Positions 1 to 64,000 of a DNA stretch of 64,000 nucleotides are shown here, in pieces. The notes beneath the pieces are model-generated. The model did no database searches. It was given only the letters and a program-made list of their open reading frames with translations, and had not been told where the DNA came from. Every line of letters begins with the position of its first letter. Positions within the stretch are counted from its first letter, which is position 1. Made by a program: the position numbers and the translations under genes. Origin of the DNA: Eubacteriales bacterium (lineage in GTDB: Bacteria; Bacillota; Clostridia; Lachnospirales; Lachnospiraceae); assembly GCA_030524715.1 (NCBI GenBank), contig JAUNGB010000015.1:1-64000 (forward strand). The letters are read 5' to 3'.

Positions 1-872
1 TATAACGTACAAAACGGAGGTTGTCTATTTTTGTCAACAAAATTTGAAACACGCCGATTTTTGTAAACCTCTACAGGGATAGCGCTTCCGTCCAGGGCTT
101 CCTCCATAGCATTTTTGTAACGGCGCTCCTTTGCAAAGAAATCCGCCTGCTTCATATTTGCATAGTACGTGGCGGCCAGCGTATTCTGAAACTGTCCGTA
201 CACCGAATACAGCCCCTCAAACGCATTTTTCCGCAGTACCCTGTCGCGGCTCTCCAGATAAGAAATAAAAGTTCCCTGGGTCAGCTCATGCTTATTGCCC
301 TCCCCGTCTTCCACCTGCGGAAAGCTGATATCTGCATTATTAAACATGGAGAAAATATTGGAAGGAGCCTGTCCAAGCTCATTTACCTTCGACAGCAGCT
401 CTTCTGTCTGCGCGTCAAGAACGTGCGACCGCCTGCGGGCGATCTGTTCCAGAAAACGCCTGTACCCTGCAAGGCACTCTGCATTCAGATACTCATCCAG
501 TGTCTTCTCCGGAAGCGCCAGGATTTCCGGCTCCAGCCAGGAACTCGCCTGTCCGAGCGTTGTCTGCACGATCTGCATTTCTCCGCTCATCTGCTGATAT
601 CTGTCATTCGTGGTATCCTCATGGTATTTCTGATTTGCGTACACATAAAGTCTTTCAAATTTAAGGTTCATCTCTTCATACAGCTTCAATACCTTCACAA
701 GCTGACCGGCCCCGTCTCCAAGGGTTCCCTTGTAGGATGAAAATTCCTTCATCTGCTTTTCCAGCTTTTCACCGTCTTTGCTGAATTGTTCCTCTGTCTC
801 GTATAAATCCTGCATATTCCAGGTATCTTCTGTTCTCTGCTCCTGTCTGGTCATGATCTTCTGCTTTTCCAT
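1..872 (-). CDS. pepF: Oligoendopeptidase F, N-terminal part (runs off the window, possibly interrupted)
   Basis: This is the amino-terminal half of an M3-family oligoendopeptidase, a cytoplasmic zinc peptidase that cleaves short peptides. The reading frame is open from ATG at 872 to the window edge. GGGAGG lies just upstream of the start. The first 270 residues match the family from the TRQEQRTEDTW start through the helical region with YVYANQKYHED and NAMEEALDGSAIPVEVYKN. The zinc site HEXXH would lie beyond the edge, so catalysis cannot be checked. After residue 272 the sequence (RRVSNFVDKNRQPPF) no longer resembles the family, which normally continues with a conserved helix, although no stop occurs. 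This could be an inserted element boundary or an assembly join. Family identity is confident; intactness is not. Confidence 0.83.
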   Translation of the reverse strand, partial: MEKQKIMTRQEQRTEDTWNMQDLYETEEQFSKDGEKLEKQMKEFSSYKGTLGDGAGQLVKVLKLYEEMNLKFERLYVYANQKYHEDTTNDRYQQMSGEMQIVQTTLGQASSWLEPEILALPEKTLDEYLNAECLAGYRRFLEQIARRRSHVLDAQTEELLSKVNELGQAPSNIFSMFNNADISFPQVEDGEGNKHELTQGTFISYLESRDRVLRKNAFEGLYSVYGQFQNTLAATYYANMKQADFFAKERRYKNAMEEALDGSAIPVEVYKNRRVSNFVDKNRQPPFCTL

Positions 873-898
873 TGTCCGCCTCCCGGTTGATTTTTTTC

Positions 899-962
899 AA
901 AACAGCTTTATAAATATTTCTGTTACTCTCTTTTTGAAACAGCTTTATAAATATTTCTCTTA
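899..962. repeat. Two tandem copies of a 37-bp unit upstream of pepF
   Basis: The string AACAGCTTTATAAATATTTC occurs at 901 and again at 938, a period of 37 bases. It lies between the pepF start and the terminator at 1001, in the region that should hold the pepF promoter. I see no clean -35/-10 pair, so a regulatory role is only a guess. Confidence 0.7.
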
Positions 963-1000
963 CGCTTTTATTGTAACAAATATTCCGAAGAATTACTACT

Positions 1001-1048
1001 AAAAAGCCGCCGCGAAAGCAGATGATTAATACCTCCTTTCGCGGCGGC
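1001..1048 (-). terminator. Rho-independent terminator of the surface-protein gene
   Basis: A perfect 13-bp stem (1006-1018 with 1036-1048, GCCGCCGCGAAAG and its complement) is followed in the minus direction by five T (1005-1001). It lies 100 bases after the stop of the secreted protein gene and ahead of pepF, so it separates the two units. Confidence 0.88.
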
Positions 1049-1111
1049 GCATGTTTCTCTGAGAAAAATCACTTTTCTCTGAAATGCTTAACTTCCTGTT
1101 TGTTTCTCTTA

Positions 1112-1153
1112 CCGCACATCTGACGCTGCGCGGATTTCTTTCACTTCTTTAAA
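1112..1153. repeat. Dispersed repeat, family R2 (divergent copy)
   Basis: A diverged copy of the element with core CCGCGCGTCTAAAGCTGCGCGG followed by ATTTCTTCT; other copies are at 3428, 5630 and 57859. It overlaps the last codons of the secreted protein gene. The core forms a CCGCGC/GCGCGG hairpin in the better copies. Confidence 0.5.
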
Positions 1154-3287
1154 ATTCCTTTTTACGTCTTCTGACAAGCACATAACCGCCCGCAAGCAAG
1201 GAAACTGCTGCCAGCATCAGCATGGTGCTGATCGGGGATTCATCGGCTGTGGATACCGGATCACTGGAGGTTGCGCCTGTTACGTCGCCGTCCGCTGTCT
1301 GGGACTCCGGATCAGAAGTATCGCCGCTGTCATTATATCCGCCGGACTGACCAGCCATGGTCGGAGTAGGCGTTACCGTCGCCAGCGTGATCGCTTTGGA
1401 GCGGAACTGATAGGTTGCGGATTCAACTGTATCAGTAGCTACCCAGTCAGTGCCGTTATATTCATACTTCTGGAAGAATACATACAGGTTATAAGTTGCG
1501 GCCTGGGCGATTCCTCCGGCAGCGCCGATCTTCCAGGTTGTATGCTTCTGGCTGTCAGACGGATTGGAAGAGGTACTCCAGTACAGCGGAACCCACTTCA
1601 CATCTCCCTGAATCGGATCATTATTCTGTGTACCTGCGCCGATCACAGTAAATTCATAGAAGGTATTTCTATGGAACTCAAGAGGATTTTCCAATCCCTG
1701 TACAACGCTTTCCGTTACCTTCGGGACGATCGGGTCGCGGGAAGGTCCCTCTGTGGGCGACGGAGTCGGACGTTTCTTTTCATCCAACTGGAACAGCATC
1801 TTCTTGGAGATATTGTTGTCTTTATCCTTTACACGTACATAGACGTCAATTGCATTCTCTGTATCCAGATCTGCCAGATAGATGGTGAACTCTCTGTCTG
1901 CCTGAACCGGAACGCCTTCTTTTTCCAAATCAAAGGTCGGAGCCTCAGAGCCTCTGGTTACCCAGTCCACATAGTACCAGCCGTCTTTGTTGGAAACGCA
2001 GACGATCTTTGCTGAATTGGTGCCTGTCCACTCCATGCTCTTGCCTGTAAGCTTCAGCGCTACTGCCGGAGTGGGGCTGGGGGTAGGAGTCGTCGGCGTT
2101 GTGGATTTCAGCTTGCCGTCCTCCCCGATGGTAAAGTCCGTACCATCATATGTAATCTGTCCCAGTACGTCGGCCAGCGTCACGTCTGCGGATTCGCTCT
2201 GAACCATCACAATGGTCTGGTCCGCAACGCCCTCCAGGACGTTTACGCCGATAGTGGAGCCGGTCAGGGCATTAATTGCTGTAAGTACAGCGGTCTCACC
2301 CTTTAAGGTAATATTGCTTTCGGTAACTCCGTCAGCCTTCTTATTTCCGGTAACATTTACCGTGCCCTGTACATAAACAGGACTTTCGCTGTAAACGGCT
2401 CCGCCTTCGGCAGCGTTATTTTCGGTAATCGTGCCGCCCAGCAGGTATACGTTACCTCCTGCATTATTAATGGCGCCGCCATTGCCGCTGTTTACGTTTC
2501 CGGTGAGCGTAACGCTGTCAAGCAAACCGAATGTACCGCTTTCTACCTGTACGATCGCACCGTCAACTGCGGTTCCGGATTCCAGAGAGCCATCTACCGT
2601 AAGGCTTCCTGTCACCGTCTCAGAACCGTCCCCGGAGGCTGTGGTGCCTGCCGCAAACTGAAGGGTACCGCCTTCTACCTTAAACATTGCGTCGGTAAAG
2701 CCTTCTTTTCTGTTAATGGTAGTATTCTCAGCCGCCGCTGCCAGCATAATATTCTTACCGGCCGGAATGCTGACGGTGGCGTCGATCTCCAGATCTCCCT
2801 GGATAATGATCTTCGTCGGTTCTTCCTGGGTATCCGCAGCCGGAGCAGCAGCAATCGCCTCTTCTAAAGTCGCGTAGCCCTGAGTTCCGATCATGATCGC
2901 ACCCTCTCCTGTCGCCTTCGGGGAAGGGGTCGGTGTGCTTTCGCTGTTCTGAAGCTGGGCGTTTCCGTCCGGATTCTCTTCAGGTGCCTGAGTCGGCGTC
3001 TCGGTTGGCGTTTCTGTTGGCTCAGAAGGCGTCTCTGTCGGTGTTTCCGCCGGAGCCTCCGTCGGCTCAGAAGGCGTCTCTGTCGGCGTCTCGGCAGGAG
3101 CCTCCGTCGGTTCAGAAGGCGCTGCCTCTTCCCCTCCTGCGGAGCCTTCCTCTGCTGCCGGCGCTGCCTCTGCTTCTCCCTCTATGGATAATGTACTGGC
3201 TTCCTCCGCCGCGAACGCAGCGGTGGGCGCCATTCCCACTGTTAATGCCCCCGTCAATAAAAGTGCCAAAAACTGTTTTTTTCTCAT
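1149..3287 (-). CDS. Secreted Pro/Thr-rich surface protein with C-terminal membrane anchor
   Basis: A 712-residue exported protein with no function I recognise. Residues 1-27 form a signal peptide (MRKKQ, hydrophobic core, AFA-AEE cleavage). Residues about 45-115 are low-complexity, with 15-residue repeats of the type TEAPAETPTETPSEP (45-bp repeats near 3021-3110). The middle has glycine/asparagine-rich beta-helix-like sequence such as GNGGAINNAGGNVYLLGG, as in adhesin-like proteins. A second PTTPTPSPTP linker leads to a beta-rich C-terminal half. The last 27 residues are a transmembrane helix and an RRRKK stop-transfer. No LPXTG motif precedes the helix, so sortase anchoring is not supported. 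The start has GGGAGG 11 bases upstream. A promoter at 3492-3520 and a terminator at 1001-1048 make it monocistronic. Confidence 0.8.
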   Translation of the reverse strand: MRKKQFLALLLTGALTVGMAPTAAFAAEEASTLSIEGEAEAAPAAEEGSAGGEEAAPSEPTEAPAETPTETPSEPTEAPAETPTETPSEPTETPTETPTQAPEENPDGNAQLQNSESTPTPSPKATGEGAIMIGTQGYATLEEAIAAAPAADTQEEPTKIIIQGDLEIDATVSIPAGKNIMLAAAAENTTINRKEGFTDAMFKVEGGTLQFAAGTTASGDGSETVTGSLTVDGSLESGTAVDGAIVQVESGTFGLLDSVTLTGNVNSGNGGAINNAGGNVYLLGGTITENNAAEGGAVYSESPVYVQGTVNVTGNKKADGVTESNITLKGETAVLTAINALTGSTIGVNVLEGVADQTIVMVQSESADVTLADVLGQITYDGTDFTIGEDGKLKSTTPTTPTPSPTPAVALKLTGKSMEWTGTNSAKIVCVSNKDGWYYVDWVTRGSEAPTFDLEKEGVPVQADREFTIYLADLDTENAIDVYVRVKDKDNNISKKMLFQLDEKKRPTPSPTEGPSRDPIVPKVTESVVQGLENPLEFHRNTFYEFTVIGAGTQNNDPIQGDVKWVPLYWSTSSNPSDSQKHTTWKIGAAGGIAQAATYNLYVFFQKYEYNGTDWVATDTVESATYQFRSKAITLATVTPTPTMAGQSGGYNDSGDTSDPESQTADGDVTGATSSDPVSTADESPISTMLMLAAVSLLAGGYVLVRRRKKEF

Positions 3288-3307
3288 TTTAATTAAGTCC
3301 TCCCACG

Positions 3308-3465
3308 TTTCAATCCACGCTCGGTAAATTTAACGGAGTGCGACATACAGAAACGTCCGCGTAGATTGATTACTATCGGAATGGGATACCGATTTCCCTC
3401 CGCCCATCCCGATATGAGTTTCCTGAACCGCGCGTCTAAAACTACGCGGATTTCTTCTATTCTTT
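3308..3465. repeat. Three dispersed repeats in the leader of the surface-protein gene
   Basis: This 5' leader holds, in order, a copy of R5 (3308-3357; sister at 25467-25516), R1 (3356-3395; a 40-base near-perfect sister at 40892-40931) and R2 (3428-3465; sisters at 5630 and 57859). R1 contains the inverted pair ATCGG/CCGAT and R2 the pair CCGCG/CGCGG. They would be transcribed as part of a leader of about 195 nt. Confidence 0.75.
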
Positions 3466-3491
3466 AAAATATGTTAAAAAACATTTACGTC

Positions 3492-3520
3492 AGTATAACA
3501 CTATCGTCCTGAAAAGTCAA
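3492..3520 (-). promoter_or_regulatory. Sigma-A promoter for the surface-protein gene
   Basis: On the minus strand TTGACT (3520-3515), a 17-base spacer and TATACT (3497-3492). It lies immediately after the proA stop codon and points at the secreted protein gene. Confidence 0.72.
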
Positions 3521-3522
3521 AT

Positions 3523-4773
3523 TTATGGGCGAATTTGTCCATTTCCATATATAATATATTTTGTGGTAGTTAATGCCAGAAGTCCCATAGGGCCTCTTGC
3601 GTGGAGCTTCTGGGTACTGATACCGATCTCCGCGCCGTAGCCAAACTCAAAGCCGTCTGTAAAACGGGTAGAGGCATTCACATACACAGCGGCAGCATCC
3701 ACCTCATCCAGGAATTTCTGGGCGTTTGTATAATTTTCTGTTACGATTGCCTCCGAATGCCCGGTATTATAGCGGTTGATATGGGCAATAGCCTCATCAA
3801 CGGAACGTACCACCTTTATGGACAGAATATAATCCAGATACTCTGTTCCCCAGTCCTCTTCTGTGGCTGCAACAGCGCCCGGGATCAAAGCCTTTGCTTC
3901 CTCATCCGCACGGATCTCCACCTGCTTCTCCTGCAGGCGCTTTGCCAGGACAGGAAGGAACGCGTCCTTTACCTTCTCATGCACCAGAAGGGATTCACAG
4001 GCATTACATACCCCAACTCTCTGTGTCTTGGCATTCATTACGATATCAGCGGCCATTGAAAGATCAGCGCTTTCATCTACATAGATGTGGCAGTTTCCGG
4101 TTCCTGTCTCAATAACAGGAATGGTGCTCTGGTTTACCACAGCCTTAATAAGTCCCCTGCCGCCTCTTGGGATCAGGACGTCCACGTACTGGTTCATCTT
4201 CATAAATTCAGCGGCTGTCTCCCTGGACGTATCGGAGATCAACTGGATGGCGTCCTCTGTCACTTCATTTTCCTTCAGAGTTCTGCGGATACAGTCCACG
4301 ATAGCCTGATTGGAATGGAGCGCGTCGCTGCCTCCCTTTAAGATCACCGCATTTCCCGTCTTGAAGCACAGGCCGAAGGCGTCCGCGGTCACGTTTGGAC
4401 GCGCCTCATAAATAATCCCGATCACTCCAAGAGGAACTCTTTTCTGGCCGATGAGAAGTCCGTTGGGACGTCTCTTCATCCCGATCACCTCGCCAATAGG
4501 ATCCTCCAGCTCGGCAAGCTGACGGAGCCCCTCTGCCATTCCTTCAATACGCGCTTTTGTAAGCAGCAGACGGTCCACCAGTCCTTCCGGCATTCCGTTC
4601 TCCTTACCTTTTTCCACATCGATGGCATTCGCCGCCAGCAGCGTTTCCGCATCGGCAGTCAGCCTCTCTGCCACCGCAAGGAGCACCTTATTTTTTTTAT
4701 CAGTGGAAAGGCCGCGTACCTTTCCTTCCGCTTCCTTCGCGTTTTTACCAAGCTTTACTAATACTTCGTTCAT
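3523..4773 (-). CDS. proA: Gamma-glutamyl phosphate reductase
   Basis: It catalyses the NADPH-dependent reduction of gamma-glutamyl phosphate to glutamate semialdehyde, the second step of proline synthesis, in the cytoplasm. The protein is 416 residues, normal for the family, with aldehyde-dehydrogenase-fold features: the [15 protein letters not shown] segment, [21 protein letters not shown], and the catalytic cysteine in [12 protein letters not shown]. The start chosen is ATG at 4773 because GGGAGGG lies 9 bases upstream and the protein then begins MNEVLVKLG; the frame extends 16 codons further but those overlap the upstream gene. It follows the folate-enzyme gene by 28 bases and is probably co-transcribed. 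No proB is in the window. Confidence 0.95.
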
Positions 4774-4801
4774 TTTGTCATCCCTCCCGGACATTCCCTG
4801 T

Positions 4802-5368
4802 CTATGCCTGCTCTGTGCCAAGATAATAAGTTTCTTTTTCGGTTACCAGTATCTGCGGAAAGATATCCGTCGGCTCAACGGGAACCTCCGGAAGCATCTG
4901 AAAATCAAACGCGACCGCCAGTCTCCCAATGGACGGATGCTTTTCCAGAAAACGGTCGTAAAAGCCTCCGCCGTAGCCTACCCTGTGGTTTTTTCTGTCA
5001 AAGGCGACTCCCGGCATGATCATCAGGGCGTCCTCCCATTCCACGATCTCTCCCCGGGCAGGCTCCGGAATCCCGAAATATCCCGGTTCCAACTGGCCAA
5101 AATCCACCAACCTGTAAAAAACCATATCCTTGCCGACTACCTTGGGAACCGCCACTTCCTTCCCCGCCTTCCATGCCTCTTCAATAAGAAAGCCTGTCAT
5201 AACCTCGTGGTTATAATCCGCATAAGCAAGCACACGCCCTGCTTCCTGAAAGGCAGGAAGAGCCGTCGCTCTGTCTGTGATGATCCGGCTCCACTTTTCC
5301 ACCTGTGCATCCGTGCAGGCCTTTCTGGCTGCGAAAATCTGTTTTCTAATGGCTTGTTTTGTTTCCAT
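4802..5368 (-). CDS. 5-formyltetrahydrofolate cyclo-ligase
   Basis: A cytoplasmic one-carbon enzyme that converts 5-formyl-THF to 5,10-methenyl-THF using ATP. It has 188 residues, typical length. It shows the N-terminal [13 protein letters not shown] helix, the DYNHEVMT segment, and the conserved C-terminal substrate/ATP motif [21 protein letters not shown]. The start at 5368 has AGGGGAG upstream and overlaps the 3' end of the DUF896 gene by 23 bases, so the two are translationally linked. proA follows. Confidence 0.93.
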
Positions 5369-5567
5369 ATTTCTCCCCTAAATTCGTAATGCTTCCATCG
5401 TCCTCTTTGATATTGATATTGTCAAGCTGAGAGCGCAGATTCATCCGGATCGTAGCGATATACTCCTTCCGAAGCGCTGCCTGTTCCTTTTTTTCTTCCT
5501 CAGTAAGCCCCACGCTCTTTGCCTTATGCGCCAGCGTGTTGATTCTGTCGATTTTCAGATTGTCCAT
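5346..5567 (-). CDS. DUF896 small protein (YnzC-like)
   Basis: A 73-residue soluble protein of the DUF896/YnzC family, which has an alpha-helical hairpin core and no assigned biochemical activity. The pattern KIDRINTLAHKAKSVGLTEEEKKEQAALR and the RMNLRSQLDNI stretch are diagnostic. GGGGAGG lies 6 bases before the ATG. It is the first gene of a unit with the formyl-THF cyclo-ligase and proA. Confidence 0.92.
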   Translation of the reverse strand: MDNLKIDRINTLAHKAKSVGLTEEEKKEQAALRKEYIATIRMNLRSQLDNINIKEDDGSITNLGEKYGNKTSH

Positions 5568-5629
5568 TTTTTCCTCCCCGTAAACGGCCGCAAAATCTTT
5601 TTCATATAGTCGATTGTTCGTTTCTTAAA

Positions 5630-5775
5630 CCGCGCGTCTAAAGCTGCGCGGATTTCTTCTGTTCTTTAAACGCCCTCCCGGAACGTATATCCTATCTTAC
5701 AACATTTTTCACCGTACGTCTATAATTTTTACAGACTATTTGTTACTGTTTACACCGGAGATATGAACAGTAACG
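5630..5775. repeat. Dispersed repeats R2 (5630-5668) and R3 (5741-5775)
   Basis: The 230-base gap between the BofC-like gene and DUF896 holds an R2 copy with hairpin CCGCGC/GCGCGG and an R3 copy in which GTTACTGTT (5742-5750) pairs with AACAGTAAC (5766-5774). Other R3 copies are at 13659 and 24609. No T-run makes either a clear terminator. Confidence 0.72.
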
Positions 5776-5797
5776 GCTATTTCATGCTTATCTGCGT

Positions 5798-6307
5798 TCA
5801 GCTTGAATAATTCTCCAGGAAACGGTACAGTTCCTCCTGAGATGTGATATATTTTCCGTTTCGGAGCTCTTCTCTTAAGGATTCCGGCAGAAGGGACGCC
5901 ACGATGGCCGTCGCCTCGTAAAGCGTTATTCCATCCCGCTCATAAACCATCACATAGCCGTCCGTTTCCTTCAGGCAGTATATTTCCTTTTCCTCCACAC
6001 TGCTGACAGCCTGCGCCTCTTCTATAGGTTGTCCCGCCTCCGATATCCCTGTATTTATTTCCTCCGGCCTCCCGACGTCTGAGCCAGTTTTTGTTTTCTC
6101 CGGATTTCCGGCGCCGGCGTCTGTTTCTGTTTCCTCCGGCCTCCCGGCGTCTGTTTCTGTGTCTGCCCTTGCTTCCTGCCGCGCCTCCCGGGAAATTTCC
6201 CGCGCGCCCTCGGACCGCTGCTCCGCCAGCCGGTATGAACCGTAATATCCCGCAGACAGCGCGCATAAAAACACAAAAACACTGATACTATAGAAAAATT
6301 TCCGCAT
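5798..6307 (-). CDS. Membrane-anchored protein with BofC-like C-terminal domain
   Basis: About 169 residues: a short N-terminal membrane helix (FFYSISVFVFLCALSAG), a charged low-complexity middle with imperfect repeats of the type GRPEETETDAG, and a compact C-terminal domain (YCLKETDGYVMVYERDG ... LPESLREELRNGKYITSQEELYRFLENYSS). That last domain resembles the C-terminal domain of BofC, which in Bacillus modulates sigma-K processing from the forespore side; the match is by eye and unproven. The start is set at ATG 6307, eight bases after AAAGGAG. The upstream in-frame ATG at 6328 lies inside the putative -10 element. A sigma-G-like promoter precedes it. The DUF3048 gene ends 8 bases upstream of that promoter. 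Confidence 0.65.
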   Translation of the reverse strand: MRKFFYSISVFVFLCALSAGYYGSYRLAEQRSEGAREISREARQEARADTETDAGRPEETETDAGAGNPEKTKTGSDVGRPEEINTGISEAGQPIEEAQAVSSVEEKEIYCLKETDGYVMVYERDGITLYEATAIVASLLPESLREELRNGKYITSQEELYRFLENYSS

Positions 6308-6327
6308 ATACATCGCTCCTTTTTCCA

Positions 6328-6356
6328 TAGTATCAGCGTTCCGGATCAGATTATAC
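6328..6356 (-). promoter_or_regulatory. Sigma-G-like forespore promoter
   Basis: On the minus strand GTATA (6356-6352), 17 bases, then GATACTA (6334-6328). This resembles the Bacillus sigma-G pattern GHATR-N17/18-CATNHTA with one mismatch at the first -10 base. It fits a forespore role for the BofC-like gene, but one near match is weak evidence. Confidence 0.38.
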
Positions 6357-6364
6357 GGTTTTTC

Positions 6365-7417
6365 CTACTGGTAAGTTACGGAATCAATCCTGTCGTTTTG
6401 TACAATTTCCACCCAGGTCTTACCGGGATTCAGCCTGATCTCCTGCTCGTTGGAATCATAGTAATGGGTAATGCCCCACGGGGAATCCTTCTCCCAGCGG
6501 ATATCGATGGCTTTTCCTCTGGTAATAAATTTGCCCTGGCCGCCCGACTGGGTATCAATGTTCAGATATCCGTTGGCGTCATAGGGCTGATAGGCGGAAT
6601 ACTGCAAAATAATATTATCACATTGAAGCTGCGCTCCTGTAAGCTCGTCTGTCTGTGCCTCTCCAAACTGGAAACGGTTGTATTTCTTTGTGGCGGCGTC
6701 ATACTCAAACCACGGATGATTGTCTCTGAAATTGTCGAGACGCACCACATTGGCCGCGCTTCCTCCGTCCAGAGTGGTTTCCGTTCCGTCCTCCGCAAAC
6801 AGGTAATGCCCCTGATAATCCTCTTTATAGGTCTGGCGGTAGCCTTTCAATTCAATGCCTTTTTGTAGATAAGAAAAATCCGTATAGGCATTATGAGGCG
6901 CTTTGCGGTCTGTCGTCCTGTAATATGCCGTTCCGTCCATCTCAAGGCCGTTCAGGTTATCGATATTATGGGCGTCCAGATACTGCAGGGCATATACGGC
7001 CTGTCCGAAATGGGCATAAATCGCGTCAAACTCATTTGCGTAGAACAGATAATAATCACGGCAGCTTCTGACAGATCCGATCCGTCCCAAAGAATCATAG
7101 TCCTCAAAAACAGCCATCAGCCTTGTGATATCCCCTTCTACCGGAGCCTCATAGACCACCCCCGCATTAGCGATCCCGCTCTGGGGGCAGGCGATCTTAA
7201 CGTTGCTGAGCATGATCGCCACCGGACGGCGGCGTCCGATACTCTCCGGAACCATTTCTCCGGTGAGATAGCTTTTTACCTGGGTTTCCTGTGTGTCAGA
7301 CGTTACAGGAGTCATTTCCACCGGGGGTTCCTCCTGAGCGGCAAATATCGTAGCGGAAGCGCAAAGGCATCCCACTGTCAGCATACTGAGCAAAGCTTTC
7401 CATATTTTTTTCTTCAT
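6365..7417 (-). CDS. Exported DUF3048 (YerB-like) protein
   Basis: A 350-residue protein of the DUF3048 family, whose best-known member is Bacillus YerB; molecular function unknown. It has an N-terminal export signal (MKKKIWKALLSMLTVGCLCASATIFAA). The CLC stretch could serve as a lipobox-like site but does not fit well. The mature part has the conserved opening RRPVAIMLSNVKIACPQSGI, then EGDITRLMAVFEDYDSLGRIGSVRSCRDYY and the C-terminal DIRWEKDSPWGITHYYDSNEQEI segment. AAGGAG precedes the start. YbeY ends 12 bases upstream, so it may be read through from the phoH-ybeY unit. Confidence 0.9.
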   Translation of the reverse strand: MKKKIWKALLSMLTVGCLCASATIFAAQEEPPVEMTPVTSDTQETQVKSYLTGEMVPESIGRRRPVAIMLSNVKIACPQSGIANAGVVYEAPVEGDITRLMAVFEDYDSLGRIGSVRSCRDYYLFYANEFDAIYAHFGQAVYALQYLDAHNIDNLNGLEMDGTAYYRTTDRKAPHNAYTDFSYLQKGIELKGYRQTYKEDYQGHYLFAEDGTETTLDGGSAANVVRLDNFRDNHPWFEYDAATKKYNRFQFGEAQTDELTGAQLQCDNIILQYSAYQPYDANGYLNIDTQSGGQGKFITRGKAIDIRWEKDSPWGITHYYDSNEQEIRLNPGKTWVEIVQNDRIDSVTYQ

Positions 7418-7428
7418 TTTACATCTCC

Positions 7429-7923
7429 TTACCTGGTGATTCCCAATTCCTCCAGAACCGCCGACTGCTTCTTCTCCATAACAGCCGCTTCCTCGGGCGT
7501 CATGTGGTCATAGCCAAGCAGATGCAGCATACTGTGCGCTACCAGGAAGCAGAATTCCCGGGTCACACTGTGTCCATATTCCTCTGCCTGCGCAAAGACC
7601 TTATCCACGGAGATCATAATATCTCCCAAAAGCAGCTCGTCCGTATCCAGATCAAAATAGGAATCGTCTTCCTCAACCACGGCATAATCTGCCGGGGCGG
7701 CGAAAGATATCATCGGGAAGGACAGCACATCTGTGGGAGCCTGAATATTCCGAAATTCACTGTTTACTTTCTTAATTTCTTCATTATCTGTAAGTACCAG
7801 ATTTACTGAAGCGTCATAGGGGCAGCCTTCGGTTTCCAGAACCTTCTCTGCCACGGCACGGGCAAGATCGGCATAATCGATCCCAAGCTCCCTGCCTGTT
7901 TCGTAATCTATCTGTATTGTCAT
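7429..7923 (-). CDS. ybeY: Endoribonuclease YbeY, 16S rRNA maturation
   Basis: A single-strand-specific metallo-endoribonuclease needed for 16S rRNA 3' end maturation and ribosome quality control. It has 164 residues with the family metal-binding motif HSMLHLLGYDH near residue 130 (H-x3-H-x5-H) and the conserved FRNIQAPTDVLSFP segment. The ATG at 7923 overlaps the phoH stop by four bases, and AGGAG lies upstream inside phoH, so the two are translationally coupled. Confidence 0.96.
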   Translation of the reverse strand: MTIQIDYETGRELGIDYADLARAVAEKVLETEGCPYDASVNLVLTDNEEIKKVNSEFRNIQAPTDVLSFPMISFAAPADYAVVEEDDSYFDLDTDELLLGDIMISVDKVFAQAEEYGHSVTREFCFLVAHSMLHLLGYDHMTPEEAAVMEKKQSAVLEELGITR

Positions 7924-8927
7924 ACTCTCTCCTGACTGCGGCGGGTTGTACGCTTCACCGGCTTCTGCTTTTTTTCGTAGGCGTCATACGCCTGCACGAT
8001 CTGCTGTACCAGCGGGTGACGCACAACATCCTTGCTGGTAAGCTCGCAGAACGCGATATCGTCAATTTTTTTCAGGACCTTCATAGCTACGTCCAGACCG
8101 GACACAGCGTCCCTGGGCAAATCCTTCTGGGAAGCATCCCCGGTGATGATGACCTTGGAACCAAACCCAATACGGGTCAGGAACATTTTCATCTGCGCAG
8201 GCGTGGTATTCTGCGCCTCATCCAGGATGATAAAAGCATTGTCCAGAGTACGCCCGCGCATGTACGCAAGGGGCGCCACCTCGATCAGTCCCCGTTCCAT
8301 ATTTTTGGCAAAACTGTCCGCTCCCATGATCTGATACAGAGCGTCATAAAGAGGCCGAAGATACGGATCGACCTTACTCTGAAGATCCCCGGGCAGAAAG
8401 CCCAGCTTCTCTCCGGCTTCAATGGCAGGCCGTGTCAGAATAATACGGCTGACCTCTTCATTGCGGAAAGCAGTAACTGCCATTGCCATGGCAAGGTAAG
8501 TCTTGCCCGTACCCGCCGGGCCGACGCCGAATACGATCATTTTCTGGCGGATCTGGTCTACATATTCCTTTTGTCCTAAGGTTTTCGGTTTAATGGGCCT
8601 GCCCTGAATGGTGTTGCAGATAAAATCCTTATCAATCTCTGTCAGCACCTGATTGCGCTGCTCCAGGGCAAGCGCCAGGGCATAATTGACGTTTTGTGTG
8701 GTTATGGTATTGCCGCGTTTGGCCAATACGATCAGTTCTTCTATGAGCTTCTTCGCCTGTGAGGCATTCTGCTCGCTTCCCAGAATTTTCAGAGAACCGT
8801 CTCTGGAGATCAGGGTAACGTTTAAGGTCCGCTCGATGAGCTTTAAGTGTTCATCAAACTGTCCGAAAACGTTTCCCTCCTGGTCTGCGGGCACCTCGGC
8901 GTGTAATTCGATAATACTACTGGTCAT
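7920..8927 (-). CDS. phoH: PhoH-family ATPase
   Basis: A 335-residue cytoplasmic P-loop ATPase of the PhoH/YbeZ type, thought to act with YbeY in RNA metabolism. An N-terminal KH-like region (about 1-75) precedes the ATPase domain: Walker A GPAGTGKTYLA, the LTRPAIEAGEKLGFLPGDL segment, and Walker B FIILDEAQN followed by TRIGFGSKVIITGD. It overlaps both neighbours: yqfD's stop upstream (11 bases) and ybeY's start downstream (4 bases). The order yqfC-yqfD-phoH-ybeY matches other Firmicutes. Confidence 0.95.
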   Translation of the reverse strand: MTSSIIELHAEVPADQEGNVFGQFDEHLKLIERTLNVTLISRDGSLKILGSEQNASQAKKLIEELIVLAKRGNTITTQNVNYALALALEQRNQVLTEIDKDFICNTIQGRPIKPKTLGQKEYVDQIRQKMIVFGVGPAGTGKTYLAMAMAVTAFRNEEVSRIILTRPAIEAGEKLGFLPGDLQSKVDPYLRPLYDALYQIMGADSFAKNMERGLIEVAPLAYMRGRTLDNAFIILDEAQNTTPAQMKMFLTRIGFGSKVIITGDASQKDLPRDAVSGLDVAMKVLKKIDDIAFCELTSKDVVRHPLVQQIVQAYDAYEKKQKPVKRTTRRSQERV

Positions 8928-10146
8928 CCTCTGCTGTCCTTTCTATAGGTTGCTCCTGCATCTCCACCGGCGTTTGTACTCCGGTCTTTTCAATCACCGT
9001 CAGAGTGCCGCGTGCGATACAGGTAATGGGGTTCAACTCTATTTTAACATTATTTGCAGAGATTGAAACCCCTTTTTCTATTAATTTTTCCTGAAATCTG
9101 TATAAACTCTTCCGGGCAAGAGCCTTTGCCTGTTCTTCCGTATAGACAGAACGGACTTTTTGATACTCTTCCGTAAAAATTTTCCCGAAAGAAACAGGAA
9201 GGGTAAAATTCTCCGTAATACGGAGGGGATATTCCTCCGCACGGCGCCTCCATCCCCCGGAAGCCGTTTTTCCTGACTGAAAATACCAGCCCGGCAGCCG
9301 GATATAAAAATCCTTTCTGCTTTTTCCCGTGGGAATCTCCGTTTCATATTCCAGCGCAAACTCATCATAATAGGACAGATCATGCTGCACGTAAATATCC
9401 GCGTCCGCGTGGACATATTCATAGCGGACGACCTCCTGGCTGTCGTTCTTTAAATCCAGCCGTCCTACCACCAGAAGCTCTCCCTTCTTACAGGTATCGC
9501 CCGGCTTAAAAAGAGGAACTCCGCTTCTGGTGACCATCTTTACAATGGTTCCCTCCACATCCGCCTTGATGCTGCAGGGTTCCGGCTCATCCTCTGGGGT
9601 TTTCTCCTGCGCGTCTCCTTCCTGAATCGTAAGGATCAGGCGCGTGCCTTCCATTCTGGCGGATACCCAGGTAATTTCCGGATACTGCCTGCGGAGGGAA
9701 TCTGCGATCCTTCCGCAATTAACCTTGCTTTTGGCAATCCCGTGCCCGATTCCCTCCTTTTCAAGAAATTCCAGAAGCTCCGGGGTACTGTTTCTTATAT
9801 TTCCCTCAATATGGATATTCCAGATCCTGGAGGAAAGCGCCGCCATCAGGCAGATACACAGCAAGGCTCCCAGAAAAAAGGCTTTTCTTTTTTTGCTCCG
9901 GAAAAGGAAAAAAGGCAACCCATGCTTTTCCAGCACCCGGATATGTACGCCTGTTTTCCGGCGGATGGGACGAAGCTTAAAAAAGCTGTCTATGGACATA
10001 CAGCCCTTCATGCAGCCATCCTCCCCGCAGCAGAGCTTTCGGATAGCGATCCCCCGGCTTTTGCACAGATTCAGGAAACGCTCCGCCTGCTCTCCTTCAA
10101 TGAGGATCAGAACGTAGCCGGAAAGAAATCTCAGGAATTTTTCCAT
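8917..10146 (-). CDS. yqfD: Sporulation protein YqfD
   Basis: A 409-residue membrane protein required for normal sporulation in Bacillus (mother-cell expressed). It shows the N-terminal cytoplasmic domain with paired cysteines (KLCCGEDGCMKGCMS), one membrane helix near residues 88-108 (AFFLGALLCICLMAALSS), then a large outer domain beginning IWNIHIEGN and continuing with a POTRA-like fold and lipoyl/KOW-like GTIVKMVTRSGVPLFKPGDTC. AGGAGGG precedes the ATG. It follows yqfC by 12 bases and overlaps phoH. Confidence 0.93.
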   Translation of the reverse strand: MEKFLRFLSGYVLILIEGEQAERFLNLCKSRGIAIRKLCCGEDGCMKGCMSIDSFFKLRPIRRKTGVHIRVLEKHGLPFFLFRSKKRKAFFLGALLCICLMAALSSRIWNIHIEGNIRNSTPELLEFLEKEGIGHGIAKSKVNCGRIADSLRRQYPEITWVSARMEGTRLILTIQEGDAQEKTPEDEPEPCSIKADVEGTIVKMVTRSGVPLFKPGDTCKKGELLVVGRLDLKNDSQEVVRYEYVHADADIYVQHDLSYYDEFALEYETEIPTGKSRKDFYIRLPGWYFQSGKTASGGWRRRAEEYPLRITENFTLPVSFGKIFTEEYQKVRSVYTEEQAKALARKSLYRFQEKLIEKGVSISANNVKIELNPITCIARGTLTVIEKTGVQTPVEMQEQPIERTAEDDQ

Positions 10147-10158
10147 GTGCCATCCCTC

Positions 10159-10434
10159 CTACCATTCCAGAAAAATGCCGGAAATACATCCGGTAATCTG
10201 CATTTCCTCCGGCGTGTAGCAGGGGATTTCCAGCCTCTGCCCGCAGATCGTCACTTTTCCCCGGAGAGTCAGCACAATGATCTCTTCTCTGGTATAACGG
10301 AGAATACTGCGGTAGTTTTCAATTACAGCAAGATTCTTCCCGGTAATGGATATGATAGCGTCCCGGTATGCCAGATCTCCCGGCACCTCCAGGGCCGTCA
10401 CCAGGTTTTCCTTCCACCGGCTTCTTTTTTTCAT
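10159..10434 (-). CDS. yqfC: Sporulation protein YqfC
   Basis: A 91-residue protein of the YabP/YqfC family, made in the mother cell during spore coat/cortex assembly. Recognised by MKKRSRWKENLVTALEVPGDL, the ISITGKNLAVIENYRSIL core and YTPEEMQITG near the end. GGGGGGA precedes the ATG. A sigma-E-like promoter lies 30-55 bases upstream. It begins the yqfC-yqfD-phoH-ybeY unit. Confidence 0.93.
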   Translation of the reverse strand: MKKRSRWKENLVTALEVPGDLAYRDAIISITGKNLAVIENYRSILRYTREEIIVLTLRGKVTICGQRLEIPCYTPEEMQITGCISGIFLEW

Positions 10435-10461
10435 AAAAAAATCCCCCCGGTCTTTATCATT

Positions 10462-10490
10462 AATGTATGTCGGAAGGATTTTCGTTATTC
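10462..10490 (-). promoter_or_regulatory. Sigma-E-like mother-cell promoter for yqfC
   Basis: On the minus strand GAATAAC (10490-10484), 14 bases, then CATACATT (10469-10462). The -10 is an exact match to the Bacillus sigma-E form CATACAHT and the -35 keeps the ATA core. yqfCD is sigma-E controlled in Bacillus, so position, match and gene agree. Confidence 0.62.
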
Positions 10491-10500
10491 ATTTAACGCG

Positions 10501-10535
10501 GGCAATTCACATTCCATTTTGCCGCATGTGTTCAG
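10501..10535. repeat. Dispersed repeat R4, short copy
   Basis: Contains CATTCCATTTTGCCGCAT, the left part of repeat R4 (longer copies at 12318, 25538 and 39347). It sits in the 116-base gap between yqfC and the DUF2284 gene. Confidence 0.5.
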
Positions 10536-10550
10536 AATTCACCCGTTATT

Positions 10551-11093
10551 TTACCGTTCCCGGAACAGTACCATGGAAAACCACAGGATCGTATTTCCTC
10601 CGAGATTATATTCCATGTTCTGTTCCTCCACAATCTGGGAGACTACCACACCGTGGCTTTCCAGACAGGGATGCATCCTGTCCGGATAGCGGCAGGGCTT
10701 ACCCTCTTTGTAGGCACAGTCCGCACAGATATCACAGGATTCCGTCGAAAGAATATAGGTTTCATACCCGTTTTCTTCCAAAAAACGGCCTACCCGGGAG
10801 GTCAGTTCTTCATGGGCATGTCTGGTCGCCAGCATTTCTTCCATATTTAAGATATCTGATACCTCCGCCACACTGGAAAAAAATACTGCCTGAGAATAGC
10901 TTTTTATTTTCTGTTCACATTCTGCAAGACTTCCCACCGCCGGAGGACAGGCCCAGGTAGAATCGTATCGCTCACACTCCTGCTGGCACACCAGACGCAC
11001 GCGCTCTTCCACAGAGATCGTCTGCGCATCCAGAAGACGGTATTCAAAAATCGGGTACTGGGAAATAAACTCTTCAAATTTTGCTGTATCCAT
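10551..11093 (-). CDS. DUF2284 metal-binding protein
   Basis: A 180-residue cytoplasmic protein of the DUF2284 family, probably binding a metal or iron-sulfur cluster; no reaction is known. The conserved cysteines are visible: CQQECERYDSTWACPP near residues 37-51 and the cluster CDICADCAYKEGKPCRYPDRMHPCLE near residues 117-142. The C-terminus carries the GVVVSQIVEEQN and NTILWFSMVL strands typical of the family. It lies 14 bases after the M20 peptidase gene and is probably co-transcribed. Confidence 0.86.
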   Translation of the reverse strand: MDTAKFEEFISQYPIFEYRLLDAQTISVEERVRLVCQQECERYDSTWACPPAVGSLAECEQKIKSYSQAVFFSSVAEVSDILNMEEMLATRHAHEELTSRVGRFLEENGYETYILSTESCDICADCAYKEGKPCRYPDRMHPCLESHGVVVSQIVEEQNMEYNLGGNTILWFSMVLFRER

Positions 11094-11107
11094 GGTTTAC
11101 TCCAATC

Positions 11108-12271
11108 TTATAGTAAAATCATTTCAAGAACGATCCGGACTCCTGTTTTGACCGAAGAAATCTCCACAAATTCTTCACGGGTATGTGCGCCTGCGCCTTC
11201 ATAGCACCCCACACATACAGCAGGAATTCCCAGGGACAACGGAATATTGCAGTCCGTGGAACCGGAATTTTCTGCGGGAATGATCCCCGCGGCATTTTCA
11301 ACAGCCTTTACTGCTCTTTTTATAAGCTCTTTATTCTTCTGGGAATCATCCTCTCCCCCGCAGGGACGGTTTCCGATCTCTTTGCAGGTAATATCCAGTC
11401 CGCTTTCTCTGCATTCCGCGAGAATACTCTGAAATTGCTCTGTCATATAGTCCAGGTTTTCTTTCCTGTCAGAACGATACTCATAAAGCATACGGGCAGA
11501 CTGCGCAATGGTATTGATCGAAGTTCCACCGGAAATTTCGCCTACATTGTAGGTGGTTTTTCCAACGGCAGGCAGTGAAATACGGTAGAGGCGGGTGATG
11601 AGTTCCGCCATTTTTTCGATGGCATTGTCATTGCCAAACTTACTGTAGGAATGCCCTCCCTCTGTATGTATCTCCACTTCATACCGGATAGAGCCAACCG
11701 CCCCGGTGACAATGTTATCCATCTGGCTGTCAAAAGTACAGAAGTTACGGATCCGTCCGCCATATTTCCTGATAATCTCTTTCGTGCCCTTGAGATTTCC
11801 AAGGCCTTCCTCTCCTGTATTCCATACAAGCATCAATCCGGCATCATGATTTCCGGCAAATGCATCGCAGCTGCCGGATTTTATCAGAGCCGCAATATAT
11901 TTCGCAGCCATGAGGAGACATACTACGCAGGCAGTATCATCTCCCACGCCGGGACAATAGATTCTTCCGTCTTTTTCTTCTAAGGGCAATTCCCCCATAT
12001 CAGGGAACACAACATCCAGATGCGCCATATAGACGTCAAAATCCTGACCATCCCGTACATTTACGGGATAAATCACATTTAGCGCCTCGTCAATGTAAAC
12101 GCCTTCGGCGCCCGCTTCTTCCAGCCAGTTACAGCAGAATGCAGCGCGTTTTTCCTCATGGTTGGAAGGCGCCGGAATCCGGGCAAGTGTTTTCAGAAGC
12201 TCGATTGTTTCTTTCTCATGGTCGTCTGCATACTCTTTAAAGCCCTGACGGCCCTGCTGAAATTCAGCCAT
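11108..12271 (-). CDS. M20-family metallopeptidase (tripeptidase/deacylase type)
   Basis: A 387-residue cytoplasmic di-zinc hydrolase of the M20 family. Seen: metal ligand His in YMAHLDVVFPD, bridging Asp in PGVGDDTACVV, the catalytic/metal acidic pair in WNTGEEGLGNL, a dimerisation (lid) domain with EIHTEGGHSYSKFGNDNA, and the C-terminal AHTREEFVEISS histidine. This resembles PepT-like aminotripeptidases more than carboxypeptidase G2, but substrate cannot be told from sequence. GGAGG lies 8 bases before the ATG. Confidence 0.88.
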   Translation of the reverse strand: MAEFQQGRQGFKEYADDHEKETIELLKTLARIPAPSNHEEKRAAFCCNWLEEAGAEGVYIDEALNVIYPVNVRDGQDFDVYMAHLDVVFPDMGELPLEEKDGRIYCPGVGDDTACVVCLLMAAKYIAALIKSGSCDAFAGNHDAGLMLVWNTGEEGLGNLKGTKEIIRKYGGRIRNFCTFDSQMDNIVTGAVGSIRYEVEIHTEGGHSYSKFGNDNAIEKMAELITRLYRISLPAVGKTTYNVGEISGGTSINTIAQSARMLYEYRSDRKENLDYMTEQFQSILAECRESGLDITCKEIGNRPCGGEDDSQKNKELIKRAVKAVENAAGIIPAENSGSTDCNIPLSLGIPAVCVGCYEGAGAHTREEFVEISSVKTGVRIVLEMILL

Positions 12272-12317
12272 GCTCTCTTCCTCCTTTTCCTGTTTTCTTC
12301 TTCATCATATAAAATGG

Positions 12318-12404
12318 ACATTCTCATTTCACTTTGCCGCATACTCACAAACGCAGTCGCTGCGCGATTTGTCAGTGGTAATTTAAAATTCTCACTGACA
12401 TAAG
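12318..12404. repeat. Dispersed repeat R4, long copy
   Basis: Carries TTTCACTTTGCCGCATACTC, then GCAGTCGCTGCGCGATTTGTCAGTGG and a CACTGACATAAG end. Compare 25538-25628, which has the same order of blocks. CGCAG(TCG)CTGCG makes a short hairpin, and CAGTG/CACTG a longer inverted pair. Confidence 0.68.
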
Positions 12405-12419
12405 CCCCATACCAACCGC

Positions 12420-13634
12420 TTAAAGCAGGGACTGCTTATCTACGTTCAAATGTCCTCTTTGCAATTCATTCTCCCAATTTGCAACCCACCGGTCCCTGCC
12501 TGTTTCCTTAGCTTTATATAAGGCTTTATCCGCTTCGGAAATATAACCTGTCCATTCTCCGGCCTGCTCCGGCTGTGCGGAGGGAAATTCGGTGCAGATG
12601 CCGATGCTTATGGTAATCCCTCGGGAATCCTCCATGGAAGGGCCGATAATAAGCTCGCGGATCACCTGATTAAATCTTCCGGCTTTCTCCATTGCAGCCT
12701 GCCGGTCCACCCCGATTCCGATGTAAAGAAATTCCTCACCGCCGTAACGGATCAGATACTCTTCTTTCCAGTCAATCTCCTGTTCAAGCCTCCATGCCAT
12801 ACGACGCAGGCATTCATCACCCTGCTGATGCCCGTAAGTATCATTATAGATCTTAAAATAATCGATATCCATCATCATGACCGTCATAGGCTGCCCCTCG
12901 GCCGCACACCTCTCATACAAATCATCGATTTCCCTTTCCAGAAACCGCCGGTTTCGAAGGCCTGTAAGGGAATCTCTGTTTGCAAGCTGATTCAATTGCC
13001 GGTTCTGCTCAAGGATCACCTGTTGGTCAAGGTATCGTTTCCTTTCAGAGATATACCGGTAACAGCAGATAAAAATGCACGTGATGGTCATGACCGCCGT
13101 ATTAAGGTACTCTCCGTGGCTGTCCCCGCTTCCCTTAAACAAAGGCAGCGCAGCAAACAAAAAAATCTCAGCGCACACATACAGAAGGACTGCCTGCGCC
13201 GGAGTCAGATATACCAGCACCGCAACGGTAATCGCCACCACAAGAAAAGCGCTGATATTATTCGATACTCTCTGATCATAGACAGTAACACAAGCGCCCC
13301 AAAACAAAAGTATGCCGCAATAAATACACTGCAGCCTTACCACTGTTTTAGCCTTGGCAGGTTGATTCCGTCTTAAATAATTCCATACCGCCAGGCCTGC
13401 CAGGGAAATTACCAGCAGGACTGAATAAAGCGCTGCATACACACGGCTTGGCACTGTATGCAGCCTGCCCTCCGTATACCAAAACACATAAATCAGATTA
13501 AAGAGCTGTATGCCGATGATGCCCAACAGCAAAAATACGTCGTAGTGAAGGACACGTTCCGCACATATTTTCGTATATTCCACTTCCTGCTCCTGCGTAA
13601 TGGGAGAGGTCAGTTTTTCTCTTATCCCTAACAT
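12420..13634 (-). CDS. Membrane-bound diguanylate cyclase (GGDEF)
   Basis: About 404 residues. Six or so membrane helices fill residues 35-205, with no recognised extracellular sensor domain. A GGDEF domain occupies residues about 225-395: RDSLTGLRNRRFLEREI, MMMDIDYFKIYNDTYGHQQGD and the active-site loop RYGGEEF, so synthesis of cyclic di-GMP is expected. No RxxD inhibitory site stands out five residues before GGEEF. The start is placed at ATG 13634, which has GGGAGG upstream; the frame extends to a GTG at 13670 but that lies in repeat R3. It stands alone between the M20 gene and rlmH. Confidence 0.9.
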   Translation of the reverse strand: MLGIREKLTSPITQEQEVEYTKICAERVLHYDVFLLLGIIGIQLFNLIYVFWYTEGRLHTVPSRVYAALYSVLLVISLAGLAVWNYLRRNQPAKAKTVVRLQCIYCGILLFWGACVTVYDQRVSNNISAFLVVAITVAVLVYLTPAQAVLLYVCAEIFLFAALPLFKGSGDSHGEYLNTAVMTITCIFICCYRYISERKRYLDQQVILEQNRQLNQLANRDSLTGLRNRRFLEREIDDLYERCAAEGQPMTVMMMDIDYFKIYNDTYGHQQGDECLRRMAWRLEQEIDWKEEYLIRYGGEEFLYIGIGVDRQAAMEKAGRFNQVIRELIIGPSMEDSRGITISIGICTEFPSAQPEQAGEWTGYISEADKALYKAKETGRDRWVANWENELQRGHLNVDKQSLL

Positions 13635-13658
13635 GTCGTCCTCCCGAGCCTCCATGTT

Positions 13659-13705
13659 GTTACTGTTCACACCTGCGGTGCAAACAGCAGCGAATTCAGC
13701 ACATT
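13659..13705. repeat. Dispersed repeat R3
   Basis: GTTACTGTT (13659-13667) faces AACAGCAGC (13683-13691), followed by GAATTCAGCACAT. The same layout occurs at 24609-24654. It forms the 5' leader of the GGDEF gene and the downstream end of rlmH. Confidence 0.7.
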
Positions 13706-13749
13706 TAAAGTTCGCCGGAAAACCCGCATATCTTCAGACCGTTGACAGG

Positions 13750-14229
13750 TCACTTATGGTACGGCTCATGGTTCATGATCCGGTAGCTGCGGTAAACCTG
13801 TTCAAGAAGGATCATCTGCATAAGCTGGTGAGGGAAGGTCATTCTGGAAAAGCTGAGTTTATAATCCGCACGGTCAAGGACAGCCTCTGAAAGCCCCAGA
13901 GAACCGCCGATCACAAAGGTTATGGAGCTTTTCCCCTCCACCCCAAGCCAGGCAAGCTTTTGGGAAAGCTCTACGGAATCCAGCATTTTGCCTTTTATGT
14001 CAAGGGCGATCACATAATCCTGGACACGGATATACTTCAGCAGCCGCTCTCCCTCTGTCTCCTTTATCTGCCTGTTCAACGCCTCCGAAGCCTTATCAGG
14101 CGTCTTTTCATCCTGTACCTGAACGAAACTCAGCCTGCAGTAGCGGCTTAATCTCCTGGCATACTCATCGATCCCGTCAGACAGATACTTTTCTTTAATT
14201 TTTCCTACAGATAAAATACGAATTTCCAT
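13750..14229 (-). CDS. rlmH: 23S rRNA (pseudouridine1915-N3)-methyltransferase RlmH
   Basis: A SPOUT-class methyltransferase that methylates the helix 69 pseudouridine of assembled 70S ribosomes. It has 159 residues, the normal length. The trefoil-knot SAM site is visible as FVIGGSLGLSEAVL, and the C-terminal tail MTFPHQLMQMILLEQVYRSYRIMNHEPYHK is close to invariant. Its ATG at 14229 shares one base with the stop of the upstream Dabb gene. Confidence 0.97.
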   Translation of the reverse strand: MEIRILSVGKIKEKYLSDGIDEYARRLSRYCRLSFVQVQDEKTPDKASEALNRQIKETEGERLLKYIRVQDYVIALDIKGKMLDSVELSQKLAWLGVEGKSSITFVIGGSLGLSEAVLDRADYKLSFSRMTFPHQLMQMILLEQVYRSYRIMNHEPYHK

Positions 14230-14528
14230 TATTCTTCATAGTCCAGGCATGCACGGTTGCAGGTCACGCTTCTTACAAAGGTTGCCACCTTCACATGGTC
14301 AGGATTCGTTGCATATGCCTTCAGGGCATCTGCGCCGTCAAACTCTGTAAGCAGGCTCAGGTCATGGGTGCTGGAACTGATGGGATCGATCACAACCTTC
14401 GCGGACAGCAGTCCCGGGATCACCCCTACAAGCCCCTCCAGGCCCTCTTTGATCTTCTCTGCGGCAGATCTGCGCTCTTTGGCTGCCACCTCTTCCTTAA
14501 ATGACCACATCACAATATGCTTTACCAT
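14229..14528 (-). CDS. Dabb-family (stress-responsive A/B barrel) protein
   Basis: A 99-residue dimeric alpha-beta barrel domain protein. MVKHIVMWSFKEE at the start and LSLLTEFDGADALKAYATNPDHVKVATFV are characteristic. Function in bacteria is not settled. AGGAGGG precedes the ATG. It directly precedes rlmH and is likely co-transcribed with it; ftsK's stop lies 88 bases downstream of rather T-rich spacer on its other side. Confidence 0.88.
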   Translation of the reverse strand: MVKHIVMWSFKEEVAAKERRSAAEKIKEGLEGLVGVIPGLLSAKVVIDPISSSTHDLSLLTEFDGADALKAYATNPDHVKVATFVRSVTCNRACLDYEE

Positions 14529-14616
14529 TTTTGTACCCTCCTGTTTTTTCTTTTTTATTTTACCTTTTTATCTTACTTTTCTATTTTACCTTTTTCAGGG
14601 TTTTCATTTGATCCTG

Positions 14617-17337
14617 CTACAGGCTTTCTTCTATATAATTCTGGAATTCCTCCTGAGTCATCAGAACCTTCCTGGGCTTGGTTCCCTCTTCAGGCCCTAC
14701 CACGCCTGCGTCGCAGAGCTGATCCATGATCCGCGCCGCCCTGTTAAAGCCGATCTTAAACATTCTCTGCAGCATACCGATGGAAGCTTTTTCCTTCTCA
14801 ATAATAAACTTCCCGGCCTCTTCAAAGTAAACGTCCCTTTCATCCCCGCCTCCGGCGCTGGCGCCGGAGAGCATTGCCGTATTCATCTGCTGCTCGATCT
14901 GTTTATCATACTCCGCCGCCGGGTTCTTATCCGACAGGAATTCCACAATACCGCTGACCTCCTCGTCTGAAACAAAAGCCCCCTGGAGACGCGCGGGCTT
15001 TTGATAACCCTGGGGATAAAACAGCATATCTCCCTTGCCCAGCAGCTTTTCCGCTCCGTTCATATCCAGAATGGTTCTGGAATCCACGCCGGATGATACG
15101 GAAAAGGCGATCCTGGACGGCATATTTGCCTTGATCAGGCCTGTAATGACATTAACGGACGGACGCTGTGTTGCGATGACCAGGTGGATTCCGGCCGCAC
15201 GGGCCAACTGCGCCAGACGGCAGATAGCATCCTCCACCTCTCCCGGAGCGACCATCATCAGATCCGCAAGCTCGTCCACGATGATAACGATCTGAGGCAT
15301 CTTTGCCGGAGCCTCTTCTCCCTCCGGTATCCGCATGTTCTCGATTTTCTTATTATACTCTCCCAGGTTACGGACGTTGTACTCCGCAAAGGTATTATAC
15401 CGGGACATCATCTCCGAAACCGCCCAATTCAGCGCTCCCGCCGCCTTCTTAGGATCGGTCACAACAGGGATAAACAGATGCGGGATCCCGTTATACACGC
15501 TCAGCTCAACCACCTTCGGGTCGATCATGATCAGCTTAACCTCCTCCGGGGAGGCTTTATACAGAATGCTGACGATCAGGGTATTGATACACACGGACTT
15601 ACCGGAACCCGTAGCTCCCGCGATCAAAAGATGCGGCATCTTGGCAATATCCGTCACCACAGGCTTCCCTGCGATATCCTTGCCCACTGCAAAAGAAAGC
15701 TTCGACCTGGCCCCCTGGAATTCCTGGGACTGCAGCAGATCCCGCAGCATAACCGGACTGTTTTCTTTATTGGGAACCTCGATACCGACGGCGGCCTTGC
15801 CCGGGATGGGCGCTTCGATACGGATATCCGGCGTAGCCAGATTCAGCTTAATATCGTCCGCAAGCCCTACGATACGGCTGACCTTTACTCCCTGCTCCGG
15901 CTGCAGCTCATAACGGGTAACGGTAGGCCCGCAGCTTACATTTGTCACAGTGACGTTTACGCCGAAATTATGCAGGGTATCCTGCAGCTTCTGCGCTGTC
16001 TTTCTGAGATATTCATCCGAATCTCCCTGAGATTTCCCGTCTCCCCGCTTCAAAAGCTTCAGCGGCGGATACTGGTATACTTTTTTTACCGGAGCCTCCT
16101 GCTGATTTATTTCATGGCGGATATTGACGATTCCGCTTTCAATTTCATTCTGAGAGGATTTGGGATTCTTCGGAGACTGTCGTCTCGTCTTTTCCTCCCC
16201 GGACATTGCTGAACGTTCCGCTGCTGTTCTCTTCCCGGAAGTCCCCTTCCCGGAGGATACAGGCGCCGCCTCTCCAAAAGCGTCCGAAAAAATATCTTCC
16301 GCAGGCTCCCCAGCCGGTTCCTCTTCCTCTGAAGCGTCTGTCTTTCTATCGTCCGGCATTTCATCCTCAGCGTCCTCCGGCATAGCCGCAGGTTCCGAGC
16401 GCTGAATCTTAAATTCTATCTGTCCCTGTTGGGATTCCACCGTATCCACGGATCCCGGTTCCTTTTCCAATGGGGCGGCCGCTGCTCCGGAAATATCCTG
16501 CTCCGCCTGACGGTGGGGTTCCAGCTTGGTTTCGTCTAAAAATCCATGACGTGAAAGCTTCTTTTTCTTTTCTCCGCTTTCCGGTACGTCTTCTCCATCT
16601 TCTGCAAGAGCTTCTTCCAATTCACGAAGACGCTCCGCCTGACGTTCTTCTCTTTTCTGACGCTTTTCGCGGGCGCGAAGTTCCCTCTTCATCTCCCGCT
16701 CCGGCTGTCCTTCCATATACCGGTCATGTCCGCCCTTAAACAGACCGTAGATTCCCATGCCAATTTTGCTGATAAAGCCAAAGAACGAACGCTGTGTGAT
16801 CAAAATCAGGCACACCAGGATCACCATCAGCATAATTACATAACCGCCCCACACGCCAAAGGCAGAGGTTGTGGAAATGCAGACAGCGCCTCCTACAATC
16901 CCTCCCCCGGTCCGATAGGACGAACAGAGATTGTAATAATCAAGAAGCGTGGTACTCTTCATGTATCCTTCTGTTAAAAGCTGCAGGATCCCGCATAAAA
17001 ACACCAGGAATACAATAGATGCCAACACCTTCTTGTAAGCCAGATGGTTCTTTCTGTTGGACATTAAAAACGCGGCGCCCACAAACAACAGCACCGGAAA
17101 TACATATGCCATCAAACCGATCGCTCCAAAGCAAAAGGAGCTGATGGCATTGCCCACAAAACCGCCCATGCCGAAATTGCTGATAAGCAGAATGATCGAC
17201 GCAGCCAGGATAAGCAGCAGGATGATCTCTGTCTGGAATCCGGTAGAAGCAGATTTACTGTTGGCATTGGCGCTTCTGGTACTTTTTGTACTCTTCGTAC
17301 TTCCTCTTTTGCCTTTACTGTTTTTTGAAACTGCCAT
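14617..17337 (-). CDS. ftsK: DNA translocase FtsK/SpoIIIE
   Basis: A 906-residue membrane-anchored motor that moves chromosomal DNA through the division or sporulation septum. The N-terminus is a Ser/Lys/Thr-rich tail (1-33), followed by four membrane helices (about 35-190), a long charged linker (about 200-420) and the motor: Walker [15 protein letters not shown], Walker [14 protein letters not shown], then the [17 protein letters not shown] block. The C-terminal gamma winged helix ([21 protein letters not shown]) is present and would read polar DNA motifs. The linker is rich in EEE/AEP repeats. GGAGGG precedes the ATG. A TATAAT at 17376-17371 could be its -10, without a good -35. Confidence 0.96.
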
Positions 17338-17582
17338 TCTTCAGGTTCCCTCCAAATCTAACATTCTATAATTATAGTGACGGCGTCAAAAGGCAATTTA
17401 ACGCCTATGATACCTTCGGAGCATTTCGTGCTATGCACTCCTACAATCCGAAAAACATTCCACCCATGGGGTTGGAATATCAAGAATATTCCAACCTCCC
17501 CCTTACATTCGCTAAACTCGCGCTTAAGCGCTTTTGCGTCTTCTATTGCAGCCGCGTTTTGCTCATTAGAGGGGTGGGCCGC
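17338..17582. other. Intergenic segment with one inverted repeat
   Basis: A 245-base gap between uppP and ftsK with no convincing gene. It holds a perfect 11-bp hairpin, GGTTGGAATAT (17470-17480) with ATATTCCAACC (17486-17496). No adjacent T-run, so I do not call it a terminator. The rest shows nothing I can name. Confidence 0.5.
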
Positions 17583-18461
17583 TCACGCAAAATAGCTCGT
17601 ATACAATGCCAGAACTCCTGCCGCAAAGCAATAGTATGCAAAGTAACGGAACTTCTTCTTATGTACAAGCCTGAGCAGGAAGCGTATTGTAAAATACCCG
17701 GTAATCCCTGCCGCGATCATACCCAGCACAAAGGTAAACCCAAGCCCTGCCGTCATACTCGGCGCTGTGAAATTCCCCATTTCCAGGATCATGGCCCCGA
17801 TCACCGCGGGAATGGACATAATATAAGAAAATTTCACTGCAAAGGTCCGGCTGAATCCGCACAAAAGCGCGGCGCTCATGGTCAGCCCGCTTCTTGAAAC
17901 TCCCGGAAATACGGAAAGCCCCTGACAGATCCCAATCCACATAGCGCTGTCATACCCGGCCTCCCTGTAGGTCTTTCTCCCTCCTGAATTACTCAGGTCA
18001 ATTACCAGCAGCAGGATCCCTGTCATCAAAAAGCCGATTCCCGGAAGGGCCTTCCAGGTTAACGCCTTTACTACCAGCCGTCTGGCAGTATAGCCAAGGG
18101 CCGCTGTGGGAATCATGGAAACCACTACCAGCATGGCAAACTTCCGGTAGCCTCCATGTACGATCCTCGCATAATGCAGGTTATCGCCCGTCCTTTTGTT
18201 ATGAATATAGAGATTCGCATTTCCGATCACATCCATCAGCATTCCCAGAAGCTCCTGGGCTATCTGTATAATGTCCTTACGGAACACAGAAAAAACCGCT
18301 GCCAGTGTTCCCACATGCAGCATAACCTCAAAAAGGACTCCCGGCCCTCTCTGAGTATTCAGAAGATCCTGTACCATGACCACATGGCCCAGACTGCTCA
18401 CCGGAAGAAATTCTGTGATTCCCTGTATAATTCCCAGTAGAATTGCATATAAAACCGACAT
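17583..18461 (-). CDS. uppP: Undecaprenyl-diphosphatase
   Basis: An integral membrane phosphatase that recycles undecaprenyl pyrophosphate to the phosphate for cell-wall synthesis (BacA family; extra copies raise bacitracin tolerance). Both signature motifs are present: GITEFLPVSSLGH near the N-terminus and FPGVSRSGLTMSAAL in the middle, with eight or so membrane helices. The start is set at ATG 18461 because the frame's first ATG (18494) would lie only a few bases from the predicted transcription start of the promoter at 18506-18534. The 11 extra residues are also not family-like. Its ribosome-binding site is weak (GGGG, nine bases away). Confidence 0.93.
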   Translation of the reverse strand: MSVLYAILLGIIQGITEFLPVSSLGHVVMVQDLLNTQRGPGVLFEVMLHVGTLAAVFSVFRKDIIQIAQELLGMLMDVIGNANLYIHNKRTGDNLHYARIVHGGYRKFAMLVVVSMIPTAALGYTARRLVVKALTWKALPGIGFLMTGILLLVIDLSNSGGRKTYREAGYDSAMWIGICQGLSVFPGVSRSGLTMSAALLCGFSRTFAVKFSYIMSIPAVIGAMILEMGNFTAPSMTAGLGFTFVLGMIAAGITGYFTIRFLLRLVHKKKFRYFAYYCFAAGVLALYTSYFA

Positions 18462-18505
18462 ACTCTTATACCCCGTACTTATGTTTGTACTCATTAAGTG
18501 TTCCC

Positions 18506-18534
18506 ATTATAGCACATTTCTCTCAAAGATACAA
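18506..18534 (-). promoter_or_regulatory. Sigma-A promoter for uppP
   Basis: Minus strand TTGTAT (18534-18529), 17-base spacer, TATAAT (18511-18506), with TG one base before the -10 (TGCTATAAT, an extended -10). This places the transcript start near 18499. Confidence 0.75.
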
Positions 18535-18621
18535 TAGACACAAAATCAACGCATAAACGTTGTAGAACGCTGCAAGCAGCGGGGTATTAGACCCATGAGC
18601 GAATAAACATTCAGCAAAGGC

Positions 18622-18659
18622 AAAAACCCCTGACAGCCCATAGGCTGTACAGGGGTTTT
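18622..18659 (-). terminator. Terminator of the Nuo-like operon (probably bidirectional)
   Basis: A long stem AAAACCCCTG-ACAGCC with GGCTGT-ACAGGGGTTTT, one bulged base, four-base loop. The minus transcript ends in TTTTT; the plus direction also has TTTTA. It lies 37 bases after the stop of the NuoG-like gene. Confidence 0.88.
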
Positions 18660-18695
18660 ATTACTACAGCAGTTTTATTACTACAAGTTTTTCAC

Positions 18696-21600
18696 TTATT
18701 TTGCTTTCGGCAGTCTTGCATCGATCACATTCATCAGATTGTCGGTGCATTTAAGCTGATCTACCAGTGCGGCGTCTTCTACTGCAATAAGCTTAGCGCC
18801 CTTGCACTCCAGAACACCTCCGGATACCTGACCCATTTCCGCATAGCGGTAAGCAGGAAGCTTATCGTTCATTTCATCGGAAATATCTTCGATATCGTCG
18901 AATGGCATTTCGATTTCATAAACATGTGCCAGCTCTGCTGCTACTTCCCAGTTGCTGAATACCACATCTTCTTCGATAGCCTGTTCTACAACCTGAAGTC
19001 TGCGCTCTGTATTGGTGTAGGTTCCGTAGGTAGAAGCAAATCCGGTTCCCGGAATAACAACGTCTGCTTTCTTTGCAGTCTCAGTCATATGAGTATCGCA
19101 TACTGCAAGGAATACCAGTTCCTTCAGAGCTTCTGCGTCAGGATCCTCGCCAAATGCGATCAGGGCTTTCACACCTTCCATAGCCTCTGCTCCGGCAGTG
19201 ATGCCAAGATCGATAATACCCTGGCTGTTATTCTTAGCCTTCAGCATAAGGATACCGTCGCGGGCTTTGCCGATATGTCCGGATACAACTGCGATATCAG
19301 CAAGTAAGGTAGCTGCTTCAGTAGTTACTACGTTCTGCTGGAATACGATCATTGCTTTCTTAGCGTTTGCATAAGCTTCTGCAACAGCCTTGATCTCATC
19401 GCATACCTCAGCGCCCTCTACGGAAGCCTTGAACTCGTCATAGCCCTCGATTCCTGCGCCCTTGCCCATATCAAGAAGAGCCTTTGCAACGCCCTTGAAG
19501 AATGCAAGGCTGTTGGAGGTTGTGATGTTCTTATATGCAAAGCTTACATGATCCTGCTCATAGCCTTCCGGATTTACAAGGATCACCTTAGCGCCGTTTG
19601 CCGCTGCCTGTTTCAGTTTCAGGCGGATTACCTGGTTCTCTTTTGCAATGAAGCCTGCGCACAGGATCACCTCTGCGGAAAGCAGCTCATCGATAGTGTT
19701 CGGGGAAGCGTTTACGCCCAGAACCTTTGTAAGGCCATTCTCTCTGTTGTTGAAGCAAAGAGTCTTAGCGCCGATGGCGTCTGCAAATTTCTTCATCACA
19801 TAAGCTTCTTCATTTGTATATCTGTCGGAAATGGAAACAGCAACCGCATCCTTACCATATTTCGCTGCAAGAGCTTCTGCTTTCTTGGTTACCAGAACGA
19901 ATGCTTCATGGTAATCCACTTCTGTCAGCTCGCCGTTCTTTCTTGCCATTGGCTCAAGAATCTTATCGCCGAGAACCGCACAGTCAAAGCCGAATTTACC
20001 GCGGCCGCAGAGAAGTCCCTTATTGACAGCGCCTTCCTTATCCGGAACAGCTTTTACAAGCATATCTCCGTAGGTTTCCAGATGGATGGAGCATCCAACG
20101 GAGCAATGGGAACAGGTGGTGTCCGTCACTTCTGTTGCAAGCGGCACGGATTTCTCCAGGGAAAGTCTTTCCTGAAGGGCTCCTGTCGGGCAAACGCTTA
20201 CGCACTGACCGCAGGAGATACATCCTGTCTCAGCAAGCGGCTGCTCCAGAGCCGGTTTTACAACCGTGTCAAATCCACGTTTTACAAGACCCAGCGCGCC
20301 GACGCCCATTACCTCGTCGCAGGCACGGACGCAAAGTCCGCAGAGGATACATTTATTCGGATCTCTTAAGATGAACGGATGCTCATCCTCATAGTCCACT
20401 TCGTTGATATCTCCTGCAAAACGGTCCGGTTTTACGTCGTACATATTTGCGTAGGAGATCAGTTTACATTCAAAGTAATCCTTACATCCGCATTCCAGAC
20501 AGCGATGAGCCTCTTCCACAGCCTGCTCTTCATCATATCCGAATACAACCTCTGTAAAGTTATCTTTTCTTTCTTCCGCATTAAGCTGATCCATAGTCGG
20601 ACGGCACATTCTCTCGCGGTCTTCAAAGGTTGCGGCAGTTACGTCCTTCTTGGTCACATAGTAGTTCGGCTCGTAAGCGATGCTTTCCCCACGCAGGTAA
20701 GCGTCTACTACAAGACAGCCCTTCTTAGCGTCGCCAATGGACTCTACTGCGATGGAAATCTTGTCATTACCGCAGTCGCCGCCGGCAAATACGCCTGGAA
20801 TCGCAGTCATGTATGTATTCTTATCGTAAACGATGCCGCCCTTTCTGGTAAGTTCAACGCCATCGATACCGGATGCGTTTACCCTCTGTCCGATAGCAAG
20901 GATCACAGTATCCACGTCGATGGTTTCTGTCTTGCCTTCTACCGGGATCGGGGCACGACGTCCGGAAGCGTCTGGCTCGCCCAGTTCCATAACCTGAAGC
21001 ACCATCTGACGGCAGTGTCCGTCTTCATCTGAGATGATCTCCAAAGGATTGGTCAGGTTCAGGAAGATTACGCCTTCCTCTTCCGCTTCCTCGATCTCGA
21101 TCATATCTGCAGGCATCTCATCCTTGGTTCTTCTGTAAATATTATAAACTTTATCAGCGCCCAGACGTACTGCTGTACGGCAGGCGTCCATAGCGGTGTT
21201 ACCGCCGCCCACAATAGCAACGTTCTTTCCGAGATCGATGGGCTCGTTGCGGACAACCTTACGCAGGAAGTCGATACCGCCGATCACGCCTTTGGCATCC
21301 TCGCCCTTGCAGCGAACGCCTGTGGATACCCACGCGCCGATACCTACGCAGACAGCATCAAAGTCTCTCTTAATAGTCTCAAAGGAAATGTCCTCGCCGA
21401 TCTTGGTGTTGGTAACCATTACAACGCCCATTTTTTCCAGAACAGCGATTTCTTCGTCCAGAACCTCTTTCGGAAGACGATATTCCGGGATACCGTAGCG
21501 GAGCATACCGCCAAGCTTGGGCATTGCTTCATAGATAGTAACGTCATGTCCCATCTGACGGAGGAAATATGCCATGGAGATACCGTAAGGTCCGCCGCCG

Positions 21601-22196
21601 ATGATGGCTACGTTCTTACCTGTATCCGGCTCGCATTCCGGTACAAACGGATCCTCGCCAAATTCATCGGTATCCGCTGCAAATCTCTTAAGGTTTGCAA
21701 TTGCGATGGGCTCATCTACCAGACCGCGGCGGCAGGCAGTTTCACAGGGATGCGGACACACACGTCCGATGGAGCCCGGAAGCGGAATGTTATCTCTGAT
21801 CAGTTTGATAGCTTCTTCGTACTGGCCGTTGGCGATCAGGCCCACATAGCCCTGGCAGTCAGTGCCTGCCGGACATGCCAGCATACACGGAGGACGGCAG
21901 TCGCCCTTGTGGTTGGAAAGAAGAAGCTCCAGGTTGGTCTTTCTGGATTCAATGACACGCGGGGTATTGGTACGGATCACCATGTTCGGTGCAATTTCTG
22001 TTGCACAGGCTTTCCAGAGCTTCGGGCTTCCTTCCCACTCTACCATACAAAGGCCGCATGCGCCGTAAATTTCTGTTCTTTCATCATAGCAGAGAGTCGG
22101 AATAAAGATATCGTTCTCTTTGCAAACTTCAAGAATGGTCTGTCCCGGAAGTCCGTAGACTTCTTTTCCGTCGATATTTAATCTGAATTTGTTCAC
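18696..22196 (-). CDS. NuoG-like/GltD-like fusion iron-sulfur flavoprotein
   Basis: A 1166-residue cytoplasmic subunit of an NADH-linked complex. In order: [2Fe-2S] ferredoxin domain (about 1-80, CYDERTEIYGACGLC); cysteine-rich GltD-type segment (about 100-185); FAD/NAD(P) domain with IIGGGPYGIS near 200 and VGGGNTAMDA near 330; two [4Fe-4S] ferredoxin motifs (CILCGLCVRAC, CISCGQCVSVCP); and a molybdopterin-oxidoreductase-like domain opening with CSHCSVGC near 700. At the place where formate dehydrogenases carry the catalytic Cys/Sec (usually near xCHGPS), this protein has FNNRENG, so I infer a non-catalytic NuoG-type domain. It follows the NuoF-like gene by 15 bases. The physiological acceptor is unknown. 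The fusion of GltD and NuoG parts is also found in anaerobic electron-bifurcating systems. Confidence 0.85.
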   Translation of the reverse strand: MNKFRLNIDGKEVYGLPGQTILEVCKENDIFIPTLCYDERTEIYGACGLCMVEWEGSPKLWKACATEIAPNMVIRTNTPRVIESRKTNLELLLSNHKGDCRPPCMLACPAGTDCQGYVGLIANGQYEEAIKLIRDNIPLPGSIGRVCPHPCETACRRGLVDEPIAIANLKRFAADTDEFGEDPFVPECEPDTGKNVAIIGGGPYGISMAYFLRQMGHDVTIYEAMPKLGGMLRYGIPEYRLPKEVLDEEIAVLEKMGVVMVTNTKIGEDISFETIKRDFDAVCVGIGAWVSTGVRCKGEDAKGVIGGIDFLRKVVRNEPIDLGKNVAIVGGGNTAMDACRTAVRLGADKVYNIYRRTKDEMPADMIEIEEAEEEGVIFLNLTNPLEIISDEDGHCRQMVLQVMELGEPDASGRRAPIPVEGKTETIDVDTVILAIGQRVNASGIDGVELTRKGGIVYDKNTYMTAIPGVFAGGDCGNDKISIAVESIGDAKKGCLVVDAYLRGESIAYEPNYYVTKKDVTAATFEDRERMCRPTMDQLNAEERKDNFTEVVFGYDEEQAVEEAHRCLECGCKDYFECKLISYANMYDVKPDRFAGDINEVDYEDEHPFILRDPNKCILCGLCVRACDEVMGVGALGLVKRGFDTVVKPALEQPLAETGCISCGQCVSVCPTGALQERLSLEKSVPLATEVTDTTCSHCSVGCSIHLETYGDMLVKAVPDKEGAVNKGLLCGRGKFGFDCAVLGDKILEPMARKNGELTEVDYHEAFVLVTKKAEALAAKYGKDAVAVSISDRYTNEEAYVMKKFADAIGAKTLCFNNRENGLTKVLGVNASPNTIDELLSAEVILCAGFIAKENQVIRLKLKQAAANGAKVILVNPEGYEQDHVSFAYKNITTSNSLAFFKGVAKALLDMGKGAGIEGYDEFKASVEGAEVCDEIKAVAEAYANAKKAMIVFQQNVVTTEAATLLADIAVVSGHIGKARDGILMLKAKNNSQGIIDLGITAGAEAMEGVKALIAFGEDPDAEALKELVFLAVCDTHMTETAKKADVVIPGTGFASTYGTYTNTERRLQVVEQAIEEDVVFSNWEVAAELAHVYEIEMPFDDIEDISDEMNDKLPAYRYAEMGQVSGGVLECKGAKLIAVEDAALVDQLKCTDNLMNVIDARLPKAK

Positions 22197-22211
22197 AGTC
22201 TACACCTCCTA

Positions 22212-23966
22212 TTAAACTCTCTTCACTGCACCAAATGCACAGTTGTCTTCACACTTGCCGCACTTGATACATACATTCGGATCAATCTTATGAACCTGTT
22301 TCTTATCACCGCTGATGGCATTAACCGGGCAGTTTCTCTTACACTTGCCGCAGCCCTTGCAGTCTTCGGTGATCTCGTAATGGATAAGAGCTTTACAGGA
22401 TCTTGCTGTACATTTATGATTGTAAATATGATCTTCATATTCGTTGCGGAAATAACGGATGGTGGTAAGTACCGGGTTCGGAGCTGTCTGACCAAGGCCG
22501 CACATAGCACCGTCTTTAATCTTGCCTGCAAGCTCTTCCAGAAGCTCGATGTCGCCGTCCTTGCCTTCTCCTTTTGTGATTCTCTCCAGAATCTCAAGCA
22601 TTCTCTTGGTACCGATACGGCAGTAGTTACATTTACCGCAGGATTCTTTCTTGGTGAAATCCAGGAAGAAACGGGCCATATCTACCATACAGGTGTCTTC
22701 GTCCATAACGATCATACCGCCGGAACCAACGATCGCACCTGTTTTATTGATGTCTTCATATGTAACAGGAGTATCAATGAGCTGTGCCGGGATACATCCG
22801 CCGGACGGACCACCCATCTGAACAGCCTTGAATTCCTTGTCATTCTTAATACCGCCGCCGATATTGTAGATAACCTCGCGGAGAGTCATACCCATCGGTA
22901 CTTCTACAAGGCCGCCCTTCTTGATCTTACCTGCAAGAGCGAATACCTTGGAGCCTTTGGACTTCTCAGCACCTCTGTCTGCAAATGCCTGGCCGCCGTT
23001 GGCGATGATCCATGCAACGTTTGCATAGGTTTCTACGTTATTGATGTTGGTGGGGAGTTTCCAGTAGCCTTTGGCTGCCGGGAACGGCGGTTTCAGACGA
23101 GGCATGCCTCGCTCACCTTCCAGGGATGCGATCAGGGCTGTCTCCTCACCACAGACGAATGCACCTGCGCCGGCTTTGATGCGGATATCAAAGTTGAAGC
23201 CTGTACCAAACAGGTTCTTTCCGAGATAGCCTTTTTCTCTGGCCTGAGCCATTGCGATCTCCAGACGAGCGATTGCCAGAGGATACTCAGCACGGCAGTA
23301 AATGATACCTTCGGTAGCGCCTGCAGCAAAACCTCCGATGATCATACCTTCCAGCAGGGAGTGCGGGTCACCTTCCAGTACGGAACGGTCCATGAATGCA
23401 CCCGGGTCACCCTCGTCTGCGTTACATACCATATATTTCTGTGCACCGCTGTTGGATTTGATGGCGTTCCATTTAAACCAGGTCGGGAAACCTGCACCGC
23501 CGCGTCCGCGAAGACCGGAGATCTTAATCTCTTCAATTACCTGCTCCGGAGTCATGGATGTGATGACTTTCTTAGCAGCCTCATATCCGCCAACAGCAAT
23601 GTATTCTTCAATTTTTTCAGGGTTGATCTGGCCGCAGTTGCGGAGAACGATTCTCTGCTGCTGGGATAAGAAAGCCTCATCCTCCTGCGGGATCACATAT
23701 TCTTCAACAGGCTTGCCGCCGATGAGATGTTCGTCAACGATCCGGGCAACCTTGTCTGTTGTACATTTTACATATCTGGCTTCCAGTGCGCCTTCCTCGT
23801 TATAAACGTCTACGATCGGCTCCAGATAACAGGTACCGATACAGCCGGTCTTATCAACCACAACGTTTGTCAGATTCTTTTCTGCAACGATTCTTTCGAA
23901 TTCATTAGAGGTTTTCTTCGCGCCGGTAGCAATACCACAGCTGCCCTGTCCTACAACAACTTTCAT
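22212..23966 (-). CDS. NuoF/HydB-like NADH-binding flavoprotein subunit
   Basis: A 584-residue subunit that binds NADH and FMN. An N-terminal thioredoxin-like [2Fe-2S] domain (about 1-100: GQGSCGIATGAKKT, TGCIGTC) precedes the NuoF core with GLRGRGGAGFPTW, CNADEGDPGAFMDR, GAGAFVCGEETALI and the [4Fe-4S] motif ESCGKCNYCRIGT. Two C-terminal [4Fe-4S] motifs follow (CKGCGKCKRNCP, CIKCGKCEDNC). This is the domain order of HydB of bifurcating hydrogenases and of NADH-dependent formate dehydrogenase beta subunits. It sits between the NuoE-like and NuoG-like genes with 11 and 15 base gaps, each with a strong AGGAGGT-type site. No hydrogenase catalytic (H-cluster) subunit is in the window. Confidence 0.93.
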   Translation of the reverse strand: MKVVVGQGSCGIATGAKKTSNEFERIVAEKNLTNVVVDKTGCIGTCYLEPIVDVYNEEGALEARYVKCTTDKVARIVDEHLIGGKPVEEYVIPQEDEAFLSQQQRIVLRNCGQINPEKIEEYIAVGGYEAAKKVITSMTPEQVIEEIKISGLRGRGGAGFPTWFKWNAIKSNSGAQKYMVCNADEGDPGAFMDRSVLEGDPHSLLEGMIIGGFAAGATEGIIYCRAEYPLAIARLEIAMAQAREKGYLGKNLFGTGFNFDIRIKAGAGAFVCGEETALIASLEGERGMPRLKPPFPAAKGYWKLPTNINNVETYANVAWIIANGGQAFADRGAEKSKGSKVFALAGKIKKGGLVEVPMGMTLREVIYNIGGGIKNDKEFKAVQMGGPSGGCIPAQLIDTPVTYEDINKTGAIVGSGGMIVMDEDTCMVDMARFFLDFTKKESCGKCNYCRIGTKRMLEILERITKGEGKDGDIELLEELAGKIKDGAMCGLGQTAPNPVLTTIRYFRNEYEDHIYNHKCTARSCKALIHYEITEDCKGCGKCKRNCPVNAISGDKKQVHKIDPNVCIKCGKCEDNCAFGAVKRV

Positions 23967-23977
23967 ATCTCTACCTC

Positions 23978-24490
23978 CTATGCATTCTGTGCTTTGTAAT
24001 CATCAAGAATCTTCTTAACGGAAGATTTGGTCAGGTTACCGAATGTTTCCTCACCGTCTGTTGTCTTAACCATCATGACCGGAGCCAGGGAGCAGCAGCC
24101 AAGACAGGCAACGTTATTAAGGGTAAACAATCCGTCCTCTGTAGTCTCACCGTCTTTGATTCCCAGATGTTCACAAACAGCTTCTTCAATCATGTCGGAA
24201 CCGTTTACATGACAGGCGGTACCCTTGCAAAGCATGATAAGGTATTTGCCGATAGGCTGTAAACGGAACTGTGCATAGAATGTGGCTACACCGTAGATTT
24301 TCGCAGGCATGATCCCGGTTCTTTCAGCGATATAATTGATCGCATCCATGGAAAGATACCCATAAATATCCTGTGTCTGCTGAAGAATGGTAATCAGGCT
24401 TCCTGGTACCTTCGCATATTTCTCCAGCACCGGGGCTAATTCAGCGAAATCCGCGTTTCCGCCGTTTTCACATCCACACATATTGCTCAT
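23978..24490 (-). CDS. NuoE/HydC-like [2Fe-2S] subunit
   Basis: About 170 residues with the thioredoxin-like [2Fe-2S] fold of NuoE: IMPAKIYGVATFYAQF and the ligand pattern CKGTACHVNGS ... NVACLGCCSLAPVMMV. It passes electrons between the NADH/FMN subunit and other clusters. The start is ATG 24490, eight bases after AGGAGGG; the frame extends 11 codons upstream without a site. First gene of a three-gene operon with a promoter at 24542-24569. Confidence 0.94.
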   Translation of the reverse strand: MSNMCGCENGGNADFAELAPVLEKYAKVPGSLITILQQTQDIYGYLSMDAINYIAERTGIMPAKIYGVATFYAQFRLQPIGKYLIMLCKGTACHVNGSDMIEEAVCEHLGIKDGETTEDGLFTLNNVACLGCCSLAPVMMVKTTDGEETFGNLTKSSVKKILDDYKAQNA

Positions 24491-24541
24491 ATGATTGTCC
24501 CTCCTATATAGATATTCAAACATAAATATTCATTCTATAGC

Positions 24542-24569
24542 ATTATAGCACAAAAGGAGAGACAATCAA
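24542..24569 (-). promoter_or_regulatory. Sigma-A promoter of the Nuo-like operon
   Basis: Minus strand TTGATT (24569-24564), 16-base spacer, TATAAT (24547-24542) with TG before the -10. I looked for a Rex operator (TTGTTAA-N4-TTAACAA type) here and found none. Confidence 0.72.
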
Positions 24570-24608
24570 AGAAAAAAGTTATTTTTTTGTCGTATTCTTG
24601 TTACTCTT

Positions 24609-24654
24609 GTTACTTCTCACACCTCCGTTATAAACAGTAACGAATTCGGCACAT
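24609..24654. repeat. Dispersed repeat R3
   Basis: GTTACTTCTCACACCTCCG then AACAGTAACGAATTCGGCACAT. Nearly the same text as 13659-13705 and related to 5741-5775. It lies just after the tepA stop codon, where it may act as a weak terminator-like hairpin. Confidence 0.72.
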
Positions 24655-24663
24655 CATTCTTAC

Positions 24664-25392
24664 TTACTGTCTTTTACGCTCATCGATCATTTCATATAAT
24701 TTTCCCAGCGCTTCCCTGACGCCGCCCACAGCGTCGATCAGGCCTTCCTTAACAGCCTCCGGCCCTTCCAGCATAGTACCCACATCCTTCACAAGCTGAG
24801 TAGTATCCAGCATCAGTTCCTCCAGCCGTTCCTTAGACGTCCGGGAATGGGAAGAAATAAAAGTAGTGATACGGTCCTGAATCTTTTCCATATTCCGGTA
24901 GGTCTGGGCAACCCCGATAAACATCCCGCTGGAACGCACCGGATGAATGACCATGGTAGCGCTTGGGACCACAAAGGAATAATCTGCGGAAACCGCCATC
25001 GGGACGCCGATAGAATGCCCGCCCCCAAGCACCAGGGAAACCGTAGGGACACTTAAAGAAGCGATCATTTCCGCAATAGCAAGTCCCGCCTCCACGTCCC
25101 CGCCAACTGTATTCAGCAGGATCAAAAGCCCGTCGACACTCTCATCATCCTCTATAAGCGCCAGCTTGGGAAGCACATGCTCATATTTTGTAGTCTTACT
25201 ATGGGACGGAGACGACTCATGGCCCTCCACCTCACCGATAATCGTCAAAAGCTCCACCCGATGCTTTCCGGCATTCCCATCCAACGTCACCTGTCCCATA
25301 TCCCTGATCTGCTCATTCTGCTCCCTCTCCCTCTCCAAATCCGCCCCGTCAGCCTTCTCTTTATTATTCTCTCTAATTTCTTTTTCTTCCAT
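24664..25392 (-). CDS. tepA: ClpP-like serine protease TepA
   Basis: A 242-residue cytoplasmic protease of the ClpP-fold TepA/YmfB group, proposed to degrade signal peptides or secretory precursors. A charged N-terminal tail (1-45) precedes the ClpP core: LLILLNTVGGDVEAGLAIAEMI, the serine motif GGGHSIGVPMA and the histidine in MVIHPVRSSGMF. It has 242 residues, like other TepA proteins. Its ribosome-binding site (GGAGG, nine bases from ATG) lies inside a hairpin followed by six U (see 25394-25424). In many Firmicutes tepA neighbours ftsK/spoIIIE; here they are 7 kb apart. Confidence 0.88.
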   Translation of the reverse strand: MEEKEIRENNKEKADGADLEREREQNEQIRDMGQVTLDGNAGKHRVELLTIIGEVEGHESSPSHSKTTKYEHVLPKLALIEDDESVDGLLILLNTVGGDVEAGLAIAEMIASLSVPTVSLVLGGGHSIGVPMAVSADYSFVVPSATMVIHPVRSSGMFIGVAQTYRNMEKIQDRITTFISSHSRTSKERLEELMLDTTQLVKDVGTMLEGPEAVKEGLIDAVGGVREALGKLYEMIDERKRQ

Positions 25393-25393
25393 T

Positions 25394-25424
25394 AAAAAAC
25401 ACCTCCAGATTTTATCCTGGAGGT
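25394..25424 (-). terminator. Hairpin with U-run covering the tepA ribosome-binding site
   Basis: On the minus strand ACCTCCAG (25424-25417) pairs with CTGGAGGT (25408-25401), then G and TTTTTT (25399-25394), then A and the tepA ATG. The GGAGG that should recruit the ribosome is the right arm of the stem. It can act as a terminator for upstream transcripts, as an attenuator, or as translational masking. Confidence 0.7.
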
Positions 25425-25466
25425 ATTATGTGCATCTTTTCTTATTTTATCCACATTACAGGCTTG

Positions 25467-25628
25467 TTCCAATCCACGCCCGGCAAATTAAACGGAGCTC
25501 GACCTACAGAAACATCCCTAAAAATCCATTCCCATGATCTGCATTCCGCCTTACTACATACTCATAAGCAGCTCACTACGCGACTTGTCAGTGGCAGCGG
25601 GAATTTTACACACCTGCTGACATAAGAA
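25467..25628. repeat. Dispersed repeats R5 and R4 side by side
   Basis: R5 at 25467-25516 (AATCCACGCCCGGCAAATTA..., sister at 3308-3357) is followed by R4 at 25538-25628 (GCATTCCGCCTTACTACATA..., sister at 12318-12404). Together they fill much of the 385-base gap between tepA and yebC; I see no gene there. Confidence 0.7.
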
Positions 25629-25779
25629 TCCCCCGCTTAGCGTTCTGCGCATTTGAAGCGGGGGAATGCTTTTCTACTTTACACTCTGACAGGTCTCCCG
25701 GCGAACGCAGGCGTGCCCAAGTAGGGGGGAGTTTGAGGGGGGAGCTGCGGGCTTCGCAACTCCGAGCTGCTCCCCCCTC
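25629..25779 (-). other. Two strong GC-rich hairpins after yebC
   Basis: GAGGGGGGAGC (25735-25745) pairs with GCTCCCCCCTC (25769-25779), touching the yebC stop codon. Further on, TCCCCCGCTT (25629-25638) pairs with AAGCGGGGGA (25656-25665). Neither has a U-run in the minus direction, so a stability or pausing role is more likely than simple termination. Confidence 0.5.
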
Positions 25780-26506
25780 ATTCTTCCCAATTGTGCCAAA
25801 CATCCGTAACATCATCATCCTCATCCAACAAATCCAGCGTCTTCTGAAGATTCTTAATATCCTTCTCATCCGTCAGTTCCACATAAGTCTGAGGAACCAT
25901 AGCGATCTGGGCTTCCAGCATCGGAACCCCGGCCTGCTCCAGGGCTTCGCGGACTGCGCTGAAATCATCCGGCGCGGTGATCACCTCAAAGCTGTCCTCT
26001 TCCTCGCTGAAATCCTCCGCGCCCGCATCCAGGGCAGCCATCATCAGTTCGTCAGCATCCATCTCACACTCTTCCTTGTCAATGATGATCTGGCCCTTCT
26101 GGTCAAACATAAAGGATACGCAGCCCTGAGTGCCGATGCTTCCATAGCCCTTGGTAAATGCGTTTCTTACATTACCTGCGGTACGGTTCTTATTATCTGT
26201 CAGCGTCTCCACAATGATCGCCACACCGTTGGGGCCGTATCCCTCATAGGTAGCCCTCTCATAAGAATCCGCGGAGTCAGCGCCTGCCGCCTTCTTGATA
26301 CCGCGCTCGATAGTGTCGTTAGGCATATTGTTGGCTTTTGCCTTTGCGATCACATCACGCAGCTTGCTGTTATTGTTGGGATCCGGGCCGCCGGCCTTGA
26401 CAGCCATTACGATCTCACGTCCGATGACTGTGAAGATCTTGCCCTTCTTGGCGTCGTTCTTCTCTTTCTTATGCTTTATGTTTGCGAATTTTGAATGTCC
26501 TGACAT
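25778..26506 (-). CDS. YebC/PmpR-family protein (DUF28)
   Basis: A 242-residue soluble protein of the YebC family. Members were described as transcriptional regulators; some have since been linked to relieving ribosome stalls. The N-terminus [25 protein letters not shown] is diagnostic, as are [14 protein letters not shown] and [14 protein letters not shown]. The start codon is fixed by this conserved N-terminus and overlaps the end of the upstream CNNM/CBS gene by 31 bases in another frame. Confidence 0.95.
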
Positions 26507-27834
26507 TTCTCATCTTCTCCTTTTAGTTCTTTTTCGTTTATTTTTTCGGCCCGTACCTTGTCAATGGTTTTATTCCCAAGTGAAAGGATCTTAAAACGGT
26601 AACCGTTTGCAACTATTTCTTTATCCAGATCTTTCTTCGCAGGAATATGCCCGAGAAGGGATGTCAGATAACCGTTTAAGGTTTCAAACTCCGATTCCCC
26701 GAAATCGACTTCCAGTTCCTCCGCCACATCCTCCAGATATGCCATTCCGTCGATCAGCACACTGTTGTCCTTCTGTGTACGGAAAGTATCTTCATCCTCG
26801 TCATATTCATCCAGAATATCCCCGACGATCTCCTCAAGAATATCCTCCATGGAAACAATTCCCGCAGTCTGGCCGTATTCATCCACGACAATAGCCATAT
26901 GCAGCTTCTTCGCCTGCATGGTGCGGAACAGATCTCCGATGCCCCTTGTCTCCGGAATCAACGTGGCTGTACGGATCAGACCCGGGAGCTCCTTAAGCGG
27001 TTGAAACCTTGCCCAGGAATTCTGGGTCAGAAACTTCACCGCATCCTTATAATGCACAATACCCCTGATGTCGTCCAGATCCTCTCCATAAACAGGATAA
27101 CGGGAATTCCCCTCTTCCATCATCTGGTCAACCATTTCCTTCAAAAGAATATCATGGCTGAAAGCCACCACGTTTTTGCGGTGGGTCATAATATCATGAG
27201 CTTCTGTCTCATTAAAGGAAATAATATTCTGGATCATTTCCGCTTCATTCTCTTCAATGACGCCCTGCTCATGGGCTTCATCCACAATGGATATAATTTC
27301 TTCCTCTGTAACCGTATCAGGCTCCTGGTTAATGCCTACCCCAAAAGGAACTGCCGTAATCTTGGCGATCCAGGTAATAAACTCCGTAAGCGGAAGCAGG
27401 AGCGTCACAAAAAAATGCACCAGCTTAATATAGCGGAACGCAAACTTTTCCGGATAATAAGTTCCGATTCTGCGGAATGTCAGGATTCCCAGAGCCGCAA
27501 CCAGAATCACGCAGAAAGCCGTCGCCAGGAGCAATGCGGGCAGATGCTTTATGTAGCGCCGGGAGGCATAAGTAACCCACGGCACAAGAAACGCCCCGAT
27601 ACAGATCCCCGACGCCGTAACGATCAGGGGGATCGCATTAACAAACTGCACAGGCTTATCCAGAAGATCGATCAAAAGAGCCGCCTTTTTGTCTCCCTCC
27701 TGCGCTCTCTTAAGAATATCGTTCTCGCTTACATTTTTGATCGCCGCGGCAAATCCGTAAAAAATACCGTTTAACCACAGCAGCAATAATAATATGACTA
27801 TGCCCCATAAGGGCAAACTACTGCCATCTTCCAT
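26476..27834 (-). CDS. CNNM/CBS-domain membrane protein (hemolysin-C family)
   Basis: A 452-residue protein of the CNNM/CorC group, tied in various bacteria to magnesium or cobalt efflux. The old name hemolysin is not evidence of toxicity. A DUF21 membrane domain (about 1-180, four helices) is followed by [22 protein letters not shown], a CBS pair ([50 protein letters not shown]) and a C-terminal CorC_HlyC domain (about 360-440). Its 3' end overlaps the yebC start, so the two are in one transcript. Confidence 0.9.
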
Positions 27835-27934
27835 AAATTTTCTGTTTCATCCTCCGTTGCACCAGCATAGTTACTGATAAAATATAGCACTTTCCAATAG
27901 ATTCGTCAAGAATCCCCCGGTATTTTCCCATTAT

Positions 27935-28282
27935 TCAAAATGTCAGTTCCAGGCTGATCTCAAGGGCATGGTTCACTCTGTCCAGCATCACCTGGTCCAG
28001 ATGGCACACCTTATCCTTAAGCCTTCGTTTGTCAATGGTCCGAAGCTGCTCCAGAAGGATCACCGAATCCTTTTCGATCCCATAGGAGGAAGCATCGATT
28101 TCAATATGTGTCGGCAGCTTTGCCTTGTTCATTTTAGATGTAATGGCTGCGCAAATGACCGTGGGACTATGTTTGTTTCCCACATCATTCTGTATGATCA
28201 GCACCGGACGGATACCGCCCTGCTCACTGCCGACCACAGGTCTTAAATCTGCATAAAAGATATCCCCTCTTTTTATTACCAC
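27935..28282 (-). CDS. ndoA: MazF/EndoA-type mRNA interferase
   Basis: A PemK/MazF toxin, a sequence-specific endoribonuclease. About 115 residues with the family pattern [30 protein letters not shown], then [18 protein letters not shown] and [13 protein letters not shown]. The start is probably GTG 28282, eight bases after GGAG; the frame also allows GTG at 28291, one base from that site. It lies 133 bases after alr. Bacillus has alr-ndoAI-ndoA; here the gap is too short for an antitoxin gene. It may act with an antitoxin encoded elsewhere. Confidence 0.9.
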
Positions 28283-28424
28283 ACAATTCACACTCCGATT
28301 CTGTCTTCGGCTCTTCGGGGCATATCATTCATCCCCGGAACCGGATTTTAGAATTAGTATTTCCACATTTTTCTTGTGTATACATGCGTGGAGGGTATTT
28401 ACTGCCTGGAACGTGTTTGAAAAG

Positions 28425-29591
28425 TCATTTATAAAAAGTTAATTCTGAGACTTCCTTCCCATTCTGAACATAAACTCTTGGAACACGCTTACTGATCTCG
28501 CAGGCAAATTCATAGGAAAAGCGCCCGGACACATCTCCAAGCTCTTCAATGCTGATAAATTCGTCCCCGTCTTTTCCGATAAGAGTCACCTCATCCCCCT
28601 GCTTTACTCCGGGGATTCCCGTCACATCCACCATAAACTGATCCATGCACACCCGTCCCAGGATCGGCGCGCGTTTCCCATGGATCAGTACGCAGCCTTT
28701 ATTGGACAAAAGCCTTGGATAACCGTCCGCATAGCCTACGGGAATGGTGGCGACACGGGCATGGCTGCCTGTCACATAGGTTCCGCCGTAGCTGACCGCC
28801 TTGCCGGGAGCCAGATTTTTCACATAGGATACATGGCTTTTCAGTTCCATAGCAGGCTCAAGCCTTACGATATCACGCTCCACTTCATCGGACGGATAAA
28901 TACCGTAAATAGTGATCCCGGCCCTTACCGCATTTAAATTCGCCTCGGGAACCCTGATAATCCCGGCGCTGTTGGAGCAATGGCGAAGAGGGATCTCCAC
29001 ACCGGCCTGCTCAAGCATGGAAGCAAACGTCAGATACCGGTCAAGCTGCACCAGCGCCGGACTTCTGTCGTATTCATCCGCTCTCGCAAAATGAGTAAAC
29101 ATTCCTTCAATCTCCAGATTGGAAAGCCTGGAAATCCGGACGATCTCCCCGATATTCTGCGGAACGTCCGCATAGCCAATGCGGGACATTCCTGTATCAA
29201 GAGCCAGATGGATATGTACGGTCTTTCCCTGACGGCATGCCTCCATATTCAGTTTTTCAGCCGTATTCAGGTCGCATACAGCAACACGGATATCCTTTGC
29301 CACCAGTTCCTCATAATATTCCTCAAAAATAAGGCCCAGTATCAAAACAGGCTTCGTCACGCCCTCCGCCCGGAGTTCCAGCGCTTCCTCCGCCGTTGCC
29401 GTGGCAAACCCCCAGATATAATCGTAATCATGAACCAAATGGGCTATGGCCGCAGCCCCGTGCCCATAGCCGTCAGCCTTAATGACAGCTATGATCTTGG
29501 TTCCTTCTGCAATCTGATTTCTCATTTCCTCAAAATTGTGTGCAATGGCATCCAGAGAAACCACTGCTTTTACTCTGCTGTATTTTTTCAT
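28425..29591 (-). CDS. alr: Alanine racemase
   Basis: A PLP enzyme interconverting L- and D-alanine for peptidoglycan. It has 388 residues. The PLP-lysine is K38 in AVIKADGYGHGA, and the second catalytic residue is the tyrosine of AVSYGGTYVT. The fold-III barrel and C-terminal beta domain (GRVCMDQFMVDVTG) are complete. The ATG overlaps the stop of nnrD by four bases with GGGAGG upstream, so it is coupled to it. ndoA follows. Confidence 0.96.
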   Translation of the reverse strand: MKKYSRVKAVVSLDAIAHNFEEMRNQIAEGTKIIAVIKADGYGHGAAAIAHLVHDYDYIWGFATATAEEALELRAEGVTKPVLILGLIFEEYYEELVAKDIRVAVCDLNTAEKLNMEACRQGKTVHIHLALDTGMSRIGYADVPQNIGEIVRISRLSNLEIEGMFTHFARADEYDRSPALVQLDRYLTFASMLEQAGVEIPLRHCSNSAGIIRVPEANLNAVRAGITIYGIYPSDEVERDIVRLEPAMELKSHVSYVKNLAPGKAVSYGGTYVTGSHARVATIPVGYADGYPRLLSNKGCVLIHGKRAPILGRVCMDQFMVDVTGIPGVKQGDEVTLIGKDGDEFISIEELGDVSGRFSYEFACEISKRVPRVYVQNGKEVSELTFYK

Positions 29592-31162
29592 ATTGTCCTC
29601 CCTTTTAACACCTCCGGAAGCATCCCAATGATGTCCCGGGCTGTCATTCCTTTAATTCCAACCTCTCTGGCAGCCATATCCCCGGCAGCGGAATGAAGGT
29701 ATACCCCAAGCGCCGCCTGAATGCCATAATCCGGCGCGTTCTGTCTGTCCGCAAAATAGTGGCAGCACACAGAAGCCAGCACCCCTGACAGCACATCCCC
29801 GCTTCCGGCAGTTGCCATTCCCGGATTTCCCGCCAGGTTTAAAAAAGTGTTTCCGGCCGCATCGGCTACAACGGTGCAGGCGTCTTTAAGTACGCACACT
29901 GCTTTTGTCTCCTTTGCCCATTGGACTGCCGCCGGCACAATGGAATCCTGGATCTCTCCGATGGTGCTGCCGCGCAGACGCGCCATCTCTCCCAAATGGG
30001 GAGTCAGTATCCAGTTTTCTCTGATATAGCTTTTCCATTCCGGATGAACCGCCAGAAGATTCAAACCGTCCGCGTCCAGGATCACAGGCTTGCCCGATTC
30101 CCCTCCATGGGACAGAAACCATTCCGCCCGTTCCCTGCTTCTTCCGGAAACTCCAAGGCCCGGGCCAACCACAAGCACATCGCACCAGTCCAGCGATTTC
30201 CGATTCTCTTCTTCCTCAAATCTGCAGGTAACCATCGCCTCGGGAAGAAGAGTCTGAAGGGGAATCCGGTTCTCTTCCACAGTCTGGATCTTCACCATCC
30301 CGGCGCCGGCGGAAAAAGCGGCTGACGCGCTTAAAAACGCCGCTCCGCACATTCCTTCAGTTCCCGCCACAATAAGCACCTTGCCGAAGGTTCCCTTATT
30401 CCCATAAGGGACTCTTAAGGGAAGCAGCTTCAGATCATCCATTTCCAGATGCCACGCAGGACTCATTTTTTTGCAGTCCTCTCCCAGCGGAGCCGTGTCT
30501 GGCGCCTCTCCGTTTTTTTCCGGAATTTCAAAAGTATCGTAAATGCCAATATCCGCCACAATGGTTTCTCCTGCGTACATCCGCCCGGGATAAAAGCACA
30601 TCCCTCTTTTGCGGAAGGCAAACGTCACGGTCAGATCTGCCCGAAAAGCGATTCCAAGCTCTTTGCCGTTGTCCCCGTCCACGCCGGAGGGGATATCGAC
30701 CGCTACCTTCCAGGCATCGGTATCGTTCATTTTATGGATCACCTGTGCATAATGCCCTTCAACCGGCCTTGCAAGCCCAACGCCGAATATGGCATCTACT
30801 ATAGTAGTATATTCACTCCATGCCGGGTTATTCACTCTGGGAACCTGATAATTCTCCGCGATTTCCCATTGTCTTCGGGTATCCTCTGTCATCCGTTCCA
30901 CAGAGCCCGCAAAATAAAGTTCTGAACGGATTCCCCGAAGGAACAGGATCCTGGCGACGGCGATACCGTCCCCGCCGTTATTTCCGCTTCCGCAGACCAC
31001 CAGAACCCTCTCCTTTTTTTCTCTGCCCTGAAATCTTTTTTCCATTTCCTCTACTGTTTTCAGCGCCGCACGTTCCATAAGCACACAGGAAGGGATCCCC
31101 TTTTCCCGGATCGTAGCCTCGTCCAGCGCCTTCATTTCCCGGCATGTCACAACTTTCTTCAT
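29588..31162 (-). CDS. nnrD: Bifunctional NAD(P)H-hydrate epimerase/dehydratase
   Basis: It repairs hydrated NADH and NADPH: the N-terminal YjeF_N domain (about 1-215) epimerises, and the C-terminal ribokinase-like domain (about 235-520) dehydrates using ADP or ATP. Seen: VCGSGNNGGDGIAVARIL, DIPSGVDGDNG, then VLIVAGTEGMCGAAFLSASAAF, PVILDADGLNLLA, LTPHLGEMARL and the nucleotide loop TAGSGDVLSGVLAS. It has 524 residues, as usual for the fused form. It is the first gene of a unit with alr. Confidence 0.94.
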   Translation of the reverse strand: MKKVVTCREMKALDEATIREKGIPSCVLMERAALKTVEEMEKRFQGREKKERVLVVCGSGNNGGDGIAVARILFLRGIRSELYFAGSVERMTEDTRRQWEIAENYQVPRVNNPAWSEYTTIVDAIFGVGLARPVEGHYAQVIHKMNDTDAWKVAVDIPSGVDGDNGKELGIAFRADLTVTFAFRKRGMCFYPGRMYAGETIVADIGIYDTFEIPEKNGEAPDTAPLGEDCKKMSPAWHLEMDDLKLLPLRVPYGNKGTFGKVLIVAGTEGMCGAAFLSASAAFSAGAGMVKIQTVEENRIPLQTLLPEAMVTCRFEEEENRKSLDWCDVLVVGPGLGVSGRSRERAEWFLSHGGESGKPVILDADGLNLLAVHPEWKSYIRENWILTPHLGEMARLRGSTIGEIQDSIVPAAVQWAKETKAVCVLKDACTVVADAAGNTFLNLAGNPGMATAGSGDVLSGVLASVCCHYFADRQNAPDYGIQAALGVYLHSAAGDMAAREVGIKGMTARDIIGMLPEVLKGRTI

Positions 31163-31204
31163 ACTGTCACCTGATTTCTGATTTATTTTTTTACAAGAAG
31201 AAAA

Positions 31205-31249
31205 GCTGCCGCCAAAATCCCGCAGATGACCAGGGATTTTGGCAGCAGC
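31205..31249 (-). terminator. Rho-independent terminator of rex
   Basis: GCTGCTGCCAAAATCCC (minus, 31249-31233) pairs with GGGATTTTGGCGGCAGC (31221-31205) with one G-U pair, followed by TTTTCTTCTT. It lies 118 bases after the rex stop and before nnrD. Confidence 0.85.
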
Positions 31250-31366
31250 CCATTCTCTCGCTCACACAGACATTCAAGACCCGCCTGTGAGTTTAAAGCG
31301 TGTTTCAAACATGCTCTGGAGCGGGATCCGGGTCAGCAGCGCTGACACAATTCCAAACCGAATCCC

Positions 31367-32026
31367 TTACGGAGCATCAGGCTTCTCGATATGCTCCTGG
31401 CGGTATTGACTTAAATTATAGGACAACGTCATAAGACTCTCTGAAAGATGGACATTTTCCACGATCACATCATCCGGCGCATCCAGATCAATATGCGCAA
31501 AATTCCAGATAGCCTTAATTCCATTCTCAATCAGAATATTAGCCATCTCTTTCGCCTTGTTCTTCGGTAACGTAAGAATTGCAATATCCACCTGATTCTC
31601 CTTCAGGAAAAACGGCAGTTCACTGAGCATCTGGATCTCAATCCCCCGAACGGCAATTCCCTCAAGCACAGGATTGACGTCAAAAATCCCTACCAGCTTA
31701 AAGCCTCTTTTCTCAAAATCCACGTAATTGGCAAGCGCCTGCCCCAGATTACCTGCTCCCAGAATGATCATGGGGTGCGTCGTATCCAGACCCAGGATCT
31801 TACCGATCTCCGTATAAAGGTATTTAACATTATATCCGTATCCCTGCTGCCCGAACCCGCCGAAATTATTCAGGTCCTGCCGGATCTGAGACGCAGTCAC
31901 ACGCATTTTTTTACTAAGATCATTGGATGAGATCCGTTCTACATTCTCTTCCATCAGTTCTCCCAGGTAACGGTAATAGCGCGGCAGCCGTTTGATCACC
32001 GCTCTGGAAATCTCTTTTGCCTCCAC
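31367..32026 (-). CDS. rex: Redox-sensing transcriptional repressor Rex
   Basis: It senses the NADH/NAD ratio and represses fermentation and NADH-oxidising genes. The N-terminal winged helix (about 1-80: SRAVIKRLPRYYRYL, SSNDLSKKMRVTASQIRQDLNNFG) precedes a Rossmann domain with IILGAGNLGQALANY and the C-terminal swapped helix. It has about 219 residues. The start codon is non-ATG: GTG 32026 (eight bases from GGAGGG) or TTG 32029 (five bases). A strong promoter lies just upstream and a terminator downstream, so it is monocistronic. Confidence 0.96.
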   Translation of the reverse strand: MEAKEISRAVIKRLPRYYRYLGELMEENVERISSNDLSKKMRVTASQIRQDLNNFGGFGQQGYGYNVKYLYTEIGKILGLDTTHPMIILGAGNLGQALANYVDFEKRGFKLVGIFDVNPVLEGIAVRGIEIQMLSELPFFLKENQVDIAILTLPKNKAKEMANILIENGIKAIWNFAHIDLDAPDDVIVENVHLSESLMTLSYNLSQYRQEHIEKPDAP

Positions 32027-32056
32027 CAAATATTCCCTCCTTATGATACTATGTCA

Positions 32057-32085
32057 ATTATAACGAAATGATATTTTCTTGTCAA
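32057..32085 (-). promoter_or_regulatory. Sigma-A promoter of rex
   Basis: Minus strand TTGACA (32085-32080), exactly 17 bases, TATAAT (32062-32057): a perfect consensus. It is back to back with the ABC-F promoter. Confidence 0.9.
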
Positions 32086-32147
32086 TCAAACTTGGGCCAT
32101 ATTCACAAATTTTTCGAGTTTTTTTGCAAATAATCACGAAATTTTTC

Positions 32148-32175
32148 TTTACAAACTCACCGTTTCCGTTATAAT
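32148..32175 (+). promoter_or_regulatory. Sigma-A promoter of the ABC-F gene
   Basis: TTTACA (32148-32153), 16 bases, TATAAT (32170-32175), on the plus strand, with a leader of about 65 nt to the ATG. Confidence 0.78.
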
Positions 32176-32248
32176 TGAACGCAGGTAAGCAAAGCGGATG
32201 CCAATGTCCGCTTTACAAAGATAAGTCAAAAATTTTGGAGGAACTTAT

Positions 32249-34156
32249 ATGATTTTATCATGTCAGAATATTTGCAAATCCTTTGGCGAAAAAGTGATTC
32301 TGCATGACGCATCCTTTCATATAGAAGAACGGGAAAAAGCTGCCCTCATCGGCAACAACGGCGCAGGCAAGACTACTCTCCTGCGCATTATCATGCAGGA
32401 ACTGCCCTCCGATTCCGGAACGGTAGTCCTTTCCAAAGACAAAAATATCGGCTATCTGGCACAGTATCAGGATATTCACGGACACCATACCATCTATGAC
32501 GAGCTTCTGACCACCAAGCAGTATCTTCTGGATATGGAAGCACATATGCGTACCATCGAGCAGGAAATGAAGGCCGCTTCCGGCGAACGCCTGGAGGGGC
32601 TGATGAATACTTATACACGGCTCACCCACAAATTTGAGTTAGAAAACGGCTATGCCTACCGCAGCGAAATCACCGGCGTATTAAAAGGCCTCGGATTCGG
32701 GGAAGAGGATTTCACAAAACAGATCGAAGCCCTCTCCGGCGGCCAGAAAACCCGTGTGGCCCTCGGCAAGCTTCTGATCTCCAAGCCGGACGTCCTGCTT
32801 CTCGACGAGCCCACCAACCATTTGGATATGGAGAGCATCGCATGGTTGGAAACCTACCTTTTAAATTATCCCGGAGCCGTATTTATCGTTTCCCATGACC
32901 GTTATTTCCTGGACAAGGTCGTTACCAAGGTTGTGGAAATCGAGGCCGGGGAAATGCGGACGTACAGCGGGAATTACTCCGCCTTTGCCCTTAAAAAGGC
33001 ACAGATCCGCGACGCCCAGTACAAGGCCTATTTAAATCAGCAAAGAGAGATCAAACACCAGGAGGCAGTCATTGCCAAACTGAAATCCTTTAACCGTGAA
33101 AAGTCCATCAGGCGTGCGGAAAGCCGTGAAAAAATGCTGGATAAGATCCAGCGTCTGGACAAGCCCGCAGAAATCCAGAACCAGATGCGTCTTTCTCTGG
33201 AGCCGCATTTTGTCAGCGGAAGCGACGTACTGACTGTGGAGGACTTATCCAAAAGCTTTCCGGGCCAGACATTATTCAGAAATATCTCCTTTGAGATCAA
33301 GCGCGGGGAACGGGTGGCCCTCATCGGAAACAACGGAACCGGAAAAACCACCATGCTGAAGATCCTGAACGGGCTTCTTCCGGCAGATACAGGCAGATTC
33401 ACCCTCGGCTCCAAGGTCCACATCGGATATTACGACCAGGAACACCACGTTCTCCACATGGAGAAAACAGTATTTCAGGAGATTTCCGATACCTACCCCA
33501 CTCTCACGGAAACGGAGATCCGAAATATGCTGGCGGCCTTTTTGTTCACAGGAGACGATGTTTTCAAAGAAATTTCCTCTCTTTCCGGCGGGGAACGCGG
33601 ACGGGTCTCCCTTGCAAAGCTGATGCTCTCAGAAGCAAACTTTCTGATCCTGGACGAGCCCACCAACCATCTTGACATCGCCTCCAAGGAAATCCTGGAA
33701 GAAGCGCTGAACAGCTATACAGGGACTGTATTTTACGTTTCCCACGACCGTTATTTCATCAACCAGACCGCTACCAGGATTCTGGATCTGACCAACCAGG
33801 CGATCGTAAATTATATCGGCGACTATGATTATTATCTGGAAAAGCATGAAGAACTGACCGAAAAGTTCGCCCCCGGACAGGCTGCGGAGGCCGCTATAGA
33901 ACAGGTTTCTGAAAGCAAGCTTTCCTGGCAGCAGCAAAAGGAAGAGCAGGCGCGCCAGAGGAAACGTGAAAACGAACTGAAAAAGACAGAGCAGCGTATC
34001 GAAGAGCTGGAAGGCCGCGACAGGGAGATCGACGAGACGCTGGCGCTTCCGGACGTCTGTACAAATGTGGCAAAATGTACGGAACTGAGCCGGGAAAAAG
34101 AAGCTATTGCAAAAGAGCTGGAAGAGCTTTACGAAAAATGGGAAGAGCTTGCCTGA
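32249..34156 (+). CDS. ABC-F family ATPase (ribosome-acting)
   Basis: A 635-residue cytoplasmic protein with two ABC domains and no membrane part. First domain: Walker A GNNGAGKTTLL, signature LSGGQKTRVALGKLL, Walker B VLLLDEPTNHLD. A charged linker near residues 235-300 (YKAYLNQQREIKHQEAVIAKL) follows. Second domain: GNNGTGKTTML, LSGGERGRVSLAKLML, LILDEPTNHLD. A C-terminal coiled coil covers about 550-635. ABC-F proteins bind the ribosomal E site; some give antibiotic protection. I cannot tell a housekeeping factor (YdiF-like) from a resistance factor by sequence alone. GGAGG lies 9 bases before the ATG. It is the only large plus-strand gene in the first 36 kb. Confidence 0.92.
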   Translation: MILSCQNICKSFGEKVILHDASFHIEEREKAALIGNNGAGKTTLLRIIMQELPSDSGTVVLSKDKNIGYLAQYQDIHGHHTIYDELLTTKQYLLDMEAHMRTIEQEMKAASGERLEGLMNTYTRLTHKFELENGYAYRSEITGVLKGLGFGEEDFTKQIEALSGGQKTRVALGKLLISKPDVLLLDEPTNHLDMESIAWLETYLLNYPGAVFIVSHDRYFLDKVVTKVVEIEAGEMRTYSGNYSAFALKKAQIRDAQYKAYLNQQREIKHQEAVIAKLKSFNREKSIRRAESREKMLDKIQRLDKPAEIQNQMRLSLEPHFVSGSDVLTVEDLSKSFPGQTLFRNISFEIKRGERVALIGNNGTGKTTMLKILNGLLPADTGRFTLGSKVHIGYYDQEHHVLHMEKTVFQEISDTYPTLTETEIRNMLAAFLFTGDDVFKEISSLSGGERGRVSLAKLMLSEANFLILDEPTNHLDIASKEILEEALNSYTGTVFYVSHDRYFINQTATRILDLTNQAIVNYIGDYDYYLEKHEELTEKFAPGQAAEAAIEQVSESKLSWQQQKEEQARQRKRENELKKTEQRIEELEGRDREIDETLALPDVCTNVAKCTELSREKEAIAKELEELYEKWEELA

Positions 34157-34180
34157 AGGGCAGCCATGCTCTTCTCACAA

Positions 34181-34216
34181 AAACGGGAATGATCCCCTCC
34201 GGAACCATTCCCGTTT
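34181..34216. terminator. Bidirectional terminator between ABC-F gene and icd
   Basis: AAACGGGAATG (34181-34191) pairs with CATTCCCGTTT (34206-34216). T-rich sequence follows on both strands (TTTATTT on plus; TTTTG on minus), as suits two converging genes. Confidence 0.85.
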
Positions 34217-34228
34217 ATTTCCTTCTGC

Positions 34229-35437
34229 TTATAAAAGCCCTTCCAGTTCTTCTTTCACAGCCAGAATGAAATCACGGCTGTTCAGGACCACCGGATTCTC
34301 CAGAGTGGTGATAAGAGCAAGATCCTTTGTCATTTTGCCGGACTCGATAACTGCCAGCGTCGCCTGCTCCAGCTTATCCGCAAATGCAGAAAGAGCAGTA
34401 TTGCCGTCAAGCTCGCCGCGCTTGCGCAGGGCTCCGCTCCATGCAAAGATCGTCGCCACAGAATTGGTGGAGGTTTCCTTCCCCTCCAGATGACGGTAAT
34501 AATGTCTCTGAACCGTTCCATGGGCCGCCTCATATTCATAGTAGCCATGAGGGGATACCAGAACAGAGGTCATCATCGCAAGGGAGCCGAATGCAGAGGA
34601 CACCATATCGCTCATAACATCGCCGTCATAGTTCTTACATGCCCAGATAAAGCCGCCTTCCGCCTTCATCACGCGGGCCACGATATCATCGATCAGGCTG
34701 TAGAAATATGTCAGGCCGGCCGCCTCAAATTTCTCTTTAAATTCGTTCTCATAAATCTGCGCAAAAATTTCCTTAAACTTACTGTCATAGGTCTTGGAGA
34801 TGGTATCCTTTGCCCCGAACCACACATCCTGCTTCGTATCCAGCGCATAATTAAAGCAGCTTCTTGCAAAACTCTCAATGGAAGCCTCCATGTTATGCAT
34901 TCCCATGGCTACGCCGGGAGCTTTAAACTCCTGTACCAGGGCGCGTTTCTCTTCCCCGTCGTTGCTGGTATAAACCAATTCCACCTTACCCGGTTTGTCA
35001 ATATAAAATTCTGTATTTTTGTAAATATCGCCGTAGGCATGACGGGCAAGCGTGATAGGCTTTTTCCAGTTTCTTACACATGGTTCGATTCCCTTCACCA
35101 CGATAGGCGCGCGGAAAACCGTTCCGTCCAGGATGGCACGGATGGTTCCGTTAGGGCTTTTGTACATTTTCTTCAGGCTGTACTCGTCCATTCTTGCTTT
35201 ATTTGGAGTAATGGTCGCACATTTTACGGCCACACCGTATTTCTTCGTTGCCTCCGCCGCGTCGACAGTTACCTGATCGTCTGTTTCGTTACGGTGGATC
35301 AGTCCAAGGTCATAGTATTCCGTGTTAAGCTCCACATAAGGAAGAAGGAGTTCATCCTTGATCATCTGCCAGAGAATCCTGGTCATTTCATCCCCGTCCA
35401 TCTCTACGAGAGGCGTCTGCATTTTAATTTTTTCCAT
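34229..35437 (-). CDS. icd: NADP-dependent isocitrate dehydrogenase (eukaryote-like type)
   Basis: It oxidatively decarboxylates isocitrate to 2-oxoglutarate. About 402 residues, of the homodimeric type found in eukaryotes and some anaerobes, not the E. coli type: [15 protein letters not shown] start, [57 protein letters not shown] and [27 protein letters not shown]. The start is ATG 35437; in-frame codons up to 35500 lie within the promoter at 35472-35500. It provides 2-oxoglutarate and NADPH for biosynthesis in anaerobes. Confidence 0.95.
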
Positions 35438-35471
35438 ATTGTATTGTTTCCCCTTTCTGAATACATTTACC

Positions 35472-35500
35472 ATTGTAGCCGAAAACCCCTTTTCCGTCAA
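35472..35500 (-). promoter_or_regulatory. Sigma-A promoter of icd
   Basis: Minus strand TTGACG (35500-35495), 17 bases, TACAAT (35477-35472). It fixes the icd start downstream of 35465. Confidence 0.75.
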
Positions 35501-35546
35501 CGCTTTTGTACGTTACCACAACAGTTTCATGCAATATAGCTGAAAA

Positions 35547-36383
35547 TCAAAGGGATAAAAACTTTTTACAGTTAAATTTGCCCCACCCCTGCTGGTTTCT
35601 GGGCAGTCCCAGGTCGTCGGTGCTGTCCCGCAGCATCATTTTTATTTCCACATTGGTAAGCCCGGGATTCTTCTCCAGCATCAGGGCAATAGCCCCCGAA
35701 ACAAGAGGGGTGGACATGGATGTCCCGCTTTTTGTCCCATAGGGAAAATCCGGCCCCGGAGCACAGGCGGTTATCCTGTTCCCCGGAGCCACCAGATCCG
35801 GCTTACAGACACACTCGAAGGTCGGTCCCCGCCCGGAAACCGCTGATTTTCCCTCCAGCATATCGCTGGATCCCACCGTGATCACCTTCCGGCTGCTTCC
35901 GGGAGCAGTGATACTGCCCGGCCGCGGTCCCTGGTTTCCGGCTGCCGCCACCACCACAAGACCTGAGTCCCACAACGCTTCTACTCCCCGGATCAGAGCC
36001 TCATGCTCATTTCTTGTCTTATACGTTGTTCCCACGGAAATATTAACGATACGGATCCCGTATTTCTCATAATTCCGCCGAAGCCATTCAAAAGCCCGCA
36101 GCAAATCCTCCTTATTGCCGTTCCCAAAACGGTCCAGTACCTTCAGTCCGATCAGCCCGCACCCGGGCGCCATGCCCCGGTATTTCCCGCCCGAAGCCCT
36201 TCCGTCTCCTCCCAGGATTCCCGCCACATGGGTACCGTGGCCGTTATCATCATAGGGATATTTTTTATAAGATAAAAAGTCCGCAAAGGCCCGGATACGG
36301 TTTGCAAAATCCCGGTGAGGATACAATCCGGTATCCAGAATCGCGACTCCAACGCCTTTTCCTGTATACACTGACTCGCTCAT
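35547..36383 (-). CDS. S8 subtilisin-like protease, no signal peptide
   Basis: A 278-residue serine protease. The triad is intact: Asp in ILDTGLYPH (near residue 17), His in DDNGHGTHVAGILGG, Ser in SGTSMSTPLVSGAIALML, with the oxyanion Asn in AAAGNQGP. The start is ATG 36383, seven bases after AGGAG, which leaves neither a signal peptide nor a propeptide, so I infer an intracellular subtilase. The frame extends upstream to a TTG at 36449 without a ribosome site. It diverges from the small membrane protein gene. Confidence 0.88.
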   Translation of the reverse strand: MSESVYTGKGVGVAILDTGLYPHRDFANRIRAFADFLSYKKYPYDDNGHGTHVAGILGGDGRASGGKYRGMAPGCGLIGLKVLDRFGNGNKEDLLRAFEWLRRNYEKYGIRIVNISVGTTYKTRNEHEALIRGVEALWDSGLVVVAAAGNQGPRPGSITAPGSSRKVITVGSSDMLEGKSAVSGRGPTFECVCKPDLVAPGNRITACAPGPDFPYGTKSGTSMSTPLVSGAIALMLEKNPGLTNVEIKMMLRDSTDDLGLPRNQQGWGKFNCKKFLSL

Positions 36384-36455
36384 ATCCCGTCTCCTGATTT
36401 TCTTTACAATTAATTTATTCAAAGACATGCCGGAGCGTGTTTTTAACAAAAAAAT

Positions 36456-36484
36456 GTATACTTTACATAAAACTGCCTATACTA
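36456..36484 (+). promoter_or_regulatory. Possible forespore-type promoter for the 49-residue protein
   Basis: GTATA (36456-36460), 17 bases, TATACTA (36478-36484), similar to the sigma-G/F pattern and with the same layout as the element at 6328-6356. The first -10 base is off consensus. Weak evidence by itself. Confidence 0.3.
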
Positions 36485-36520
36485 TCATTAGAAAACCTGC
36501 AACTGACAAGGAGGATTTTT

Positions 36521-36670
36521 ATGATATTATTTCTTTTGCTTTTCTTCTGTCTGCAGTCCCTGGTTCTTTTCTGCTGTCTGGCGGCAGGCAACGATCCTGC
36601 CTCCCAGGCAATTTCCGACCAGGAACAGCTGGAATATATCAAAAACTGGATGGAACGGAAGCATTCCTGA
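36521..36670 (+). CDS. 49-residue membrane protein, family SMP
   Basis: A small protein I cannot assign. It begins MILFLLLFFCLQSLVLFCC, one membrane helix, then LAAGNDPASQAISDQEQLEYIKNWMERKHS, a short polar tail. AAGGAGGA lies seven bases before the ATG, a very strong site. A paralogue at 39177 shares LFCCLAA, PAS, SD-EQL and IKNW, and a 5'-truncated copy lies at 58041. The Cys-Cys pair at the end of the helix is kept in all three. The conserved pattern and ribosome site make this a real gene despite its length. Confidence 0.78.
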   Translation: MILFLLLFFCLQSLVLFCCLAAGNDPASQAISDQEQLEYIKNWMERKHS

Positions 36671-36770
36671 ACCATCGCTGAAGCATTATCGCCATATACT
36701 AAAGTGCCACAAAGCATTACCGAAACCTTACCAGACGTCACTGATGCATTTCCAAAACATTGCCTCGATA

Positions 36771-38804
36771 TTACTTCAGCTTCACTCCCCAGATTTTGGA
36801 ATCTCTTGTCCCGACCACCACATAATCATTATATACAGCCGGCGAAGCTTCTATAGCTCCTTCACTGAGTTCAAACGTATCATAGGCCTCGCCGGTCTTT
36901 CCGTTAAGCAGATACATCTTTCCGCCGCAGCTGCAGTAAAGCACTGCGCCGCTGCCGTCCGAATTATATACGCAGGCAGGCGAGGACCAGGCATAATAAG
37001 CGGTGTGCTCCCACTCAACCTTCCCGGTATCTTTACGAATACATGCCAGTACGCCGTCATATGCCGCCCCTGTTCTGGCAACCGTTACATACACATAATC
37101 TGACAATTCATTTGCGCCCAAAGCAACCGTGGACTGGACGCCGCCGGATACTCCGTCCTCGGTATAGCACTCATAGGACGTTTTCCATACGATCTCGCCG
37201 TTTTCAGCGTCAATCTTCCAGATGGGAACCTCTGCCGATTCATAGCTTCTCCACCCCAGATGGAAGGAAGTGCTTACATACAGATAAAGATGGCCGTCTT
37301 CCACAGACAGTACCGGCGTGGAATTGGAATCGTCCAGGACATCCTGCACCCAGACCAGTTCCAGGGTATTGAGGTTCAGGCACATGAGATTTCCTCCGTT
37401 GTCCGCCACAAACAGATATCCCTTATAAACCGCGGCGCTGTCCTCCATACCAAGCCAATAGGACTGCAGGCTGGTCCTCGTACCGTAATAATGCCATTTC
37501 ACGATATTGCCGGGAGAAACAGAAAGCGTCCCCGCAGTTTCGTCATAGTTTGTATTCAGCTTCATTAAATAGAGGATACCGTTTTCCCCCGGATAGATCA
37601 GGGTATCTGTCTCCGCATCCACAAGAGCCGACGAATCAAAATAGCTCAGGGAACCTCTCAGAGAAAAAGTGTCATTATCCCCAAAGGTGTGCATTACACT
37701 GCAGTCCAGAAGGTTAATGATAAATGCTTTCGCCGTACCATTATTGCTGTCATAGCCCGCGCCTACATACATGATAGGATACCCGCGGGGATCCAGGGCT
37801 CCGGCCCCCTTAAAGGTATAGCCAAGATACAGGGGATCTCTGGTAGCTTTCCCTGTCTCCAGCTCCAGAAAATAGATATAGCCGTCCATGCAGGCGTAAA
37901 TCACCTCTGTCAGCTCCTCCTGCTGCTTTGCCCAGTCATACATATTCATAATATTCCTGGTTTCTTCAGGCCATTTGGCTATAAGCGGCTGGCCTGTCCA
38001 GCCGCTGCCTGTCCAGCAGGCATCCCCGTACGTAAGCGATCCTGTATTATATGACCAGGCTCCCTCCATGGCATAATCTTTCATTTCGGCATATCCGTAC
38101 ACCGGATTATCCCTGAAATTATTGCCTCTGAAGGTCACAATTCCGTCAACAGAGGTATACGCGCTGCCCCTGCTGAAGTCAATGACATCCGCAGGTTTAT
38201 AATCGGACAAGCTTGTCAGCGTAGTACCGTCAACATTGACCTCCGTATATTCGATATAATTGGAAGGCTTCGTCTGCTCAGTACAATAGGGTACGAAATC
38301 CGGTTCCTTATCTTCTTTGGCTTCTGCCATATCGACTCCGTCTGCCGGTTCCTTCTCTTTCTTTTTGTCCCCGTCCTTGCTGCTCTTGCCTTCTGTGCTT
38401 TCTCCGCTGTTGCTGTCCGTGCTGCTCTTGCCTTCCGCGCTTTCTCCGCCGTTACGTTCGCTGTCGGACTCAATAGAGGCTACATTCCGGGAAGACGCAG
38501 TCTCCCCCTTCTTTACCCGGATTTCCACGCACAGAAGCACAATCAGCGCAATAACGATCAGCACCGCCTCCGCAAGCAGAAGCGCCCTGGCAATGCTTAT
38601 CTGCCCTTTCTTCTTTCTTTTCCCGGCATTCGGCCCCTTACCAGAATTTGGCCTTGGCCCGGAATTAAGCCTTTTTCCGGGATTTGGCCCTTTACCGGAA
38701 TTTGGCCTTTTACCAGTATTTGGCCCTTTACCAAGACTTGATCCTTTACCGGTCCTTGGCCTTTTACCGGAATTCTTTTTTAACGGATCCGCTTCCCTTC
38801 CCAT
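36771..38804 (-). CDS. Membrane-anchored PQQ-like beta-propeller protein
   Basis: About 677 residues. A basic, repetitive cytoplasmic head (residues about 15-65: units such as GKGPNSGKRPNS) leads to one membrane helix (ARALLLAEAVLIVIALIVLL), a Ser/Glu/Lys-rich stalk (about 105-170) and an extracellular beta-propeller with PQQ-like repeats: VWVQDVLDDSNSTPVLSVEDGHLYLYVS, GEIVWKTSYE, GKVEWEHTAYYAWSSPACVYN, GKMYLLNGKTGE. The propeller probably binds peptide or glycan and not PQQ. The start is near ATG 38804 (eight bases after GGGAGG; ATG 38807 is also possible). It converges with the 49-residue gene. Confidence 0.85.
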   Translation of the reverse strand: MGREADPLKKNSGKRPRTGKGSSLGKGPNTGKRPNSGKGPNPGKRLNSGPRPNSGKGPNAGKRKKKGQISIARALLLAEAVLIVIALIVLLCVEIRVKKGETASSRNVASIESDSERNGGESAEGKSSTDSNSGESTEGKSSKDGDKKKEKEPADGVDMAEAKEDKEPDFVPYCTEQTKPSNYIEYTEVNVDGTTLTSLSDYKPADVIDFSRGSAYTSVDGIVTFRGNNFRDNPVYGYAEMKDYAMEGAWSYNTGSLTYGDACWTGSGWTGQPLIAKWPEETRNIMNMYDWAKQQEELTEVIYACMDGYIYFLELETGKATRDPLYLGYTFKGAGALDPRGYPIMYVGAGYDSNNGTAKAFIINLLDCSVMHTFGDNDTFSLRGSLSYFDSSALVDAETDTLIYPGENGILYLMKLNTNYDETAGTLSVSPGNIVKWHYYGTRTSLQSYWLGMEDSAAVYKGYLFVADNGGNLMCLNLNTLELVWVQDVLDDSNSTPVLSVEDGHLYLYVSTSFHLGWRSYESAEVPIWKIDAENGEIVWKTSYECYTEDGVSGGVQSTVALGANELSDYVYVTVARTGAAYDGVLACIRKDTGKVEWEHTAYYAWSSPACVYNSDGSGAVLYCSCGGKMYLLNGKTGEAYDTFELSEGAIEASPAVYNDYVVVGTRDSKIWGVKLK

Positions 38805-38822
38805 CATACGTTCCTCCCTCAT

Positions 38823-39176
38823 AATATTCTATCAATGCTATAATATGATTAGATCGTCAAAAGTCCCTTTTTCAGATTCTGCTATAATATATTGCTACGA
38901 TTAACGAAATCAATATACTAAATATAATAATTCCGGTTATTGAATTACCTTTTTACGCCTAAACCATAATATATTCTGGCATCGATACTATAATTGTGCT
39001 TGACATCCCTCTGAACGGGATGTTATGATTTATGAAAATCCGCATAGCTGATGCGCATCCAAAGAAACTCATCTGCGGCAAATCTTTTCTCAAAGCTATA
39101 TTAACACATAATTTTGGATTTATCTACCACATCTCACAAAACCCCATAAAACAATTCTATCAAGGAGGATTTCTTA
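38823..39176. promoter_or_regulatory. Intergenic region with a promoter and internal inverted repeat
   Basis: A 354-base gap. On the plus strand TTGACA (39000-39005), 18 bases, TATGAT (39024-39029). Between them lies a perfect inverted repeat ACATCCC (39003-39009)/GGGATGT (39017-39023), a good candidate operator. The leader to the small-protein ATG at 39177 would be about 140 nt. The rest is AT-rich with no gene seen. Confidence 0.6.
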
Positions 39177-39322
39177 TGCTTTTATTTACACTTCTCTTTT
39201 CCCTGTTTCAGGGCGCTATCCTGTTCTGCTGTCTCGCAGCCAAAAACACACCTGCCTCACGGGAAGTTTCCGACCGTGAACAACTGGACTTCATAAAAAA
39301 CTGGGCAAAGAACAAGCATTGA
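39177..39322 (+). CDS. 48-residue membrane protein, family SMP (second copy)
   Basis: Paralogue of the protein at 36521: MLLFTLLFSLFQGAILFCC, one membrane helix, then LAAKNTPASREVSDREQLDFIKNWAKNKH. AAGGAGGA lies eight bases before the ATG. An open frame extends upstream to 39032 but lacks a site and is not conserved, so I use the internal ATG. The copy at 58041-58170 is nearly identical to this one from residue 7 onward. Confidence 0.78.
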
Positions 39323-39346
39323 CAATAAAGCAGTCATCTGCATTCC

Positions 39347-39394
39347 ACTTTGCTGCATACTCATGAACGCAGGTTGCTTCGCAACCTGCGTTCA
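39347..39394. repeat. Dispersed repeat R4 ending in a perfect 14-bp hairpin
   Basis: GCATTCCACTTTGCTGCATACTC (R4 left part) is followed by TGAACGCAGGTTGC (39364-39377), loop TTC, and its exact complement (39381-39394). No T-run follows, but it could end the small-protein transcript. Confidence 0.65.
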
Positions 39395-39421
39395 ATTTAC
39401 ACTATAACAATACCAAATATT

Positions 39422-40826
39422 TTATACAACTGCTTCCACCAAAACCCGATTTCCCAAATGTATTTTTTTAACCCCGATCTCCTTTTTCTGATTGAAGTTA
39501 TAGCTTAGCATATAGCCTTTTTTAAGGTGGAAATAATCAAGATAATCTGACAGCTGTTTCTCTCCACGGCTGTTGTAAGAGTCTCCACGCCAGATCTTCA
39601 ACTCGATAATAAAACGTTCTCCCAGATAATCTACTACCACATCCATACGCCGTGAGTTTCGCGTTTCTGCTTCAATATAGTAGTTCCCTGTTCCATTTAT
39701 TATTGGCCGTATATAAAGCAGTTAAAAAATAATTGTACAGCCGGGTTTCAAATATTTTGTTTGCGATCCTAAGCGTTCCTGCGTCATTTTTTACAAACCC
39801 GAACATCGTAGCAACATCTATCGCAGAGTCGTCCGGATTATAAACAATTCTCATCCCTCCAAATAAAACGTCATAAATCACTTTTTGAAGACTGGGGTAA
39901 TCCTTCAGCTTGCCGATAAGCGATTCAAATAAAGTATTCTTTTCAGAAAGCAGTACCCTGACAGCTTCCAGACCCCCCTGCATGGTCCACGCCGATTTTT
40001 TATCCGGAAATTCCCTGCTCCCGGCTATTTTTTCATCCAGCAGCTTACAAATACGTGACACAAGATAAGGATAGCCCCCTGTATAATCGTAAATCAGTCC
40101 GGCAATTTCATCCACATCCATCCCTGTACGATTATCCGCCTCATATTCACGGAGCATTCCGGCAATTTCCACTTCAGAAAAGCTCATCACAACATCGAAA
40201 TCCGCAGCAATGTTCCACGGGCTGTTCATTTTATGTTCGTCATCCGGCCTGATTTTTCCCTTGATATTCTTTACATCATACACACCGGCAAGAATTACAG
40301 ACTGGAATGCCGGGATTTTATCCCGCTTCATATAATAGCCTCTCAGTTGGGCAAGAAAGTCTAAAAACACCTGATTATTCGCTGCGCTGTCAACCTCGTC
40401 TATCATCAAAACAATTGGTTTTTGAGAAATCCGGCACCATTTACTTAATATCTGGAAAAGATTTTGCAAAGTACATTTTTTTGAATCATCAGCTATAAAT
40501 CCTTCTAACCTTATCCGTATTTCTTCCGGAAGAATTTCTGCACATTCGAGCAATTCATTTGCAAACGCTTCTGAAAATATCTGCTCCGTTTCAAAGGATG
40601 CGTATCCAAGCATCTGAAAATCCAGACTAACTACACAATACTCATGAACAAGAAATTTCTCCAAAGCTGCCAGAGTTGTTGTTTTTCCGTACTGTCTGGC
40701 ACGATTTATCGTAAAGTATTTGCCATCATCAACCATCTCTTTGATTTGTTTAAGTTTTTCCGAAATGTCTACCATATAGTGGAGGTCAGGTTTACAGTCT
40801 CCTGTCACATTAAAAACTTTTCCCAT
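39422..40826 (-). pseudogene. AAA-like ATPase with PD-(D/E)XK tail, broken by deletion and frameshift
   Basis: The 5' part (40826-39672) encodes an AAA-like ATPase: FTINRARQYGKTTTLAALE (degenerate P-loop), PIVLMIDEVDSAANNQVFL (Walker B) and FETRLYNYFLT. The frame then runs into LYTANNKWNRELLY and stops. Immediately after, in another frame, come LLYIRPIINGTGNYYIEAETRNSRRMDVVVDYLGE and FIIELKIWRGDSYNSRGEKQL, the family's nuclease-like tail (39646-39422). Intact relatives have a segment of many tens of residues between these parts, so an internal deletion has removed it and shifted the frame. GGAAGGAGTG precedes the start. Family function is unknown. Confidence 0.8.
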
Positions 40827-40891
40827 AATCCGTCACACTCCTTCCCCTTTCATCCTGCCATTAACAATTGTCAAATCAAAGTCTTCTTATA

Positions 40892-40931
40892 TCCGCGTAG
40901 ATTGATTACTATCGGAATGGGATACCGATTT
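40892..40931. repeat. Dispersed repeat R1
   Basis: Forty bases matching 3356-3395 without a difference that I can see. It lies between the broken ATPase gene and the pRiA4b-ORF3-like gene, 37 kb from its sister. Confidence 0.8.
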
Positions 40932-40986
40932 GTTATTATTATTCCCTGGGTTCACAAACTTCAGCTGACAGCTTATTTAACAGGAT

Positions 40987-41394
40987 TTATTCATCATCCC
41001 AGTCTGGATACTGTTGAACGCTTCCTTTTGCCTTAACTATACGGGGTTTGAAATTCTTCTGAACTTCATTGATTTTTGACACTGTAATTGTGAACATCCA
41101 ATCATCTCCAAAGTCATAATGGAGTGCAAATTTCTGTCCTTTACAAAGCCCGACTTCATCCAGGGTTATATCTGCCGAAGGTTCATCTCCCTTCGGATCT
41201 GACTGATATGTGTCTTTACTATACATGCGGTTGTCCATGCAAAACTCATACAGATGCTCGTCTATAAAGTCAAAAGCTTCCAGGATCACCCCGCATAATT
41301 GATTTAATGTGCTGTTACCGCAGATTTCGATATTCCTATAAACATCGCGCCCTCTGCCAGCCGGGTATATCTTCATCGAATACTGTTTACTCAT
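40987..41394 (-). CDS. Plasmid pRiA4b ORF-3-like protein
   Basis: About 135 residues of the family named after pRiA4b ORF-3, common on mobile DNA, function unknown. Seen: YSMKIYPAGRGRDVYRNIEI start, LCGVILEAFDFIDEHLYEF, the ADITLDEVGLCKGQKFALHYDFGDDWMFTITV core and a short acidic end. The start is ATG 41394, after GAGGTGG; the frame runs ten codons further upstream. The whole protein is shorter than many relatives but covers the core domain. Confidence 0.82.
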   Translation of the reverse strand: MSKQYSMKIYPAGRGRDVYRNIEICGNSTLNQLCGVILEAFDFIDEHLYEFCMDNRMYSKDTYQSDPKGDEPSADITLDEVGLCKGQKFALHYDFGDDWMFTITVSKINEVQKNFKPRIVKAKGSVQQYPDWDDE

Positions 41395-41502
41395 CATCCA
41401 CCTCATTTCCAGATAAAATCTCATCTTCTATCTACGTTTAATAATGTTTCCACGTCCCACCATGATTTGAACAAAGCAGTGCGATCATTAATACATTATA
41501 AC

Positions 41503-43194
41503 TCATTCGGCCATGACTACCATGCATTCTTTCCCGCAGAAAGCCATGCCGTATTTTATGATTTTGTCCATTCTTCGCTGCCCCAGACCAACAGCGTATT
41601 TCCTGTCCTCAATCTGTTCCAATGCCTCTGCGCACCCCTTCCCGAGATTGCCATCTTCTGCGTATTTCATCTCAATCACAATACCAATCCTGTCCGGCGT
41701 ACAGATTATAATATCACTGTAACCATTTCCAAGCTCCGCATTTGAGCGGATCAGCCAGTCGCTGCGGCTTTGCAGCAAACCTAAGACCATGCCGTGATAA
41801 AAGTTTTCCTTCATGTCCTTTCTGACAGCGGTGTCACGCACACTGATCGAGTCCCACAGGTAATCGTGGAGCATATCTCCGATCAGCTTTACATCACCGC
41901 CCGGAAACGCCGCACAGAATTTTTCAATTCTCGACAGGTCGGCCCTGGATGTATCTTTGAACCATTCCTTCACCTGGGTAATGAATAAATCGTTGATCTC
42001 CGCATTTGGTATGGAAAGCATATATTCTTTTGCGGAAATGCGTTCCGTGGCAGTCAGGTAGCCCGTCATCAGCAGGACGCTCCACAGGTTTTCAATGCTG
42101 CTGTCCAAATCTCTGTATGTTAATTCCTGCGAAACAGCCTTCCGGATACTCTCCCCGGCAATCAACTGTTCAATTTCATCCCTTGTGGTCTGGTCAGCTT
42201 TGTCAATAAAGCGCCGGACCATGTCATTCCCGCTGGTGTTCGCCCAATAGTTGCCTGGAAACGCCTTCCTGTTCCTGCGGAGAGCCTGTGTATATTTGAT
42301 GACATCCCACGGGCAGTAAATGGATGCCCCGCCAAACCGGTACCCGTCATACCAGTCACGCATCGTGTCGATAGCTTCTTCCCTTCCATAATATTCCAGC
42401 AGTTCCCTCACTTCATCCTCTGTAAAGCCAAAGCTGTCATTAAAATACTCATCCGTGATCGTCATGACGTTAAGGTTATTAAGGCCAGTGAAAATACTCT
42501 CCTTGGAGATGCGCAGACAGCCGGTAATGACCGCAAACTCGAGGTCGGGATTCGTCTTCAGGGCATTTCCAAAAAGGTTCCTGATAAGCGTCACCATCTC
42601 ATCATAATATCCACCCTGAAATGCCTTGTCCAGCGGCACATCGTATTCGTCAATCAAAAGAATAACTTTTTTGCCGTAGTGCTTTGACAAGAGTTGGGAC
42701 AGCGTTTGCAGGCTTGATAAAAGAGCTGATTCTTTCATCGTAAAATCGCCATCAGCGCCAACATTCACTAAGGCTTGATATCTGTTCTTCTCAATTTCTG
42801 ACAGTCTATCGCTTTTACCCAATAATTGAAATCGCAGACATTCGTTTCCTATTACAACTTTCAATGCAGCAACCGCAGACTGAAAATCTCTCCCGTCAAC
42901 GCTTTTCAGCGTTATCGAAATCACAGGGAACTGCCCCATGTATTCTTCACACAGTTCTGTCTCCTGTGAAATTTTCAGGCCATCAAACAGCTTCCCATCT
43001 GTTCCAATTTCAAAGAAGCATTTCAGCATATCCATGGTCAGGGTCTTCCCGAACCGGCGTGGGCGGGTAAAAAGATTTACTTTTCCCATGTTTTGCAGAA
43101 GTTCCGCTATGAACATGGTCTTATCCACATAGTAATAATTTCCTGTAAAGAAATCTTCAAAAAACTCCACCCCAACAGGTAACTTCTTTACCAT
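41503..43194 (-). CDS. AAA-ATPase-like/PD-(D/E)XK nuclease-like protein
   Basis: About 563 residues. N-terminal AAA-ATPase-like domain: YVDKTMFIAELLQNMGKVNLFTRPRRFGKTLTMDML with P-loop-like RPRRFGKT, and Walker B KVILLIDEYDVPLDKAF. The C-terminal PD-(D/E)XK-like domain has SDIIICTPDRIGIVIEMKYAEDGN (Asp ... Glu-x-Lys). These genes are abundant in gut Clostridia and Bacteroidota; their role is not established. The start ATG 43194 gives the usual MVKKLPVGVEFF. The first dozen codons and the leader recur as a fragment at 59249-59329. Confidence 0.88.
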   Translation of the reverse strand: MVKKLPVGVEFFEDFFTGNYYYVDKTMFIAELLQNMGKVNLFTRPRRFGKTLTMDMLKCFFEIGTDGKLFDGLKISQETELCEEYMGQFPVISITLKSVDGRDFQSAVAALKVVIGNECLRFQLLGKSDRLSEIEKNRYQALVNVGADGDFTMKESALLSSLQTLSQLLSKHYGKKVILLIDEYDVPLDKAFQGGYYDEMVTLIRNLFGNALKTNPDLEFAVITGCLRISKESIFTGLNNLNVMTITDEYFNDSFGFTEDEVRELLEYYGREEAIDTMRDWYDGYRFGGASIYCPWDVIKYTQALRRNRKAFPGNYWANTSGNDMVRRFIDKADQTTRDEIEQLIAGESIRKAVSQELTYRDLDSSIENLWSVLLMTGYLTATERISAKEYMLSIPNAEINDLFITQVKEWFKDTSRADLSRIEKFCAAFPGGDVKLIGDMLHDYLWDSISVRDTAVRKDMKENFYHGMVLGLLQSRSDWLIRSNAELGNGYSDIIICTPDRIGIVIEMKYAEDGNLGKGCAEALEQIEDRKYAVGLGQRRMDKIIKYGMAFCGKECMVVMAE

Positions 43195-43386
43195 CTGTCC
43201 CCACACTCCTTTCCGAAGTGGTTTAAAACTCGTTCGCTCCCGCAATCCATAAGAACAGTAAATTGCAAAAACGCACAATCACCCAATTGTTTTTAGTTTA
43301 CCAGAAAGCCGCCTGACAGTCAACGAGTTCCCCTAAAGTCCGCTCTGTTCCTGTACTGACATCCGAAAGAAAATATTGATATGGCG

Positions 43387-44319
43387 TTATTCCGCCTTTG
43401 TGTCCCCACCTGACATAATGTCGCCCACTTCTTTCCAGCATCGCCAACGGGATAACGCTTCCCACAGCTGTTCATCCTCTGATAGGAGCAAATGATCATC
43501 GTCAATTGCCTTTTTTCCAAAAATCACATCAATGCTGTCCAGCAGCACAAGCAGTGTCTGCGCTGTTGCATCCTTAAAATCTCTGATCATCGGATGGTCC
43601 TGTGGCAGGTCTCCGTTCCATGCCCGGACAAACATACTGTACATTTCCGCTACACTGATCTCATCTTCATCCCGGATTGTTGAGAAATAGTCGCTTATCA
43701 TTTGTGCCTGTTTTCCATTGTGGCTCGGCCAGTCCCTGAACTCTCGGCTGATTCCCAGTTTGCCCCGGTATGCGACAAATGGGATTGGTGTTATCAGCCT
43801 GTCCGCATATTCGGAAAAATACTCTTCTAAAAGGAAAAAATCATCCCTCCCGACCCAAAAACACATATGCTCAAGGCGTTTTTTCTTTGAAACTTTACCG
43901 GCAAAACTATGTGTTCCACGTTCTAACAGGATTTTCATCGCCCCTGTAAAAAGTTTCCTGAGCTTCGTTCCCTCTACTGTGATATATACTTTTATGTTGT
44001 ATACGCTGCCGTAAAGGTGACAGTTATGATCTGTAACATCAGGTTCATAACATCTATATAAAGAACGTAAAAGCATATTTTTTGAGCGGTATGTTTCACC
44101 TTCAGTCGGGATATCGCATTCACGGGCTCCTGCATTTGCAGAAGGGATTATAACCCCATCAGGCAGCGGCGCAGCATAGAGCGCTTTTTCTTTTCTTTCT
44201 TCCTCTTCGACTCGTTCTTTTTCCTGTTTCCGCATTTTTTCAATAAACTCTTCAATCAAGTCTTTCACAGAAACACCTATCAGACGTTTCACATCAATTC
44301 TCTTTGCTTCTCTCTCCAT
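43387..44319 (-). pseudogene. Truncated, internally deleted copy of the ATPase at 60982-62949
   Basis: About 310 residues. From MRKQEKERVEEEERKEKALY onward it is almost identical to the C-terminal half of the 658-residue protein. It lacks that protein's N-terminal P-loop part, and 56 residues between RCYEP and VTDHNCHL are replaced by a single Asp (net loss of 165 bases, in frame). The first 29 residues (MEREAKRIDVKRLIGVSV...) are unrelated to the longer copy. DNA identity between 43412-44237 and 61026-62015 is very high. It may still be translated, but with half the protein gone I call it a remnant. Confidence 0.78.
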
Positions 44320-44531
44320 CAACTTCCTGGAACGGCCTGTAGGAAACTACGATCGATGCAGGTTCTAAAGTAGTTTGTTCTCTAAAATGCATTTTACCAT
44401 ATCATATTTTTCTTTTCAATCGACAGTTCTGACTTATTCCGCTTTAGTGTTACCATATACCATATATACTTAAAATGCACTCGTTAATAAAACTTATTTT
44501 AATCATAAGCAGACAGATCGGAGGTACTATT

Positions 44532-44753
44532 ATGGAAAAGGCTAAGCATCTGGGATTACGCATTGATTCTGAAACACACAAAAAGCTGAAAAGCCTTGCA
44601 GAATTTGACGGACGTTCCATGAACGGAGAAGTCCTTTATCTGGTTCGGCAGGCAATTGCCAGACATGAACAGACATACGGTATTCTGACTTCACATGAAG
44701 AGCCATGTAGTCCAAATGATAAAAAAACAGCCATGAAGCTGTCAAAACGTTAA
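44532..44753 (+). CDS. Arc/CopG-type ribbon-helix-helix protein
   Basis: A 73-residue DNA-binding protein: HLGLRIDSETHKKLKSLAEFDGRSMNGEVLYLVRQAI is the beta-strand, helix, turn, helix of the Arc/MetJ fold. GGAGG lies 7 bases before the ATG. The last 14 residues differ from the copy at 58626 owing to a one-base shift. No toxin gene is adjacent, so a toxin-antitoxin role is not supported; autoregulation is likely for the family. A terminator follows. Confidence 0.88.
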   Translation: MEKAKHLGLRIDSETHKKLKSLAEFDGRSMNGEVLYLVRQAIARHEQTYGILTSHEEPCSPNDKKTAMKLSKR

Positions 44754-44765
44754 GATATCGTTTAA

Positions 44766-44810
44766 GGAAAAATCCCATCCAGTCACACACCTGAGTGGGA
44801 TTTTCCTTTT
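44766..44810 (+). terminator. Terminator of the RHH gene (left copy)
   Basis: GGAAAAATCCCA pairs with TGGGATTTTCC (one bulge), followed by TTTTG. The same structure follows the right copy. Confidence 0.75.
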
Positions 44811-44821
44811 GTGTACCTGAG

Positions 44822-45059
44822 TCACAGGGGTCATTGAAATTTTCTGTCTTACTGTACACGCTCAACTCGGCGCGGCGGATTTACACGTCTAAGATTCACT
44901 CATTTCACCGACCTCCTGTTTTGTATGATTTTCATACTACCGTTTACGGTAGTATCTTTTATAGAAGGTAACATATTTCTTATCATGTATCAATAAAAAG
45001 AAGGCTCCGCAAGTTGACAATGCTGATATCTGCATTATCCGAAAGACTGAGCGATTAAC
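44822..45059 (-). promoter_or_regulatory. Palindrome and gene stub between RHH gene and operon end
   Basis: ATACTACCGT (44934-44943) and ACGGTAGTAT (44946-44955) form a 22-base palindrome. On the minus strand it is followed by AGGAGGT and an ATG that opens only MSES before a stop. This looks like the operator and start of a lost gene, probably a regulator. Nothing else was recognised in this gap. Confidence 0.45.
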
Positions 45060-45974
45060 TCACCCATCCAGTTCATTAGCTGGAAATCTATTGTTTTTCA
45101 CATCCAGGATTTCATTAAAGCTTACCCAGGTATTTGTATAAGCATCAACAAAATAAATGGGTTTGTCGCATTCATCCCATTTGTCTGGTTTTTCCATTTC
45201 ATTGGATGAGCTTACAAGAATTGCTTTTCCGGAAGGATCGCAGCCCGTATACATACACAGAAACTGGGATGCCTGACCCCCCCCCATATTCTCTGAAAGC
45301 AGCCGGGATAATATACAATGATCCAGACTATTTAGCAGATAAAATCCAGTTTGCTCCGGTTTCAGATCTCCGTTCCACCTCTCATACTCTGCATAAGGCT
45401 TTCCGTCTTTTCCTAAATCCTTTCCTGTGTTGTCATATAATACACGCCCCTCTTCTATATATGCCCATTCTCTTGGATCGTATGCCGGACCCACTGATTG
45501 GTTCCAATTCAGCGCCTTGTTTCCGTCCTTAGTTTCATTCGGCAGCCGCAGATTGCCCACCGCCGAGAACAGGCTGCACAGATAACTATTTGCTTTCTCC
45601 GCAATTTCATCAGTGTCTCCCGTACAAATACTCTTTTTTAAACCCTCGAACGTCTCTGTAATAGTTCTTATTGAATAATAGCACGCCGCTGCCATTGCCA
45701 TACTTTTTGTGTCACGAAAAACCCGGATGGACATTACGAGAAAAATATAGTGAAATGCCTGCAGTACATTGACCGCTCTATCCTGAGAATCGGCAAGGGA
45801 ATTCAGCTGTTCCAGTACCAGTTTTTTCATTGTGAACCAGCTTATTGAATGGCACTTGTCTCCGTCTCCGCCCTTAAACACAAAATTTGCTATGCCATCA
45901 AAATTCGGGCGGGAAGTTCCGGTCCAGACAAACTTGTTTTCTTTATAACATATTGTACTTAATTCAAACATCAT
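45060..45974 (-). CDS. Unknown protein, last gene of the seven-gene operon
   Basis: About 304 residues; I do not recognise it. No signal peptide or membrane helix. The N-terminal half is helical with scattered cysteines; the C-terminal half has aromatic/acidic stretches (PREWAYIEEGRVLYDN, KPYAEYERWNGDLKPEQTGFYLLNSLDHC). The start is placed at ATG 45974 (or 45971), because GAGGAAACG precedes it and the radical SAM stop codon is 7 bases upstream; a longer frame to 46025 would overlap that gene by 44 bases. A run of nine G in the coding strand (45285-45277) encodes MGGGQ and could slip. Coupling to the radical SAM gene suggests a partner or substrate. Confidence 0.75.
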   Translation of the reverse strand: MMFELSTICYKENKFVWTGTSRPNFDGIANFVFKGGDGDKCHSISWFTMKKLVLEQLNSLADSQDRAVNVLQAFHYIFLVMSIRVFRDTKSMAMAAACYYSIRTITETFEGLKKSICTGDTDEIAEKANSYLCSLFSAVGNLRLPNETKDGNKALNWNQSVGPAYDPREWAYIEEGRVLYDNTGKDLGKDGKPYAEYERWNGDLKPEQTGFYLLNSLDHCILSRLLSENMGGGQASQFLCMYTGCDPSGKAILVSSSNEMEKPDKWDECDKPIYFVDAYTNTWVSFNEILDVKNNRFPANELDG

Positions 45975-45981
45975 CGTTTCC

Positions 45982-47019
45982 TCATCCGGCATTTCTGCCG
46001 CCATAAATACACATTTGATTTTCACCGAATATATCTCCGGTCAGGGAATATCTGACCGCGGGACAGCCGCCCATGCATAATTCTCCATACGTGCAGCCAG
46101 CGCAGGCGCCCTTCAGGTCTTTCGCCGTCATGTTTCTTCTCCAGGAAAATGCATTGGGATCTTCCCAGATTTCTCTAAGGGTTCTTTCCCGCAGACTTCC
46201 CTCCCTGAATCCGGACACACACAATGAGATTCCAAGAATGTCGCCGTTGCAGGCAATATCCAAAGTGGTGATCCCGGCAGGGCAGCCCCTGAAAACAGGA
46301 ATTTTATCGGTTCCCAGCGCTTTGCTTCGGATAAGCGCTTCTTTACAGGAATAATAGCCGATGCTCTCCCCAAGATAAATCTTCATGCCGCTTTGGCTGC
46401 TGATTTCATGGCATATATCAATTAGCTGTTCTATTTCATTGGCAGACAAAACTTTTTCCTTCTTCATGTTTCCAAAGGGCAGTCCGGCCTGAATGCTCCA
46501 ATGCTCCGCCTCAAGTTCCAGCAGTTCCTCCGCCAGTCCGGGAAGGATACTGAGATTATCTTTTGTCACTGTGGTAGCGATCCAGAAGGGGATCTGTTCC
46601 GTACGCAGCAATTTTACCCCATTTACGCAGCGGGCATAGCTTCCCCTGATCCTTGACGAATCATGCGCAGCCTCTGTTCCGTCAATACTGACCGTTACTT
46701 TTTTTATTCCTGCTTTCTTGATCTTCCGGACAGTTTCCTTATCCAGAAAATAGCCGTTTGTGATGATATGGACTTCCACTCCACCGTCGGTCAATCGGAA
46801 CGCGATTTCAGCCCAGTCTTCCCTCATCAAAGGCTCTCCGCCGGTCAGCACTGCACGCTTAACCCCCATCTCCTTTATCTGCTCACATACGTTCATTGCC
46901 TCTTCATGGGAAAGCTCCTGTTCTGCCTGTCCTCTCTCAGTCCCGCACAGACAGATATCACAGTTCATATTGCACCTCCTGGTAAGCTCCCATGAGCACC
47001 ATTCTAATTTATAATCCAT
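45982..47019 (-). CDS. Radical SAM/SPASM-domain enzyme
   Basis: About 345 residues. The radical SAM [4Fe-4S] motif is CNMNCDIC (C-x3-C-x2-C) near residue 15, in WELTRRCNMNCDICLCG. The SAM-binding GGEP motif (LTGGEPLMRED) and the TVSIDGTEAAHDSSRIRGSY block follow. The C-terminal SPASM region has cysteines in FRGCPAG, ISLCVSGFREGSL, and CAGCTYGELCMGGCPAVRY ... MCIYGG, for extra iron-sulfur clusters. SPASM proteins mostly modify peptides or protein side chains. The start is ATG 47019, seven bases after GGGGAG. No short precursor peptide gene is next to it, so a protein in the operon is the likeliest substrate. Confidence 0.92.
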   Translation of the reverse strand: MDYKLEWCSWELTRRCNMNCDICLCGTERGQAEQELSHEEAMNVCEQIKEMGVKRAVLTGGEPLMREDWAEIAFRLTDGGVEVHIITNGYFLDKETVRKIKKAGIKKVTVSIDGTEAAHDSSRIRGSYARCVNGVKLLRTEQIPFWIATTVTKDNLSILPGLAEELLELEAEHWSIQAGLPFGNMKKEKVLSANEIEQLIDICHEISSQSGMKIYLGESIGYYSCKEALIRSKALGTDKIPVFRGCPAGITTLDIACNGDILGISLCVSGFREGSLRERTLREIWEDPNAFSWRRNMTAKDLKGACAGCTYGELCMGGCPAVRYSLTGDIFGENQMCIYGGRNAG

Positions 47020-47029
47020 ACCATCACTC

Positions 47030-47129
47030 CCCTGCATTTTTACTTAACTGATATCATAGACGTTCGTTATTTTGATTGCTGTTATCTTGATTACTCCTAC
47101 TTTACCCTGCATTTTTGCTTACCTGATAT
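47030..47129. repeat. 75-base degenerate tandem duplication at a gene junction
   Basis: CCCTGCATTTTTACTTAACT (47030) and CCCTGCATTTTTGCTTACCT (47105) are 75 bases apart, each followed by GATAT. The second copy is the 3' end of the beta-rich gene (coding YGYQVSKNAG); the first is a decayed duplicate in the spacer before the radical SAM gene. Confidence 0.65.
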
Positions 47130-48523
47130 CCGTACGCATCCGTTACCTCGATTGTTGCTTTTTCTTTTGCATTATAAGTGGAAACCGACCACGTCCCTTC
47201 CGGTTCTGTGGCATCATATGTGCTTCCCGACTCAAGCACAATATGGATCTTACACTGATTTTCTGATTTGATTTTCCACTCATATGTATGCTTGTAGGTC
47301 GTAAAGCCCCCTCCTTTGCACGAAAAAACAAAACCGGTAAATAATCTCTTGTCTTCTATATGCAAAAACAATTCTTCCGCGTTCAGGAATCCTTCAGCCG
47401 TTCCAACCAGCTTCAGTTTTTTCCTGCAGTCAGTCACAGTCTCCGTATTTTCCTCCACCTCTTTAAATTTTTCTATACATGGAATACTGTAGGAAATTGT
47501 CCGGGTATATTCCCGTCGGCAGTCCTTTGTCTTTGCAGTGAGGGTAAAATCAGTGGCTTTGTCCGGGTCAGGATCCACATCAAATTCTACCGCCGTACCC
47601 TGCAGCAGCGCGCTGCTTCCTGCATGTTCAATAGAAACCCCATACTCCTTATCCGCATTATTTTCGTCGATCCGCCAGGAAAACGCGGCTTTTCCGTCAC
47701 TATGAATCCAATCCAGGGAAAACTCCTTTATCATGGAAATGTAAAAAAATGTTTCCCGTGCGGCTGTGCAAGGCCGTACTGCATGATTGGTAAAGCTCAG
47801 TTCATACACATCCGACGAAATGCTGTTTATCTTTATTTTTCCTTCTTTACTGCCAGGAAATATTTCTGTTCCATTTAAATAGGCGCAAAAATCATTGGGA
47901 TCAAAATTCGTCGCCAGATAGGCCAGTTCCCCCGCTTCCCCAATATCAAATTCCTTTTTCGTATCAACAACAGGTTCAAACTTTTCGATCCGGGCAACCG
48001 GACATTTGGTGAGCATCACCCTTGCCGCCTCAGTCCGGGTTGAATCATACAGAAGGACAGGCGCGTCTCCTTTTGCTGAATCACACAGCAGATTCCCAAG
48101 CACAAATCGTATTTCCCGGACCTTTGTGATTCCGGGCGGAGGAACGATGACCAGAATACATTTTTCATTACTGCACCGGACGCTGACCGTCCAGCCGCTG
48201 GTGATCTCTTCTACCGCAATTGCCTTTGCAGAGTCCGCGGAGCACAGACATTCTGCATCTGTCCCGAGAGTAAAACCCACATAAAAGACGTCTGTATCCT
48301 CCAACTGTACCTGCCCGTCAAAGTCAGGAATATCCGCCGCGGTATACCCCGCCGGATTATGCATGATCCAATCGTCCTCACCTGATATCATGATATCAAA
48401 AATACAGGTTTCCCCAATGCTGACCGCCGACGGCTCCATGGTAAAGCAGAACCTGGTATTCTCATTTGTCCCATGCCCATAAAGGCAGGTCTCTACACGG
48501 CTTATATTCAAATACTCGTCCAT
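47102..48523 (-). CDS. Beta-rich protein with Ig-like repeats, operon gene 5
   Basis: About 473 residues, family not recognised, no signal peptide. The N-terminal part (1-190) looks like a lectin-like or adhesin-like beta sandwich (FTMEPSAVSIGETCIFDIMISGEDDWIMHNP, VREIRFVLGNLL). Residues about 195-470 hold two or three Ig-like units with recurring patterns such as IEKFEPVVDTKKEFDIGE and IEKFKEVEENTETV. The start is ATG 48523, eight bases after AAGGAG and three bases past the preceding gene's stop; the frame extends six codons into that gene. It probably packs against the larger beta-rich products of the same operon. Confidence 0.75.
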   Translation of the reverse strand: MDEYLNISRVETCLYGHGTNENTRFCFTMEPSAVSIGETCIFDIMISGEDDWIMHNPAGYTAADIPDFDGQVQLEDTDVFYVGFTLGTDAECLCSADSAKAIAVEEITSGWTVSVRCSNEKCILVIVPPPGITKVREIRFVLGNLLCDSAKGDAPVLLYDSTRTEAARVMLTKCPVARIEKFEPVVDTKKEFDIGEAGELAYLATNFDPNDFCAYLNGTEIFPGSKEGKIKINSISSDVYELSFTNHAVRPCTAARETFFYISMIKEFSLDWIHSDGKAAFSWRIDENNADKEYGVSIEHAGSSALLQGTAVEFDVDPDPDKATDFTLTAKTKDCRREYTRTISYSIPCIEKFKEVEENTETVTDCRKKLKLVGTAEGFLNAEELFLHIEDKRLFTGFVFSCKGGGFTTYKHTYEWKIKSENQCKIHIVLESGSTYDATEPEGTWSVSTYNAKEKATIEVTDAYGYQVSKNAG

Positions 48524-48525
48524 AT

Positions 48526-51500
48526 TCATGTCTCCTTCCATGTGAGATATCCCTCAGTGATTCTGTGGCTGTCCTCGGTAAGTGTCTCTGCTGACGTGCC
48601 CTGCAGCTCCTGCACAATTTTTCTGCCGTCTGCCGCTGTTTCCACGTAGCTTAGCTGCTTTCCCTTTAACCGACTGATTGGCAGCGCTGTCTGCTGCATA
48701 CTGGTTATAACAGGAGCCGCCAGAATGTACGGCTGTATTTTTTGCGTCTGCTTTTCATATAATTCCGCATTCAGACGTAACTCTTTGACAGGCAGGATAC
48801 CTGTCCTGACTGTGAGCTCCTTATATGGATCCAGGAAAAATACAAATTTCTGCATTCCGTCTTCAGCAAAGTCCCGGAGAGAAAACCGCAGTTCATTATT
48901 AAAGAGCAGAACCTTTCCTTCTTCCAGGTCATTCTGGACTGCCCTGCATAAATGCAGCCTTTGAAATCGGTTCTCCTGGTCTTTACTGTCCTCAAAAAAT
49001 CCGATCACGCCGTCCTGGTTTTTTCTCATATCACCGATCCGGATAGTAAACTCTCCCCATTCATATTTGTGGGAGTTATTCCTCTCCCCGCCCCAAAATT
49101 CAACAGGCAATCCATATTGCTCCACTTCGAGGGAACCGCCTACAATGGCAATCAAATTTTCCACGCCGGACAGGGCGTGTTTTTCCTGGATCTTTGAAGA
49201 AAAATAACGGTCGATCTCTGACAAAAGCATTTCCAGCTGGTGAGCGCTCCATTCTTTCATACTGTCCAGCAGCGCCTTCAGTTTGGGCTTGAGGCCCTTT
49301 TCCTGTTCCTCAGCCGTTTTCCAGGGATTCTCCTTCCATGCGGCAGAACCGTCCGTTCCGGGATAAAGCCATCCTAAAAAAACTCCGTCGGCATCATAAA
49401 TCTGCATATCCATATTCAGGTAATCACACAGGATAAAGCCCAGAACAGGCGAGGTATCCTCATTCACTGCTTCCGCCGTATTGTCCTCCGCCGAAATCCA
49501 TTCCCAATTCAAACGAACGCCATTTAAAAAACGTGCCGGCAATACTGCCCGGTCCTTCTCTTCCGCGCGCATACTTTCTCCAAATATCAGGCTGCCGTCA
49601 TCCAGGCTTATATCCCGGTACTGGCCAAAGCTGTCGATCAGCCGAAGCTTCGAGGGCTCTATGTATCCGCCCTGGACCGCCATAAAATAATCTTCCGGCA
49701 ATCCGTCATAGGGCATGGGATGAATCCCGGTCAATATTTGCTGCACTCTCGCCGCATATCTGCCGGTATCCTCCTTTTCCGGCAAAGGCAGAATGGGCAG
49801 CGAAGCAGAATACTGCACTCCGCGGAAGGTTTCCGTGAATCCCTCCAACTGCTGAGATAAGATCTGTCTGCTTTCAAGCCTGCTGCAAATAGCCTCCAGT
49901 TTCCCGTAATCCACGCTTCCTTCCTGATAGGTATCCTTCAGTTCTTCCACAGCCTTCTTCAAATGCATCGGCGCATGAGGCGTCAGCAGCGTCTTTCCAT
50001 GGATATCCAGACTCCTTTGGGCGGGTTTTCCGGTTTCTGCCGGTTCCAGGTCAATATCCCCTAATGTATAATAATCCAGCGCTGTTTCATCCGTGGAACC
50101 GCAGGGGGAAGTCGCCTTCATCCGCCATTCCAGCAGCAAAGGGTGCCAGGGCATAGACCATTGGCGCAAAGCAAGCATAGAAGGAGCGTTATCTTCTCCA
50201 TTGCGCGCCTCTTCAACGGCCTGTCTTGCTTTTTCCATATCTTTGGCAGGATTCAGGCTTCCTGCCTTATCCAATAATCTTTCTGCCAGAAAATCAGAAA
50301 AATCCTGGCCAAGCAGTATGGTCTCAATAAAAATCGGTTTTACAAAATCCGGCAGTGCTATGCCGTCCACAGGCATCACATGCCTTTCAAGATCAGCAAA
50401 TTCCAGGGGAATTTTTTCTCCCTCCAACACTGCCTCTATTCTGCCGATCGCCTCTGTCCGGCAGCGCAGCGTTCCGTCTTCATCACTTTGAAAACCCTGC
50501 TGATAGGTTCTTTCCTCGTCTTTTTGGACAAACATTATCGCCGGAGCCGTCGGCCGCACAAAAAAGTCCTCCTGCTCCAGTGATAATCTCAATCCTGTTT
50601 TCTCCAGTTCCCTGTCAAGTTCTTCGGATTCTGTTTTTATTTCCCTGCTGCTGTCAGAGATCGTCTGCTCTGCAGAGGAAAGGGCATTGAGCGCTTCCTC
50701 TAATTCAGCTTCCCATACAGGCGTCCCGTCAAAGGAAAAATCGTTCAGTTCTTTGATATACTTGCACCACAATAAATATGCACGTTCTTCCAGATCCGCT
50801 CTCGTCCGGGCCGCACGATTCAGCTTCTTAAGCTTATCCTTCAGGCCAATGAAGCGCTGACGCGATTCCCGGGATAGTGAAATCGTAAGCTCATCGCTCT
50901 TTTCGCTGCATTTCTTTATATTCATCCTTTCGCCCCCGGCAACATACTGAAAAGAGCGCTGATGAAGCTTATCCTCCATGCTGATGATCCGGTCTGTCAG
51001 GTTTTCATTGTCAAGTTCCGGGATCAGCCCTGACTGAAGCGCATACAGGATACGCTCAATTCCTTCCGCCTCCGGCATCTTTTCCTGTATATAAGCGGAA
51101 AGCGCTTCCGCCGATGTGGCAGCCAGTACAAGATCTCCCTTCAGGCTTTCCTGAGACTGGTAACAATGCTCCCTTCCCATCCACTCTACTTTGGATACGG
51201 CGCCGTGGCAGAGCATACACCGGGGTTTCTCCGCCCCCTTCCATGTCCATCCCATCAGGTTATTGTCGCCGCTCATAGTCTCATTCCCATAAAACGGATC
51301 CGACTCTTCACGGGCATAGTAACCGCACACAAGATAAGTGAAGGTCCCTGTCTGAATATTCTTCATGGAATCGTAAAATCCGAACACTGTTTTTGAATTC
51401 GGATACATGGCAGAGAAAAGATGATCGCCCATACCCACTGCGCTCAGCTTTTCCACAGAGTCCTTCTCCTTCATTTCATCCTCCGCGGAAACCACATCAC

Positions 51501-51969
51501 CGATGAAGTGATAATATGCCCCTTCATCTCCTGCGGGAACCCAGTACCCTTTCTTGTCGTCATATGCCAGAGCGGGCAATGCTGTCTTCCCCATTCCCTC
51601 GCTGGTGCGTCCCTCTTTCTCAGCGCTTATCACGTCGCTTCTCACAAGCCAGGCTCTGGATTCCACAAGCCCTCCATTTGTCCGCATCCTGACTATATAC
51701 CAGCGGTTCGGCACTTCAGGAAAGCTAAGCTCTCCATCCTCTCCCTGTACTCCATGCAGAAGCGCGTCCGGCAGTATCCACTGCAGATGAGCGCCCGGAT
51801 ATTCCTGAACGGTAGAAAATTCTCCTGCCATTATCTCGTTTCCAAACAAGCAGTCTTTTCCCAAAAGCCTGTACTGAAAAGCTGCTGCTGAAAGCGTTTT
51901 TTCTATTCCGGGATTTCCAAGCAGGAGTACGTTTAATGTAATCGGTACTAATAACGGCTTATCATTCAC
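48526..51969 (-). CDS. Large protein of unknown function, operon gene 4
   Basis: 1147 residues without signal peptide or membrane helix. The N-terminal 120 residues are distinctive: YPGAHLQWILPDALLHG then FPEVPNRWYIVRM and RAWLVRSDVIS. I recall this kind of motif (hLHWxLPDALxxG ... FPxVPNRW) in very large uncharacterised actinobacterial and cyanobacterial proteins, but cannot check. Residues about 350-470 are a coiled coil (GLKDKLKKLNRAARTRADLEERAY ...). A CMLCHG pair near 262 might bind metal. The C-terminal half is mixed alpha/beta. The ATG overlaps the 277-aa gene's stop by four bases (ATGA), so synthesis is coupled. Confidence 0.78.
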   Translation of the reverse strand: MNDKPLLVPITLNVLLLGNPGIEKTLSAAAFQYRLLGKDCLFGNEIMAGEFSTVQEYPGAHLQWILPDALLHGVQGEDGELSFPEVPNRWYIVRMRTNGGLVESRAWLVRSDVISAEKEGRTSEGMGKTALPALAYDDKKGYWVPAGDEGAYYHFIGDVVSAEDEMKEKDSVEKLSAVGMGDHLFSAMYPNSKTVFGFYDSMKNIQTGTFTYLVCGYYAREESDPFYGNETMSGDNNLMGWTWKGAEKPRCMLCHGAVSKVEWMGREHCYQSQESLKGDLVLAATSAEALSAYIQEKMPEAEGIERILYALQSGLIPELDNENLTDRIISMEDKLHQRSFQYVAGGERMNIKKCSEKSDELTISLSRESRQRFIGLKDKLKKLNRAARTRADLEERAYLLWCKYIKELNDFSFDGTPVWEAELEEALNALSSAEQTISDSSREIKTESEELDRELEKTGLRLSLEQEDFFVRPTAPAIMFVQKDEERTYQQGFQSDEDGTLRCRTEAIGRIEAVLEGEKIPLEFADLERHVMPVDGIALPDFVKPIFIETILLGQDFSDFLAERLLDKAGSLNPAKDMEKARQAVEEARNGEDNAPSMLALRQWSMPWHPLLLEWRMKATSPCGSTDETALDYYTLGDIDLEPAETGKPAQRSLDIHGKTLLTPHAPMHLKKAVEELKDTYQEGSVDYGKLEAICSRLESRQILSQQLEGFTETFRGVQYSASLPILPLPEKEDTGRYAARVQQILTGIHPMPYDGLPEDYFMAVQGGYIEPSKLRLIDSFGQYRDISLDDGSLIFGESMRAEEKDRAVLPARFLNGVRLNWEWISAEDNTAEAVNEDTSPVLGFILCDYLNMDMQIYDADGVFLGWLYPGTDGSAAWKENPWKTAEEQEKGLKPKLKALLDSMKEWSAHQLEMLLSEIDRYFSSKIQEKHALSGVENLIAIVGGSLEVEQYGLPVEFWGGERNNSHKYEWGEFTIRIGDMRKNQDGVIGFFEDSKDQENRFQRLHLCRAVQNDLEEGKVLLFNNELRFSLRDFAEDGMQKFVFFLDPYKELTVRTGILPVKELRLNAELYEKQTQKIQPYILAAPVITSMQQTALPISRLKGKQLSYVETAADGRKIVQELQGTSAETLTEDSHRITEGYLTWKET

Positions 51970-52799
51970 AGCTTTACTCCCTTCACTTCAATCCGAAGCG
52001 GCGTATTCATCAGTTCCAGCGCAGTTTCTATTGCCGATAACGTATTTTTCTGCTCATCGCTTAACTGAAGTTTATCCGCCGCATCTTTCATCAGTTTTTC
52101 CAGATCCACAACCCGATCCGCCCGTCCCTGCTTCATGGGAACAGCGATCACATCCGGCCCGCCTGCTTCTGTTCCTCTTTTCTTTTTTACATATACAGCG
52201 TCGTTGTCTGCGAATTTCTCCCGCTTGGGCAGTGCTGTGACCGGCAGTACAGGCTGCCCCCGGGCATCCTCTTCAAAGCCAAAGGAAAGAACGCTTTCTG
52301 ACTGGATAAATGCCAGGCGCTCCACTTTTCCTGCTGCGATCCCGATCATAATATCTTCGCCGATCTGCTCCAGTCTCTCAAGTTCAGCTCTGCTGCCGCT
52401 GCCGTCACAGGCCTCTATCCGTATGCCCTTCCAGTTCCTGACAAGCCCGGAGCGCAGCAAAAAACCGGTTCTTACCTTATCTGCCGGTCCTCTCATCTGC
52501 TGAAGCAGCATATCGTCATGCTTCAGGTCAAAGGTTGTGGTCCTGCCCACGCTTGAAGCGCCGTCCATAAGACAGCTGACCCAGTTCTCATCCACATAGA
52601 AAAATTTCAGGCTCTCATTGGGAAGCAGGCTTTTGTCTGAGATCAGATATTCAAAAGGAACTCCCTTTAACGTCCGCAAATCTCTGAAAAAGTTTTCCAA
52701 CAGAGATCCTGAAGCCATATAATGAAATAATTTTCCAGCCTCCCCCTCTTCCGTTTCTCCAAATTCCCACAGGGACATAGGTTTATGCCATGATTTCAC
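51966..52799 (-). CDS. 277-residue protein of unknown function, operon gene 3
   Basis: A soluble protein I cannot name. A conserved-looking core spans about residues 28-95: MASGSLLENFFRDLRTLKGVPFEYLISDKSLLPNESLKFFYVDENWVSCLMDGASSVGRTT. Its wording (GVPFxYLhxDxxhLPxESLxFFYhDxNW) resembles segments of large proteins that I associate with DUF6603 gene neighbourhoods, from memory only. The rest is mixed alpha/beta with a helical C-terminus. It overlaps both neighbours by four bases (ATGA), an arrangement typical of proteins made in fixed ratio. Confidence 0.76.
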   Translation of the reverse strand: MKSWHKPMSLWEFGETEEGEAGKLFHYMASGSLLENFFRDLRTLKGVPFEYLISDKSLLPNESLKFFYVDENWVSCLMDGASSVGRTTTFDLKHDDMLLQQMRGPADKVRTGFLLRSGLVRNWKGIRIEACDGSGSRAELERLEQIGEDIMIGIAAGKVERLAFIQSESVLSFGFEEDARGQPVLPVTALPKREKFADNDAVYVKKKRGTEAGGPDVIAVPMKQGRADRVVDLEKLMKDAADKLQLSDEQKNTLSAIETALELMNTPLRIEVKGVKL

Positions 52800-55700
52800 A
52801 ATATCTCATCCCCCTTCTCATTTAATCCGGAAAGCAGCCACGAGCCTGCCTTTTTTCCTTCTGTTCTTGCACTGCTCTTCAGCATTTTCTCCTGCAAGGC
52901 CCTTTTATTGGCGTTTCTCATGGAAAGCAGCTGCTCTGAAACGGATTCGTTGCCCAGGGCCAGCAGCCGGCCAAGCTGCCATGCAATAGCATAGGATACG
53001 TCAAAAGCGCCTTTTTCCGAATCATACCGGTACAGGGAATCCGCGCAATGCAGCGGTCCCTGAGTCCCGGAGCCGGGAACCTCAACAGGAGTGAAGGGCC
53101 CCCGGTAAAAGGAAATGGTCTGGCTGCCGTCCTGCATATTATGCTGCATAGGTGAATAGCCATTATTTATAAGCTTCTTATACAGGTCGCTCCCCTCGGG
53201 GGATTCCCGTGTCAGCAGCCCGGTATCCAGGGAAGCGACCGTCTTTACGAAAGGCTCTTCTTCTGTTCTGGAATAAAAATCCCAGCTATACATCACCAGA
53301 ACCCTGACCTTTTCAAAGCCTGCCTTCTGATCAGACCAATACCCTTCGCATCCCTCCAGAGAAACAAGATACGCTCTGTTTTTTACCGGAGAATCCTGCG
53401 TTTCCGGCAAACGGTTGGATATCACACAGGAAACCCATTCCGTGGAAGGAATACTGTTTTCCGCCTTATCCTCCCCGGACAGACTCCGTCCATGGCTCAG
53501 CCAGGAAAGCTCCTTTTTCGAAGGCAGAATCGCCGAAAAAAGCTCCTGGTCCACATCTATGTATTGACAACTCCGGCCCTTTTCCTCGTTGTTCAGCGTC
53601 AATTCCGGAGTCCGTATTTTATCTGCCGGGGCAGTGACTTTCTCCGCTGTCCCTGTATTGATCTCCACGATCTCGTTTCCGGACAGCAGCATAAGCCATA
53701 ACCAGGGAACCACTCCGGAGGGAGGCTCTTCCTGCTGCCCTGATGCAGCAAAGGCTGCCTGTGCTGATACGCCTCGTTCCCAGGGAATGGTCTTACGCTT
53801 CAAAAGGACATGAGGCAAACACTTTCCGAAATGTCCCTCCGCGCCGCTGCCGGGATATATGGATACCACCTCTTCCTTCAGATCAAACCGCGGGCCTTCC
53901 ACCGAAAAGTCCTGTGTCAAAACCTCAGATTTTCCCAGGATATCTCCATCCACCCGGACAGTAATACGGTAATCCCCGCTTTTCAATGCAGGCACACAGG
54001 ATTCCAGCAAATCAAACTTTACATTATCAGCCTCATCCGGATCCTTATGGCGCTCCTGTTCCGGCAGCTTCGCTATAGACGGAAGCGCCGCTTCCACAGG
54101 AGGTACCGTCCGCACTTCATTCTGACAATGGATCCCCCAGTAGTTCATCTGCCTTGCGGCGGATATCCTCAAGCCTGTATAGGCGCTCATGGTTTCTGAC
54201 GAACAATCTTCCCTCCCCCACAATGCCGTCGGAACATTTTCCAGAACCGGCTCCACCTGAAAAGCATCGTTTATCTCTCCTTTATCGAGCCTGGTCAGCG
54301 TGACCTCGTGAACCGCCGCCGCCTCCTTTTTACAGGGCCGGATGTAGATCTTATCCTTTGGATCACCTGCGCAGAATCGGTCGTTCCATTTGATGGATGC
54401 TGCAATAAGGGGAGACTTTGTGATGATACACAATTTCTCTGCATTGACTTTCACCCTGTCAGAGGAGCCGTCTGCTCCTATGCCCTCTGCGATGGTAATC
54501 GTACTTCCTCCAAAAGCGGCGTCCGAATCATTTTGTTTCGTACTTTTCAGGAAGGATTCGCAGAATTCTGCTTCTGATATAGTATCCACCTTCTGAGAGC
54601 CGCTGCCAAAGCTGATGTCAAAACTGATGATCCATAGATGGATCTTCGCGATTCCTGAAAACTCCGGTCCCCAGACAGACAAAGAGCAGCCAAGCTCCAG
54701 ATTAATGTGAAAAAGCTTTAAATTTGCCTTTACTCCAATGGTCACTCCAATGTCAAAGGCATAGGAATATGGCTTCCATCCAATAAAAATATCTATGTAT
54801 GCGTCAAACCATGCATGAATGCATTTCCAGTCAAAATTCAGGGAAAGGGCGCCGCCCGCCATAATACAGGAGGGAGTAAGGGCGCAGTACAGGCTTCCCT
54901 GGGCGTTTAAATTATCGCTGAGCTTCCAGGTAAGCTGCAGACGGTCCACCGCCGGATAATGATCGGGCTTTTGATATCCATTTCTGTATCCTCCCACAGA
55001 CAGCACGAAATCCCCTGCATGCTCCCCCTGGTACCAGAGATAAAAGGCAAAGCCGCCGCTAATCCTGCAGTCCTTCGACATAATATAAGATGATTTTGTC
55101 AGGATTCCTTCGATTGGTATCACTCCGCTTTTCGGGTCAATGGTTATTTTTATCAGTAATCCGATATCTGCCAGAATTTTTTTGCCGCCGCGGGGAAACT
55201 GAATTGCGGTGCTTCCCAAAATATCAAAAAGGAACGGCTTTCCTAAAATTGCCAGAAGAAGCACGGAGCTCTCCGCCATCTTAAAGGAATTTGCCCGTAT
55301 CCCCGCCGCCGCCCAGTTTGTCCCGGCTGCCGGCGGAAACAGATTCTCTGACTGTGCCGCGATCGTTTCCGGAGAAAGCTTTCCTGACATTACCTCAAGC
55401 AGCGGAAACTGCTCCAGCGACTCAATATCCGGGACCTGGACCGACCTGGCGTAGCCCACACCTGCGGCCAGACCGTCCACCACAAAACAAGGGGGACCGC
55501 CGAAGGCTCCCTGTACCATGCCAAACAGAAATCCGGACGGAAAGGGTTTGGGCTGGTATTCTCCCAGAACATTGATACCGTAATCGCCGATACGAATCCT
55601 GATCTGCCCGCTGTAGACCTGGCTGCCGGAAGATGAATTTACAAATTTCCCCAGCATGGAAAAAGACTCTTCTTCTTTGTCGATCATCAGGCCGGCCAAT

Positions 55701-55876
55701 CTGCATCCGAACGTGTGCTTTTTCAGATCATAAGAAAAGCTGAGGCCATCCAGTTCCAGTTTCAATCCGCCGGTATCAAAGGACGCGTACAGCCCCAATG
55801 TAACAGCTTGCCCATTATAAGAGACAGCGATACGATCCAGTTTGAATACTCCGATAGATTTCCCGACAGGAATCAC
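52796..55876 (-). CDS. DUF6603-like giant beta-rich protein, operon gene 2
   Basis: 1026 residues. Residues about 1-420 match what I know of DUF6603 proteins: YGQIRIRIGDYGINVLGEY-type start, GGPPCFVVDGLAAGVGYAR, GDFVLSVGGYRNGYQKPDHYPAVDRLQLTWKLSDNLNAQGSLYCALTPSCIMAGGALSL, then WFDAYIDIFIGWKPYSYAFDIGVTIGV and WGPEFSGIAKIHLWIISFDISFGSGS. Long amphipathic strands with glycine turns suggest an elongated beta structure. The C-terminal 600 residues are less conserved. No signal peptide. It overlaps both neighbours by four bases. Function of DUF6603 is unknown. The family assignment is from memory. Confidence 0.78.
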   Translation of the reverse strand: MIPVGKSIGVFKLDRIAVSYNGQAVTLGLYASFDTGGLKLELDGLSFSYDLKKHTFGCRLAGLMIDKEEESFSMLGKFVNSSSGSQVYSGQIRIRIGDYGINVLGEYQPKPFPSGFLFGMVQGAFGGPPCFVVDGLAAGVGYARSVQVPDIESLEQFPLLEVMSGKLSPETIAAQSENLFPPAAGTNWAAAGIRANSFKMAESSVLLLAILGKPFLFDILGSTAIQFPRGGKKILADIGLLIKITIDPKSGVIPIEGILTKSSYIMSKDCRISGGFAFYLWYQGEHAGDFVLSVGGYRNGYQKPDHYPAVDRLQLTWKLSDNLNAQGSLYCALTPSCIMAGGALSLNFDWKCIHAWFDAYIDIFIGWKPYSYAFDIGVTIGVKANLKLFHINLELGCSLSVWGPEFSGIAKIHLWIISFDISFGSGSQKVDTISEAEFCESFLKSTKQNDSDAAFGGSTITIAEGIGADGSSDRVKVNAEKLCIITKSPLIAASIKWNDRFCAGDPKDKIYIRPCKKEAAAVHEVTLTRLDKGEINDAFQVEPVLENVPTALWGREDCSSETMSAYTGLRISAARQMNYWGIHCQNEVRTVPPVEAALPSIAKLPEQERHKDPDEADNVKFDLLESCVPALKSGDYRITVRVDGDILGKSEVLTQDFSVEGPRFDLKEEVVSIYPGSGAEGHFGKCLPHVLLKRKTIPWERGVSAQAAFAASGQQEEPPSGVVPWLWLMLLSGNEIVEINTGTAEKVTAPADKIRTPELTLNNEEKGRSCQYIDVDQELFSAILPSKKELSWLSHGRSLSGEDKAENSIPSTEWVSCVISNRLPETQDSPVKNRAYLVSLEGCEGYWSDQKAGFEKVRVLVMYSWDFYSRTEEEPFVKTVASLDTGLLTRESPEGSDLYKKLINNGYSPMQHNMQDGSQTISFYRGPFTPVEVPGSGTQGPLHCADSLYRYDSEKGAFDVSYAIAWQLGRLLALGNESVSEQLLSMRNANKRALQEKMLKSSARTEGKKAGSWLLSGLNEKGDEIL

Positions 55877-57834
55877 GCCGCTCCACTGTTGGTCATCCCC
55901 ATCTCCGGCAGCAGCTTTGTGTTCTGTTTATGAGCCTCCGGTTTATTCGTCCCGAGGCTGCCCTGGAAATTCAGGATTTCTTCTCCCAGATTCAAACTGG
56001 CTATCATCGTAAAACCGGAGGGCGCAGTAACTGTATCGATAAGGTTCCCAATGGATTCTCCCTTTACCTCCTGGCTGGAATACAGGAAAATAAGATTCTC
56101 CAGGGAAACCCTGTCCAATTGGGGAATTACATTTCCCACAAAAGGAATCTCAGAAAACGCAAAATTCCCCTGTATCTCCAGTGCAAACGCCTTCCACGGA
56201 GTTCCGTCTTCCGTTGTTTTCTTCACTGCCGCAAATTCGGCGCTTCTAAACGCAGATTTATTCTCTTCCGGTGACAGGCAGACTATGCCTGAAACGGAAA
56301 AGCCGCTGTCCTCTGTTTTCTTTTCCTGTTCCAGGAAAGCCGGCCGACTCTCCTTTTGTTTCCCGCTGTCCAATTTCTGAAAAGCTGACTGGCTCTCTTC
56401 CTGTTTTTTGTTGTCCAATTCGATCCGAAGGTGTGACAGATACAGATCCGGCAGCGTAATCCTGCTGCCCTTGAGCAGACTGTTCCATAAATCGCTTAGC
56501 TTAATATAGCTTTCCTCTGCCAAATACCCGGACACAGACGTGGAGTTCTCATCCCATAGAGCCTCCACAGAAAATGGGGCGTCTGCAATAGAAAAATCTC
56601 CGTGGATACTCCAGGAAAAGGCCTGGTCTTTTTTAATTCCCACTGTAATGTTTTTTACGGCAAAGCCCAGGATGCTCCAGTCTGTATCAATGGAAAACAA
56701 TATCTGAAAGGAATTCGCCTCATGCCTGCCGGCGTCATATGTAAGCATAAATTCTCCCAATGAAACATTGTCTATTCCAAAGGGCAGGCACTCCATATCA
56801 AAGCCTGACAGCCATGCTGAGAATATACTTTTTAAATCAATGTTGCTGTCGGTTCCCTTGATCGTAACAAAAAAGGAGTTTCCTCCTGAATAATAAGATA
56901 CACAAATGGGGAAAACAACAGACGCCATCGTTATCTCTCCCGAGACAGACGCGTCAAAGCACTTGCCCGGCGCCCCGGGATTCCCGGAAATATCAAGCAC
57001 TCCCAGCCCCAATTCTGTCAATCGGACTTCAAACTGCGGTACCGGACTCCATGACAGCTCTCCGCCGATTTCTAACGAAAACCTTATCAGTTCCAGCGTA
57101 TTTTTCACAGCATTGTAAGAAATACTAAAATCTTTAATGACAAGGTATTCACTTATTTTCGCGGCTAATTCTTTCGGAATGATATTCTGTTTTTCGTCTA
57201 TTCCTATCAGATCCAGCAATTTCTCAAGTCCGATATTTCCCTGATATTCCCCGTCCGAGTATGAATCAGTTTTTTTCCTGCTCATTTCAAAGAAAACGCC
57301 ATATCTGAAATCTATCCCGGAAAATGAGACGGCCAGTTTATTATTCTCCGTTTCTGATATGCGCCATACTCCCGTAATCTGGTGGAAGCAGTTTTCGCTG
57401 CCCTCTGACCGGCTCACTATGTAGGTCAGTTCTTCAAAATGAAACATCCCAAATCCGGCCAAAGGACATTTATCCCCAATCTCCAACGTCAGAGAAACCG
57501 ACACGGATCCGGCCGCCTGATATACGTCCGGTTTCGTATTAATATTGGCTACCGCCTGATATACGTCCGATTTCTTATTAGCATCGGCTGCCGCCTGGCA
57601 GACGTCCAGTTCAGCGCCGATGTTTTCATACCTGCACCCGCAGATTACAGCGCAGGAAACCTGCGCGCGTATCTTCATATTTTCATTTGACAGAATTTGT
57701 ACGGACACTTTATCAGAATCCATTACATCCCCAAAAACCGGCTGCACCAACTGAGGATAACTATTGATATCCTCTTTTGAAATTTCATACGTTTGATCTG
57801 CCTTGATCCCCTGGATCCAAGTGATAATATCCAT
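55873..57834 (-). CDS. 653-residue beta-rich protein, first gene of the operon
   Basis: It has no signal peptide. Its repeated alternation of hydrophobic/polar strands (ITMASVVFPICVSYYSGGNSFFVTIKG, SILGFAVKNITVGIKKDQAFSWSIHGDFSI) resembles the N-terminal parts of DUF6603 proteins, so I infer kinship with the next gene. Near residues 78-112 lies a 13-residue tandem repeat, DVYQAVANINTKP type (39-bp units at 57512, 57551 and a partial at 57590). A Gln/Lys/Ser-rich hinge near 470-510 has degenerate repeats. GAGGAAAACATT precedes the ATG. It overlaps the 1026-aa gene by four bases (ATGA). I found no convincing -35/-10 upstream. Confidence 0.78.
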   Translation of the reverse strand: MDIITWIQGIKADQTYEISKEDINSYPQLVQPVFGDVMDSDKVSVQILSNENMKIRAQVSCAVICGCRYENIGAELDVCQAAADANKKSDVYQAVANINTKPDVYQAAGSVSVSLTLEIGDKCPLAGFGMFHFEELTYIVSRSEGSENCFHQITGVWRISETENNKLAVSFSGIDFRYGVFFEMSRKKTDSYSDGEYQGNIGLEKLLDLIGIDEKQNIIPKELAAKISEYLVIKDFSISYNAVKNTLELIRFSLEIGGELSWSPVPQFEVRLTELGLGVLDISGNPGAPGKCFDASVSGEITMASVVFPICVSYYSGGNSFFVTIKGTDSNIDLKSIFSAWLSGFDMECLPFGIDNVSLGEFMLTYDAGRHEANSFQILFSIDTDWSILGFAVKNITVGIKKDQAFSWSIHGDFSIADAPFSVEALWDENSTSVSGYLAEESYIKLSDLWNSLLKGSRITLPDLYLSHLRIELDNKKQEESQSAFQKLDSGKQKESRPAFLEQEKKTEDSGFSVSGIVCLSPEENKSAFRSAEFAAVKKTTEDGTPWKAFALEIQGNFAFSEIPFVGNVIPQLDRVSLENLIFLYSSQEVKGESIGNLIDTVTAPSGFTMIASLNLGEEILNFQGSLGTNKPEAHKQNTKLLPEMGMTNSGAA

Positions 57835-58040
57835 AATGTTTTCCTCTTGTTTCCTTAACCGCGCATCTAAAGCTACATGGATTTCTTCTTTTTCAAGCGG
57901 ACATTGTCCAAAAGCTATCCGGGTATAAAAATTTGTTAAAAAAGTTATCTGAATATAAAAAATTATTTCTTGTAGTATAAACTATATTCCATCCTTATGC
58001 CTACTATTTATACTACTAAATAAAAATTTTCCTGCCGGAA
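57835..58040 (-). promoter_or_regulatory. Upstream region of the operon: R2 copy and long inverted repeat
   Basis: R2 at 57859-57890 (CCGCGCATCTAAAGC..., degenerate hairpin) is in the leader. Further up, GTAGTATAAA (57972-57981) faces TTTATACTAC (58007-58016), a candidate operator around the transcription start. The TACTAC sequence also occurs in the palindrome at 44934. AT-rich otherwise. Confidence 0.45.
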
Positions 58041-58170
58041 CTCTCTTTTCCCTGTTTCAGGGCGCCATCCTGTTCTGCTGTCTCGCCGCCAAAAACACCC
58101 CCGCCTCACGGGAAGTTTCCGACCATGAACAACTGGACTTCATAAAAAACCGGACAAAGAACAAGCATTG
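58041..58170 (+). pseudogene. 5'-truncated third copy of the SMP small membrane protein
   Basis: From CTCTTTTCCCTGTTTCAGGG to the stop it follows the gene at 39177 with few changes, encoding LFSLFQGAILFCCLAAKNTPAS and on to DFIKNRTKNKH. The first six codons and the ribosome-binding site are missing and no other start is in frame. Unrelated AT-rich DNA abuts the break near 58040. Confidence 0.82.
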
Positions 58171-58178
58171 ACGTTAAG

Positions 58179-58364
58179 TCAATGCTTGCCCGGGATAATC
58201 AAGTTCTTTCTCATCACATCCGGCGACATCAGCTCATTGGCAATCTTTTCAGCAAGCTCTGATTTCCTGTAAGAGGAAATGCCCCGGAGATCAAGCTGTT
58301 TGGCATAATCCCTTAAATCTTCTTTTGTATAGATGTCTAACGCATCTTTTAATAAATTTGACAT
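58179..58364 (-). CDS. SAP/Rho-N-like helical domain protein
   Basis: A 61-residue protein: LLKDALDIYTKEDLRDYAKQLDLRGISSYRKSELAEKIANEL has the helix-extended loop-helix pattern of SAP or Rho N-terminal domains, which bind nucleic acids. AAAGGAG lies six bases before the ATG at 58364; the frame extends to 58439 without a site. It may be the N-terminal part of a longer protein that ends early here, since relatives are often larger. The stop lies 8 bases from the truncated SMP gene on the other strand. Confidence 0.7.
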   Translation of the reverse strand: MSNLLKDALDIYTKEDLRDYAKQLDLRGISSYRKSELAEKIANELMSPDVMRKNLIIPGKH

Positions 58365-58411
58365 AGCTGCTCCTTTCCGGTTGGTACAGATTCTTCCTGC
58401 ATTATGTAAAG

Positions 58412-58443
58412 CGGAAATTCGCATTCCGCCTTGTTTCATACTC
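58412..58443. repeat. Short R4 remnant
   Basis: CGCATTCCGCCTTGTTTCATACTCCTT, the left part of R4. Confidence 0.45.
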
Positions 58444-58625
58444 CTTAACTTTATTTTATCTCACCTATAAATTCCTCCCTAAACACATTTTACTATACCA
58501 TATATTTTCCTTCAATCAACAGTTATGACTTATTCCGCTTTAGTATTACCGTATACCATATATACTTAAAATGCACTTGTTAATGGAACTTTTTTTATCT
58601 TTATCATAAGCAGGCAGGAGGTACT

Positions 58626-58829
58626 ATGGAAAAAGCTAAACATCTGGGATTACGCATTGATTCTGAAACACACAAAAAGCTGAAAAGCCTTGCGGAATTT
58701 GACGGACGTTCCATGAACGGAGAAGTCCTTTATCTGGTTCGGCAGGCAATCTCCAGACATGAACAGACATACGGTATTCTGACTTCACATGAAGAGCCAT
58801 GTGATTCAAATGATAAAGAACGGCCATGA
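58626..58829 (+). CDS. Arc/CopG-type ribbon-helix-helix protein (right copy)
   Basis: 67 residues, differing from the left copy by one Ala-to-Ser change in the first 58 residues and by a frame-shifted shorter tail (CDSNDKERP). AGGAGGT lies five bases before the ATG. The DNA-binding core is intact, so both copies could bind the same operator. Confidence 0.88.
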   Translation: MEKAKHLGLRIDSETHKKLKSLAEFDGRSMNGEVLYLVRQAISRHEQTYGILTSHEEPCDSNDKERP

Positions 58830-58858
58830 AGCTGTAAACACGTTAAGATATCGTTTAA

Positions 58859-58902
58859 GGAAAAATCCCATCCAGTCACACAACTGAGTGGGATTTTTCC
58901 TT
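58859..58902 (+). terminator. Terminator of the RHH gene (right copy)
   Basis: GGAAAAATCCCA pairs exactly with TGGGATTTTTCC, followed by TTTTG. Confidence 0.8.
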
Positions 58903-58980
58903 TTGTGTACCTGAGTCACAGGGGGCATTGTCAAAGAATTCCCTGAATCCCTGTTCCAGAACATCCTGTGCTTTATTCAT
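58876..58980 (-). pseudogene. 34-codon gene stub
   Basis: On the minus strand AGGAG, six bases, ATG at 58980, then MNKAQDVLEQGFREFFDNAP, after which the frame enters block A and soon stops. The start signals look real and the end looks replaced, so this is probably the 5' end of a gene cut off by the block A duplication. Product unknown. Confidence 0.5.
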
Positions 58981-59198
58981 TCTTTTCTCCTATTGCTGAT
59001 TTATTCGGCCAATAACATCCTGTTTATCAAGCCTGTGGTTAACACTTCACCTTATTGATTTTGCTGAGTTTTATTTCCTGGTCTATATTCCCGGGTATTC
59101 CAGACGACTTTGACCCTTCCTATATAATAGTATCACATTCCTTTGTCGAATCACTCCCATATTCCCTACCAATCGACAAAATTCGATTGAATGTAAAA

Positions 59199-59240
59199 AA
59201 ATATAAAAAAAACGGACAGTATCCGTTTTAATACTGTCCG
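59199..59240 (-). terminator. Strong minus-strand terminator
   Basis: CGGACAGTAT (minus, 59240-59231) pairs with ATACTGTCCG (59222-59213), eight-base loop, followed by TTTTTTTT and more T. It lies inside what used to be the ATPase gene whose 5' end is at 59280. Confidence 0.88.
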
Positions 59241-59248
59241 ATTCATAT

Positions 59249-59329
59249 AACTCCACCCCAACAGGCAGCTTCTTAACCATCTGTCCCCACACTCCTTTTC
59301 AAAATGGTTTATGGCTCGTTCGCTCCCGC
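59249..59329 (-). pseudogene. 5' fragment of an AAA-ATPase/PD-(D/E)XK gene
   Basis: The leader (GAGCGAACGAGCC... GTGTGGGGACAG) and the first eleven codons (MVKKLPVGVEL, ATG at 59280) copy the gene starting at 43194. Similarity stops at about 59249 and unrelated sequence with a terminator follows. Confidence 0.75.
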
Positions 59330-60865
59330 TCATTTTCTTTTTAATCTAAGTTTCTGCCTCCTGCTATTCATTTTTTCCGGGATTGTATATTCTATTAAGT
59401 CTTCACAAACTAATTCCTTAAACACACTTCTGAGCGTGCTGCTTACGCTCTTATAACCCAGCGAATGTACAATCTCTGAAGCGGACAGTTCTCCCCGCTC
59501 CTTCAACAGCGATAGGACATAATCTCTGAGTTCATTTTTTGATCTACGTCTCTGTTCCATTTTAGCTCCGTTGGACACAGACTCATCATTCTGGATTTCA
59601 CCAATAAACTTTTCATGAATTGGCAGTACAACCGTCATATAACTTCTTTCATCATCCGTTTCAAAAACAGGAAGCGGCGAGCCGTTCGCTGACATGGCTT
59701 TCAGAATCGTAGGGATTCCCGTGTTCCTTCCCTCCACCATATGCAGTTCTTTTAGAAAATCTCCAATACGCCTGTTACGATATCACTTTGACACCAGTTT
59801 TCTATTCTTCAGATCCTCATCTGTTATCATCCTATCCGGTCCCGGAACACTTGTAACCTCCATCTTTTCTGGCGTAGTCGTCACGGTAATCGGCTCCCCG
59901 ATCTGGTATGACTTGTGATATACTGCATTTGAAAGGACCTCTTCCACCGCCGCGTAAGGATAGTTAAAAAAGCGGTCTGCTTCTGCCTGTCCATCAACCT
60001 TAAATATCCTCTCCTTTATAATATAGTTCTTGATATAACTGAGTGCATCCCGCAACTGTTTGTCTAAAGGACCAGTAAAAATCTGCTCTGTCATTCCTTC
60101 CCCTGTTGGATCTGGCTTATCGACAACCTCTATCCTCGCATAACGAAAAAAGTTGTCCGGCCTCTCATTGAAAAACATGAGACCAACGTTTAGTGGCTTT
60201 ATCATTTCTGACGGGCCTCCGACCAGATGCATATCCGTTGCTATATCTAGCGTACTCCGCATCAGGGAATCCTGATATAAATCGCTTTCTACCGCATGCA
60301 AATATTCAAACAGCAGGCTTGGACGCATATCTGCGATTTCCGCTTTCATATTGACGCGGTCATCAAAAGGCACATTCCCCGCAAGCAGGAATAATTCTTT
60401 TAATTCATTTTGATTCGCCCTCACTGTATTTGACATCTTCCGAATATAATATGCTTTCTCGCCTTTTTTTGCCGCCTTATCCGTCGGAAAACTTATCGGA
60501 CACTTGTTGTATGGTCTGCTTTCTCCTCCCGGCACCCACAGTACCATGATATCTTTCCCCTCAAACTGTGCCTGTTCAACTATAGGAAGATATCTTGGTT
60601 CTATTAAATTACACTTGTTCAATATTTCCTTATTTATCCTATCAATGGATGACTTATCAACTCCTGGAACGGGAACCTTTGGTATTCCATCCTCTTCTTC
60701 TACTCCAATGATAATATATCCTCCACCCCAGTTATCAATATCATTTGCAAATGCACAGATTGAATGAAGAATCGGTTCCGGATTCCAATCTCTTTTATAT
60801 TCTACACGGGCATTTTCTACAACTTTTCTGCGAATCAGATCTTCTATATTGATTGGTAAAGCCAT
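59330..60865 (-). pseudogene. AlbA_2-domain ATP-binding regulator, interrupted by an in-frame TGA
   Basis: A protein of about 511 codons with an N-terminal Schlafen/AlbA_2 domain (VEYKRDWNPEPILHSICAFAND, GGYIIIGVEEEDG), a middle segment (ESDLYQDSLMRSTLDIATDM), a HATPase-like part (YPYAAVEEVLSNAVYHKSYQ) and a C-terminal winged helix (ELSASEIVHSLGYKSVSSTLRSVF). A TGA at 59785-59783 splits it after NRKLVSK; reading on in the same frame gives YRNRRIGDFLKELHMVEGR, the family sequence. The partial copy at 63587-63922 has CGA at this codon, so it is a C-to-T nonsense change. Start ATG 60865 (GGAGG, seven bases). The N-terminal 360 residues may still be made. Confidence 0.85.
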
Positions 60866-60923
60866 GCTAATTCCTCCTGCTGCTCCTATCTTGAGATTTA
60901 ACTTGCAACTTATCTTGCGATTT

Positions 60924-60952
60924 ATTGTATTATGTCTCAAGTTAAGTGTCAA
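60924..60952 (-). promoter_or_regulatory. Sigma-A promoter of the AlbA_2 gene, with ACTTG repeats
   Basis: Minus strand TTGACA (60952-60947), 17 bases, TACAAT (60929-60924). ACTTG or its complement CAAGT recurs about five times in the 70 bases around it, suggesting an operator array and possible autoregulation. Confidence 0.75.
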
Positions 60953-60981
60953 GTTCTGTAGCAAGTCGATTCAGGGTTGTT

Positions 60982-62949
60982 TCATGCAGACGGATGCGCC
61001 CTTACGCCCTTTGTTTTCCTGCCTAACATAATGTCGCCCACTTCTTTCCAGCATCGCCCACGGGATAACGCTTCCCACAGCTGTTCATCCTCTGATAGGA
61101 GCAAATGATCATCGTCAATTGCCTTTTTTCCAAAAATCACATCAATGCTGTCCAGCAGCACAAGCAGTGTCTGCGCTGTTGCATCCTTAAAATCTCTGAT
61201 CATCGGATGGTCCTGTGGCAGGTCTCCGTTCCATGCCCGGACAAACATACTGTACATTTCCGCTACACTGATCTCATCTTCATCCCGGATTGTTGAGAAA
61301 TAGTCGCTTATCATTTGTGCCTGTTTTCCATTGTGGCTCGGCCAGTCCCTGAACTCTCGGCTGATTCCCAGTTTGCCCCGGTATGCGACAAATGGGATTG
61401 GTGTTATCAGCCTGTCCGCATATTCGGAAAAATACTCTTCTAAAAGGAAAAAATCATCCCTCCCGACCCAAAAACACATATGCTCAAGGCGTTTTTTCTT
61501 TGAAACTTTACCGGCAAAACTATGTGTTCCACGTTCTAACAGGATTTTCATCGCCCCTGTAAAAAGTTTCCTGAGCTTCGTTCCCTCTACTGTGATATAT
61601 ACTTTTATGTTGTATACGCTGCCGTAAAGGTGACAGTTATGATCTGTAACAAAAAGATAATTCCAAAAGCTGTCATTCTTGGCCGATATACTATTCCAAC
61701 GTTCTTTATTTTGTTCTGACAATTCCATAATGCTCTGCATATCGCGGTCTGTCCAGTCAGTTGATATCCCAGCTTCCAGGTGCTGCATTTCTCCATATAT
61801 CGCTTCGAATCCTTTTTCAGGTTCATAACATCTATATAAAGAACGTAAAAGCATATTTTTTGAGCGGTATGTTTCACCTTCAGTCGGGATATCGCATTCA
61901 CGGGCTCCTGCATTTGCAGAAGGGATTATAACCCCATCAGGCAGCGGCGCAGCATAGAGCGCTTTTTCTTTTCTTTCTTCCTCTTCGACTCGTTCTTTTT
62001 CCTGTTTCCGCATTTGGGCTGCCCTTCTGCGAAGTTCCGGTATTTTTGCAGGATCAAATATCTTTCCGGTATTTTCTGCCGGACTCTTCCCTTCTTTATT
62101 TTCGCCATACATATAAATGTGCGGCTGCCCTTCCTTTTGGTTCTTGAATTCATGAATAATTGCGTCCTGATACTGGAAACATCCATATTGTTTCCCGCTG
62201 TAACCAGTTACGACCGAATCCCCTGCCTGGATAAAAAGGAATGGTTTCCGATCAATGTCGTCACATATGAAATGATTATTGAATTCCTTCATTTCCTTTT
62301 CGAATCCATAATGCCGTGCATAAATCTCAGTCACGACCAGGTTATCAATCAGGACAATCAGCGACTCTTCCGGATCTCTTCCCTCACTGTTAAGACGCAC
62401 ATGCCACAGATAATGCCAGATCAATGTTTTCAGGCTGTACTGCAGGGTCTTTGCGTCCGCTTTCTGTTCCAGAATATCAAGATATTCTTCAAGTTCACGG
62501 TGATCCAACCTATCGATCAGTTCATCTGCTAATTTTGCATAAGCTTTTGACATAACACTGCTTATGAACTGACAGGCCTGCTTAAAAGACGTTCCCCTGA
62601 ACCCCGAAAAATCCAAATCGATAACATCACATGTATGCATGCGTTTTTTATAGTCCGGTTCTATCCGTGCGATTTCTTTATCTGCAAACAAGTCTTCAGA
62701 CTCATTTTTGTCGTAAAAATATCGGAACATTGACAAAAATGTAGTTTTCCCATAGCCGTCTGCGCTACACAGGATGCTCGTCTTATCAGCATAGTATCTC
62801 TGAAGGTACTTTGTCTGGTCAACATACGGATATCCGCCCGTCAGAAGCTGTTTAAAATCAGACGGAGCCGCATTGCTTCTTTCCTTTACATTACATCTCT
62901 TTATGTACTCTTCTTCGTAGTCTTCCTTTTTCTGTTCATCATCCCACAT
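60982..62949 (-). CDS. AAA-ATPase-like protein, full-length copy
   Basis: About 655 residues. The N-terminal part (about 30-250) is AAA-ATPase-like: PYVDQTKYLQRYYADKTSILC, P-loop variant SADGYGKTTFLSMFRYFYD, Walker-B-like ESLIVLIDNL. A charged helix (about 320-350, MRKQEKERVEEEERKEKAL) leads to a C-terminal domain of unknown fold (YGSVYNIKVYITVEGTKL, FCFWVGRDDFFLLEEY-type stretch, HPMIRDFKDATAQTLLVLLDSIDVIFG). No PD-(D/E)XK signature was seen. ATG 62949 follows AGGTG by six bases; the frame also has a GTG at 62958. The C-terminal half is duplicated at 43387-44319 with a deletion. Confidence 0.8.
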   Translation of the reverse strand: MWDDEQKKEDYEEEYIKRCNVKERSNAAPSDFKQLLTGGYPYVDQTKYLQRYYADKTSILCSADGYGKTTFLSMFRYFYDKNESEDLFADKEIARIEPDYKKRMHTCDVIDLDFSGFRGTSFKQACQFISSVMSKAYAKLADELIDRLDHRELEEYLDILEQKADAKTLQYSLKTLIWHYLWHVRLNSEGRDPEESLIVLIDNLVVTEIYARHYGFEKEMKEFNNHFICDDIDRKPFLFIQAGDSVVTGYSGKQYGCFQYQDAIIHEFKNQKEGQPHIYMYGENKEGKSPAENTGKIFDPAKIPELRRRAAQMRKQEKERVEEEERKEKALYAAPLPDGVIIPSANAGARECDIPTEGETYRSKNMLLRSLYRCYEPEKGFEAIYGEMQHLEAGISTDWTDRDMQSIMELSEQNKERWNSISAKNDSFWNYLFVTDHNCHLYGSVYNIKVYITVEGTKLRKLFTGAMKILLERGTHSFAGKVSKKKRLEHMCFWVGRDDFFLLEEYFSEYADRLITPIPFVAYRGKLGISREFRDWPSHNGKQAQMISDYFSTIRDEDEISVAEMYSMFVRAWNGDLPQDHPMIRDFKDATAQTLLVLLDSIDVIFGKKAIDDDHLLLSEDEQLWEALSRGRCWKEVGDIMLGRKTKGVRAHPSA

Positions 62950-63119
62950 GTTTTTCACCTGCCTGAATCAATAAATTGACGATCTTATATAACACCTGAT
63001 CTTCCTGTAAACCATTATAATACAGAGCAGCTGTCATGTCATTGTACCGATAGTATAAAGATTACCAGACCGTGCTGAAAAACTTAGCAGGTTCTTTTTC
63101 GACTACTGGCATTTACAGC
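62950..63119. other. Intergenic, nothing recognised
   Basis: AT-rich spacer between the ATPase gene and the 89-residue gene; no gene or clear terminator seen. Confidence 0.5.
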
Positions 63120-63389
63120 TTATTTTATATTTGTAAAAAATGCATCAAGATAATACGGCAGATTTGCTTCTATCATCCTGACATACCTTGCGTAACTAAA
63201 TATCACTCCAGGTTTGGAAAGACCTTCCGTATGCCCCACGCATGAAAAACCATTTCGCTCTGCTCCGATGTAAGTATCTATCGAATCAAGTTTGCCTTCC
63301 TGATTCTTAAATATGACATTCATTAGCATTAATCCATTACCTATATCATATAAATCTACTTTTCTTTGAGAGGTCTTATATTTAATCAT
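63120..63389 (-). CDS. 89-residue hypothetical protein
   Basis: Unrecognised. No signal peptide or membrane helix; N-terminal beta strands (LYDIGNGLMLMNVIFKNQEG) and a C-terminal helix (YARYVRMIEANLPYYLDAFF). AAGGAG lies nine bases before the ATG. It follows a gene tail (63405-63561) by 15 bases, as if it were the second gene of an old operon. Confidence 0.6.
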   Translation of the reverse strand: MIKYKTSQRKVDLYDIGNGLMLMNVIFKNQEGKLDSIDTYIGAERNGFSCVGHTEGLSKPGVIFSYARYVRMIEANLPYYLDAFFTNIK

Positions 63390-63404
63390 TCTTTCGTTTC
63401 TCCT

Positions 63405-63561
63405 TTAATGTAAGCCATAATCTCTGTATAGGAATGCTCGCTTTTCTTTTTCCTCGTTCAGTTTCTTAAAGTTCTGAACCACTGATTCTTTGTCTTCTTT
63501 ATAGGTAGCGCCGAACCGCTTGCCTTTCCTTCGATAGGAATTCAGTTTCTGCTCATTTTCT
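63405..63561 (-). pseudogene. C-terminal tail of a lost gene
   Basis: An open frame without a start: KENEQKLNSYRRKGKRFGA through YKEDKESVVQNFKKLNEEK to FLYRDYGLH and stop at 63405. It is charged and helical. Its 5' side abuts the end of the AlbA_2 remnant. Origin unknown. Confidence 0.45.
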
Positions 63562-63922
63562 TTTTAATCTAAGTTTCTGCCTCCTGCTATTCATTTTTTG
63601 ATCTGCGTTTCTGTTTCGTTTTAGCTCCATTGGACACAGGCTTATCATTCTGGATTTCACCAATAAACCTGTTACGATATCGCTTTGACACCAGTTTTCT
63701 ATTGTCCGGCCTCTCATTGAAAAACATGAGGCCAACGTTTAGTGGCTTTATCATTTCTGACGGGCCTCCGACCAAATGCATATCCGTTACTATATCCATC
63801 GTACTCCGCATCAGGGAATCCTGATATAAATCGCTTTCTAAATCTGCTTGCCCAAACTCCAATTTCATTGCGGCCATAAGTCCATCCTGGTATCTAATAT
63901 TTTTTCCACCCATAAATCTCAT
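63541..63922 (-). pseudogene. Multiply deleted copy of the AlbA_2 gene
   Basis: Pieces of the gene at 59330-60865 are joined with large parts missing: ESDLYQDSLMRSTMDIVTDM through FFNERPDN, then NRKLVSKRYRNR, then FIGEIQNDKPVSNGAK through RRSKNE, then the terminal MNSRRQKLRLKRK. The first 29 residues (MRFMGGKNIRYQDGLMAAMKLEF...) come from something else. It keeps the CGA codon that is TGA in the longer copy. The mosaic suggests repeated deletion between short matches. Confidence 0.8.
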
Positions 63923-64000
63923 CCTTTCCTGGTATAAGTTTCCAGTCTCCCGTCGCTCACATATTTATTGCTAAATTTCAAAATGCTATTGATTTTCTGG

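What the first reader, a model, noticed from the sequence alone, without database searches (positions are those of the whole stretch)
45060..57834. Seven-gene operon built around DUF6603-like giant proteins and a radical SAM enzyme
Seven genes on one strand, mostly with ATGA or near-zero junctions, encode five large soluble, mostly beta-rich proteins (653, 1026, 277, 1147, about 473 aa), a radical SAM/SPASM enzyme and a companion. None of the big products carries an export signal. I see no sheath, baseplate, tail tube, secretion ATPase, kinase or nuclease, so it is not a recognisable injection, defence or biosynthetic system. Tight coupling suggests one multi-protein assembly made in fixed ratio. 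The DUF6603 link and the idea that genes 3 and 4 belong to the same neighbourhood in other phyla are from memory.
Basis: partly seen in the sequence, partly recalled or inferred. Interest (0 to 1): 0.88.

Follow-up and report, generated by a model that had tools for sequence, protein, structure and literature searches.

The report
Giant beta-sheet multi-protein complex operon
This Clostridia genome carries one copy of an uncharacterised set of giant proteins, found in scattered members of many bacterial phyla, that looks like a targeted particle: a huge fat-loving protein sheet, a binding tip resembling phage fibres and, in many other bacteria but apparently not here, a swappable enzyme.

Summary
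The operon is real: seven minus-strand genes, 45060-57834, with 4-nt overlaps between genes 1-4. It is only partly a seven-gene unit. Genes 1-5 are lineage-specific cuts of a conserved set of six regions: A (gene 1), B-C (gene 2; B = Pfam DUF6603), D (gene 3), E (gene 4), F (gene 5). In 90 loci collected through gene 2/DUF6603 alone, from about ten phyla, D was found in 85 and E in 83; an F-type cluster occurs in 69. Genes 6 (radical SAM) and 7 do not travel with the set. AlphaFold models B as a long amphipathic antiparallel beta-meander, loosely like apolipoprotein B's belt or porins; E folds confidently but is matched only through a coiled-coil hairpin. F relatives carry LamG, endosialidase-chaperone and tail-collar domains. 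In many relatives a fast-evolving, varying enzyme gene (metallo-beta-lactamase fold, EEP nuclease/phosphatase fold, class 3 lipase) precedes A-B; none was seen there in this window. Best reading: a receptor-targeted complex whose giant beta-sheet acts on lipids or membranes and carries a variable enzyme. It works like a toxin complex but belongs to no family tested. Function is inferred.

The parts
55873..57834 (-). gene 1, region A: N-terminal repeat part of the giant protein, a separate gene here
   Evidence: Iterated gene 1 profile reaches 60 of 75 N-terminal extensions of DUF6603 proteins; ~150-residue internal repeats, profile-profile probability 95.8%
54536..55876 (-). gene 2, region B: DUF6603 (PF20248), amphipathic antiparallel beta-meander
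   Evidence: E 4.5e-121 at residues 4-444; model pLDDT mostly above 90 here
52796..54016 (-). gene 2, region C (about residues 621-1026), start of the second protein in most other loci
   Evidence: iterated profile and domain order; long C-terminal helix in model
51966..52799 (-). gene 3, region D; fused to C in most other loci
   Evidence: found in 85 of 90 loci; alignment A5; no PDB sequence match
48526..51969 (-). gene 4, region E: large conserved protein with a helical hairpin at 367-456
   Evidence: found in 83 of 90 loci; pTM 0.86, pLDDT 86; best Foldseek PDB match E 1.2
47102..48541 (-). gene 5, region F: diverged member of the receptor-binding-protein-like family
   Evidence: E 3.2e-10 to a profile seeded with the L013 F protein before the window joined it; 0.002-0.025 from two other seeds, none from a fourth
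45982..47037 (-). gene 6: radical SAM/SPASM enzyme, lineage-specific accessory
   Evidence: PF04055 5.1e-26, PF13186 1.4e-5; only window and L010/L013 among the loci
45060..46025 (-). gene 7: unknown, overlaps gene 6 by 44 nt, no relative found in the loci

Best explanation
Genes 1-5 encode a receptor-targeted protein complex made in the cytoplasm and presumably released by lysis or an unknown route. Regions A and B form a very long amphipathic antiparallel beta-sheet whose non-polar face acts on lipid or membrane, by shielding lipid, wrapping a hydrophobic cargo, or inserting into a target membrane. C, D and E form the hub that joins the parts. F is the outer tip that binds a target surface. 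In many relatives a variable enzyme (X) encoded just upstream of A docks on the fast-evolving N-terminal part of A and is the payload. In this window no such enzyme gene was seen next to A; genes 6 and 7 are local additions, gene 6 perhaps modifying a component. Shown: the conserved set, the fission and fusion pattern, the domain content of F and X, their relative rates, the predicted beta-meander. Inferred: physical complex, membrane or lipid action, enzyme docking and delivery, release, targets.
For: Conserved set although the loci were not chosen by genes 3 or 4: D in 85 and E in 83 of 90 loci. Regions cut differently by lineage: AB|CD|E|F, AB|C|D|E|F, E|F|x|AB|CD, E|F|ABCD, A|BC|D|E|F here. 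F: of 59 scanned, Laminin_G_3 in 18, Peptidase_S74 chaperone of endosialidase in 5, tail collar in 3, phage spike in 1; 26 of 82 cluster members have a G[IV]GT..P motif that I recall from phage fibres. X: of 47 that I chose for scanning, metallo-beta-lactamase fold (Lactamase_B) 12, EEP 5, Lipase_3 3, one each DUF4135, sulfatase and (E 0.0035) M91 'effector' peptidase. Metal motif kept in 20 of 22 MBL-type ORFs (after I dropped 5 ORFs overlapping other coding regions) and in G610's; GD[FL]N in 9 of 10 and SDH in 10 of 10 ORFs that I classed as EEP-type, two pairs of them near-duplicates. X evolves fastest: median identity 39% against 65 for B, 51 for E, 43 for F, 42 for the A N-terminus in 56 pairs. 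In two Actinomadura loci B-F are 89-94% identical, X 39%, and the first ~450 residues of AB 47-65%. Model of B; its strand faces differ beyond all 500 shuffles.
Against: No experiment. No enzyme gene was seen next to A in the window (the nearest named upstream genes are Schlafen- and AAA-ATPase-like; two small ORFs there were not scanned), and several loci have none evident. Two of the 47 upstream proteins match housekeeping enzymes (DHFR, saccharopine dehydrogenase), so position alone does not prove cargo; X and the A N-terminus differ little in rate (X lower in 39 of 56). The MBL motif is lost in L057 and L064; GxSxG was not found in the lipase-type L074 and L075. No export, lysis or immunity gene was identified: flank clusters shared by 10 or more loci are F, MBL, two sets that I took for antisense artefacts, an ABC-ATPase-containing cluster and one unidentified; smaller clusters were not all identified. 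Foldseek matches of gene 2 include none at E 1e-3 or below, with query-normalised TM at most 0.17 in the 50 rows shown, so likeness to ApoB or porins is of arrangement only. The window's own gene 5 has no LamG or fibre domain.
Confidence: 0.45

Rival explanations
1. A bacterial lipoprotein-like carrier: the giant amphipathic sheet wraps lipid, as apolipoprotein B does, F docks the particle on surfaces, and the associated enzymes (lipase, EEP or MBL hydrolase) process the lipid cargo. No killing.
Confidence: 0.2
2. An intracellular conflict or defence system: the upstream hydrolase is the effector and the giant proteins sense infection.
For: Sporadic distribution (2 of 64 same-genus genomes; 2 of 398 of the phylum; both include the window's genome); effector-like enzyme folds; Schlafen and AAA-ATPase_like genes near by in the window.
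Against: PADLOC has no match for genes 1-5 and 7; gene 6 matches viperin models at best 9.9e-23 and AhbD-type models far better (2e-57); LamG and phage-fibre domains in F fit an outside target better; no NTPase family in genes 1-5.
Confidence: 0.12
3. A cell-surface or spore-coat structural assembly (adhesion or matrix), with the enzyme gene a bystander.
For: Beta-rich giant proteins and lectin-like F domains.
Against: No export signal in most by a crude test, though 18 of 85 gene-4 ORFs have a hydrophobic stretch; occurs in phyla without known spores (spore habits recalled); does not explain the varying enzyme gene or its rate.
Confidence: 0.12

Closest known systems
DUF6603 (Pfam PF20248)
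   Same: gene 2 residues 4-444, E 4.5e-121
   Different: Pfam gives no function; the present work adds the partner set A, C-F and the upstream enzyme gene
Tc (ABC) toxin complexes
   Same: works like: large multi-protein set, receptor-binding part, variable enzyme (start of the abstract of PMC6868009, seen in a search listing)
   Different: no RHS, TcA or TcB family match in genes 1-5; amphipathic beta-meander instead of the mainly helical TcA pore (recalled); the enzyme is a separate gene
Contractile injection systems (eCIS)
   Same: fibre-like tip domains; sporadic spread across phyla (spread of eCIS recalled)
   Different: no sheath, tube or baseplate family in genes 1-7; 15 of 37 host genomes tested lack a sheath match
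Apolipoprotein B / large lipid transfer proteins
   Same: long antiparallel amphipathic beta-sheet
   Different: low identity (6-9% in the ApoB rows that I cite), rmsd 9.3 or more, no vitellogenin-type domain by Pfam
SPASM radical SAM enzymes (AhbD, nif11 peptide maturases)
   Same: gene 6 matches models down to 2e-57
   Different: below the curated cut-off in all 25 rows shown of 102; not a conserved member of the set

Membership tests
DUF6603 (PF20248) | Pfam profile above gathering score | tested here: met
   405 bits against a cut-off of 27
Tc toxin complex | RHS/YD-repeat, SpvB or TcA families in the large proteins | tested here: not met
   Pfam scan of genes 1-7 lists none up to E 1; gene 4 profile against PDB sequences lists only helical/coiled-coil chains, best E 0.0035
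Tc toxin complex | pore formation and enzyme translocation | not testable with these tools
   needs experiment
Contractile injection system | sheath, tube, baseplate and AAA ATPase encoded in the same cluster | tested here: not met
   none among genes 1-7 by Pfam; a sheath match exists somewhere in 22 of 37 host genomes, nearness to the loci not mapped
Large lipid transfer proteins (ApoB type) | vitellogenin-type N-terminal domain | tested here: not met
   no such Pfam match in genes 1-5
Large lipid transfer proteins (ApoB type) | amphipathic antiparallel beta-belt | tested here: inconclusive
Outer-membrane porins | closed beta-barrel with a signal peptide in a Gram-negative outer membrane | tested here: inconclusive
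   similar Z, rmsd about 12; many Gram-positive hosts and few N-terminal hydrophobic stretches; closure of the sheet could not be measured, coordinates not available
Known anti-phage defence systems | PADLOC model match | tested here: not met
   none for genes 1-5 and 7; gene 6 viperin models only, best 9.9e-23
Radical SAM peptide maturase with a precursor peptide | equivalog score and a small precursor gene | tested here: inconclusive
   no model in the 25 rows shown reaches its cut-off; precursor not searched systematically

The most novel reading that the evidence does not exclude
A previously undescribed class of receptor-tipped bacterial particle, spread over about ten phyla, in which an ApoB-like or barrel-like amphipathic beta-sheet protein of roughly 900-3700 residues serves as lipid- or membrane-active carrier for an exchangeable enzyme docked on its N-terminal repeats.
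Probability: 0.4. Interest if true: 0.95.

Novelty: categorically new. Interest (0 to 1): 0.8.

Why it matters
None of the conserved regions A-E has a functional family name. B-E have no PDB sequence relative beyond coiled-coil matches of E, and the two models made (B-C and E) have no convincing PDB fold match, yet the set recurs from Clostridia to Cyanobacteria. If it is a targeted enzyme carrier it would be a new delivery principle beside toxin complexes and contractile systems; if it carries lipid it would be a bacterial counterpart of lipoprotein particles. The parts list and the apparent enzyme cassette make either directly testable.
Full report
Observation. Pfam names only gene 2 (DUF6603, E 4.5e-121) and gene 6 (radical SAM, SPASM); genes 1, 3, 4, 5 and 7 have nothing at a meaningful E-value. 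No tRNA or Rfam match lies in the window.

How common. DUF6603 is rare near home: counting the window's own genome in each tally, 2 of 200 same-family, 2 of 398 phylum and 2 of 64 same-genus genomes have it. A genome-collection scan found 111 encoding places, of which the best 80 were kept; by their titles they come from Bacillota, Cyanobacteriota, Actinomycetota, Pseudomonadota, Acidobacteriota, Chloroflexota, Bacteroidota, Verrucomicrobiota, Myxococcota and SAR324, one being unassigned (phylum assignment from names is mine). Nine plasmid records match, from Streptomyces, Embleya and Paenibacillus. No phage record or viral contig matches.

The conserved set. I took 90 loci (window, L004-L092), all found through gene 2 or DUF6603 and not through genes 3 or 4. 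Iterated profiles from the window proteins find gene 2 in 89, gene 3 in 85 and gene 4 in 83. Loci without gene 3 are L010, L011, L037, L065, L081; without gene 4 L010, L011, L023, L033, L039, L065, L068. L010 and L011 are pieces of places whose other piece has them; L009/L010 and L013 are one place held twice; several others are short or end near the set. L037 and L081 lack gene 3 without so clear an excuse. The 80 collection loci are those nearest the window's DUF6603, so more distant DUF6603 proteins may differ.

Domain cutting. Gene 1 is the N-terminal part of the DUF6603 protein of other genomes: its iterated profile reaches 60 of 75 such extensions (only extensions of over about 250 residues were entered, 270 to 2512 long). 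This part holds repeats of about 150 residues. Order and cutting vary: AB|CD|E|F in 16 loci, E|F|x|AB|CD in 13, AB|C|D|E|F in 9, E|F|AB|CD in 7, E|F|ABCD in 2, the rest in smaller groups; the window's BC|D|E is the only one of its kind, with A before it and F after it. Fusion of A to D in L073 and L087 and their separation elsewhere argue that A-D act together.

F. A BLAST-linked cluster, mostly of genes next to E, is present in 69 loci. Of 59 members scanned, 18 have Laminin_G_3, 5 the endosialidase chaperone domain, 3 a tail collar domain, 1 a phage spike domain, single ones PLAT, kelch or pentaxin. Window gene 5 joins this family at E 3.2e-10 when the profile is seeded with the Lachnospiraceae member, at 0.002-0.025 from two other seeds and not from L043, whose profile also drew in reversed decoys and is not to be trusted.

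The upstream enzyme gene, X. The gene directly before A-B differs between loci; in some it is F, another core gene, a gene on the other strand or far away. I chose 47 for scanning (same strand, mostly within about 340 nt; near-duplicates L045, L055 and L083 and loci without a suitable neighbour left out; L056's is two genes up). 12 match the metallo-beta-lactamase fold, 5 EEP, 3 class 3 lipase, 1 DUF4135, 1 sulfatase, 1 weakly an M91 effector peptidase; 1 DHFR and 1 saccharopine dehydrogenase look like bystanders. The metal motif H-x-[HDN]-x-DH is kept in 20 of 22 MBL-type ORFs, after I removed five ORFs that overlap other coding regions, and in the G610 relative; one of the 22 (L019) lies on the strand opposite to the set. 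L057 and L064 have lost it. GxSxG was not found in the lipase-type L074 and L075, against a simple lipase reading there.

Rates. For 56 pairs with similar X proteins (of 136 pairs with all parts, of 269 candidate pairs; pairs share members and are not independent; X was set by hand for five loci), median identities are X 39, A N-terminus 42, F 43, A C-terminus 45, E 51, C 56, B 65; X is lower than B in 56 of 56, C in 54, E in 51, the A C-terminus in 45, the A N-terminus in 39, and F in 42 of 52. The Actinomadura pair L057/L064 is the clearest case: B 94, C 92, D 89, E 90, F 90, A 67, X 39, and identity along A rises from about 50% to about 90% some 500 residues in. Near-identical pairs (L043/L045, L051/L055, L079/L083) show no such contrast. 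I read this as exchange or fast change of X together with its docking surface; rapid divergence without exchange is not excluded.

Genes 6 and 7. Gene 6 relatives exist elsewhere (6 of 194 relatives at E 1e-60 or better, own genome included), of which G598 and G054 had no DUF6603 match; in the loci gene 6 occurs only at L010/L013 besides the window. I take both for accessories.

In a same-genus genome (G610) the order is MBL-AB-C-D-E, then a 538-aa gene (E 1.6e-6 at best to F profiles), a 223-aa gene and a 582-aa relative of a Hint-bearing protein of G565. So the nearest relative found has the enzyme gene that was not seen in the window.

Interpretation. The parts list (variable enzyme, giant amphipathic sheet, conserved hub, surface-binding tip, few export signals) is that of a receptor-targeted carrier. 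What it does to a target, or whether it kills, is not shown. I put 0.45 on an enzyme-carrying targeted complex, 0.2 on a lipid carrier, 0.12 each on defence and on a structural assembly.

Noticed in passing
window 39672-40826, 41503-43278, 60982-62958: Predicted AAA-ATPase_like genes flank the operon on both sides, one with a PDDEXK_9 nuclease domain; perhaps repeated insertions.
   Followed up: no
L004 436-7203: P. polymyxa plasmid p-YT9A has two genes annotated as baseplate assembly protein V, a DUF4280, a GH-E nuclease and an ankyrin gene about 7 kb upstream of DUF6603.
   Followed up: no
L012 2582-4312: A protein with a C-terminal Hint domain sits between D and E in G565; relatives lie beside the set in G610 and L019.
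   Followed up: partly
L057 6124-7767, L064 6101-7750: MBL-like proteins with the metal-binding motif lost in both of two otherwise near-identical Actinomadura loci, though only 39% alike.
   Followed up: partly
L026, L030, L071, L074, L075, L079: DUF6603 proteins of over 3000 residues, with more than 2000 residues before DUF6603.
   Followed up: no
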